Below are positions 1-37,509 of a DNA stretch of 37,509 nucleotides, in pieces. The position numbers were made by a program, and so were the translations under genes. How positions within the stretch are numbered: position 1 is the stretch's first letter; each line of letters opens with the position of its first letter. Origin of the DNA: an uncultured bacterium (lineage in GTDB: Bacteria; Actinomycetota; Actinomycetes; S36-B12; CAIYMF01); contig CAIYMF010000208.1 of assembly GCA_903927265.1 (NCBI GenBank), forward strand, positions 1-37,509, written 5' to 3'. A model generated the notes under the pieces. The model did no database searches and was not told the origin of the DNA. It saw nothing but the letters and a program-made list of their open reading frames with translations.

Positions 1-73
1 GGAGCGGGTGACGGGAATCGAACCCGCACTGTCAGCTTGGGAAGCTGATGTTCTGCCATTGAACTACACCCGC
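1..73 (-). tRNA. tRNA-Gly (anticodon CCC)
   Basis: Read on the minus strand, a complete cloverleaf is visible. The acceptor stem GCGGGTG (67-73) pairs with CACCCGC (4-10). The anticodon stem TCAGC/GCTGA encloses the seven-base loop TTCCCAA, giving anticodon CCC. The T arm carries GGTTCGATTCC. The discriminator is T (position 3), followed by CC at the window edge, so an encoded CCA end is likely but its last base is outside the window. It reads GGG glycine codons. Confidence 0.96.
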
Positions 74-107
74 GTGCGCGGCCCTTGAGCTGCGACTCTC
101 ACGATTA

Positions 108-166
108 TGCCGGACTGGGTCACTTCTGCCGGACTGGGTCACTTCTGCCGGACTCGGTCGCTGACC
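108..166. repeat. short tandem repeat, 19-bp unit, two exact copies plus a degenerate third
   Basis: The unit TGCCGGACTGGGTCACTTC occurs exactly at 108-126 and 127-145. A third, diverged copy starts TGCCGGACTCGGTCGCTGACC at 146. The array lies in the 273-bp gap between the tRNA-Gly gene and the end of the menC-like gene. Each unit holds GACTGGGTC, a near-palindrome. The short ORFs crossing this stretch look spurious. Function unknown. Confidence 0.8.
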
Positions 167-290
167 CGGGCTTGGAGCTGGATTCACCTGCGCCCACACC
201 CCCTTCCGCATCGGGGGCACCCAAGCACCTACCTAGCGCGCTTAGACGCCCCACCCTCCGCTGTCGGTGCGGTCCATGGGTACCAAAAAG

Positions 291-351
291 TGCGCCTATG
301 CGTGCTGAATGTCCCCCCATGCAAAACGGGAAGAGGGGAGGGGGGGTTAGC
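291..351. repeat. dispersed 36-bp element, copy 1, with hairpin potential
   Basis: Bases 291-326 match bases 10782-10817 at 32 of 36 positions (mismatches at element positions 5, 16, 17 and 33). The element contains GTCCCCCCATGC. Downstream, the C-run at 313-318 can pair with the G-run at 341-346. Outside that, GCT-AA (304-309, one bulged G) can pair with TTAGC (347-351). The menC-like stop codon (347-349 on the minus strand) lies in the right arm, so the structure could end transcription of that operon, although no T-tract follows. Confidence 0.6.
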
Positions 352-1456
352 GGGAGATGGTTTCGGTCGAAAGTGTGAACTTCTCGAGTACCTCGGGAAT
401 GGGGTCGACGCCGATGCCAGGTCCGGTTGGAACGCGCACGTAGCCGTCCTCAAGCACGAAGGGCGCGGTCAGGTCTTCGGCAAAGTAGCGACTCGACGCT
501 GACGTATCTCCGGGCAGCAAGAAGTTAGGAAGCGCCGCGAGCGCGACGTTCGCCGCCCGTCCGATTCCGGTCTCAAGCATGCCGCCACACCACACCGGAA
601 TTGCGCGCTCGGCGCACACGTCGTGAATGCGCACGCCTTCGAGGTATCCGCCGACGCGACCTGGCTTGATGTTGATGATGGTGGTCGCGCCCAGTTCAAT
701 CGCATCCACTGCAATTGACGATGACACGATCGACTCGTCGAGGCAGATCGGTGTGTGCACCTGGGTGGCAAGAATCGCGTGGCCCACGATGTCTTCCTCA
801 TCAAGCGGCTGCTCAATCAGCAACAGATCGAACTCGTCGAGCTGCGCGAGGTGCGCGCCATCGGTGCGTGTGTACGCGGTGTTGGCATCGACCTGAAGCA
901 ACATCTCAGGCCCGAATGTCTCGCGCACCATGCGCACAGGTTCGATGTCCCAGCCCGGCTCAATCTTGAGCTTGATGCGCAGGTAGCCCTCATCAAGGTA
1001 GCCGCCGACGGCGGTTTCAAGTTCGGCAAGTGAATCCATGATGCCGACGGAAACACCCGCGGGCACCCGGTCTTTCACCGCGCCGAGATACGACGCGAGC
1101 GAGACACCCGCACCTCGCAACTGCGCATCGAGCACGGCTGTTTCAAGGGAAGCCTTCGCCATGCGATGACCCTTGGCCCACTTCAGCGCAGGCGCGACGC
1201 CTTCCGCGGTGAGGTCGTTGCCGAGTGAAAAGAGATCGGGAAGGAAGAACGACCGAATGACGTCGATCGCGCCATTGAAGTACTCACTGGAATAGGCCGG
1301 TCGATCCATCGCGACACACTCCGCCCAGCCTTCGCCGACGTCGGTGATCACGTGAACGAGCAATACTTCGTGGCGCGTGTCAGTTCCGAATGACGTGCGG
1401 AATGGTGACACCAACGGAACATTCACCATGCGCAGTTCAACGTGCTCGAGTCTCAC
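347..1456 (-). CDS. menC: enolase-superfamily enzyme, o-succinylbenzoate synthase / N-acylamino acid racemase type
   Basis: This 369-residue protein belongs to the MenC/NSAR branch of the enolase superfamily. The opening (PLVSPFRTSFGT) is typical of the capping domain. The barrel carries the expected catalytic set: K162 and K164 (KLK), metal ligands D190 (QVDAN), E215 (LIEQPL) and D240 (LDES), and K264 (NIKPGRVGG). In menaquinone synthesis this enzyme dehydrates SHCHC to o-succinylbenzoate, but close relatives racemise N-acylamino acids and sequence alone does not separate them well. No other men gene is nearby. The start is GTG. Only three bases separate it from the stop of the upstream membrane-protein gene, so the two are probably one transcript. 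The stop lies within a possible hairpin. Confidence 0.85.
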   Translation of the reverse strand: MRLEHVELRMVNVPLVSPFRTSFGTDTRHEVLLVHVITDVGEGWAECVAMDRPAYSSEYFNGAIDVIRSFFLPDLFSLGNDLTAEGVAPALKWAKGHRMAKASLETAVLDAQLRGAGVSLASYLGAVKDRVPAGVSVGIMDSLAELETAVGGYLDEGYLRIKLKIEPGWDIEPVRMVRETFGPEMLLQVDANTAYTRTDGAHLAQLDEFDLLLIEQPLDEEDIVGHAILATQVHTPICLDESIVSSSIAVDAIELGATTIINIKPGRVGGYLEGVRIHDVCAERAIPVWCGGMLETGIGRAANVALAALPNFLLPGDTSASSRYFAEDLTAPFVLEDGYVRVPTGPGIGVDPIPEVLEKFTLSTETISR

Positions 1457-1459
1457 GAC

Positions 1460-3436
1460 TTAGCCTCCACTTGCCACGATGACACGAAGCCGGTCGGCTC
1501 CGAATTCGTTCACTGCCGGTGCGAGTGTGTCAGCCGTCGCTTGGTCGGGAACGACGAGGGTCAACTTCAACTCAGGCGCGGTGCGCATCACAAACTGCAG
1601 GCTCGCGACGGGTTCTTTGGTGCGCAGGATGGTGTCGACGGTCACGTTGTACCGCTCGAAACCCTTGGTGGCGAAGTTGTTCAAGCCATTAGCAGTTCGG
1701 CCCGCGAACATGTTGACGTACTCGCTGCGAATTCCCGTGACTGACCGATCGACCGGAATCCAGGTGACAGTGGTGAAACCGTCGGCCGAAGGATTCCGTG
1801 CGGCCGCCACCACAACGTCTCCCACCACGGGATCGCGCGTGACGGCATCGCTGCGTGCTTGCAGTGCCGCGATTCCGGCGGGGAGCGCCAGAGTCCCACC
1901 ACCCACTCCGGGACGCGCCGTCAGAGTTGATACTTCAGCCACGGCGATGAATATGACGACTGCAGCCAGCACGATTCCGATCGTGCGTCGTTGTGAGCCA
2001 ACAGCCGGCATTCGTTGCGCGGCCCATCCTGCGGCCAGCGCTGTTGCGAGTGGCACGACCGCGAGCAAGAGCGAATACACCATCTTGTTCGTGTAGTACG
2101 AGTTGCCGAATGCGAGTCCGTTTCGCTCGGACTCGACGCCAAACATCAACGCCATGCCGGCCGCAGCAAGTAGCGGGCCGACCATTCCGACCGATACCAG
2201 GCGACCTGGAATGCGCCAGCGCAACGTGACGGTGATCAACACAAGTGCTGTCAACACAACGGCCGGCCAATATTCAAATGCGGGCAAGCCACCGGTGAGA
2301 GTTCCCCAGGGTCCAGGCTTGGTGGAGTCGGTGACGGCACGCAATGCCGGCCACGCCACCGCGCCGCACGCAACAGTGAGTGCGATGAAGCCGATCAGCA
2401 TGAGGCGACGCCAGCGAGCGAGCGCGAGTACAACGACAAGGCCGGGAAGTACGAGGCCGGCTGCCAACGTTGGATAAACGTACGCGACAGATAGTCCGGC
2501 CAGTGGAAGTGCGAACCAGCCGATGCGACGCAGAGCCGCGCGCGATCGCACGCTGACGGTTACTGCACCGATTGTGAGTGCCGCAGCGGCGAGGTAGCCG
2601 CCCGCGGCAAAGTCGACCATGGAACCCATGGACCCGAGCAGGCACCACAATCCGGTTGTAGCCGCTGCCAGAACTGCCGCCAGGGCAACAATGCTGCGGT
2701 CGGTGCGCTTGCCGGCGAATGCGCGCGTTGCGAGTCCGGCGCTCCACGCCAGTACCGCGGCCGCGAGGGCAGCGGTGAGTCCGGTCCAGGCGGCGTAGGG
2801 GCGCACGAGGTCGAGCCCGGGCGTGAGCGGATCAACCCCCGCGGCCCATTCACCAACCGACCACAAACTCACGTGCAGCATCGGATACACGGTGAACAGT
2901 AAGTCAGGGGAGAGCGCGCTGAAGTCCCAACTCTGCGCCGCCATCACTTGGTGGAACATTGGCAGGTGGCTGCTGTGGTCGTGGGGAACTTCGCCGTGTG
3001 CCCACCACGCGAGCAATCCGTTGAGTGTGTGTTCGGTATTTGCGAACGCGTACACGCCGTAGTAGATGAGTAGGAAGAGGGTTCCCGCAACCAGTCCGGC
3101 AGCATCGTCACCGCGCACGACAGGCCACACCGGGGCACTGCGACGGGTGAACAGCGCTGCGATCTCCGCGAGCAGGAGCGCGGTGAGGAGTGCGCGCCAG
3201 CCGAGGGGAGGAAGGATCCATCCGGTGGCGGTCATCGCGACGAAAATGGCGGCGACCAGAGCGCTGGCGGCGAGCACCGAGAGGATGACGCGCTCACCGA
3301 GGCGTCGGCCCCAGGGAGCGAGAACGACCCCGAACCCGGCGGTCAGCACCATTCCGATCGGGGGAAGCAGCCACAGTGCAACCGCGACGACGATCAAGGA
3401 GGCGATCGCGACGCGCGACCCCCTACCTATTAACAC
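1460..3436 (-). CDS. large polytopic membrane protein, glycosyltransferase-C-like
   Basis: A 658-residue protein with about 12 or more hydrophobic segments over the first ~520 residues and a ~130-residue soluble C-terminal domain. The layout resembles GT-C-fold membrane glycosyltransferases and the large actinobacterial membrane proteins of uncharacterised families. An early extracytoplasmic loop (about residues 145-175) is rich in His and Asp (HGEVPHDHSSHLPMFHQ), a plausible catalytic or metal-binding loop. Another conserved-looking motif is GNSYYTNKMVYSLL (about 445-460). The start is GTG at 3434-3436, divergent from dcd. It is followed three bases later by the menC-like gene. Donor and acceptor are unknown; a role in the cell envelope is inferred from topology only. 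Confidence 0.7.
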   Translation of the reverse strand: MLIGRGSRVAIASLIVVAVALWLLPPIGMVLTAGFGVVLAPWGRRLGERVILSVLAASALVAAIFVAMTATGWILPPLGWRALLTALLLAEIAALFTRRSAPVWPVVRGDDAAGLVAGTLFLLIYYGVYAFANTEHTLNGLLAWWAHGEVPHDHSSHLPMFHQVMAAQSWDFSALSPDLLFTVYPMLHVSLWSVGEWAAGVDPLTPGLDLVRPYAAWTGLTAALAAAVLAWSAGLATRAFAGKRTDRSIVALAAVLAAATTGLWCLLGSMGSMVDFAAGGYLAAAALTIGAVTVSVRSRAALRRIGWFALPLAGLSVAYVYPTLAAGLVLPGLVVVLALARWRRLMLIGFIALTVACGAVAWPALRAVTDSTKPGPWGTLTGGLPAFEYWPAVVLTALVLITVTLRWRIPGRLVSVGMVGPLLAAAGMALMFGVESERNGLAFGNSYYTNKMVYSLLLAVVPLATALAAGWAAQRMPAVGSQRRTIGIVLAAVVIFIAVAEVSTLTARPGVGGGTLALPAGIAALQARSDAVTRDPVVGDVVVAAARNPSADGFTTVTWIPVDRSVTGIRSEYVNMFAGRTANGLNNFATKGFERYNVTVDTILRTKEPVASLQFVMRTAPELKLTLVVPDQATADTLAPAVNEFGADRLRVIVASGG

Positions 3437-3482
3437 TCCGTCATCCTATGCGCCGGGTGACGTGGCGCCGGGTCGCAACAGG

Positions 3483-3534
3483 TACCCTCAACGTACAAGC
3501 GGGTCCCGCGGTGGGCAGCCCGCGACGTCGGAGG
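3483..3534 (+). promoter_or_regulatory. dcd upstream region: candidate -10 and ribosome binding site
   Basis: The 105-bp divergent gap (3437-3541) must hold promoters for both flanking genes. A TAnnnT hexamer, TACCCT, lies at 3483-3488. A strong Shine-Dalgarno GGAGG lies at 3530-3534, seven bases before the GTG start at 3542, and fixes that start. No convincing -35 partner was found, so the promoter part is tentative; the ribosome binding site is clear. Confidence 0.45.
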
Positions 3535-3541
3535 TATTCCC

Positions 3542-4120
3542 GTGCTGTTGAGTGACCGCGACCTTCGCGCTGAGATCGCTGCTTCGCGTGTGCTCCTTGA
3601 GCCCTACGACGACTCGATGATTCAGCCGTCCAGTATTGATGTGCGGCTCGACCGCCTCTTCCGCACCTTCGAGAACCACCGCTATCCGCACATCGACCCG
3701 TCTGTTGAGCAAGCCGACCTCACTCGCTTGGTCGAGACCGAACCTGGCGAACCGTTCGTACTGCACCCCGGTGAGTTCGTGTTGGCCTCGACGTACGAAG
3801 TCATCACCCTTCCCGACGACATCGCTGGCCGACTTGAGGGAAAGTCCTCGCTCGGACGCCTGGGTTTGCTCACGCACTCGACCGCGGGCTTTATCGATCC
3901 TGGCTTCTCAGGTCACGTCACGCTTGAGCTTTCCAATGTTGCGACTCTGCCGATCATGCTGTGGCCCGGAATGAAGATCGGCCAGTTGTGCCTGTTCCAA
4001 TTGTCATCGCCGGCCGAGCACCCGTACGGATCGTCGGTCTACGGATCGCGTTACCAGGGGCAGCGTGGACCCACGCCGAGCAAGTCGTTCCTCAACTTTC
4101 ACCGTTCGGAGATCGACTGA
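3542..4120 (+). CDS. dcd: dCTP deaminase, probably bifunctional dCTP deaminase/dUTPase
   Basis: The 192-residue product is close in length and sequence to mycobacterial Dcd: opening [11 protein letters not shown], then [48 protein letters not shown] and [11 protein letters not shown]-like motifs all appear in order. The HSTAG..DPGF motif is the form seen in bifunctional enzymes (as in M. tuberculosis and Methanocaldococcus), whereas monofunctional enterobacterial Dcd has TAHRIDPGW. The bifunctional enzyme converts dCTP directly to dUMP, ammonia and pyrophosphate, supplying thymidylate synthesis and lowering dUTP. The catalytic Glu is in VTLEL. GTG start with a strong GGAGG. The downstream SGNH gene starts five bases after the stop but is unlikely to be functionally related. 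Confidence 0.96.
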
Positions 4121-4125
4121 TTGTC

Positions 4126-5121
4126 ATGGCCCGAATTGCGCGAACCCGGTTGGTTCTCGCGGCGGCCCTCTCGGTAGCGGCCCTCGTGTCGGTGACGCCT
4201 CCAGCCGCACAGGCGATTGTGCCGAAGGCGAGTACGTGGAAGCCGCTTCCCGCGGATGCGCTGTACGACCTTCCGAGCACCTACGACCAATGCCATGCGC
4301 GTGTGCAAGACACCGATCCCGTCGCCTGCGTCGTAGGTGACACCAAGTCGGAGAAGACGGTCGTGTTGATCGGCGACTCGCACGCTGCGAACTGGATTCC
4401 GGGTTTGATGCTGGCGGCAACCAAAGCGCACTGGCGGCTGGTGCTCTATACGAAAACCACGTGTCCGGCGATGCCGGTGAACGTCACGCTCACCGTCAGT
4501 CTCGTTGACAAGGCCACGCCCTACTACGAGTGCCGCCGATGGCGCGCCAATGTGTTGGCGAAGGTCGCTTCGTGGAAACCCAGCGTGGTACTTGTCGGGG
4601 GTTCACACACCACCCGCATCATCGGACTCGACGGCGTCGTTTTCCGAACTACACCAGCAGCACGCTTACAGCGTGATGCCGCATGGCAGAAAGCGACCGC
4701 GCAGTTACTCAGTCGGTTGAAGAAGGACGTGCCGAAGGCAGTGGTGCTAGTGCTGCACGACACTCCGATCGCGCGACAGGATGTCGTGCCATGTGTCGCG
4801 CGCGCGGTGTACGCCACGGCCGGCGATACGTGTTCGTACCCGGTGGGCAGCGCCGTGCGCCGCACCATTCGCGCTGCCGAGGTCGCTGCCATTGTGGCGA
4901 ATCCGAACGCGCGCGTGGTCGATGCGTTTCACACCGTGTGTCCGACCACTCGGTGTATTCCGGCGAGCAAGGGAATACTGCGGTATCGCAACGCAGGTCA
5001 TCTGTCGGCGACGTTCTCGCGCACGCTCTGGCCGATGTGGGTTGAGGTATTGAAGCGAGCGGAATTGCCACTCACACCTGACCCGTATCTGTACCGCGCG
5101 CCCACCTCGCTTACCGCATGA
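4126..5121 (+). CDS. secreted SGNH-domain protein (acyltransferase-partner type)
   Basis: A 331-residue protein with a signal peptide (basic MARIARTR, hydrophobic core, PPAAQA cleavage region near residue 30) and a single SGNH domain of the kind fused to OafA-type acyltransferases. Block I is LIGDSHAANW with nucleophile S85. The terminal His is H292 in YRNAGHLSA, but the position three residues before it, normally Asp, is N289, so the catalytic dyad looks incomplete. Several Cys pairs suggest disulfides outside the membrane. ATG at 4126 was chosen; in-frame codons further upstream would run inside dcd and precede the signal peptide. It overlaps the next gene by ATGA, and that gene carries a similar SGNH domain with the Asp present, so the two probably act together or form a paralogous pair. 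Confidence 0.82.
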   Translation: MARIARTRLVLAAALSVAALVSVTPPAAQAIVPKASTWKPLPADALYDLPSTYDQCHARVQDTDPVACVVGDTKSEKTVVLIGDSHAANWIPGLMLAATKAHWRLVLYTKTTCPAMPVNVTLTVSLVDKATPYYECRRWRANVLAKVASWKPSVVLVGGSHTTRIIGLDGVVFRTTPAARLQRDAAWQKATAQLLSRLKKDVPKAVVLVLHDTPIARQDVVPCVARAVYATAGDTCSYPVGSAVRRTIRAAEVAAIVANPNARVVDAFHTVCPTTRCIPASKGILRYRNAGHLSATFSRTLWPMWVEVLKRAELPLTPDPYLYRAPTSLTA

Positions 5122-7268
5122 GTGCCGTTTCCGGGGTTGGAGTCAGTGCCGAGACACCTGCCACCCCGCACCTTGCGTTTCGTCCCGATGTCGAGGGTTT
5201 GCGCGCGATCGCGATTCTCTTGGTCGTCGGCTACCACGCCGGCTTGCCATTCATTCCGGGCGGATTCATCGGCGTTGATGTCTTCTTTGTGATCTCCGGC
5301 TTCTTGATCACCGGATTGCTTGTTGCTGAAGCACATCGATCAGGTCACGTGGCGCTTGCTTCGTTTTGGGCACGCCGCGCACGGCGGCTCCTTCCCGCGG
5401 CCGTGTTGGTGCTGGTCGTCGTCGCGTTGGTGTCGTGGTTCGTGATTCCGGCGATCGATCACGAACTGGTAGGTGGCGACATCGTTGCTGCGAGCTTGTA
5501 CGTGTCGAATATTCGTTTCGCTGCTCAGGCCACCGACTACCTCGGTGCCGGTCGCGCCGAGAGTCCGGTGTTGCATTTCTGGTCACTCGGTGTCGAAGAG
5601 CAGTTCTATCTCGTATGGCCGCTGTTGGTGCTCGCTGTTGCGGCGTACCTCGTGAAACGTGCGGCGGAGGGTGAGCGACTATTCCGAACGTTGGCGATCG
5701 TGCTGGCGGTCATCGGCGTGCTGTCGTTCATTGGTTCGCTGCGTTTGACCACAACGGCTGAACCGTGGGCATTCTTCGGAACACCCACGCGCGCGTGGGA
5801 ATTCGCAGTCGGCGGTCTGATCGCCATCGGTGCGGCGAGCGGGGTTGCACTAGGGCGCCAGATGCGCGCCGCCGTCGGAATCGTCGGGCTGGTCGTGTTG
5901 CTGGCCGCTGCTGTGCGCATCAACGCTGACATGCCGTACCCCGGAACCGCGGCGATCTGGCCCGTACTCGGAACGGGATTGCTGCTGGTAGCGGGAACAC
6001 GTCGTCCCGATGATGCACCGGTCGCGACCGACAGGATGTTGGGTGCCTGGCCAATGCGGTCGATCGGTCGGTTGTCGTATTCGTGGTACCTGTGGCATTG
6101 GCCGGTTTTGGTTCTTGTTGCGGCGTGGTTGGGTCCGCAGAGTGTGCTCGCGCGAACGGCGTTGGTGATTCTTGCGCTCATACCGTCGGCACTCGCCTTC
6201 CGATTCATTGAGAAACCCATTCACCATGCGCCGTCGCTCATCGCATCACCGCGCAAGTCGTTGGTGCTCGGTGGCGTGTTGTCGCTGCTCGGTGTGGTTG
6301 CGGGGCTGTTGTTGTGGGCGCTGCAAGGCGGTGGCGCATTCGCATCGACGGCTGTTGTTGCTACTGCTTCCGAAAGCGACACCGTGCGTACACCCACATC
6401 AACCGCATCTCCCACGCCGCTACCTCAGCCGTCAAAGGCCGTTGCGTTGGCGCCGCCTAAGACCGGTAGCGCAATCACGCCGGCGCCGTCGAAGGCGCGT
6501 GCCGACCTTCCGAGCATCTATGGCGATGACTGCCACCTTCCGATCACTGCGACCACCGGTGGTGCATGTGTGTTCGGCGATACAGCGTCGACAACCACGA
6601 TCGCGCTAATCGGGGATTCGCATGCCGCGCAATGGTTCCCAGCGCTTGATGCGGCGGGTAAGCGCAATCACTGGAAGATTGTGGCGCGCACCAAGAGTGG
6701 ATGTGCGGCACCTGACGTCACGTTCTACCTGCGTTCTCAGGAACGTCCGTACACCGAGTGCGATGAATTCCGCGCGGCGATGCACGCTGACCTCACTGGT
6801 GCGAACAAGCCCGATCTTGTGTTGGCAACGAGCACACAAACTGAGTCGTTAGTCGATCGGGCCACGGGTGAGCGGTTGTCGGGGGCGGCCGCTCAGCAGG
6901 AGTGGAAGGACGGGTGGAAGCGCACGCTCTCGACATTCTCGAAGGCTGGCGTTCCGGTGGTGGTGCTGCGCGATACCCCCTGGCCCGGAACCGACATGGC
7001 CAAGTGTGTGTCGCAGCACCTCGACGATCCGAGTGCATGTGATCTCTCAACGACTACGTTGTCGCCGACCGCCTTCGACATCGACTTAGTGAAGGGATTC
7101 GCCGGGGTAACGGCCATCGATCTCACGGACTCACTGTGCAGCGGCAAGACCTGCCCCGCGGTGATCGGCACCTACCTCGTGTACCGCGACGACAGCCACT
7201 TGACGGCGACCTACGCGACGGCGTTGGCCACGCGCTTAGCCGATGCGCTCAAGCCGCTGTTGGGCTGA
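5118..7268 (+). CDS. OafA/YrhL-type membrane O-acyltransferase with C-terminal SGNH domain
   Basis: A 716-residue fusion. Residues about 15-370 form an acyltransferase-3 membrane domain with ~10 helices and the family's motifs: RPDVEGLRA, VGYHAG (catalytic-type His), GVDVFFVISGFLIT, RRARRLLPA and HFWSLGVEEQFYLVWP. A Pro/Ala/Thr-rich linker (about 400-455) follows, then an SGNH domain with IGDSHAAQW (Ser near 499) and YRDDSHLT (Asp/His near 690). Such proteins move acyl groups, usually acetyl, from the cytoplasm to extracytoplasmic glycans, with the SGNH domain completing transfer. The start overlaps the preceding SGNH gene by ATGA, indicating translational coupling. The glycan target is unknown; the membrane protein encoded divergently at 1460-3436 could belong to the same envelope pathway. 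Confidence 0.9.
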   Translation: MSAVSGVGVSAETPATPHLAFRPDVEGLRAIAILLVVGYHAGLPFIPGGFIGVDVFFVISGFLITGLLVAEAHRSGHVALASFWARRARRLLPAAVLVLVVVALVSWFVIPAIDHELVGGDIVAASLYVSNIRFAAQATDYLGAGRAESPVLHFWSLGVEEQFYLVWPLLVLAVAAYLVKRAAEGERLFRTLAIVLAVIGVLSFIGSLRLTTTAEPWAFFGTPTRAWEFAVGGLIAIGAASGVALGRQMRAAVGIVGLVVLLAAAVRINADMPYPGTAAIWPVLGTGLLLVAGTRRPDDAPVATDRMLGAWPMRSIGRLSYSWYLWHWPVLVLVAAWLGPQSVLARTALVILALIPSALAFRFIEKPIHHAPSLIASPRKSLVLGGVLSLLGVVAGLLLWALQGGGAFASTAVVATASESDTVRTPTSTASPTPLPQPSKAVALAPPKTGSAITPAPSKARADLPSIYGDDCHLPITATTGGACVFGDTASTTTIALIGDSHAAQWFPALDAAGKRNHWKIVARTKSGCAAPDVTFYLRSQERPYTECDEFRAAMHADLTGANKPDLVLATSTQTESLVDRATGERLSGAAAQQEWKDGWKRTLSTFSKAGVPVVVLRDTPWPGTDMAKCVSQHLDDPSACDLSTTTLSPTAFDIDLVKGFAGVTAIDLTDSLCSGKTCPAVIGTYLVYRDDSHLTATYATALATRLADALKPLLG

Positions 7269-7297
7269 CGGCGCCCCCACCCCTCTCCCCAATTTCG

Positions 7298-7360
7298 CGC
7301 GAGTCCATCACTTACGCGGGCTAAAACCCCGCTTTAAGCCGCGTAAGTGATGGACTCGCG
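7298..7360. terminator. large bidirectional terminator hairpin
   Basis: Bases 7298-7319 and 7339-7360 form a perfect 22-bp inverted repeat around a 19-base centre. The stem can continue with a one-base bulge (GGCTAAA against TTTAAGCC). It lies between two convergent genes (stops at 7268 and 7380), where a two-way terminator is expected. The centre is A/T-rich but there is no long T-tract on either side. Confidence 0.8.
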
Positions 7361-7379
7361 GAAAGGCAAGAAGGGGAAG

Positions 7380-9587
7380 TTACTCCGACTTCACGGTTTC
7401 GAGAAGCAGGGCTGCAAGGTCGAGAACCTCAACCTCTTCGCGCGCAGCACCCTCCTGCTTGCGCGAGGTGACACCGTCGTTGAGCATCACGTTGCAGAAC
7501 GGGCAGGCGACGGCAACCTTGGTGGCTCCCGTGGCGATCGCTTCGTCACTGCGGTTGACGTTCACGCGGGTTCCGAGCTTCTCTTCCATCCACATGCGCG
7601 CACCACCGGCACCGCAGCAGAACGACGTCGTGCCGCTGCGTTCCATCTCGACGTACTTCATGCCAGGCAGTGCCTTCACGATCTCGCGCGGCGGCACGTA
7701 CACCTTGTTGTGACGACCGAGGTAGCACGGGTCGTGGTACGTGACGGTCTCGTCGATGGGCTTGACCGGCTTCAGACGACCGTCCTTGACGAGTGTGGCG
7801 AGCAGTTGCGAGTGGTGCACGACCTCGTAGTTGCCGCCGAGCTGCGGGTATTCGCGGCCGATGGTGTTGAGGCAGTGCGGGCAGGTGACGACGATCTTCT
7901 TCGCCTTGATCTCATTGAGCATCTCGACGTTCTGCATGGCCTGCATTTGGAAGAGGAACTCGTTACCCGCGCGACGTGCGGAATCACCGGTACACGTTTC
8001 GCCTTCACCCAGCACCATGAACTCGACGCCAGCCACATTGAGCAACTCGGCAACCGCCTTGGTGGTGCGCTTCGCGCGATCTTCGAACGCACCGGCGCAA
8101 CCGACCCAGAATAAGTAGTCGACGTCGTCGGGAATGACGTCTTCGTCGTTCATTCCGAACACGCGCACATCGAAGTCGACTTCCTCGATCCAGGAATTGC
8201 GGTTGCTCGCGTTCATACCCCACGGGTTGCCCTTGTTCTCAATGTTCTTGAACAGGCCATTGAGTTCAGACGGGAAGTTGGTTTCGATCATCACCTGGTT
8301 GCGACGCATGTCAATGAAGTGATCGATGTGCTCGATGTCGACAGGGCACTGCTGCACGCACGCACCACACGTGGTGCACGACCACAGCGCCTCCTCATCG
8401 ATGACCGCGCCCTCGTGCGAGCGGTGTCCATCGGCGGTGTAACCGTCGGTGTCGCGGTGAGGATCGTCTTCGCGCGATCCGACGAGTGGGCGATCAAGTT
8501 CGGCCAAAGCAGTTGCCGGAAGCGCGGCGCGCGTCTCGTCGCTCATCTCATCGCCGCCGGCGAGGATGTACGGCGCCTTGGCCCAGAGGTGATCGCGCAT
8601 GTTCATGATCATCAACTTGGGCGACAGCGGCTTACCGGTGTTCCATGCCGGGCACTGTGACTGACAGCGACCGCATTCGGTACAACTGGCGAAGTCGAGG
8701 TTGCCCTTCCAGGTGAAGTCCTCGATGCGTCCTCGACCGAAGATGGCGTCGTCGGCGGGGTCTTCGAAGTCGATCTTCTCGGTGCCCGAGTACATCGGAA
8801 GCAGCGGGCCGAGCGCGTTGGGGCGGCGTGACGTTGCAACGTTGATGGGCGCAAGACCGATGTGCAAGTGCTTGCTGTGCAGCACGATGATCAGGAAGAC
8901 GAGCACGACGCCGATCTGCAGCAAGATGCCGATGGTCGCGAGCCACTGGTCGGTGACAAGGCCGAGCGGTACGAGCAGGTTGCCGACCCATTCGGAAACG
9001 AACGCGCCGCCGTTGACGAACGGGAATTCCTCGGGGCCACCGTTCTTCCAGACTGCATACTGCGCGCCGCGGTAGAGGAACAGCGTCCACACCACGTTGA
9101 AGATCATGAACAGCACCAGCCACGCGGCGCCGAGGTGGGAGCCGAAGAAGCGTGACTCGCGGCCCTGGTTCGACGGGTTGGTGCGCAGTCGGATGATCGC
9201 GAACATGATGATGCCGACGAGTACGAGGACGCCGAAGAGGTCTTCGAGGAATCCGACAATGGGCCACTGGCCAATGATCGGAATGGCGAACTCATTGTTG
9301 AACAGCGCGCCGTAGGCCTCGAGAATCGTCAGGCCCAGCACGAGGAATCCCCAGAAGGCGAACACGTGGGCGGTTCCTGGAACGACCCACTGCAGCAGCT
9401 TCTTCTGCCCGAGTACCTCGACGGCCTCGGCCTCGGCGACCACGGTGGGGCTCTCGATGCGACCGACCGCGGGCTGGCCGCTTCCGATGATCTTCTTGAG
9501 CCACAGCGCGCGGCGCGCGGCAAGTGCCAAGCACACAATCGTGATCAGCAGGCCGAGAACAAGGCGGACCATCAGGTACGGCTCCAC
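7380..9587 (-). CDS. etfD: membrane Fe-S oxidoreductase, heterodisulfide-reductase-like (EtfD type)
   Basis: A 735-residue protein. The N-terminal third has about five or six membrane helices of the NarI/cytochrome-b-like sort. Two 4Fe-4S motifs follow: CTECGRCQSQCP (about 300-312) and CTTCGACVQQCP (about 400-412). The C-terminal half carries CCG-domain cysteines (TCPHCLNTIG near 566, HDPCYLGRHN, CCGAGGARMWMEEK near 655, ACPFCN near 692). The arrangement matches mycobacterial Rv0338c, described as EtfD, which passes electrons from the EtfBA flavoprotein (fed by acyl-CoA dehydrogenases) to menaquinone. No etfBA is in the window. The GTG start is supported by GGAGGAG eight bases upstream. The gene runs convergent to the acyltransferase gene. 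Confidence 0.88.
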   Translation of the reverse strand: MEPYLMVRLVLGLLITIVCLALAARRALWLKKIIGSGQPAVGRIESPTVVAEAEAVEVLGQKKLLQWVVPGTAHVFAFWGFLVLGLTILEAYGALFNNEFAIPIIGQWPIVGFLEDLFGVLVLVGIIMFAIIRLRTNPSNQGRESRFFGSHLGAAWLVLFMIFNVVWTLFLYRGAQYAVWKNGGPEEFPFVNGGAFVSEWVGNLLVPLGLVTDQWLATIGILLQIGVVLVFLIIVLHSKHLHIGLAPINVATSRRPNALGPLLPMYSGTEKIDFEDPADDAIFGRGRIEDFTWKGNLDFASCTECGRCQSQCPAWNTGKPLSPKLMIMNMRDHLWAKAPYILAGGDEMSDETRAALPATALAELDRPLVGSREDDPHRDTDGYTADGHRSHEGAVIDEEALWSCTTCGACVQQCPVDIEHIDHFIDMRRNQVMIETNFPSELNGLFKNIENKGNPWGMNASNRNSWIEEVDFDVRVFGMNDEDVIPDDVDYLFWVGCAGAFEDRAKRTTKAVAELLNVAGVEFMVLGEGETCTGDSARRAGNEFLFQMQAMQNVEMLNEIKAKKIVVTCPHCLNTIGREYPQLGGNYEVVHHSQLLATLVKDGRLKPVKPIDETVTYHDPCYLGRHNKVYVPPREIVKALPGMKYVEMERSGTTSFCCGAGGARMWMEEKLGTRVNVNRSDEAIATGATKVAVACPFCNVMLNDGVTSRKQEGAAREEVEVLDLAALLLETVKSE

Positions 9588-9699
9588 GGGAATTTCTCCT
9601 CCGGGCGGCGAGCGGGAAAAGCGTCTTGCTGATCGTATCCGGCGGCGCTACATCGTTAGGAGTGCCTCGGCTTTCGCGAGGGCAGTGCGCAGTTGTGAC

Positions 9700-10800
9700 A
9701 TGGCTGGATTATTGCGCGCCCTTGGGCAATACGCTTTCCAGATGCCACTCCTTGTCACGGGGCCACCCTCCGCCCGGCGCGCCATGATCCTCGGAATGCG
9801 CGCTGTCGCGACGGCGCGAGAGACGCGCCCCTTCGTAGGAGAGGAGGCCGATCTCGTCCGGGCGATGGCAGAGGTGGTGGGGCTCGCGCACTCGGGAATG
9901 GAGGCGGTCGACCTCGCCGACGTGCTCTCCCCCGAAGTCACGTGGGACGACCACGCGCTGAGGGCAGAGTTGGTCACCGCGCTGCCCGACCCCATGCAGC
10001 GAAGCGATGCCGCGCACTGCGCCATGATGGTGGCCCTGATGCCGGTCATCCCGGATGAGCCGGGCCTTCACGCGGCTCGTTGGGTCGCTCAGGTGCTGGG
10101 GGCGGACGACCTCACCGTCGAGGAGGTGGAGGCGACGGTCAGCGCCCACGCCCAGCTGGCCGAGGCCGACCTCTTCCGCCGGTTCCTGTCGTGGAAGACG
10201 GGCGAGCAGGTCGAGGTCGTGGCAGCACGCCTCGCGCGCCACGAGCCCGCGGTGACCACTCCGCCGGAGCAGGTCGAGCGTGTGCGCCGACTCCTCGACA
10301 CCGCGCCCGAGGGCTCGGTGGGCCAGGAACTGGCGCGCTTCTACGCCGACACCGGGTTCGATGTGCCCGGCAGTCCTGGGACCATGCCCCTTGCCGTCCT
10401 GGGCAGTCATGACGTACATCATGTGCTCGCCGCGTACGACGCGAGCCCCGAGGACGAGGTCTATCTGGCGGCATTCACCGCTGCCAACGCTGGCACCGGA
10501 GGCGCGGAGTTTCTCGCGTTCAACATGCTCCAGTTCCACCAGGGCATCAAGCTCGGAGTCTTCGACCCGGCTCAGGTCGCCCTCGACCCTCACGCGTTGG
10601 CCCTCGCGGCCGAGCGCGGTGTCCAGACGCCGGTCGACCTGTCCAGTCGGACGTGGGACTGGCAGTCTCTGCTGCACCTTTCGCTGGACGAGGTTCGCGA
10701 GCAGTTGTGCATTCCTGGCGGGGGCTCGGTGCTCATGGGCGGCCCGTGGGACATCGACCACCACCGCCGGTGGTCGAAAACTGCGTCTATGCGTGCCTAA
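9700..10800 (+). CDS. TerB-like / Coq4-like fusion protein
   Basis: A ~366-residue protein of two helical halves. The first (about 25-170) looks like a TerB-type fold with repeated acidic helices (EEADLVRAMAEVVG, LHAARWVAQVLGADD); this is a loose resemblance. The second holds H237-D238-x-x-H241-x11-E253, exactly the HDxxHx11E zinc motif of Coq4, plus NMLQFHQGIKLG. Coq4 proteins act on the ring of ubiquinone precursors in eukaryotes and proteobacteria; here a menaquinone organism is expected, so the substrate is unclear. The start is uncertain: ATG 9700 lacks a clear Shine-Dalgarno, and GTG 9685 is possible. The gene is GC-richer than its neighbours (two counted 60-base lines are 72%). Its last codons and stop lie inside the second copy of the dispersed 36-bp element. 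Confidence 0.7.
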   Translation: MAGLLRALGQYAFQMPLLVTGPPSARRAMILGMRAVATARETRPFVGEEADLVRAMAEVVGLAHSGMEAVDLADVLSPEVTWDDHALRAELVTALPDPMQRSDAAHCAMMVALMPVIPDEPGLHAARWVAQVLGADDLTVEEVEATVSAHAQLAEADLFRRFLSWKTGEQVEVVAARLARHEPAVTTPPEQVERVRRLLDTAPEGSVGQELARFYADTGFDVPGSPGTMPLAVLGSHDVHHVLAAYDASPEDEVYLAAFTAANAGTGGAEFLAFNMLQFHQGIKLGVFDPAQVALDPHALALAAERGVQTPVDLSSRTWDWQSLLHLSLDEVREQLCIPGGGSVLMGGPWDIDHHRRWSKTASMRA

Positions 10801-10835
10801 TGTCCCCCCATGCGAAAAGTGGTGGGGAAATTAGG
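10782..10835. repeat. dispersed 36-bp element, copy 2, with hairpin
   Basis: Bases 10782-10817 match copy 1 (291-326) at 32 of 36 positions. Here the hairpin is clearer. CCTAAT (10796-10801) pairs with ATTAGG (10830-10835), CCCC (10804-10807) with GGGG (10824-10827), and CCA (10808-10810) with TGG (10820-10822). The loop is TGCGAAAAG. The TAA stop of the Coq4-like gene (10798-10800) lies in the left arm. A role as a terminator ahead of the dnaK promoter is plausible. Confidence 0.65.
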
Positions 10836-10870
10836 GGTGCGGGTGGGAATGAAGCGGTGGTATGAGCGGT

Positions 10871-10903
10871 TAGACATCATAGAGTTGAGTCTGGTACACT
10901 CAA
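10871..10903 (+). promoter_or_regulatory. dnaK promoter with HAIR (HspR) operator
   Basis: TTGAGT (10885-10890), seven bases, then ACTCAA (10898-10903) is a perfect inverted repeat matching the core of the HAIR operator (CTTGAGT-N7-ACTCAAG) bound by HspR. It overlaps a candidate -10, TACACT (10895-10900), with a candidate -35, TAGACA (10871-10876), 18 bases upstream. HspR bound here would therefore block the promoter. The hspR gene is the fourth gene of the operon, giving an autoregulatory loop. The rest of the 10801-11037 gap shows AAGGAG before the dnaK start and nothing else recognisable. Confidence 0.85.
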
Positions 10904-11037
10904 TCTATCTGCGCCAGAGTTGCGACCCTGACGTGACCGGATCAGACTCTAGTCATGATTCATCCGGACCTGAACCCTTCCGGGGCCAGTTCCACCCCGT
11001 TCGAACCGAAGATCCACATCACTAAGGAGAACTCCCC

Positions 11038-12878
<1,841 letters not shown>

Positions 12879-12882
<4 letters not shown>

Positions 12883-13484
12883 GTACGCCGCACGTCGAGC
12901 AACCTGAAGGTCCCCAAGACACGGGATTCACGGTGACCGACAAGCGGCGCATCGATCCGGAAACCGGTGAGGTGCGGGGCGCAAGTCCCGCACCCGCCGA
13001 TTCCGATGCGCAGGCCGAAGCCGAACTCGTTGAGGCTGACGTCACTGCCGCTGAGTTAGCCGTCGCCGAACTCACTGCCGATCTTCAGCGCGTTCACGCT
13101 GAGTACGCCAACTACCGCAAGCGCGTCGATCGCGACCGTGAGGTTGCGCGCGACACGGCTACGGCGGGTGCGCTCACCGAGCTGCTCCCGATTCTCGATG
13201 ACATCAATCGGGCACGCGAGCACGAAGAACTCGAAGGTGCATTCCGCAGCGTGGGTGAAGCACTCGAAGCTGTCACCGCGCGCCTCGGACTCACCACGTT
13301 CGGTGCAGTGGGCGAGGAGTTCGACCCCACGCATCACGAGGCCTTGACTCACGAGGCCGATGAGTCTGGCGAAGGGCCCACCGTCACTGTCGTCACCGCG
13401 GTTTACCAGTCCGGCTACGCACTCGGTAGCCGCGTGCTTCGACCCGCACGGGTCGGAGTTGCTGACCAGCCAGCTACTGCATGA
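12879..13484 (+). CDS. grpE: nucleotide exchange factor GrpE
   Basis: A 201-residue GrpE. The N-terminal ~45 residues are an acidic, poorly conserved arm. Then comes the long coiled-coil helix ([21 protein letters not shown], written here only in part as [16 protein letters not shown]), the turn region [13 protein letters not shown], and the C-terminal beta-domain motif FDPTHHEAL followed by [16 protein letters not shown]. It forms a dimer that releases ADP from DnaK. It starts at GTG inside the dnaK stop codon (GTGA), so it is translationally coupled. The only odd point is the unusual variability of the first 50 residues, which is common in actinobacteria. Confidence 0.97.
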
Positions 13485-13511
13485 CTCGACCACTGAGAGG
13501 AGGGGCATCCG

Positions 13512-14693
13512 TTGAGTACCAAGGACTGGATTGAGAAGGACTACTACAAGGTCCTCGGCGTTTCCAAGGATGCTTCCGCCGACCAGATCAAGAAGTCGTA
13601 TCGCTCGCTCGCCAAGCAGTTCCACCCCGACGCCAACGCCAACAATGCTGCGGCCGAAGCGAAGTTCAAGGAAGTCGGCGAGGCCTACGAGGTTCTCTCC
13701 GACGACAAGAAGCGCAAGGAGTACGACGAGGCTCGATCCCTCTTCGGCTCCGGCGGCTTCCGCTTCCCCGGCAGTGGTGGCGGCGGTGGTGCTCGCGGCG
13801 GCGGCGGCGCACAGTCGTTCAACATCGACGACCTACTCGGTCGCGGTGCTGGCGCCCAGGGCGGCGGCATGGGCGATGTGTTCGGAGGCCTGTTCAATCG
13901 GGGTGGTCGTCAGCAGCAACGCGCTGCCCGTCGTGGCGCCGACGCCGAAAGTGAAGTGACGCTGTCATTCGACGAAGCACTTGACGGTGTCACATTGCCG
14001 TTGCGTTTGTCAGGTGATGGACCCTGTGACGCGTGTCGTGGAACGGGAGCCAAGGCGGGCACGATGCCGCGTATGTGTCCCACGTGTCAGGGCACGGGTT
14101 CGGAATCACGTAACGCGGGTGGGTTCGCGTTCGCTGAGCCGTGTCGCGAATGTCGCGGCCGCGGTTTGGTCGTCGACGACCCATGCGCGGTCTGCCACGG
14201 AAATGGTCGCGCGCGATCGAGTCGCACAGTGCAGGCGCGTATTCCTGCCGGCGTCAAAGACGGCAGTCGCATTCGGCTCAAGGGCAAGGGAACACCGGGC
14301 GAAAACGGCGGCCCGGCTGGTGACTTGTTCATCACGGTGCATGTCACACCGCACGCACTGTTCGGCCGCAACGGTGACAACCTCACTCTGACATTGCCCG
14401 TCACGTTCGAAGAAGCGGCGCTGGGTTCTGAGGTCAAGGTGCCCACCGTCGGCGGTGGTTCGGTCACGCTCAAGGTGCCCCCCGGCACGCAGAACGGACG
14501 CACCTTCCGAGTGAAAGGCAAAGGGGTCACGCGTAAAGACGGCACACGCGGCGATCAGCTGGTCACTGTTGAAGTCGCCGTTCCGCAGAAGCTCAGCAGC
14601 GAGGCGCGCGAAGCGCTTGAGGCGTATCGCGCGGCCATGGGATCGCAAGATCCTCGTGGTGACTTCATGGCACGGGCAGGAGGTACGTCATGA
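13512..14693 (+). CDS. dnaJ: co-chaperone DnaJ (DnaJ1 type)
   Basis: The 393-residue protein starts with a short extension ([12 protein letters not shown]) typical of actinobacterial DnaJ1. The J domain follows (about 10-75), with the HPD motif in [11 protein letters not shown] long Gly/Phe-rich stretch (about 78-135) comes next, then four zinc-binding repeats ([32 protein letters not shown]). The C-terminal substrate-binding beta domains close the protein. It delivers substrates to DnaK and stimulates its ATPase. The start is TTG at 13512, supported by GGAGGGG just upstream. The 27-base gap after grpE has no terminator. The stop overlaps the hspR start (ATGA). Confidence 0.98.
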
Positions 14694-15061
14694 GCATGAG
14701 TAGTAACCGTCCCGTTGGCAATCCGTATGAACACGACGAAGACAGTCCGGTCTACGTCATTTCCGTTGCGGCACAACTGTCAGGCATGCACCCGCAAACG
14801 CTGCGGCAGTACGACCGCCTCGGCCTGGTTTCCCCCGACCGCACACTCGGTCGTAACCGGCTCTACTCACTACGTGACATTGCGCGTCTGCGCGAGGTGC
14901 AGCAGCTCTCTACTGAGGGTGTCAACCTCGCAGGCATTCAGCGCATCCTCGACCTGCAGGCTCAGGTGCACGACATGCGCCGACGTCTTGAGCAGTTGCA
15001 GGGCGAGCGTAACTCCACCGCCTTGGTCGTATGGCGCCCTGATCGCGCCCGCCGCAGCTGA
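14690..15061 (+). CDS. hspR: heat-shock repressor HspR (MerR family)
   Basis: A 123-residue MerR-type regulator. The helix-turn-helix region reads [27 protein letters not shown], shown here by its core [12 protein letters not shown], followed by [17 protein letters not shown] and a C-terminal coiled coil. This is the classic HspR pattern. HspR represses the dnaK operon by binding the HAIR sequence, which is present before dnaK, and needs DnaK as co-repressor in Streptomyces. The start at ATG 14690 overlaps the dnaJ stop (ATGA); a second ATG at 14696 is also possible. Confidence 0.96.
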
Positions 15062-15110
15062 GCCAATCGTCTGCGCGCATCTTTCGACAGCAACAGAACG
15101 GATTAGCACT

Positions 15111-17693
15111 ATGGATCTACAACTCACCACTCGCTCGCAGGAGGTTGTTTCCTCGGCGGTACGTCGTGCCGCAATGCGCGGCAACGCCCAAGTTGAGCCC
15201 ATTCATCTGCTCGGCGGTCTGCTTGAAGACCGCGAAGGAATCGCCACCGCGCTGCTCGACAACGTGCGCGTCGATCACGAGGCGCTCATACGCTCGGTGA
15301 ACTCCGAGATCGATGCGCTACCCGCAGCCTCGGGCACCACCGTGTCACAGCCCTCGCTGTCGAACGCGTCGTACAAGGTGTTGGGCGCTGCACAGGAAGC
15401 AGCGCGTGAGCGCGGTGACGACTACGTGTCGACCGAGCACCTGCTGCTGGCCATCGCTGCCCAGCCCAGCCCCGCCGGCGATTTGCTGCGCCGCAATGGT
15501 GCAGGACCCATCGAACTCGTTGATGCCTTCACCGCGGTGCGAGGTTCGCGTCGCGTGACGTCGGCTGATCCCGAGGGATCGTTCCAGGCATTGGAGAAGT
15601 ACAGCGTTGATCTGACGGCTCGTGCACGCGAAGGCAAGATCGATCCGGTCATTGGCCGCGACGCCGAAATTCGTCGCGTCGTGCAAGTACTCTCGCGTCG
15701 CACCAAGAACAACCCCGTTCTCATTGGCGAGCCCGGCGTAGGAAAGACCGCAGTTGTCGAAGGTCTGGCCCAGCGCATCGTCGACGGCGACGTTCCTGAT
15801 TCATTGCGCGGCAAGAAGTTGGTGTCACTCGACCTCGCGGCGATGGTGGCGGGTGCGAAGTACCGCGGTGAATTCGAAGAGCGACTCAAGGCCGTGCTCG
15901 AAGAAATCTCGCAGAGCGAGGGTCGCGTCGTCACGTTCATCGATGAGCTGCACACCGTTGTTGGAGCGGGCGCTTCCGGTGATTCGGCCATGGACGCCGG
16001 CAACATGCTCAAGCCGATGTTGGCGCGAGGTGAGTTGCGACTCGTCGGCGCCACCACACTCGACGAATACCGCGAGCACATTGAGAAAGACGCCGCTCTC
16101 GAGCGACGATTCCAGCAGGTGTTCGTCGGCGAGCCGAGTGTTGAAGACACCATCGGAATTCTCCGGGGTATCAAGGAGAAGTACGAGTCGCACCACAAGG
16201 TAGCGATATCCGATGCAGCACTCGTTGCAGCCGCGACTCTTTCCGATCGTTACATCACCTCGCGCTTCCTACCTGACAAGGCGATTGACCTCGTCGACGA
16301 AGCGGCATCGCGTCTGCGCATGGAAATCGACTCATCTCCCGTCGAGATCGATATCTTGCGTCGCGCAGTCGATCGACTCAAGATGGAAGAACTCGCACTG
16401 TCAAAGGCAACTGATGAGGCAAGCAAGGCGCGTCTAGAAAAACTGCGTTCCGATCTTGCCGACAAGGAAGAAGAGCTCTCCGCACTGCAGGCACGCTGGG
16501 AAACTGAGAAGCGCGGGCTCGATCGCATCGGTGAGATCAAGGTCGGCATCGATGAGTTGCGGTCAGTTGCCGAGCGTGCCCAACGCGATGGTGACTTCGA
16601 AGAAGCATCGCGCATCGTCTACGCCGACATTCCGGCGCTTGAGGAAGAACTTGAGCGCGTGACGGCCGAGACCAATACGCGAACCGCGATGGTCAAGGAA
16701 GAAGTCGACCCCGACGATGTGGCTGAGGTTGTCTCTGCCTGGACTGGTATTCCCGCCGGTCGTCTGCTCGAGGGTGAGAGCGCGAAGTTGCTGCGTATGG
16801 AGCAGGTCATCGGTGAGCGCGTCGTAGGCCAGGAGAAGGCGGTGCAAGCGGTGGCCGATGCGGTGCGCCGTGCGCGTGCCGGTGTTGCCGATCCCAACCG
16901 TCCGACCGGATCATTCCTCTTCCTCGGCCCGACCGGTGTTGGCAAGACGGAGTTGGCGAAGGCGCTTGCCGACTTCCTGTTCGACGATGAACGTTCGATG
17001 ACCCGCATCGACATGAGCGAGTACAGCGAGAAGCACTCAGTGGCGCGCCTTGTGGGCGCACCGCCTGGATACGTCGGCTACGAAGAGGGCGGTCAGCTCA
17101 CCGAAGCGGTACGTCGTCGGCCCTACACGGTGGTGTTGCTCGATGAGGTCGAGAAGGCTCACCCCGAGGTGTTCGACATCTTGCTGCAGGTGCTCGACGA
17201 CGGTCGACTCACCGACGGGCAAGGCCGCACCGTCGATTTCCGCAATGCAATTCTCATCCTCACGTCGAACTTGGGATCGATGTTCCTTGTCGACCCCACC
17301 CTCGACGACGAAGCCAAGCGAGATGCCGTGATGGCAGTGGTGCGATCGAGTTTCAAGCCGGAGTTCCTCAACCGACTCGACGACGTGGTGATGTTCAATC
17401 CTCTGGGTACCGAGCAGCTCACCTACATCGTCGACCTGCAACTCGCGTCACTTCAGAAGCGACTCGTTGATCGGCGACTCACCCTCGAAGTGTCAGAAGC
17501 GGCGAAGCAGTGGCTGGTGCTGGGTGGTTTCGACCCGATCTACGGTGCGCGACCGCTGCGTCGTCTCGTGCAGACCGCGGTAGGCGACTCACTGGCCAAG
17601 GGAATCCTGGCGGGTGAGGTGCACGATGGTGACACTGTCGTGGTCGACCTCGATTCCGAGAGCGACACGTTAACGGTCACGCCGCGGCGCTAG
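15111..17693 (+). CDS. clpB: ATP-dependent disaggregase ClpB
   Basis: The 860-residue protein has the ClpB layout. An N-terminal double Clp-N repeat (1-150) precedes a first AAA+ domain with Walker A GEPGVGKT (near 206) and Walker [12 protein letters not shown] coiled-coil middle domain (about 400-520, rich in Lys/Glu/Arg) is the insert that distinguishes ClpB from ClpA/C. The second AAA+ domain has GPTGVGKT (near 607) and [16 protein letters not shown]. It pulls proteins out of aggregates together with DnaK. The ATG at 15111 starts the conserved N-domain; in-frame sequence upstream runs through hspR and is not ClpB-like. It follows hspR by 49 bases without a visible HAIR or terminator, so it is probably the last gene of the dnaK operon. 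Confidence 0.97.
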
Positions 17694-17711
17694 TCGTCTG
17701 GATTCACTCAC

Positions 17712-17756
17712 TCTGTGGGCAAATACGCACGTTTAACGCGGGTATTTGCCCGCAGA
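17712..17756. terminator. bidirectional terminator hairpin after clpB
   Basis: Bases 17712-17726 (TCTGTGGGCAAATAC) pair with 17742-17756 (GTATTTGCCCGCAGA): 15 bp with a single G-T pair, around a 15-base centre. It lies between the convergent stops of clpB (17693) and the cysteine-cluster gene (17761), as expected for a two-way terminator ending the heat-shock operon. Confidence 0.8.
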
Positions 17757-17760
17757 TTCG

Positions 17761-18258
17761 CTATTCCTCGGCGTTCACCGTGAAATGCTCAGCGATCATC
17801 GCCTGAAGTTGAAGTGCCTCATCAACGACGAGTGAGAGTTCGGGTGAGGAACCGCGCTGCTGTTGAACTCGAACCACTCGTTGGGTGAGGTGCTGTGAAC
17901 CCAGCATCCGCGGCCCGTCGGCTTCGAGTGCGGCGAGTCCCGCGTGAACGCGATCGCGCAGTGCCGCCGCTGCGTCGACTACGACGCGCGCGTCGACCTC
18001 GTCTAGTTCGCCAGCTTCGACCTGCACGAGCAACGCGCAGTTGTACGAGCGGCACATCGTGGGCCGCTTTTCATAGTTCGTGCAGCACCCGCCCACCTGT
18101 GCCGGGCAGGGTTGTTCGAAGCGGGTCGAGTGGATGTCGGTGACAAACACGGTGCCTAGGGCCTCGAGGGGTGCCCGGTCATCTGATGGCTGTAGGTCGG
18201 TGGCGTGAAACATGCTCCCGTCGCAGCACAGACCGCAGCCCACACAAAGAGTTGGCAT
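17761..18258 (-). CDS. YkgJ-type cysteine-cluster protein (putative Zn/Fe-binding)
   Basis: About 165 residues with the cysteine pattern of the YkgJ/UPF0153 family: CVGCGLCCDG at the N-terminus, then CPAQVGGCCTNYEKRPTMCRSYNC. These cysteines are thought to bind zinc or an iron-sulfur centre; the cellular role is unknown. The start at ATG 18256-18258 has AAAGGA eight bases upstream. An in-frame ATG nine bases earlier (ending 18267) directly abuts that AAAGGA and is less likely. The gene diverges from the Tat-signal ORF by ~54 bases, so the two may share a control region. Confidence 0.82.
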   Translation of the reverse strand: MPTLCVGCGLCCDGSMFHATDLQPSDDRAPLEALGTVFVTDIHSTRFEQPCPAQVGGCCTNYEKRPTMCRSYNCALLVQVEAGELDEVDARVVVDAAAALRDRVHAGLAALEADGPRMLGSQHLTQRVVRVQQQRGSSPELSLVVDEALQLQAMIAEHFTVNAEE

Positions 18259-18312
18259 GCAGTTCATCCTTTCGTGGCGCCCTCGTGAACACGTCCGCTG
18301 ATATCTTCCACT

Positions 18313-18528
18313 ATGACCACTTCACGTCGGCAGTTCCTCGTCGGTGCCCTCGCGCTCGGATCCGTGATTGCCGTCGGCGCCGCGGGCGCCGGTGCCGCCG
18401 AGGCGTCGGCTCCGAAGAAGCCCGTTAAGAAGCGCAACTACATCGAGAACGGCTCCTTTGAAGAGGGCCCTCTCGGAGTGCCGCAGATCGATGACTGGGT
18501 TGTTGTGACCGCCGTGGTGCCCGTATGA
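18313..18528 (+). CDS. short Tat-signal ORF carrying the first strand of a CBM-like domain
   Basis: A 71-residue product. Residues 4-9 (SRRQFL) are a twin-arginine motif, followed by a hydrophobic segment and a likely AxA cleavage site (ASA, 31-33). The mature part is only ~38 residues: a basic patch, then [26 protein letters not shown] followed by a Trp is the usual first strand of secreted carbohydrate-binding-like beta-sandwiches (CBM4/9 or DUF642 type), yet the ORF stops at 18528 before the domain is complete. The rest of such a domain appears downstream, after an intervening ubiquitin domain, in the -1 frame. The stop overlaps the next start (ATGA). It could be a separate exported peptide, the leader of a frameshift product, or the 5' part of a disrupted gene. 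Confidence 0.65.
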
Positions 18529-19112
18529 GTGGCATGCAGATCTTCGTCAAGACGCTGACGGGTAAGACGATCACCCTTGATGTCGAGTCGTCGGACTCGA
18601 TCGAGAATGTGAAGCAGAAGATCTTGGACAAGGAAGGCATCCCGGTCGCGGAGCAACAGCTCATCTTCGCGGGCCAGGTACTTCTCGACGGTAGAACGCT
18701 CGCCGACTACAACATTCAGAAGGAGTCGACCCTTCACCTGATTCGTTTGGAGCGTCAGACCGGAATCGTGACCTACGCCGAGGTGGGCCTGACCGCGCCG
18801 GAGTCGGGCGGTGGGCGTTTGGCGTCCCTTGGTCCCAACACCACCATGGGCCAGCATGTGCGCGAATTGACTGCGGGTGCGTACACCCTCGGTTTCTATG
18901 CCCAGGGTGCGCTGTCGTTCGTAGTTGAGTTCTTCAACAAGAAGGGCGTTTCGACCGCGCGCTACACGGGCAGTTTCACTGCCTTCACACTCGATCCGTT
19001 CACGCTGCCGTGCATGGCGCCTAAGGGAAGCGTCTCGGCTAACGTCACGTTCTCGACACTCGCCGACGGTGAGGCTGCTCTGATCGATGTCGTCAGCCTG
19101 ACGCGCAACTAA
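18525..19112 (+). CDS. ubiquitin-domain protein 1 (ubiquitin fused to CBM-like beta domain)
   Basis: A 195-residue protein. After Met-Ser-Gly, residues 4-75 align without gaps to eukaryotic ubiquitin 1-72; by hand count 56 of the first 70 ubiquitin positions are identical to the human protein. In ubiquitin numbering, the L8/I44/V70 patch is L8/I44/I70, H68 is kept, lysines 6, 11, 27, 29, 33 and 63 are kept, and K48 is Gln. The C-terminal RLRGG is absent: the chain reads [11 protein letters not shown] and continues into a ~115-residue beta-rich domain ([34 protein letters not shown]), whose ending matches carbohydrate-binding-like modules. No signal peptide of its own. The start overlaps the Tat ORF stop (ATGA) with no Shine-Dalgarno, so translation probably depends on coupling. 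ATG 18534 would give a start exactly at ubiquitin Met1. Confidence 0.88.
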
Positions 19113-19130
19113 GTCTGAAAGGCGCCTGAC

Positions 19131-19706
19131 ATGCAGATCTTCATCAAGATGTCGACCAAGGCGATCACCCTCGAAGTTGAACCGTCGGACTCGATCGACA
19201 ATGTGAAGCAGAAGATCCAGGACAAGGAAGGCATCCCGCCCGACAAGCAGGCACTGGTTTATGGCGGCAAGATCCTTGAAGATGGCAGATCTTTGTCGGA
19301 CTACGACATTGTGAAGGAAGCGACGATCGCGCTGATCACGCTGACACGTGCAACCGGTGTCGTGACGTACGCTGATGAGGCCCTGACCCCACCCATTGGC
19401 GTCGGGGCTCGGTTGGCCTCGCTGGGGGTCAACTCTTCGATGAGTCAACGGGTGGGCGCGATCAAGCCTGGCCACTACACACTCGGTTTTCAAGCATCGG
19501 GCGTGTTGACGTATGCGGTTGAGTTCTTTGGCCGACGAGGGGTGTCGACGGCCCGCTACACCGGCAGTGTCGTTTCGCTTGAACTCGCGCCTTACGCACT
19601 GAAGTGCAATGCGCCCAAAGGCACCGAATCGGCCATCGTTACCTTCGCCACCTTAAACGCCGGCGAGGCCGGACTCATCGACGTCGTCAGCCTCACTAGC
19701 GACTAG
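19131..19706 (+). CDS. ubiquitin-domain protein 2 (ubiquitin fused to CBM-like beta domain)
   Basis: A 191-residue paralogue of the preceding protein. The ubiquitin domain begins at Met1 (MQIFIK) with a one-residue deletion in the first hairpin; about 49 of 70 positions equal human ubiquitin. K48 and P38-D39 are kept here, unlike in paralogue 1, but the patch is weaker (L8 replaced, I44 is Val, H68 is Ala). There is no GlyGly: LITLTRATG leads directly into the same beta domain ([47 protein letters not shown]). It has no signal peptide and no NGSFE strand upstream. GAAAGG eight bases before ATG supports the start. It lies 18 bases after paralogue 1, so they are one operon. Its stop overlaps the stop of the convergent aminotransferase gene by four bases (CTAG). 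Confidence 0.88.
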
Positions 19707-20875
19707 CTAAATGTCTTCTGCAGCCGCGAGATCGCTGCGTCGAGTACCTCGTACTTCTTGCAGAACGTCCAGCGCACGAAATGGTCGGCTTCCGCTCGGT
19801 GCTGACAGAAGGCGCTCACCGGAATACACGCAACACCTGCCTTCTCAGGAAGTCCCCACGCGAAATCGCCACCATCGTCATAGCCGAGCGGCCGCACATC
19901 GCTGACGATGAAATACGTACCTTGCGGAGTGATCGGATCAAGTCCGATCGAGCGCAGCCCGTTGAGCAGATAGTCGCGCTTGTCCTGCAACTCGGCGGCG
20001 AACCCGGTGAAGTAGTCGCGCGGTAGTTCGAGCCCGGCGGCGATGGCTTGTTGAAAGGGGCCGCCGCTGACATACGACAGGTGTTGTCGCGCAACGCGCA
20101 CGGCCGCCATGAGGTCACGGGGTGCGCATGCCCAGCCGACCTTCCAACCAGTAAACGAGAACGATTTGCCGCCGCTGCCGAATGTGATCGTGCGCTCGCG
20201 CATGCCGGGAAGGGTGGCGATCGACAGGTGCGTGACATCGTCGAACAGAAGGTGCTCGTACACCTCGTCGCTGAGCACGATGAGATCGTGTTCGATCGCC
20301 AGTTTCGCGATGCCGTCAAGTTCGGCTCGCGTGTAGACGGCCCCCGTCGGGTTATGCGGAGTGTTGATCAACAGCAGGCGTGTGCGGGGCGTTATGGCGG
20401 CGGCGAGCGCTTCCAGATCAGGCCGGAAGCCAGGCCCAAGCGCAACAGTTCGGTAGATGCCACCCGCAAGGGCCGTTTGAGCCGCGTAGATATCGAAAGC
20501 CGGCTCAAAGGCGAGTAGTTCGTCGCCCTCGTTGAGCAGTCCGAGCAGAGCCGAAGCGATGACCTCACTGGCGCCGGTGCCGACAACGACCTCGTCGGCT
20601 GGGTCGTACTCCAATCCGTACCACTCGCGTTGGTGGGCGCTAATCGCTGCGCGAAGAGCGGGCTGGCCGTGAGCCGGCGGGTACTGGTTTCCGCGACCTG
20701 AGGTGATCTCGTCAATGGCGATGCGTTGAAGTTCAACCGGCCCGTCGGTGTCAGGAAAACCTTGCCCGAGGTTGACCGATGCGGTGCGTAGAGCGAGCAC
20801 GCCCATGGTGCCGAAGATGGATTGTGCATACGGGCGCATACGCGGCACGAGGCGTTCAAGCGGGTCGTCACTCAT
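19703..20875 (-). CDS. PLP-dependent aminotransferase, class I/II (DapC-like)
   Basis: The 390-residue fold-type I aminotransferase resembles M. tuberculosis Rv0858c (DapC, N-succinyldiaminopimelate aminotransferase) along its length: [63 protein letters not shown], the PLP lysine in [17 protein letters not shown] (about 235-250), [10 protein letters not shown] and VRWTFCKK. DapC transfers an amino group from glutamate in lysine/peptidoglycan precursor synthesis. Related kynurenine and methionine aminotransferases share much of this pattern, so the substrate is not certain. ATG start at 20875. The 3' end overlaps the ubiquitin-2 gene, with no room for a terminator. Confidence 0.85.
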
Positions 20876-20891
20876 GAGGGAACCCTACGTG

Positions 20892-22556
20892 CTACGCGCG
20901 CAGCGCTTGCAGAGTGCGCCACGCCCGGCAGGCCAACTGCAGGTTGAAGTTGACGTCGGGTTCGCCAAGTGCCAGTCCCGACACTTCGCGGATGCGCTGA
21001 AGTCGGTACTTCAGTGTGCTGCGGTGAATCGACAGGGAAGCCGCGGTTTCGTCGTAGCGGCCGCCGCACTCGAGGTATTGATGGAGGGTGAGTACGAGTT
21101 CGGCGTGACGGTGTTCGTCGTAGTCGAGGAGCGTGCCGAGCCAGTCGCGCACAAACCGCTCAACCTCGCGCGGATCCTCAGCAGCGGCGAGTAGGCGGTA
21201 CACGCCAAGTTGATCGAACACCGTGACGTTCAAAGAACGTGCGTTGCCGCGCTGCAACTGCAGTGCTAGCAGTGCTTCGCGATGCGAGTTCGGAAAGTCT
21301 TCGACTCCGCGTGTCTGACCACCAACACCGATACGACATTGGCCGCCCGCGAGTTCACGCATCACGCCCGCATGCAAGTCGTCCCAGTTGATGTCGCGGT
21401 CAGTGAGTAGCACGACGGTTCCTGCTCGTGACACCAACAGCGTTCCGAGGTTGAGATCACGTGCTGCTCGTCGCACCGAGGTGAAGAACTGGTCGTCGTC
21501 GCGCACTCGGCCGCGACCTTCAAACACGACAACTCGGTGTGGTGCCGTGAGGTCACGTTGGAATGCTTCACCGCGCGGCAGGACGGTCTCGGCGCTGGCA
21601 CCCGACAGCAAGTCTTCGACGAGGTCGCGGCGAATGCGCACCTCGGTGTCGGCGACACTGCGCTGGCGCGCGAGTTCCATCGACAAAATGGTGGCGCCGT
21701 ATTCAAGAGCTGCGAGGTCTTCATCGCGTGCGTGATCGTCGGGATCGAGCAATGCGAGAACGGCAACGGAGTCTGGTCGGGGAGAGGCAGCAACCATGAC
21801 GCGCCCTGACTCGCGTAGAGGACGTCCTTCGCGCAGTAGCCGACGTAGCAATTGCTCGCGCCGCGCTGGCGGATCTTTCGCGTACACCGCTGGTTGCCCC
21901 GGCCCGGCCCACGCACGCAGATTTCCGTAGCGGTCTTCGATGATGGTGGGCAATCCGGTCACTTCATGTACCGCTCGAGCGAGGCTTTCCATGCCTTCGC
22001 CGGAAACCGCTGCGCGCGTCAAGCGGTGGTGAATGTCGATGCGCTGCTGCAGCGCTTCGACAGTGTGTTCTAGTTGCTGATTCACCGAGGCCAATTCGTT
22101 GGCGGCGGCGCGCTCAGCCTGGTGCAGTCGACTGTTGCGAACCGCCGAGCCGATCTGCTGCGAAAGTACACGTAGCAGGAAGTGCTCATCGTTTTCGAGT
22201 TCGCGGGCAGAGGCGACCACCATGTGGCCAGATGAAGCGGAGGCGCTCCCGAGAGCGTAGGCCCAGCCCCATTCCTCGCCTGGCAATTCAAGTGAGCCAC
22301 CGCCGATTGCTACATCATCAAGTGCGGGAGGTTGGGCGTCACCCTTCTCGCCGGGAGTCCACTGGCGCGTCGTTCCGTCAACCGTGCGAACACCCACGAG
22401 CCGACATGACGCGAACGAGGGGGCCGCGCTGGCACCCATGCGCAAGATCTGCTGCTCATCCGTGCTTTCGGTCATGAGCATTGCGAGGACGAGCAATGCG
22501 TTGAGGCGGGAGAGGTGGTCGCGGGCTGCGAGGCCGACCGCCATCTCCGTGCTCAT
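20892..22556 (-). CDS. PucR-family transcriptional regulator with GAF-like sensor
   Basis: About 554 residues. The N-terminal ~170 residues look like a GAF-type sensor, followed by a coiled-coil signalling helix (ANELASVNQQLEHTVEALQQR, cited from its core QQLEHTVEALQQR). A middle region has the weakly conserved GGDEF-like domain of CdaR/PucR proteins. The C-terminus is the PucR helix-turn-helix: YDETAASLSIHRSTLKYRL, then RIREVSGL. The start chosen is ATG 22554-22556, which overlaps the MEDS gene stop (ATGA); longer in-frame versions would run through that gene. PucR-type regulators control catabolic genes on sensing pathway metabolites. Coupling to a MEDS-domain protein suggests a two-part sensor. 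Confidence 0.83.
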   Translation of the reverse strand: MSTEMAVGLAARDHLSRLNALLVLAMLMTESTDEQQILRMGASAAPSFASCRLVGVRTVDGTTRQWTPGEKGDAQPPALDDVAIGGGSLELPGEEWGWAYALGSASASSGHMVVASARELENDEHFLLRVLSQQIGSAVRNSRLHQAERAAANELASVNQQLEHTVEALQQRIDIHHRLTRAAVSGEGMESLARAVHEVTGLPTIIEDRYGNLRAWAGPGQPAVYAKDPPARREQLLRRLLREGRPLRESGRVMVAASPRPDSVAVLALLDPDDHARDEDLAALEYGATILSMELARQRSVADTEVRIRRDLVEDLLSGASAETVLPRGEAFQRDLTAPHRVVVFEGRGRVRDDDQFFTSVRRAARDLNLGTLLVSRAGTVVLLTDRDINWDDLHAGVMRELAGGQCRIGVGGQTRGVEDFPNSHREALLALQLQRGNARSLNVTVFDQLGVYRLLAAAEDPREVERFVRDWLGTLLDYDEHRHAELVLTLHQYLECGGRYDETAASLSIHRSTLKYRLQRIREVSGLALGEPDVNFNLQLACRAWRTLQALRA

Positions 22557-23179
22557 GTGGGTTGTGACCCGGCGTACGACGCGAGGAACTCGTCGGGCTC
22601 GAGGTAGTACGGGTTGTCGAGGAGGCTGCCGCACAGGAGCAGCTTGGGATGAGTGCGGAGCAGGTCAACCACGACGCGACCGTCGAAGAGGTCGAGGTCG
22701 TAGAGGCACAGAATCACTTGGGGGTACTGGGGCAAGAAGCGGTTGAGTTCGGATTCGTACTCGACGAGACCTTCAACACCGGGAAGTTGACGCAGTGCCC
22801 ACGTCATCTCGCCGAGACTGCGAGCGAAGGTGTAATCACCGCTATCGAGGGGGACGCTGATCGCGGTGTTCCAGAAGTCGATCATCGAGTCTTTGGAGAA
22901 GGCACCGTCGCGCAGATAGGTCTCGGTAGAACGCATGACGTCGACCTGGTGGCTGTCGTGGGCGTGCCCGGTGGCTTCGTCAGATCCCAATTCGGCCCAG
23001 AGGTCGTCGGGCTCGACCTGATCGAGAACGGCAATGCACTTGTCGCCTGCGTCAATACCGGCACGAAGGTAGGGCAGCAGCACCTCGTCGCGCCCGACCG
23101 AACCCCGGTAGAACGCGCAGATGTGGTCGCCCGGGGACATGCTCAGTCCGGGCAGTCCGAGTTCGATCGTTGCAGTCAC
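22553..23179 (-). CDS. MEDS-domain sensory protein
   Basis: A 208-residue protein made almost wholly of one MEDS (DcmR-like sensory) domain: PGDHICAFYRGSVGRDEVLLP at the start (cited core GDHICAFY), LRAGIDAGDKCIAV, TYLRDGAFSKDSMIDFW, YTFARSLGEMTWALR, LVEYESELNRF and VILCLYDLDLFDG. MEDS domains are predicted small-molecule-sensing modules with a RecA/KaiC-like core lacking ATPase motifs, often in anti-sigma networks or next to DNA-binding domains. The GTG start at 23179 has AGGAGG just upstream. The stop overlaps the PucR-type start, so both are made together. Confidence 0.82.
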   Translation of the reverse strand: MTATIELGLPGLSMSPGDHICAFYRGSVGRDEVLLPYLRAGIDAGDKCIAVLDQVEPDDLWAELGSDEATGHAHDSHQVDVMRSTETYLRDGAFSKDSMIDFWNTAISVPLDSGDYTFARSLGEMTWALRQLPGVEGLVEYESELNRFLPQYPQVILCLYDLDLFDGRVVVDLLRTHPKLLLCGSLLDNPYYLEPDEFLASYAGSQPT

Positions 23180-23249
23180 AGGTGCCTCCTTGGCCAGAGC
23201 CTTGGGCTCAGGCTAGGGCGTTAGCGGGGCCTAAAACAGACCCACGTGG

Positions 23250-23279
23250 ATGCAATTATGCATTCTTCTGGTCACCAGA
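23250..23279. promoter_or_regulatory. paired palindromes in the MEDS/QOR divergent region
   Basis: ATGCA-ATTA-TGCAT (23250-23263) is followed four bases later by TCTGGT-C-ACCAGA (23267-23279). Both are perfect inverted repeats in the 154-bp gap between divergent genes, where operators are expected. The AT-rich first palindrome could also include a -10. The binding protein is unknown; the neighbouring PucR-type regulator is one candidate. Confidence 0.45.
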
Positions 23280-23333
23280 GGATGAAAAACCGAGATCGGG
23301 TTCGCCGCTAGGCTCTCCTCGGAGGTGGCTGAC

Positions 23334-24308
23334 GTGCGCGCAGCGGTGTATTCAGACAAAGGTCCGGCCCATGAAGTGCTCTCGGTAGTGGAGCGACCCG
23401 ACCCTGAGCCGGGGCCAGGTGAGGTGCGAGTACGCGTGAGTGTGTCAGGCGTCAACCCCACCGACTGGAAGTCGCGTACGTCTCCCGCGCCAATGGTGGG
23501 CCCGGTGCAGATTCCGAATCAAGATGGTGCCGGGGTCATTGATGCAGTCGGTGACGATGTCGACCCTGCCCGCATTGGTGAGAGAGTCTGGGTTTTCCAT
23601 GCCGCCCGCGAGCGGGTGAGTGGCACGGCCGCGACCTACTCGGTGGTGCCTGCCGATCAGGCAGTTTCGTTGCCGGCAGACGTCAGCTTCGATCAGGGCG
23701 CGGGTCTGGGCATTCCGTTCATCACGGCGCACGGATGTCTGTTCTCCGATGGACCGATCGCTGGTCGCACCGTTCTCATCGCCGGTGGTGCTGGCGCGGT
23801 CGGTCACGCGGCGATTCAACTTGCGTTGCGGGCAGGGGCGACCGTGATCACCACGGTGAGTTCAGAGGCGAAGGCTGACCTCGCGCGCACCGCCGGCGCA
23901 ACGCACATCGTGAACTATCGCGATGCTGACGTCGCCGAGCAGATTCGCGCGATCGCACCGAGCGGCGTTGATCGCATCATTGAGTTGGCGCTGAATACCA
24001 ACCTCGATCTTGATCTCGCGGTGATTGCTCCGCACGGTGTGATCGTCACGTACGCGACGGAAATTGCTGGTGACCCGGTCATTCCGGTGCGGTCACTGAT
24101 GTGGCCGAACATCACGCTGAGGTTCGCGCTTGTCTACAACTTCACCGATCAGCAGATTGCCGACGCGGTGGCCGACATCAGTGACGCGCTCGCTCAAGGA
24201 CAGTTGGTTGCACTACCCGACCACCACTTCACTCTCGACCAGATTGCCGATGCGCATGACGCGGTCGAAGCGAATGCCATCGGAAAAGTGCTCGTCGACA
24301 TCGGTTGA
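23334..24308 (+). CDS. zinc-free MDR oxidoreductase, NADPH:quinone-reductase type
   Basis: About 324 residues of the medium-chain dehydrogenase/reductase fold. The N-terminal catalytic domain has PGPGEVRVRVSVSGVNPTDWK and QDGAGVIDAVGDDV. The cofactor domain has the AGGAGAVGHAAIQLA nucleotide loop and ATVITTVSSEAKADLA, suggesting NADPH. The structural and catalytic zinc cysteines are absent, as in quinone reductases and zeta-crystallin relatives. GTG 23334 is preferred because GGAGG (23321-23325) lies eight bases before it; GTG 23325, three codons longer, overlaps that site. It diverges from the MEDS/PucR pair, which may regulate it. The natural substrate is unknown. Confidence 0.86.
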   Translation: MRAAVYSDKGPAHEVLSVVERPDPEPGPGEVRVRVSVSGVNPTDWKSRTSPAPMVGPVQIPNQDGAGVIDAVGDDVDPARIGERVWVFHAARERVSGTAATYSVVPADQAVSLPADVSFDQGAGLGIPFITAHGCLFSDGPIAGRTVLIAGGAGAVGHAAIQLALRAGATVITTVSSEAKADLARTAGATHIVNYRDADVAEQIRAIAPSGVDRIIELALNTNLDLDLAVIAPHGVIVTYATEIAGDPVIPVRSLMWPNITLRFALVYNFTDQQIADAVADISDALAQGQLVALPDHHFTLDQIADAHDAVEANAIGKVLVDIG

Positions 24309-24336
24309 CAGTCACGACGTCGACGAGCACGTTTGG

Positions 24337-25764
24337 CTAGATTCCGTACTTGTCCCAGTGCTCACCGAAGAGTTCTTGCTCGGTGAACGTCTTGGGTGCA
24401 ATGGTGCGCGACACCCACGTGAGGTTGAGGAAGTGCTTGGCGTTGACGTTCTCTGTGGTGATGTTGCCACCCCATGAACCACAACTCAGGCTCAGCGTGA
24501 ATGGCAAGCCATTGCGAGCACTTCCGGCGCCCTCATTGAGGTTCTGGTTCACGAGAACGCGCGCCGTGCGCGTTCCGAATGCAATCGCATCGACATGCGC
24601 ATCAACGCTGGTGTGGATTCCGCAGGTATGACCAAGACCCTGGTAGGCAGTGATGTCGTTAATGATCTGCACGGCCTCGTTGATGTCGCTGCCGTAGCGG
24701 TACACGGCCAGAACGACCGAGAGCTTCTCGCCTGAGAACGGGTGCTCGGGGCCAGCGCCGTCTTCTTCAACCATGATGAACGACGTGCCCGCGGGAATGT
24801 CGATGCCTGCGAGTTCGGCGATGGTGGCGGCCGGCTTGGCAATGACGTCAAGGCTAGGAATGTGTCCGCCGTCGGGCCACATAGCCTTCTGCAACTTCGC
24901 CTTCTCTTCGGCGTTACACAGGTAGCCACCGGATGCCTGTAGGCGACCAAGGAGGTCGTCGTACACCGCGTCCGCGATGACCAGTGAGTTGTCGGCGAGG
25001 CAACTGGTTGCGAGGTCGAACGTCTTGCCAGCGACGATCATCGCTGCGGCATCGTCGAGGTCGCCGGTCTCATCAATGACATGCACTGAGTTACCGACAC
25101 CGACACCGTAGGCGGGGGTGCCCGAGCTGTAAGCCGCCTTCACCATCGCGGCGCCACCGGTGGCGACGACGACGTCAGCCTGCTTCATGAGCTCGCGCGT
25201 CTTGTCGATCGACGGCGAGGTAAGGCTGATGATGAGGTCTTCGGGGGCACCGACCTGAGCGCAGGCCGCGCGCATCAGTTCGACCGACATCTCGCTGGTC
25301 TTCTTGGTGCGGGGGTGCGGTGCCACGACGATCGCGTTGCGACCCTTGAGCGCCATGAGCGCCTTCATGGGCGGAGTTGCGTCGGGGCCGGTGGTGGGAA
25401 TGAGTGCGGCGACGACGCCGACGGGCTTGGCGATCTTCACCAGGCCGCGTGCGGGGTCTTCCTCAACGATGCCCACGGTGCGCATGTCGCGCATGTCGGC
25501 GAGCAGGCCGTTCACCCGGCGGCCGATCTTGGTGAGCTTGTCGGCGTAGGTGCCGAAGCCACCTTCGTCGACGGCGAGTTGGGCGAGCGCCTCAGCGTTG
25601 TCCTTACGGACGATGGCCCAACCCACGGCGGTGACGAGGGCGTCAACCTGAGCCTGATCCCAGTCGGCGATTGCCTCTTGAGCGGCCCGGGCGCGTGCGA
25701 CGATGGCGCGAACCTCGGCGGCGGGGTCGGGAGCGGATGTGTCAGTGGGGGAGTCAGTGGCCAT
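24337..25764 (-). CDS. CoA-acylating aldehyde dehydrogenase (sulfoacetaldehyde dehydrogenase/SauS-like)
   Basis: About 475 residues, related to the CoA-acylating aldehyde dehydrogenases (SauS, EutE/PduP, the AdhE N-domain). Visible motifs are KPVGVVAALIPTT, ALKGRNAIVVAPHPR, GGAAMVKAAYSSGTPAYGVG, the catalytic cysteine in KTFDLATSCLADNS, and the family ending SLSCGSWGGNITTENV followed by KHFLNLTWVS. These enzymes oxidise an aldehyde with NAD(P)+ to an acyl-CoA. SauS makes sulfoacetyl-CoA from sulfoacetaldehyde, a molecule chemically close to CoM. The start ATG 25762-25764 is chosen because in-frame sequence further upstream crosses the divergent promoter region. Its position back-to-back with the 2-KPCC homologue suggests it handles an aldehyde of the CoM pathway; the exact substrate is inference. 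Confidence 0.8.
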   Translation of the reverse strand: MATDSPTDTSAPDPAAEVRAIVARARAAQEAIADWDQAQVDALVTAVGWAIVRKDNAEALAQLAVDEGGFGTYADKLTKIGRRVNGLLADMRDMRTVGIVEEDPARGLVKIAKPVGVVAALIPTTGPDATPPMKALMALKGRNAIVVAPHPRTKKTSEMSVELMRAACAQVGAPEDLIISLTSPSIDKTRELMKQADVVVATGGAAMVKAAYSSGTPAYGVGVGNSVHVIDETGDLDDAAAMIVAGKTFDLATSCLADNSLVIADAVYDDLLGRLQASGGYLCNAEEKAKLQKAMWPDGGHIPSLDVIAKPAATIAELAGIDIPAGTSFIMVEEDGAGPEHPFSGEKLSVVLAVYRYGSDINEAVQIINDITAYQGLGHTCGIHTSVDAHVDAIAFGTRTARVLVNQNLNEGAGSARNGLPFTLSLSCGSWGGNITTENVNAKHFLNLTWVSRTIAPKTFTEQELFGEHWDKYGI

Positions 25765-25800
25765 GAACTCAGGTTGGCCGAAGTGCGTTCGAGTGGAATC

Positions 25801-25852
25801 GGCCCAACCGGGCAAAGGTTGAGCCCAACATGGGCCTGGGAGGACATGGGCC
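25801..25852. promoter_or_regulatory. operator-like repeats between the ALDH and 2-KPCC-like genes
   Basis: In the 118-bp divergent gap, GGCCCAAC (25801-25808) and GTTGAGCC (25818-25825) form an inverted repeat with one mismatch. The nonamer ACATGGGCC is directly repeated at 25828-25836 and 25844-25852, a 16-bp period. Such clustering suggests a shared control site for the two divergent genes. No -10/-35 pair was clear. Confidence 0.45.
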
Positions 25853-25882
25853 TTCAGAGGACTGTCCACGAGGGTTGCACCC

Positions 25883-27463
25883 ATGACCACAGACGGTATG
25901 GACATCCGAGATATCAGTATCAGTAACGCCGAGTGGCGCGTCATCATCGACGATTTTGAATCGGGCGTGAATCAGGGTCCGATTCTCAATATTGACCCCG
26001 ACGATGACCGCGAATATGACGCCATCTTCATCGGCGGCGGCGCAGGTGGTCGCTTCGGTTCTGCCTACATGAAGGCTGCTGGCGGTCGTCAACTGACGAT
26101 CGACCGCTGGCCCTTCCTCGGCGGATCGTGCCCCCACTTGGCCTGCGTTCCTCACCACCTGTTCTCTGAGGCCGCGCGCGAGCTCGACTACGCGCGCACC
26201 TTCTCGGGCCGCTTCTGGTACCCCGAGTTCGACGAGAGCAAGGCCTCCATCCTCGAGATGGTGCAGCTATTCCTGAGCGGCCGTAATAGCGCGCACTCGT
26301 TCATGAACTACCAGAGCAAGGAGCAGTTGGGGATGGAATACATCCTCAACGCCTCAGCCACCGTCATCGACGCCAACACTGTCGAAGCGGCGGGTCGAAT
26401 CTTCAAAGCCAAGAACATCGTGATCGGAACCGGATCGAGCACGCGTGTGCCCGAGGTTCCGGGCATCGGGCTCAAGGGTGTGTACGACTACGCAACCTTG
26501 ATCGAAGAACTCGACTACGACCCGCGTTCGTGCGTGATCATCGGCGGCTCGAAGGTTGCCATCGAGTACGGCTCGTTCTTCCAAGCGGCAGGTTGCCAGA
26601 CCACGATCCTCGCCCGCAGCCCACTGATGGCCGGAACCGGACTGCACCACGTCGACGACGACCTGCGCGAGTACGTGGTGTGGGGAATGCGTGAGCGCGG
26701 CATCGTGATTCACGACGGAACCGAGACTCTCGAAGTACTGGGTGACGATCGCGTTACCGGTGTTCGCGTCCGCCTATCTGATGGCACGGTCACCGATATT
26801 CCGTGCGAGATGGTCTTCATCGGAACCGGCGAGCGCGCTAACTCTGACGAATACGTCAAGACGTTGGGGGTCGCAGTCGACGACCGCGACTCGATCATCG
26901 TCGACGCGCACATGCGCACCAACGTTCCTGGCGTGTACGCAATCGGCGACATCATCGGTCCGCCGATGGAAATGTTCAAGGCTCGCAAGTGCGGAATGAC
27001 TGCCGCGCGCAACATCATGGGTGAGGACTACACGTTCGACTTCAGTGAGTACCCCGACTTCCTGCACTCAACCTACGAAGTGACGTGGGTGGGATTGTCC
27101 GAGCGTGAAGCGCGCGAGAAGTACGACAACGTCATCGTGTTGCAGATGCCGCCGCCCGGAGTTCCGTACGGCGACATCCCGCTGCCCTGTGCCGACGGAA
27201 CGATGATGCTCGCGTTCACGCATCCTGAGCGCACCGGATTCCAGAAGGCCGTCTTCGACGCCACTTCGCGCAAGTTGGTGGGCGCGCACCACGTCGGATA
27301 CGGAGCCAAGGATGGCTTCCAATACCTCGACCACATGATTCACACCGGCGACGGAGTGACGATCGACCAGATGGCCGAGATGAACGAACTGTTCCTCAAC
27401 CCCAGCCACTTCATTCAGTTGGCGCGTCTGCGCGCCGGCGCGAAGGATCTGAAGTCGCTGTAG
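25883..27463 (+). CDS. xecC: 2-ketopropyl-CoM carboxylase/oxidoreductase homologue
   Basis: The 526-residue flavoprotein matches Xanthobacter 2-KPCC (523 aa) from end to end: REYDAIFIGGGAGGRFGSAY, DRWPFLGGSCPH, HLFSEAARE, PMEMFKARKCG, YPDFLHSTYEV, LGAHHVGYGAKD-like and ELFLNPSHFIQLARLRAG. Diagnostic features are kept: the unusual CxxxxC redox pair (C83, C88), the two arginines that bind the CoM sulfonate (R57 and R368, matching R56 and R365), and the Phe-His pair F504/H509 (matching F501/H506) that replaces the His-Glu of ordinary disulfide oxidoreductases and favours carboxylation. 2-KPCC cleaves 2-ketopropyl-CoM with NADPH and CO2 to CoM and acetoacetate. Here the natural substrate may differ. 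It ends three bases from the convergent CoM-biosynthesis operon. Confidence 0.9.
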   Translation: MTTDGMDIRDISISNAEWRVIIDDFESGVNQGPILNIDPDDDREYDAIFIGGGAGGRFGSAYMKAAGGRQLTIDRWPFLGGSCPHLACVPHHLFSEAARELDYARTFSGRFWYPEFDESKASILEMVQLFLSGRNSAHSFMNYQSKEQLGMEYILNASATVIDANTVEAAGRIFKAKNIVIGTGSSTRVPEVPGIGLKGVYDYATLIEELDYDPRSCVIIGGSKVAIEYGSFFQAAGCQTTILARSPLMAGTGLHHVDDDLREYVVWGMRERGIVIHDGTETLEVLGDDRVTGVRVRLSDGTVTDIPCEMVFIGTGERANSDEYVKTLGVAVDDRDSIIVDAHMRTNVPGVYAIGDIIGPPMEMFKARKCGMTAARNIMGEDYTFDFSEYPDFLHSTYEVTWVGLSEREAREKYDNVIVLQMPPPGVPYGDIPLPCADGTMMLAFTHPERTGFQKAVFDATSRKLVGAHHVGYGAKDGFQYLDHMIHTGDGVTIDQMAEMNELFLNPSHFIQLARLRAGAKDLKSL

Positions 27464-27466
27464 TCG

Positions 27467-28990
27467 TTAGTTCGCAGCAAGGTTGGCGGCGCGTTCACGC
27501 AGTTGCGTGAGCGCGCCGTTGCCGTGCGTGGAGCGATCAGTGAACCACTCACGTTGCGCAGCAACGATCGGGCGTAGTGATGCGATCTCATCGCGCACGA
27601 GGTCGGGCCCGCAGCCGCCCGGCTCGGTGCGGGATGACACGAGGGTCACCGGATCGAGAATGGCTGCGAGATCGAGTGTGCGAGCGGCATCGGGGAGTGA
27701 ACTGCCAGTGAGTTCGACGCAGGAGGCTTCGAGAGTGTTGATTCTGATGGGCTGTGCGGTGCGCAGCGATTCGGCAACAGTGTGGCCGACGATGCGGTAA
27801 GCCGTGCGGTAGTCAAGGCCAGCAACCAGCACCAACTCGTCGGCGATGTCGGTTGAAGCGGTCTGCTGATCGTGAGCGCTACGCGCCATCGCTTCAGCGT
27901 TGATCTGCAGTGTGCGCACGACCACCGTTGCCAGGCGCACAAGTCGCGTGGCGAGTGTGAGAGACGCCGTGACTTCACCGTACGAGTGCAGCCAGTTATC
28001 GGTGGATGCCGAAGGCGTACGCGCGGTAGCGGCAATTCCAGCAAGGCGACCAATCATCGTGCTTGCGCCAGCGCGAATGACCGAAAGCGCATAGGGGTTG
28101 CGCTTCTGTGGCATCAGTACTGACGCGCGGCACAGTGAGGCGTCAACGGTGACCAGCCCGAAACCTGCGCTCGCGAAAATCTGAAGATCTTCGGCCAGTC
28201 GATCGGCCGTGATGACCGACTGAGTGGCGGCGGCGGTGATCTCGATCAAACCATCGATCGTCCACATGGTGTCGCGGGTATTGCGGCCGACGGCAGCGAA
28301 ACCCAAGAGTTCGGCAAGGCGTGCACGATCGAGGTGCATGCGAGTGCCGGCGACTCCACCCGAGCCAGCAGGGGAAATATCGATCCATTCATGCGCTGCG
28401 CGAATCCGTGGAAGATGTCGAGCGGACTCTTCGGCGAAACTCGCGAGGTAGTGGCCGAAGGTCGAAGGCTGCGCCAGTTGCAGATAGGTCGTGTCAGCCC
28501 ACACGGTGTCGGCGAGTTCAATGGCGCGATCGCCCAGCGCGTCGGAGAAGTCGGCGACGGCATCGGCGAGGTCAACGAGTAGGTCTCGCACGGCGAGGCG
28601 AAATGCGATGCGGCCCGCCTCGCGACGAGTGCGACCGAGGTGAACCCATCCCGCAGTGTCGCCGATGCGTCGAGTGAGTTCCTTCTCGCGACTGTTGTAG
28701 GCATCGCCAAGAACGACGTCGTACGGAAAGTCGTCGACAGACACCGCGCCCATCGTCAGCAATTCACCGAGAAGTTCGCGAGCCACGTCGTCACTCACCA
28801 AGCCCGCTTCATGAAGCGCGATGACATGCGCGAGGTCAGCGACGAGCAGGCCGTCATGCAGCATAGGAGCATCGGCAAGTTCAAGTGCGTAGCCAGCGGC
28901 CACTAACTCGGGTGCTGGTCCGGCAGAGATGCGGCCATCGGCACCGAGGTAGCCCTCAGGGGTGGCGGGCTGGTCGGAAGGAGTGCTCAC
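27467..28990 (-). CDS. aspartase/fumarase-superfamily lyase of CoM biosynthesis (ArgH-like, XcbC/XcbD type)
   Basis: A 507-residue member of the aspartase/fumarase superfamily closest in look to argininosuccinate lyase: YLQLAQPSTFGHYL in the position of ArgH THLQRAQP (the usual His replaced by Tyr), and the signature loop SVLMPQKRNPYALSV (about 291-305). The N-terminal opening GYLGADGRISAGPAPE is unlike true ArgH. No arginine gene is nearby, whereas ComA and an XcbE-like enzyme share the operon. In Xanthobacter, two superfamily members, XcbC1 and XcbD1, work in CoM synthesis, and XcbC1 eliminates phosphate from phosphosulfolactate. Which of the two this protein matches cannot be settled by eye. 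The GTG start overlaps the preceding stop (GTGA). It is the last gene of the operon. Confidence 0.78.
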   Translation of the reverse strand: MSTPSDQPATPEGYLGADGRISAGPAPELVAAGYALELADAPMLHDGLLVADLAHVIALHEAGLVSDDVARELLGELLTMGAVSVDDFPYDVVLGDAYNSREKELTRRIGDTAGWVHLGRTRREAGRIAFRLAVRDLLVDLADAVADFSDALGDRAIELADTVWADTTYLQLAQPSTFGHYLASFAEESARHLPRIRAAHEWIDISPAGSGGVAGTRMHLDRARLAELLGFAAVGRNTRDTMWTIDGLIEITAAATQSVITADRLAEDLQIFASAGFGLVTVDASLCRASVLMPQKRNPYALSVIRAGASTMIGRLAGIAATARTPSASTDNWLHSYGEVTASLTLATRLVRLATVVVRTLQINAEAMARSAHDQQTASTDIADELVLVAGLDYRTAYRIVGHTVAESLRTAQPIRINTLEASCVELTGSSLPDAARTLDLAAILDPVTLVSSRTEPGGCGPDLVRDEIASLRPIVAAQREWFTDRSTHGNGALTQLRERAANLAAN

Positions 28991-29964
28991 AAGTCACCAT
29001 CCTGCACGAACAGTGTCGGGGCTCCACCGGAGACAAGGAATACGACCGGACCGGTGACATCGCCATTACCCGCCGCAAAGGCGAGGGCCGCCATCGCCTT
29101 CGCGCAGAAGGGGGGATCGAGGAAGAGCGCTTCGGTGCGTGCCACGAGCGCAGCCGCATCTCGTCCTTCAGTCGACGCGTAGCCATAGCCGGGTCCGATC
29201 CAGCCGTCGACGATGTTGACCTGCGTGGCGAGAGGCGCCGGTGTTCCGATCAATTCGGCGGTACCGGTGGCAAGGGTGAGTACGCGTTCGCGACATTCGT
29301 CGGCGGTGCGGCTGACCGTGACGCCGATGACTTCCGGAAGAATGCCTGCGGCCACAGCGGCCACGAGCCCTGCCTGAGTACCGCACGAACCCGTCGCCAT
29401 CCATAACGTCGGATTCTCAAGGCCAACTGTGCTGGTTTGATCACGCAGTTCGAGTGCTGCCGCCACGTAACCAATGGCGCCGCGTGACGTGGCTCCGCCC
29501 CGTGGCAGTACGACGGGGTTGCGTCCGGCCGCCCGAAGTTCCTGCGCGGTGACTTCGATGAGGGCATCGACCGTCGCACGCGATGGGTCACCGGTGTATT
29601 TGACCGTGGTGCCGATCGTGGAGTGCAGCAAGAGATTGCCTTGCACTGTCGTTGGTGCGTCGCCGTAGAAGCACACCACCGAGTCGAGGCCGCAGCGTCG
29701 CGCAGCGAGGGCGGCCAGCATCGACCAGTTGGACTGGGGTCCTGAACCGGTGACGAGGACGTCGCACTCACGCGCGAGTGCGTCGCCCAGCAGAAACTCG
29801 AGCGGCCGGACCTTGTTGCCGCCGAGGCCGATTCCGGTCAGATCGTCGCGCTTGAACCAGATCTCGACGCCCAACTCTTCTGACAGTCGCGGCGCGGCGA
29901 TCAGCGGTGTGGGAAGCGTGCCAAGACACTCGCGAGCAATAGCTGAGAGATCAGGATCAGCCAT
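28987..29964 (-). CDS. D-cysteine desulfhydrase-like PLP enzyme of CoM biosynthesis (XcbE type)
   Basis: The 325-residue fold-type II PLP enzyme belongs to the D-cysteine desulfhydrase/ACC deaminase family: TPLIAAPRLSEELGVEIWFKRDD (cited core EIWFKRDDLTG), the PLP lysine K51 in GLGGNKVRPLEFLL, GSGPQSNWS, and the phosphate-binding stretch ATGSCGTQAG. In Xanthobacter the homologue XcbE1 is part of CoM synthesis and is thought to act at the sulfur-introducing step. The ATG start at 29962-29964 lies within the end of the upstream lyase gene (8-base overlap); a longer frame exists but would extend deeper into that gene. Its position between the two lyases supports the CoM assignment. Confidence 0.8.
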   Translation of the reverse strand: MADPDLSAIARECLGTLPTPLIAAPRLSEELGVEIWFKRDDLTGIGLGGNKVRPLEFLLGDALARECDVLVTGSGPQSNWSMLAALAARRCGLDSVVCFYGDAPTTVQGNLLLHSTIGTTVKYTGDPSRATVDALIEVTAQELRAAGRNPVVLPRGGATSRGAIGYVAAALELRDQTSTVGLENPTLWMATGSCGTQAGLVAAVAAGILPEVIGVTVSRTADECRERVLTLATGTAELIGTPAPLATQVNIVDGWIGPGYGYASTEGRDAAALVARTEALFLDPPFCAKAMAALAFAAGNGDVTGPVVFLVSGGAPTLFVQDGDL

Positions 29965-31303
29965 CGAGTCGGCCGAGGGTTGCGTCAATGAATCGGGGAA
30001 TGGAACCAAGAGCGCGCGTGGGATCGAGTAACTCGTCGAGTTCGTCATCGGCAATCTGACTGAGTCGATCGTCGGCACGAAGTGCGGTGCGCAGATCGTC
30101 ACCGCGTTCGCGTCCGGCGAGTGATGCTTCGTACACGATGCGATGAGCGGTGTGCTTGCCGACGCGATCGGACAGCGCGCGCATGACTGGTTCGCTCAGT
30201 ACGTAACCGCGTTGCGCATCAAGGTTCGCCCGCATGCGCTCGGTATCAACCTCGAGGCCGATGAGAATACGTTCGACCGCAGCGGTACTGACGGCGCTGT
30301 AGTGGCAGGTTTCGGGAAGGATCACCCACTCGGTCTTCCAGGCACGACCGTCACGTTCATGCCCGTGAATCATGCCTTCAATGGCCAGGTCAGAATTCAC
30401 ACGTACGAGTCGAGCGAGAGTGCTGACGTGCTCTGCCCACTCGGGGTTGCGCTTATGCGGCATGGTGATACTGCCGACGGTTCCGACCGACAATGGCTCT
30501 CGCAGCTCGCCGATCTCGGTGCGCTGCAGTTCGTACACCTCGTCGCCGATCTTGGCGACGGTCGCCGTCACCATCGCCATCAGTGACATGAACTCGGCGA
30601 AACCGTCGCGTGCCGTGAGCCACGGAAGACTGGGAACTGCCAGATCGAGTCGACGTGCGAACGCTTCGATCATTGGCTCGGCGCTGTCGCCCCAGAATTC
30701 CATCGAGCCAAGGCCACCAGCGAGCTGAACCATTTCGCGGCGCGGTCGTGTTTCAGCGATGCGCTGAAGATGCCGGTCAATCTCTTCCGCCCACACCGCG
30801 GCTTTGAAGCCGAACGTGATCGGAAGTCCTGGCTGCCCATGCGTGCGCCCGCACATCAAAGTGTCGCGGTGTGTGCGCGCAAGGTGCAACGCCGCGGTAC
30901 GTGCGGCAGTGAGATTGCCCGTCACGATGTCGCTGATCGTGCGCATGATGAGCGCAGCCCACGTGTCGGAGAGATCTTGCACCGTCGCTCCGTAGTAGAT
31001 CCACTCGCGAGCGTCTTCGGGAAGTCGTTGTTCAAGAATTCGGATGAGACCGAGCGTGGAGTGTCCCGTTGCACGCGTGAGTTCACCGACCTCAACAGGA
31101 TCAGGAAGCCAGTCGGTGATGGCGAGTCGAATTGACTGCGCAGCTTCAGCAGGAACCAGTCCGACCTCAGCCTGAGCCTCAGCAAGAGTGGCAAGGATGT
31201 CGAGCCACGCGCGCAGACGTGCTTCATCGCTGAAGAGATTGCGGGTTTCGTCAGTGCTCCAGAGGTGCCCGTACACCGCTGACCCGGTCAGGTGCGCGCT
31301 CAT
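29957..31303 (-). CDS. aspartase/fumarase-superfamily lyase of CoM biosynthesis (PurB/PcaB-like, XcbC/XcbD type)
   Basis: A 448-residue superfamily member of the PurB/PcaB-like branch: REWIYYGATVQDLSDTW, CGRTHGQPGLPITFG (the conserved His-containing motif), VQLAGGLGSMEFWG, and the signature SITMPHKRNPEWAEHV (about 277-292). Unlike the ArgH-like partner it keeps the canonical THGQP histidine. True PurB works in purine synthesis, but the operon context points to the bacterial CoM pathway, where one such lyase eliminates phosphate from phosphosulfolactate to give sulfoacrylate and the other acts on a later intermediate. The assignment to either step is open. The start ATG (31301-31303) overlaps the preceding stop (ATGA). 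Confidence 0.78.
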   Translation of the reverse strand: MSAHLTGSAVYGHLWSTDETRNLFSDEARLRAWLDILATLAEAQAEVGLVPAEAAQSIRLAITDWLPDPVEVGELTRATGHSTLGLIRILEQRLPEDAREWIYYGATVQDLSDTWAALIMRTISDIVTGNLTAARTAALHLARTHRDTLMCGRTHGQPGLPITFGFKAAVWAEEIDRHLQRIAETRPRREMVQLAGGLGSMEFWGDSAEPMIEAFARRLDLAVPSLPWLTARDGFAEFMSLMAMVTATVAKIGDEVYELQRTEIGELREPLSVGTVGSITMPHKRNPEWAEHVSTLARLVRVNSDLAIEGMIHGHERDGRAWKTEWVILPETCHYSAVSTAAVERILIGLEVDTERMRANLDAQRGYVLSEPVMRALSDRVGKHTAHRIVYEASLAGRERGDDLRTALRADDRLSQIADDELDELLDPTRALGSIPRFIDATLGRLDG

Positions 31304-32229
31304 GGTGTGAGTGCGGAACCGATCTGCTTGGGCTCAGGCAGTGGGCCGACTCCGGTGATCATGCGCAGGGCGAGTCGAATCTCATCAAGGTTCGAACCCC
31401 AGGGAACGATGGCGGTGTTTCCTCGTACTTCAACTCCGCGCTCGAGCAGGCAGCACTTGGTGAGAACGAGTGCTTCCTTACCAAGTTCTTCGGCCCGGTG
31501 GTTGGGGCAGAAGTCGACTTGCTCAGGCTCGTCACCATAGAAGTGCCGGTGGAATTGCACCGAACGCTCGCAACCGATCAAAGTCCAGTCGAGACGCTCG
31601 GGCGGACGCGTGTCGAGGAACGTCACGTCAGCGGGAAGGTCAACACCCGAGCCGCGGCACGGAAGCAGGTATCCGTTCGCAGGGTTATTCTTCGCCATCT
31701 CACGAATGTCGACCGCGTCAAGAACCAAACGAATGGGCGGGAGGTCTTCATCGAATCCGACTGCCTGCTTGGCGAGTTCGAACAGCTTCGCGGGCTCGGG
31801 TGGAACAACTTCAGTGACGATGACCGTGACCGGTTCGGGTTGCCAGATGACGTTGATGTGTTCGTACTTGCCCTGCACGGCGTAGGCGTCAGTGTTGGGT
31901 TGCGCGTGAGCGAGGGCGCTGAATGCGAGCTGCGTGGGATTGCCGACGTCGGTGGTGGGATCGACGATGAACACGATGCGGTCAGGCCCGGCCAGCACGC
32001 GTGCCTCGGTGACAGGCGAAAAAAGCGGCTCGAACGATTCCTTGCGCACTTCGATGAGGGCGCGGTCATCGCCGTTGCTCAGCAGCAGCCACTCAGTGCG
32101 GCGGTAGACCTCGCGGCCCAGAATGTAGTCGAGGATCGCCGACTCATCGTTGAGGTCGATGTCGGCCTCCTGTGCCGACAGCCCACGGTACGGACGAGTC
32201 ATGGTGTTGGGCGCGGGAAGCGGAATCAT
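31300..32229 (-). CDS. uncharacterised protein embedded in the CoM-biosynthesis operon
   Basis: A 309-residue soluble protein I do not recognise. It has no signal peptide or membrane segment. The N-terminal two thirds alternate strands and helices (VLAGPDRIVFIVDPTTDVGNP, INVIWQPEPVTVIVTEVV). The C-terminal third holds clustered potential metal or thiol residues: LLPCRGSG, IGCERSVQFHRHFYGD, DFCPNHRAEE and LTKCCLLERG. The start ATG 32229 lies 12 bases after comA with AGGA at a good distance; its end overlaps the next lyase start (ATGA). Tight packing between comA and the lyases implies a role in the same pathway. The published bacterial route includes a decarboxylation and a reduction, either of which could need such a protein; this is inference. 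Confidence 0.8.
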   Translation of the reverse strand: MIPLPAPNTMTRPYRGLSAQEADIDLNDESAILDYILGREVYRRTEWLLLSNGDDRALIEVRKESFEPLFSPVTEARVLAGPDRIVFIVDPTTDVGNPTQLAFSALAHAQPNTDAYAVQGKYEHINVIWQPEPVTVIVTEVVPPEPAKLFELAKQAVGFDEDLPPIRLVLDAVDIREMAKNNPANGYLLPCRGSGVDLPADVTFLDTRPPERLDWTLIGCERSVQFHRHFYGDEPEQVDFCPNHRAEELGKEALVLTKCCLLERGVEVRGNTAIVPWGSNLDEIRLALRMITGVGPLPEPKQIGSALTP

Positions 32230-32241
32230 GACGTCATCCTG

Positions 32242-33033
32242 TCAGTGGTGGGATGCCTGCACTGGGTTGATAGCCGAGATCTGTAATGCGGTGTCGGCGC
32301 GAAGGCCGAGGCGAAGAGTCTCCAGGGGAATTACGTCATCGGTGGCGATGTTCCCGAGATTCACATCCGGACCCACCGTGGCAATGAACCAGGTTTGCTG
32401 CGCCTTGGAAGGTGCCTCGAAGATGACGCGCTCGAGCGGGATGCGCGCGCCGATTGCGTCGATGAGATCGTCGCGCACGGAGCCATTTCCGTGATAGATG
32501 CCGACCGTGCCACTTTCGCGTCCTTCGGTGACCAGCCACTGAGCTCCGGCCTCGAGGTCGGATTCCATCTCGGCGATCCACTCGTCGGCGATAACAGGAA
32601 CCGACTGGTCTTTCGAGCCAACCTCGGCGGCCACGGTGAAGTCGGTGCTGAATTGACGCACGAGCGCAGCCTTACTTTCGCGATCAAGCAGGCCTAGTCC
32701 GTTGGAGACTTCGACGACTGAAACCCCGCACGACAGCGCCCAGTCACGAAGTTCGGCCACCTTGCCCTGCGCGGCACAGACCTCAAGCAGTGTTCCGCCC
32801 AGACTCACCTCAACGCCGGCCGCCCGGTAGGCCGCAACGCGTTCGCTGAAGTGTGGGTCGACGTAGCCGATACCCCAACCCACCTTGACGATGTCGATCA
32901 GATCGGCGCACTGGGCGATCAAGGCGTGAGTCGCCGGCACCGTGAGGGCCTTGTCGAGAACGTGGGTGAGCCCGCGTGCTCGGGGCTTGGAGACGCGAGA
33001 CGGCAGGGTGAGAAATGTCGGCCCGTTGGGCAT
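32242..33033 (-). CDS. comA: phosphosulfolactate synthase (ComA/XcbB)
   Basis: The 263-residue TIM-barrel protein is a ComA family member: PRARGLTHVLDKAL (about 17-30), DIVKVGWGIGYV (47-58), VEVSLGGTLLEV, GVSVVEVSNGLG, VAAEVGSKD and VIFEAPSKAQQTWFI. It adds sulfite to phosphoenolpyruvate to give (R)-phosphosulfolactate, the committed first step of CoM synthesis in methanogens and in Xanthobacter (XcbB1). GGAGGAG upstream supports ATG 33033. It is the first gene of the five-gene minus-strand operon comA - 309 aa - lyase - PLP enzyme - lyase. ComA homologues also occur in some plants and bacilli for other sulfonates, but the neighbours make CoM the best reading. Confidence 0.92.
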   Translation of the reverse strand: MPNGPTFLTLPSRVSKPRARGLTHVLDKALTVPATHALIAQCADLIDIVKVGWGIGYVDPHFSERVAAYRAAGVEVSLGGTLLEVCAAQGKVAELRDWALSCGVSVVEVSNGLGLLDRESKAALVRQFSTDFTVAAEVGSKDQSVPVIADEWIAEMESDLEAGAQWLVTEGRESGTVGIYHGNGSVRDDLIDAIGARIPLERVIFEAPSKAQQTWFIATVGPDVNLGNIATDDVIPLETLRLGLRADTALQISAINPVQASHH

Positions 33034-33147
33034 CGGTTCTCCTCCCGGTAGGCAGCCGTGCGTGAGGGTCGGAGTATTCGCGACCCCCTGTGATGACCCT
33101 AGGAGACTATGCGCCCAGTCTCACCCGTCCTGAGAGGCCTAAGAATC

Positions 33148-33159
33148 CCAAGTACTTGG
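33148..33159. promoter_or_regulatory. 12-bp perfect palindrome in the divergent CoM promoter region
   Basis: CCAAGTACTTGG is a perfect 12-bp palindrome inside the 194-bp gap between comA (minus) and the disulfide-reductase-like gene (plus). It is well placed to control CoM synthesis and CoM use together. No regulator gene is adjacent. Clear -10/-35 hexamers were not found. Confidence 0.5.
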
Positions 33160-33227
33160 ATCACTGGGGGCATGGGTTACGTGAACGCGGTGCTGACAGT
33201 CTCCGTAGGGAACCCGTGAGGAGACGT

Positions 33228-34595
33228 GTGACTCGGAACTTGGTCGTGATCGGCGGTGGAGCCGCGGGGATGTCGGCTGCCTCGGCCGCCCGCCGCACCG
33301 ACCCAGGTATGTCGATCACGGTCGTGGAGGCGGGTCCGTTCGCCTCCTATGGCGTATGTGGTTTGCCGTACTTCATCTCAGGAGTCATTCCGGAGGCGAA
33401 TTCGCTGATAGCTCTGCCTCCTGAGGAATTCCGCGACAAGCGGCGAATCGATCTACGCCTCGAGGCCACCGTCGATCGGGTCGATCCCGAAGCCCAGGTG
33501 GTCTACTCCGGTTCCGAGGCGTATCCCTTCGACGTTCTGGTGATGGCGTCGGGCGCGGCTCCCATCGTTCCGCCCCTTGCCGGTGTCGACGACCCACGTG
33601 TGGTGACCATTAGGCGTCTTGATGAGGCCATTGCCCTGCGCGACCGTCTCAGTGGGGTCAAGCGCGCGGTGGTGGTCGGCGCCGGTTACGTAGGTTTGGA
33701 AATGGCCGAAGCCCTCGTTGAGCAAGGCATTGAGGTGACGGTGGTCGACCGGCTGCCGCGGGTGATGTCAACAGTCGATGTCGACATCGCTGACATCGTC
33801 GAGCGTGAGGTGCGTGAGCACTGCGAACTGCGCCTCGAATCTGCGTTGGTGGCGTTGCATCCGCGCGCTGATGCGGTGCACGTTGAACTTGATTCCGGAT
33901 CACTTGATGTTGATCTGGTCGTGCTCGCTCTCGGCGTACGGCCTTCAACCGATCTCCTCAAGGATTTCGAACTTCCCGCACTGCCCAATGGTGCGCTCCT
34001 CGTCGACGATCACATGCGGACTCAGCATCCGAATGTGTTGGCCGCGGGGGATTGCATTGCCTTGCACCATCGCGTTCTCAATGGGCCGGCCTTCGTGCCA
34101 CTCGGCCCGGCCGCGAATAAGACGGGGCGAGTGGCGGGCACTGTCGCTGCCGGCGGCGACGCCGCATTTGAAGGAATCGTCGGAACCGCGGTCGTCAAGG
34201 TGTTCGACCTCACGGTGGCGCACACGGGCCTCACGCTGGCCGATGCGCAGGCTGCGGGCTTCGAAGCTGTGGCAACTGACATCACTGCCAAGTCGCGTGC
34301 GAAGTACTACCCAGGTGCCGAGCCTCTGCGCGTGCGCCTGGTTCATCAGGCCGACGGGAAACTGCTGGGCGGTCAGCTCGTCGGTCGTGACGGAGCAGCG
34401 CAACGAGTCGACGTCATCGCAGCGGCCTTGCACACCGGTCTTGGTATCGACGACCTTGCAGCCTTCGATTTGGCATACGCGCCACCGTTCTCACCTGTGT
34501 ATGACCCGCTCACTCAGGCCGCTCAGGCCGCTCAGTTTGCAATGGCAAAGGCATCATTGGGCCGCATGGCCCCACGCGATGGAGGTGCACGCTGA
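33228..34595 (+). CDS. CoA-disulfide-reductase-like flavoprotein
   Basis: A ~455-residue FAD/NAD(P)H oxidoreductase: FAD loop NLVVIGGGAAGMSAA, single active-site cysteine C44 in SYGVCGLPYFISG, NAD(P)H loop AVVVGAGYVGLEMAEAL, VLAAGDCIAL, and the dimerisation domain with TGLTLADAQAAGFE. One Cys in the CGLPY motif is typical of CoA-disulfide reductases and related NADH oxidase/persulfide reductases. The GTG start at 33228 is chosen for its GAGGAG and because it begins the FAD motif; 46 further in-frame codons upstream look non-coding. It leads the plus-strand operon with the CoM-type dehydrogenases, so reduction of CoM disulfide or a CoM mixed disulfide is a reasonable guess. The stop shares one base with the next start. 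Confidence 0.83.
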   Translation: MTRNLVVIGGGAAGMSAASAARRTDPGMSITVVEAGPFASYGVCGLPYFISGVIPEANSLIALPPEEFRDKRRIDLRLEATVDRVDPEAQVVYSGSEAYPFDVLVMASGAAPIVPPLAGVDDPRVVTIRRLDEAIALRDRLSGVKRAVVVGAGYVGLEMAEALVEQGIEVTVVDRLPRVMSTVDVDIADIVEREVREHCELRLESALVALHPRADAVHVELDSGSLDVDLVVLALGVRPSTDLLKDFELPALPNGALLVDDHMRTQHPNVLAAGDCIALHHRVLNGPAFVPLGPAANKTGRVAGTVAAGGDAAFEGIVGTAVVKVFDLTVAHTGLTLADAQAAGFEAVATDITAKSRAKYYPGAEPLRVRLVHQADGKLLGGQLVGRDGAAQRVDVIAAALHTGLGIDDLAAFDLAYAPPFSPVYDPLTQAAQAAQFAMAKASLGRMAPRDGGAR

Positions 34596-35314
34596 TGGGT
34601 GTCGCAGTGGTTACTGGTGCGGCCGGCGGTATCGGAAGTGCCACGGTGCGTCGATTGCATGAAGACGGAATGACGGTGATCGCACTCGATCTCAATGGTG
34701 AGGCAGCGGCCGAGCTGTCACCACATTCCTACGCACTCGATGTGTCGAATGCTGAGCAGGTCGAACTAGTGATGGCTTCGATACTTGCGTCCTGGCCGCG
34801 GGTTGACGTGCTAGTAAACAACGCCGGCATCACCGGTTCGGCTGCGGCTACGACGGTGCACGAGACGCCCGTTGAAGAGTTCGATCGAGTCATGGCAGTT
34901 AACGTGCGAGGCCCATTCCTCTGCACTCGTGCGCTGATTCCTTCGATGCTGGAAGCCGGTCGTGGACACATCATCACGATTGCCTCCATCGCCGGCCTTG
35001 TTGCGTTTCCCGGTCGGTGTGCCTACACGACGTCGAAGGGTGCAGCGCTTCAGTTTGCGCGCTCTGTCGCGATCGACTACGGAGGCCGTGGCATTCGCTC
35101 AAACGCCGTCTGCCCGGGCATGGTCGAGACGCCAATGACTCAATGGCGACTTGACCAGCCAGAACTCCGCGCTCAGATTGAGGCGCAGATTCCTATGGGC
35201 AGGGTGGCGCAACCTGATGAGATCGCCGATGCCGTGTCGGTGTTGGCGTCAGGGCGTCTCGCATATGCAAACGGCTCACCGTTGATCATCGACGGTGGCT
35301 GGTCTTCTAGGTGA
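34595..35314 (+). CDS. xecD: hydroxyalkyl-CoM dehydrogenase, R-HPCDH-like SDR
   Basis: The 239-residue short-chain dehydrogenase matches 2-(R)-hydroxypropyl-CoM dehydrogenase over most of its length: VTGAAGGIG, VLVNNAGITG, EFDRVMAVNVRG, LVAFPGRCAYTTSKGA, NAVCPGMVETPMTQWRLDQP. The catalytic residues are S131, Y144 and K148. R141 and R185 sit at a constant 11-residue offset from R152 and R196, the residues that hold the CoM sulfonate in Xanthobacter R-HPCDH. The enzyme oxidises a CoM-thioether secondary alcohol to the ketone with NAD+, feeding 2-KPCC. ATG at 34595, the last base of the preceding stop codon (TGATG). A strong functional link to CoM is therefore visible in the sequence itself. Confidence 0.86.
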   Translation: MGVAVVTGAAGGIGSATVRRLHEDGMTVIALDLNGEAAAELSPHSYALDVSNAEQVELVMASILASWPRVDVLVNNAGITGSAAATTVHETPVEEFDRVMAVNVRGPFLCTRALIPSMLEAGRGHIITIASIAGLVAFPGRCAYTTSKGAALQFARSVAIDYGGRGIRSNAVCPGMVETPMTQWRLDQPELRAQIEAQIPMGRVAQPDEIADAVSVLASGRLAYANGSPLIIDGGWSSR

Positions 35315-35336
35315 CATCCAATCGAAGGGAAATCCA

Positions 35337-36110
35337 ATGGCAGGCAGGCTCGAAGGCAAGGTCGCGATCATCACGGGCGCGGGCTCAGGAATCGGACGCG
35401 CATCGGCTGAACTATTCGCGCGCGAGGGCGCTGCGGTAGGCGTCCTTGACGTTCGCGCTGAGGCCGCTCAGGAAGTAGCCGACGGGATCAATGCTGCTGG
35501 TGGGCGAGCGCTGGGTCTTGGCGCAGACGTGACCATTGACGCGCAGGTACGCGAGGCGACCGACGCCGTCATTGCAGCATTCGGCGATGTCGCGGTGCTG
35601 TACAACAACGCAGGCATCGGCAGTTCCGGTGCCGTTGATGTGGCGACTGAAGACGACTGGGACCGCTGCTTCGATATCAACGCCAAGGGCACCTTCCTGT
35701 GCTCGCGCGCCGTCGTACCGTCGATGCTGGCTGCTGGTCGCGGTTCGATCATCAACCAGGGATCAGTTGCGGCTCTTGTGGGTGTCGCCAACTTCGCTGC
35801 GTACTGCGCGGCCAAGGGTGCTGTGGTTGCACTGACTCGCTCGATGTCACTTGACCTTGCACCGCGCGGTATTCGTGTTAATGCGATTGCGCCCGGAACG
35901 ATCTACACGCCGTTGATGGAGCCGATGCTCATCGCGCGCGGTGGTGGCGATCTGCAGAAGGGACTCGAGATGACCTTGACCAAGTACCCCATCGGCCGCC
36001 TCGGCGACCCGATCGACATCGCGAACGCGGCGCTATTCCTTGCCAGTGACGAGGCAGCTTTCGTCACCGGTTCCGTGCTCACCGCCGATGGCGGCATGAC
36101 CTCTCAGTAA
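35337..36110 (+). CDS. SDR family dehydrogenase, S-HPCDH-like
   Basis: A 257-residue short-chain dehydrogenase: IITGAGSGIGRAS, LYNNAGIGSSG, QGSVAALVGVANFAAYCAAKGA, NAIAPGTIYTP, TKYPIGRLGDP and AAFVTGSVLTADGGM. Catalytic S143, Y156 and K160 have the same numbers as in Xanthobacter 2-(S)-hydroxypropyl-CoM dehydrogenase, and the segment around KYPIGR and AAFVTG is close to it. Of the two S-HPCDH sulfonate contacts (R211, K214), the Lys is kept (K216) but the Arg is Thr213, so the substrate may not be identical. ATG 35337 has GAAGGGA eight bases upstream and is preferred to an in-frame start at 35295 inside the preceding gene. Confidence 0.82.
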   Translation: MAGRLEGKVAIITGAGSGIGRASAELFAREGAAVGVLDVRAEAAQEVADGINAAGGRALGLGADVTIDAQVREATDAVIAAFGDVAVLYNNAGIGSSGAVDVATEDDWDRCFDINAKGTFLCSRAVVPSMLAAGRGSIINQGSVAALVGVANFAAYCAAKGAVVALTRSMSLDLAPRGIRVNAIAPGTIYTPLMEPMLIARGGGDLQKGLEMTLTKYPIGRLGDPIDIANAALFLASDEAAFVTGSVLTADGGMTSQ

Positions 36111-36118
36111 GGAGAGCG

Positions 36119-37033
36119 ATGATTTTCCTCGATCCAGACAAGCGCGTCGATCTGGCGACTGCGGCTTCTCACGTAGGAGATGGAGCCCTGTTGGCTCTGG
36201 GTGGGGGATTGTCGTCACGCCTTCCCATGGCACTCGTGCGTGAACTCGTGCGGCAAGGCCGCACGGGTCTGCACGTGGTGGGTTCGGCACACAGCATGGA
36301 TGTTGATTTGCTCGTCGCGGCCGGTGCGCTGTCGATCTGCGAAGAAAGTTACGTGGGCTTTGAACAGGATCTCGGTCTTGCTCCGGCCTACCGACGTGCG
36401 GCTGAGAGCGGCACCATCACGCTGCGCGAAAGTTGTTGCGTCACGATTCTGACGCAGTTGCGTGCGGCCGAGATGGGTCTGCCGTTCCTGCCCGTGCGTG
36501 GCATCAAGGGAACGGACATGCGACGGCTGCATCCCGAATACGCCGAGACGACCTGCCCGTTCACGGGTGAGGTTCTCGTCGCGGTTCCGCCGCTTGTTCC
36601 GGATGTCGCATTGATTCACGCTCCACTCGGTGACCTGCACGGCAATCTGTACCTCGACAAGCCGTACGTTCTTGATGAGCGATTCGCTGGCGCATCGCGT
36701 GCAGTGATCGCGACTGTCGATCGCATCGTGTCGACTGACGAACTCGTCGAGCACGGCATCACCATTCCCGGTCACTACGTGCAGGCGGTGGCCGAGGTGC
36801 CGTTCGGTGCACACCCGGCATCGAGTTACCCCAACTACGCCTACGACCGCGATCACATGGGCGTGTACGTCAAGGCTGCATCCAAGCCTGAGTCGGCTGC
36901 GCAGTACATCCAAGAGTGGGTGATGTTGCCCGATGGCGAGGACGGCTACCGCGCCAAACTGGGCGACGAATCACTTCAGCGCCTCACGACATGGTCTGAG
37001 TCGACCGAAATGTGGAAGGGGCTCTTCGCATGA
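36119..37033 (+). CDS. CoA transferase family I, subunit A
   Basis: A 304-residue family I CoA-transferase alpha subunit of the GctA/IpdA sort: VGDGALLALGGGLSSRLPMALVREL (cited core LALGGGLSSRLPM), GLHVVGSAHSMDVDLLVAAG, GFEQDLGLAPAYRRA, PFLPVRGIKGTD, PDVALIHAPLGDLHGNLYL and AVIATVDRIV. It partners the next gene. AAGGAGA precedes the ATG. Such enzymes move CoA between carboxylic acids. Similar two-subunit CoA transferases accompany CoM-dependent ethene/vinyl chloride gene clusters in actinobacteria, where a CoM-linked acid is thought to be activated. Acetoacetate from a 2-KPCC reaction is another possible acceptor. The stop overlaps the subunit B start (ATGA). Confidence 0.85.
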   Translation: MIFLDPDKRVDLATAASHVGDGALLALGGGLSSRLPMALVRELVRQGRTGLHVVGSAHSMDVDLLVAAGALSICEESYVGFEQDLGLAPAYRRAAESGTITLRESCCVTILTQLRAAEMGLPFLPVRGIKGTDMRRLHPEYAETTCPFTGEVLVAVPPLVPDVALIHAPLGDLHGNLYLDKPYVLDERFAGASRAVIATVDRIVSTDELVEHGITIPGHYVQAVAEVPFGAHPASSYPNYAYDRDHMGVYVKAASKPESAAQYIQEWVMLPDGEDGYRAKLGDESLQRLTTWSESTEMWKGLFA

Positions 37034-37509
37034 CGTACACATTCGACGAATGGTTCGTCGTCACCTTGGCCCGAACCGTCAGTGATCGCGAAGTGGTGTT
37101 CCACGGATTCGGCAGCCCGTGCGCCCAGGTTGCGATGCACGTTGCCAAGCGCACACACGCACCTGACATGTTGCTGATCGAAGGCGCGATGTACGCGGTC
37201 AATCCCACTCCGCCGTTCATTCCGCCCACGGGCAATGACAGCAGTCTCAAGCAGGGCGCCGCGTACAGCATGAAGTTCGAAGAGTTCTTCGACGCCGCGA
37301 TTCGTGGCGACGTTGATCGCATGTTCCTTTCGGGCGGACAGATCGATGCGTATGGCAACACCAATGTGACCGCGGTGGGTCCGTTGGAGAAGCCCAAGGT
37401 CAAGTTGGGCGGTGGCGGTGGCGGGTGCAACATCTCGGCCACCATCGGTCAACTCACTCTGTGGACGACGCGGCACCGCTCAGGTCGCACGTTGGTCGAC
37501 AAGTGCGAC
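37030..37509 (+). CDS. CoA transferase family I, subunit B (partial, cut by window end)
   Basis: An open frame of 160 codons runs from ATG 37030 to the window edge. It begins MTYTFDEWFVVTLARTV and contains VVFHGFGSPCAQVAMHVAKR, APDMLLIEGAMYAVNPTPP, MFLSGGQIDAYGNTNVTAVG and a glycine-rich LGGGGGGCNISA. This fits the beta subunit of GctAB/IpdAB-type CoA transferases. The Glu in LLIEGAMY lies where the catalytic Glu of glutaconate CoA-transferase is expected, but this was judged by eye. The start overlaps the subunit A stop (ATGA), so both subunits are co-translated. The 3' end and any following pathway genes are outside the window. Confidence 0.83.
   Translation, partial: MTYTFDEWFVVTLARTVSDREVVFHGFGSPCAQVAMHVAKRTHAPDMLLIEGAMYAVNPTPPFIPPTGNDSSLKQGAAYSMKFEEFFDAAIRGDVDRMFLSGGQIDAYGNTNVTAVGPLEKPKVKLGGGGGGCNISATIGQLTLWTTRHRSGRTLVDKCD

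Follow-up and report, generated by a model that had tools for sequence, protein, structure and literature searches.

A probable 2-ketopropyl-CoM oxidoreductase/carboxylase in a chromosomal epoxide-catabolism cluster of an uncultured actinobacterium

The closest described systems

2-Ketopropyl-CoM oxidoreductase/carboxylase (2-KPCC) is a rare CO2-fixing relative of the disulfide reductases, and CoM is itself rare in bacteria; the bacterial CoM pathway is reportedly the subject of work by Partovi in 2018 and Wu in 2022. The reference enzyme for the present comparison is XecC of Xanthobacter autotrophicus Py2 (PDB 1mo9, whose title gives 2-ketopropyl-CoM as the bound compound). A propylene strain with 2-KPCC figures in PMC6440738, PMC8727900 places such clusters in mycobacteria and Nocardioides, and PMC11507031 describes clusters for the detoxification of epoxyethane in methanotrophs, Methylohalobius crimeensis among them. 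Nocardioides JS614, according to a section of PMC8784404, normally only cometabolises propene and grows on it upon addition of ethene oxide. Among the titles and opening lines of abstracts listed in our literature search, none reports the pathway in Nanopelagicales-like actinobacteria or the His/Tyr pattern at position 506 described below, which is a weak negative given the thin coverage of subscription journals.

The window, that is, the whole stretch of DNA analysed here, is an entire contig (C208, CAIYMF010000208.1, 37,509 nt) of assembly GCA_903927265.1 (genome G000). Its 2-KPCC homologue resembles XecC in fold, redox pair, Arg pair and Phe-His pair, and likewise has genes for CoM biosynthesis and for the R- and S-hydroxypropyl-CoM dehydrogenases nearby. 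Unlike its Py2 counterpart, the locus is chromosomal and comes from a member of the Actinomycetota; the protein has Leu instead of Asn at residue 85, EaCoMT is not beside 2-KPCC but at the other extreme of the cluster, and an acylating aldehyde dehydrogenase is adjacent. The NAD(P)/FAD-dependent oxidoreductases of the ethene/vinyl chloride clusters of Nocardioides JS614 and Mycolicibacterium chubuense NBB4 are 60-65% identical to the window protein. The gene order on NBB4 plasmid pMYCCH.01 (MEDS, CdaR, aldehyde dehydrogenase, 2-KPCC, xcb genes, CoADR, SDR, CoA-transferases) is that of the window, and the order of the cluster on JS614 plasmid pNOCA01 matches it as well. However, both of these clusters are carried on plasmids, and NBB4 has etnABCD beside EtnE on pMYCCH.02; neither is true here. 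On pNOCA01 (L015), two inverted copies of the block of CoM biosynthesis and CoA-transferase genes flank the 2-KPCC gene.

A 2-KPCC homologue in a CoM gene cluster

The forward-strand ORF at 25883..27463 encodes 526 amino acids and contains an in-frame ATG at 25898, which corresponds to the start of the JS614 and NBB4 homologues. In a phmmer search of the PDB, the top matches were all 2-KPCC (1mo9, 7mgo, 7mgn; E 7.4e-171 for 1mo9), and the next family, lipoamide dehydrogenase, followed at E 7.3e-32. ORF residues 13-526 align end to end with residues 11-523 of 1mo9, and identity to the Py2 enzyme is 50% over the whole length. The sequence-only reading held that the CxxxxC pair, R57/R368 and F504/H509 align with 2-KPCC at near-constant offsets, and this is borne out: the offset from Py2 to the window is +1 for R56/R57, C82/C83 and C87/C88, and +3 for R365/R368, F501/F504 and H506/H509. 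The region F504...H509 is free of gaps, and the Phe-His pair stands in register with Py2 F501/H506. The window protein also has H138, M141, M362 and Q512, and across 82 full-length homologues R56, C82, P83, H84, C87, H90, H137, M140, M361, R365, F501 and Q509 (Py2 numbering) are invariant, including both the redox pair and the R56/R365 pair, which in Py2 binds the sulfonate of CoM. The His-Glu acid-base pair of ordinary disulfide reductases was not found in the window ORF, where F504/H509 stand instead. At positions 56, 365, 501 and 506, this genome's own lipoamide dehydrogenase carries Y, F, H and E, respectively. F501 and H506 are, according to PDB titles, the positions altered in studied 2-KPCC variants (F501H, F501H/H506E). 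The match to 2-KPCC goes far beyond chance.

An AlphaFold model of the 526-aa protein, computed as a monomer and with pLDDT below 50 in the loop 503-507 that bears F504, has a mean pLDDT of 88 and a pTM of 0.87. In its global fold it matches 2-KPCC structures at Z 45.7-45.8 over 511-515 aligned residues, compared with Z 34.6 over 442 residues for the next family. In an NCBIfam scan of the ORF, a 2-KPCC model was absent from the best 25 of 47 families; the best matches were MerA and lipoamide dehydrogenase, all far below cut-off (169.8 bits against 454).

Divergent from the 2-KPCC gene lies a SauS-like acylating aldehyde dehydrogenase gene (24337..25764, minus strand; NF047625, 541.8 bits against a cut-off of 600; 73% identity to JS614), the ORF of which extends to 25947 while its homologues begin near the ATG at 25764. 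Downstream of 2-KPCC, the minus strand carries the CoM biosynthesis genes: an XcbC-like lyase (27467..28990; NF052535, 400.9 bits, cut-off 575; 38% to Py2), an XcbE-like PLP enzyme (28987..30102, which are ORF limits, homologues being about 320 aa long; NF052537, 297.8 bits, cut-off 450), XcbD (29957..31303; NF052536, 660.7 bits, above the cut-off of 600), an XcbA family protein (31300..32229; NF052538, 403.4 bits, above the cut-off of 150) and a ComA/XcbB phosphosulfolactate synthase (32242..33033; PF02679, 257 bits, above cut-off; TIGR03849, 218 bits, cut-off 280). The XcbC- and XcbE-type assignments are the best NCBIfam matches, yet they fall below cut-off. A 2-KPCC-type enzyme has been put forward, in part of PMC11507031, as a functional analogue of XcbA, an idea opposed by the presence of both genes in the window and in nine Methylococcaceae-type methanotroph loci.

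The plus strand continues with a CoA-disulfide-reductase-like flavoprotein of the kind found in etn-type clusters (33090..34595), followed by two SDR genes, one of the R-2-hydroxypropyl-CoM dehydrogenase (XecD) type (34595..35314; PDB 2cfc, E 3.8e-72; 53% to Py2 XecD) and one of the S-2-hydroxypropyl-CoM dehydrogenase (XecE) type (35295..36110; PDB 4gh5, E 1.5e-59). The equivalents of R152 and R196 of 2cfc are kept in the former, as in 49/49 XecD-type sequences; in the latter the K214 equivalent is kept and the R211 equivalent is Thr, as in 31/62, all four being presumably functional positions. CoA-transferase subunit A (36119..37033, plus strand; 69% to JS614) and subunit B (37012..37509, plus strand), which is ended by the contig edge, complete this side. 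At the opposite end of the cluster are a MEDS-domain sensor (22553..23179, minus strand) and a CdaR/PucR-type regulator (20892..22634, minus strand), both as next to etn clusters. A PIG3-type quinone oxidoreductase (23325-24308) separates the regulators from the aldehyde dehydrogenase and was recognised at that site only in the window and in the same-genus locus L025.

The last 141 nt of the window are an exact overlap with the first 141 nt of contig C82, which carries the remainder of CoA-transferase subunit B, then an acyl-CoA synthetase and then EtnE (73% to NBB4). The cluster is flanked on one side by dnaK-dnaJ-clpB. In a same-genus genome (G041), one 374-kb contig carries the whole gene set without interruption, between dnaK-dnaJ-clpB and, as read by eye, fructose-bisphosphate aldolase and pur genes. 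The cluster is therefore placed on the chromosome, as the sequence-only reading had proposed. GC content across the window is even (0.604-0.639 in 2.5-kb steps). By homology, EaCoMT, both dehydrogenases, 2-KPCC and CoM biosynthesis all occur in one genome, and the window 2-KPCC gene is thus, by prediction from its neighbours, part of a complete cluster for CoM biosynthesis and epoxide catabolism. Homology, residues, fold and gene context all favour CoM-thioether cleavage over a generic flavin reductase activity as the predicted function; the adjoining genes for CoM biosynthesis and for R- and S-hydroxypropyl-CoM dehydrogenase homologues support it more strongly than homology, residues and fold.

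Position 506, the XecD-type dehydrogenase and the predicted reaction

The Phe-His pair had been read as the mark that separates the carboxylating enzyme from ordinary disulfide reductases. An alignment of full-length homologues upholds this for the Phe, which is present in 82/82 and sets the whole family apart; the His varies within the family, where 64 of the 82 have it at residue 506, 17 have Tyr instead and one has lost the position. The 82 rows comprise 75 loci from a species-genome scan for 2-KPCC (79 loci, from the best 80 of 88 relatives), five proteins from JS614, NBB4 and Py2 records, a second copy from the same genome on contig C264, and the window. Four partial homologues (L031, L096, L099, L100) were left out of alignment and tree; read separately, the first three have His at 506 and L100 stops before the motif. 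On the maximum-likelihood tree, Tyr506 is found in Methylococcaceae, Methylocystis and L081, and the three states need 4 changes; His506 was lost independently about 2-4 times. In 40 homologues (23 with His, 17 with Tyr), positions 69, 419 and 506 discriminate fully between the two sets, with Q/M/H in the His set and V or P/L/Y in the Tyr set; the window belongs to the His set at each position. The Tyr506 homologues of methanotrophs (Methylobacter, Methylotetracoccus, Methylocystis) share the family and the CoM cluster with the window and differ from it in Tyr506, Leu419, Val or Pro at 69 and the lack of an XecD-type SDR.

Residue 506 varies together with this dehydrogenase. When whole genomes were searched with Py2 XecD, 22/23 His506 genomes reached at least 205 bits and 17/17 Tyr506 genomes gave at most 165; L055, the one His506 genome below this score, carries part of an XecD-type gene at a contig end. 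With the JS614 query, at least 218 bits were reached by 37 out of another 38 genomes and by the genome of the window, and the only one below (L054; 187 bits, 44%) is that of the sequence without His506. Combined, an XecD-type SDR occurs in 60/61 genomes with His506 and in 0/18 without it. An independent-pairs test yielded 3 pairs when all branches were used and 1 when it was restricted to well-supported ones, and the pairs were in step except in draws using L055; because His506 was lost so few times independently, the association cannot reach significance. In L054 (Sporichthya, 4217-5794), the F...H motif is altered and one residue shorter (ELFLNDLIPQL), the other pathway genes were not recognised on its contig and an XecD-type gene was not found in its genome; this homologue is possibly a repurposed relative.

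Hydroxyethyl-CoM is achiral and one SDR would be enough for it, so that the R-hydroxypropyl branch enzyme would be needed only by a chiral C3 or longer epoxide. At the loci of Methylocapsa (L067) and a Beijerinckiaceae neighbour (L068), with His506, the XecD type stands alone, and in Methylocystis (L084, L088), with Tyr506, it is the XecE type that does so. Since the window combines His506 with both SDR types, 2-ketopropyl-CoM, with carboxylation, is our best guess for the substrate. The carboxylation that the sequence-only reading called probable is retained for the window copy as a supported prediction, with which the tracking of the R-hydroxypropyl-CoM dehydrogenase gene by His506 is in keeping.

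Taking the lines of evidence together, we consider that the gene probably encodes an NADPH-dependent 2-KPCC that carries out the final step, cleavage of the thioether, in a CoM-dependent epoxide pathway encoded on the chromosome. EtnE/EaCoMT would convert epoxyalkane and CoM to 2-hydroxyalkyl-CoM, which the R- and S-type SDRs would oxidise to 2-ketoalkyl-CoM. The C83/C88 pair, reduced through FAD and NADPH, would attack the thioether sulfur, releasing CoM and leaving an enolate; with F504/H509 in place of the proton-donating His/Glu pair, the enolate would meet CO2 rather than a proton. A C3 substrate would give acetoacetate, and the CoA-transferase would activate the carboxylation product. 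Substrate, carboxylation and direction are inferred by analogy with Py2 enzymology. Counted against this reading are the missing R211 equivalent of the XecE-type SDR, the NCBIfam result, the low pLDDT of the loop with F504 in the monomer model, the small number of independent changes behind the link of His506 with XecD, and the failure to find a dedicated alkene monooxygenase (see below).

The alternative that survives best, which we rate below even odds and still take seriously, is that the enzyme acts chiefly on 2-ketoethyl-CoM formed from epoxyethane, as in the ethene/vinyl chloride pathway, with C3 turnover secondary; the product, malonate semialdehyde or acetaldehyde, would then be converted to a CoA thioester by the adjacent acylating aldehyde dehydrogenase. 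The gene order shared with JS614 and NBB4, the ethene-type EtnE on C82 and the position of the aldehyde dehydrogenase next to 2-KPCC all fit this, as do the 'CoM reductase/carboxylase' of ethylene metabolism named in part of PMC6440738 and the growth of JS614, which has the same features, on ethene and vinyl chloride (excerpt of PMC8784404). The joint occurrence of His506 and the XecD-type SDR points the other way, as does the finding that the 17 Tyr506 genomes, with the XecE type only, belong mostly to methanotroph lineages exposed to epoxyethane. Moreover, the aldehyde dehydrogenase is no ethene marker: the SauS-like protein was rejected as an indicator of the C2 branch, as it scores at least 650 bits in 10/23 His506 and 13/17 Tyr506 genomes. 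The genome also encodes a propene-type EaCoMT, 76% identical to the Py2 enzyme. 2-Ketoethyl-CoM may nevertheless be an additional substrate of the predicted 2-KPCC, because homologues that share its residues belong to the ethene/vinyl chloride clusters of JS614 and NBB4.

Reductive cleavage of the CoM thioether followed by protonation of the product, that is, a CoM reductase without carboxylation, is improbable: the double name of the ethene-pathway enzyme (PMC6440738, in part) leaves room for it, whereas F504/H509 stand in place of the acid-base pair, and the window protein agrees with the carboxylating enzyme at every other invariant position listed. An ordinary pyridine-nucleotide disulfide reductase of the lipoamide dehydrogenase or mercuric reductase type, to which the best, far sub-threshold NCBIfam matches would point, can be set aside almost entirely in view of the PDB search (E 7e-171 for 2-KPCC against 7e-32), the missing His/Glu pair and the adjoining CoM genes.

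Source of the epoxide and further pathway genes

Among 119 relatives searched, the window's own genome included, 2-KPCC was found in 6, and EaCoMT in exactly the same 6. Soluble diiron monooxygenases (PF02332, a model that recognises NBB4 EtnA and EtnC) are present in three of these carriers (G000, G046, G054) and absent from G041, G049 and G119, listed at 95-97% completeness. The particulate monooxygenase (PF02461) was not found in any of the 6 carriers and was detected in 3/3 control methanotrophs; possession of methane monooxygenase sets the Tyr506 methanotrophs apart from the system of the window. No etnABCD was found after EtnE on C82 or in G041.

The sole PF02332 system of the genome, on contig C296 (L105, 11838-16188; order beta-gap-alpha-gap-reductase), has an alpha subunit closest to phenol hydroxylase (PDB 3u52, E 5e-194) and 55-58% identical, among the matches listed, to plasmid proteins, one of them named DmpN. 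It is not supported as an alkene monooxygenase, being of the phenol-hydroxylase type with an alpha subunit only about 28% identical to EtnC. Phenol-hydroxylase types can attack alkenes, and this system could by analogy serve as an epoxide source for its own genome. The alpha subunit of G046 is likewise closest to phenol hydroxylase, then to toluene monooxygenase. A dedicated alkene monooxygenase was not found by PF02332 and PF02461. M. crimeensis, too, is described in PMC11507031 as lacking one. The epoxide may therefore be supplied by an oxygenase outside these two families, which do not include cytochrome P450, AlkB and flavin monooxygenases, or by other organisms.

A broader reading, which we offer tentatively and regard as rather unlikely to hold in full, joins two propositions: that this Actinomycetota lineage (its carriers include one titled Candidatus Nanopelagicales and another titled LacPavin) has a full epoxide carboxylation pathway without an alkene monooxygenase and lives on epoxides from neighbours such as methanotrophs, and that position 506, with 419 and 69, marks the carboxylating C3 R-branch (His) as opposed to C2-only enzymes (Tyr). 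The epoxides may then be used for growth or detoxified, and a difference in substrate or carboxylation may set the Tyr506 enzymes apart.

The enzyme family and the pathway are already known; what the locus adds is a chromosomal CoM-dependent epoxide pathway, predicted from sequence, in a little-known actinobacterial lineage. Two points merit further attention, the association of His506 with XecD and the absent monooxygenase. The former gives a testable rule, namely that the His of the Phe-His pair goes along with the R-hydroxypropyl-CoM dehydrogenase and gives way to Tyr where that dehydrogenase is missing, and the natural Tyr506 enzymes are ready probes of the role of His506 in carboxylation; the latter prompts one to ask where the epoxide comes from.

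Further pathway genes occur elsewhere in the genome. The propene-type EaCoMT noted above stands alone on contig C113 (L024, 7433-8539), outside any CoM cluster. The second 2-KPCC, 64% identical to that of the window, lies on contig C264 (L019, 10523-15360) and is directly followed by an acetoacetate--CoA ligase (TIGR01217, 779 bits, above cut-off) and a divergent EaCoMT-like protein (about 31%); this set looks like a separate C3 outlet from acetoacetate to acetoacetyl-CoA.

Follow-up and report, generated by a model that had tools for sequence, protein, structure and literature searches.

The five minus-strand open reading frames at positions 27467-33033 of the window (the whole 37,509-nucleotide stretch of DNA that was analyzed, a contig of an uncultured actinobacterium) raise the question of whether this organism makes coenzyme M (CoM), and what the cofactor would serve. 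Among bacteria, CoM has been described chiefly in alkene degraders and in some methanotrophs. The original prediction recognized in this block ComA/XcbB, two aspartase/fumarase-superfamily lyases and a D-cysteine-desulfhydrase-like enzyme, and equated them with the CoM enzyme set of Xanthobacter autotrophicus Py2. All five frames are intact and follow each other along the direction of transcription as xcbB(comA)-xcbA-xcbD-xcbE-xcbC, with gaps of 12 bp or short overlaps between them (Table 1). The ATG of xcbB is preceded by AGGAG; the start of xcbE at 30102 is over-called, and homologues indicate the ATG at 29964, which gives a protein of 325 aa. The PLP-lysine motif GGNK of this protein is conserved.

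Table 1. Genes of the CoM operon and its surroundings in the window (G001, sister genome; NBB4, Mycolicibacterium chubuense NBB4; JS614, Nocardioides JS614; percentages are protein identities).
Feature	Position	Strand	Evidence
PucR/CdaR-type regulator	20892..22634	-	PF13556, PF17853
MEDS-domain (hydrocarbon-sensing) regulator	22553..23179	-	PF14417, 140 bits
Quinone-oxidoreductase-like MDR protein	23325..24308	+	94% in G001, same place
SauS-like CoA-acylating aldehyde dehydrogenase, ~475 aa (ORF to 25947)	24337..25764	-	NF047625, 541.8 bits (cut-off 600)
2-KPCC (2-ketopropyl-CoM carboxylase/oxidoreductase) homologue, 526 aa	25883..27463	+	572 bits to PDB 1MO9
xcbC, ArgH-like lyase, 507 aa	27467..28990	-	NF052535, 400.9 bits (argH 251); signature loop RASVLMPQKRNP
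xcbE, PLP-dependent D-cysteine-desulfhydrase/cysteate-lyase-like enzyme, 325 aa	28987..29964	-	NF052537, 297.8 bits, best hit
xcbD, aspartase/fumarase-superfamily enzyme, 448 aa	29957..31303	-	NF052536, 660.7 bits; signature loop VGSITMPHKRNP
xcbA family (DUF7714, PF24830), 309 aa	31300..32229	-	NF052538, 403.4 bits
xcbB, phosphosulfolactate synthase (ComA), 263 aa	32242..33033	-	PF02679, 257 bits; NCBIfam arch_ComA, 218 bits
CoA-disulfide-reductase-like FAD enzyme (ORF from 33090)	33228..34595	+	TIGR03385, 399.9 bits; same place in JS614/NBB4
SDR 1, candidate hydroxyalkyl-CoM dehydrogenase	34595..35314	+	G001 orthologue 66% to NBB4 cluster SDR
SDR 2, candidate hydroxyalkyl-CoM dehydrogenase	35295..36110	+	G001 orthologue 70% to NBB4 cluster SDR
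CoA-transferase alpha	36119..37033	+	PF01144, 78 bits; G001 orthologue 62% to NBB4
CoA-transferase beta, truncated at contig end	37030..37509	+	Translation; remainder on contig C82 of the same genome

The assignment to CoM synthesis is borne out by the best hits in NCBIfam and Pfam and by gene order, all five genes lying in conserved synteny across dozens of genomes, and the equation with Py2 extends to each of its five xcb genes. XcbD and the XcbA-family protein exceed their curated NCBIfam cut-offs (660.7 bits against 600, and 403.4 against 150). XcbC (400.9 bits, cut-off 575), XcbE (297.8, cut-off 450) and ComA (218, cut-off 280) fall below theirs, yet in each case the top model is the Xcb or ComA one, and the shortfall of ComA against an archaeal equivalog cut-off may be expectable for a bacterial type. 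Purifying selection acts on the five genes (dN/dS 0.03-0.10 in comparison with the sister genome), so the set is not a product of chance. The view that 27467-33033 holds a bacterial operon for CoM biosynthesis, complete and homologous to xcbA-E of Py2, is thus supported.

The 309-aa gene had been regarded as an extra one, but it belongs to the XcbA family (NF052538, 403 bits) and is the canonical fifth gene of the set: on the Py2 plasmid, its homologue Xaut_5051 (43-44% identity) directly precedes xcbB, and in mycobacteria a gene of this family has been termed “xcbF1” (PMC8727900). In alignments of 7 to 54 sequences (49-54 in the largest), C191, C220, C241, C259 and C260 as well as H124 and H227 are invariant, which suggests a metal site or a redox role. 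The AlphaFold2 model is confident (pLDDT 93, pTM 0.88). No sequence relatives were found in the PDB, and a fold search against the PDB gave no match; because the TM-scores normalized by query length were only ~0.2 or less, the fold gives no indication of the function. The combination of a confidently predicted fold and a missing PDB match turns the step of XcbA in CoM synthesis into a structural question. In the XcbA tree, the protein of the window falls into a starred clade together with the other members of its own family and with metagenomic contigs labelled as freshwater, one of them as Candidatus Nanopelagicales.

The CoM genes occupy the central part of an etn/xec-type epoxyalkane cluster of about 20 kb. 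The earlier description of their setting holds in part: heat-shock and housekeeping genes are indeed near, but the operon does not stand isolated beside them, since it sits inside a catabolic cluster. Directly adjacent is the 2-KPCC homologue, which is 65% identical to the JS614 and NBB4 proteins and whose PDB match, 1MO9, is 2-oxopropyl-CoM reductase. It retains equivalents of Cys82, Cys87, Arg56, Arg365, Met140, Phe501 and His506; the redox cysteines and the CoM-binding arginines are thus kept, and Phe501/His506 replace the His-Glu pair that is otherwise usual. The G001 orthologue of the SauS-like dehydrogenase is 72% identical to an aldehyde dehydrogenase at the same place on NBB4 pMYCCH.01. 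Whether the MDR protein belongs to the cluster is uncertain; it is missing from two clusters of the same family (L114 and L027). At the other end, the last 141 bases of the window are the first 141 of contig C82 (an exact overlap), which continues with the rest of CoA-transferase beta, an acyl-CoA synthetase and EtnE, an epoxyalkane:CoM transferase (EaCoMT), and the same continuity up to EtnE is found on an uninterrupted 374-kb contig of G001. At most loci examined, the xcb genes likewise lie beside an EaCoMT, 2-KPCC or CoA-transferase.

Both this genome and G001 carry, besides the actinobacterial EtnE (on C82 73% identical to that of NBB4), an XecA-type EaCoMT at a separate locus. The latter lies on C113 near ahpC/ahpF-like genes, is 76% identical to the Py2 protein and groups in a quick tree with sequences from Kineosporia, Pseudonocardia and methanotrophs. 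The zinc ligands H218, C220 and C341 are invariant in both types.

The bacterial CoM pathway was reportedly solved in a PNAS paper of 2022. Transferred from the Xanthobacter work, XcbB would add sulfite to PEP, XcbC would form sulfoacrylate by elimination of phosphate, and CoM would be completed by XcbD, XcbE and XcbA; these steps in Py2, and the ethene/epoxide pathway, are taken from the literature (PMC8727900, PMC11507031). Small epoxides would then be opened by CoM through EtnE, and probably also through the XecA-type transferase at the separate locus, and the hydroxyalkyl-CoM would be oxidized by the SDRs. The 2-KPCC homologue, the SauS-like acylating dehydrogenase, the CoA-transferase, the acyl-CoA synthetase and the disulfide reductase might together free CoM and pass the carbon into CoA thioesters, while the MEDS and PucR regulators could sense the substrate. 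Gene content and order, catalytic residues, chromosomal insertion and purifying selection are direct observations, whereas we infer every enzyme activity, the sequence of the late steps, and both the nature of the substrate (ethylene oxide or another short epoxide) and its source.

A rival reading, which takes XcbC and XcbD for the housekeeping enzymes ArgH and PurB in a block that merely resembles a CoM operon, could draw on the common superfamily of these proteins, to which the argH and purB models respond with 251 and 253 bits. However, the dedicated Xcb models outscore them by far, ComA, XcbA and XcbE adjoin the lyases, and the lyases are in synteny with epoxide clusters. Moreover, the genome has four Lyase_1 proteins, among them a distinct ArgH on C222 (570.8 bits) and a distinct PurB on C59 (411.5 bits). 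XcbC is 26% identical to the former and 50-54% to actinobacterial XcbC, and XcbD is 22% identical to the latter and 54-64% to actinobacterial XcbD, so that the two lyases group with XcbC and XcbD, as originally predicted, and ArgH and PurB stand apart; the housekeeping reading has a negligible probability and is rejected. It is also very improbable that CoM is made here for a use other than epoxide conversion, e.g., as a general thiol. Relatives do have a divergent xcb cluster that lacks epoxide genes (L117, L118, L064, L096), but the operon of the window has 2-KPCC, SDRs and EtnE on its flanks, i.e., enzymes or homologues of enzymes that have CoM conjugates as substrates. The operon is very probably the CoM-making module of a chromosomal cluster with which freshwater (Nanopelagicales-related) actinobacteria would catabolize or detoxify epoxyalkanes in a CoM-dependent way.

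Less clear-cut is the origin of the epoxide. The cluster contains no linked alkene monooxygenase. Searches of the genome used protein families and single proteins as queries and, among oxygenases, covered SDIMOs and CuMMOs. An EtnC query had a sole match (29% identity), a phenol hydroxylase on C296, which is the one SDIMO of the genome. Growth on an alkene that is epoxidized by an unlinked oxygenase of the cell's own, either this SDIMO or a P450, could build on the presence of its hydroxylase, reductase and YHS-domain alpha subunit, and phenol-hydroxylase-type SDIMOs are established to oxidize some alkenes. However, sequence identifies the C296 enzyme as a phenol hydroxylase, with 649 bits to PhN (PDB 3U52), and no SDIMO was found in G001, which retains the entire cluster; we consider growth of this kind unlikely. 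Tentatively, and with considerable doubt, one may instead picture a pelagic freshwater actinobacterium without an epoxide-forming oxygenase of its own, which might partly live on, or shield itself from, epoxides of other organisms (e.g., ethylene oxide from the co-oxidation of ethylene by methanotrophs), by means of a fixed chromosomal CoM pathway and two kinds of EaCoMT.

Among known systems, the cluster resembles most closely those of NBB4 (pMYCCH.01 and pMYCCH.02) and JS614 (pNOCA01), with roughly 50-72% protein identity and the pair of MEDS and PucR regulators in common; around the CoM operon, gene order is identical to that of pMYCCH.01 and near-identical to that of pNOCA01. In contrast to the cluster of the window, both are plasmid-borne, and monooxygenase genes adjoin the cluster in NBB4. 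The xcbD annotated on pMYCCH.01 (L002:17748-18737) encodes only 329 aa, lacks the N-terminal part of its homologues and is separated by a gap from the gene that follows; a frameshift or a wrong start may be the cause. Py2 (pXAUT01 xcbA-E, xec) shares the full set of five xcb genes as well as EaCoMT, 2-KPCC and SDRs, but identity is 32-44% for xcbA, xcbC and xcbD, gene order differs, and its hydroxypropyl-CoM dehydrogenases are of the propylene type, unlike those here. The epoxyethane clusters of Methylohalobius crimeensis and other methanotrophs likewise combine CoM and epoxide genes without a dedicated alkene monooxygenase and have been interpreted as detoxification systems (PMC11507031). They differ in EtnE, which is of the actinobacterial type in our cluster, and in that methanotrophs form the epoxide with pMMO, whereas no CuMMO was seen in the family of the window, where the control genomes gave no match either.

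The claim of a chromosomal-looking set is confirmed by comparison with related genomes. In G001, the full cluster is flanked by dnaK-grpE-dnaJ-clpB-aminotransferase on one side and by SDR-pyrE-dedA-trmH-fba-type genes on the other; in the relatives G004 and G005, the same housekeeping genes lie close together and the cluster is absent, i.e., the site between clpB/aminotransferase and pyrE is empty. GC content is 62% in both cluster and flanks, neither GC content nor GC3 marks the cluster as foreign, and those cluster genes that were compared with G001 have dN/dS values of 0.02-0.10. No convincing tRNA or repeats were found at the insertion edges. Given the housekeeping flanks, the empty sites in relatives, the equal GC content and the low dN/dS, the cluster is therefore a resident, selected chromosomal insertion and not a plasmid. 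In G012 and G013, it lies in other flanks, together with an XecA-type EaCoMT. Such a chromosomal location is not unique: the cluster is also present on the complete chromosome of Amycolatopsis sp. 2-2 (L048) and on a 1.68-Mb scaffold of Nocardioides marmoriginsengisoli (L028).

Of the 17 genomes of the family, 8 encode an XcbA-family protein, as do 20 of the 166 genomes of the order, and no paper on CoM in this lineage was found in the library searched. New is thus the CoM/epoxide cluster in this lineage; the cluster type and chromosomal examples are already known. The locus is of moderate interest for its fixed chromosomal setting, its two EaCoMT types and its missing epoxide-forming enzyme, and a chromosomal cluster of this kind, kept under selection in uncultured actinobacteria of lakes, extends the range of organisms that may remove ethylene oxide and related epoxides.

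Several further observations concern CoM clusters elsewhere. A divergent bacterial class (L117:2150-14817, L118:9174-19258, L064:9201-20853, L096:9011-16874 and L119:3327-6881) has xcb proteins that are ~36-56% identical to those of the window and the reference clusters; the XcbA proteins of L064, L096, L118 and L119 form a starred clade of their own, and no EaCoMT, 2-KPCC or CoA-transferase lies nearby. No paper on this class was found. Neighbors in L117 and L064 include nitrile hydratase alpha/beta, AllG/AllH oxamate-carbamoyltransferase-like, AIR-synthase/HypE-like and CoADR-like reductase genes, joined in L117 by a NicO transporter and OsmC, and CoM may serve nitrile or carbamoyl chemistry here. 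Two Chloroflexota loci (L078, L092) contain xcbA-E, and the flanks that were retrieved hold neither an EaCoMT nor a 2-KPCC gene, possibly a further use of CoM outside epoxide conversion. Near-identical XcbA/EaCoMT clusters (L080, L081, L084, L090, L097) were found in a sponge symbiont (Porisulfidus), in gammaproteobacterial metagenome-assembled genomes and in a “Nitrospira” bin, whose copy probably reflects either mis-binning of the contig or a recent transfer. Within the window, but apart from the cluster, two tandem plus-strand genes (18525-19112 and 19131-19706) each encode a strikingly ubiquitin-like N-terminal domain (PF00240, 77.5 bits in the second) followed by an unassigned C-terminal domain, here on a bacterial chromosome; G001 retains one match to this pair, with 56% identity.
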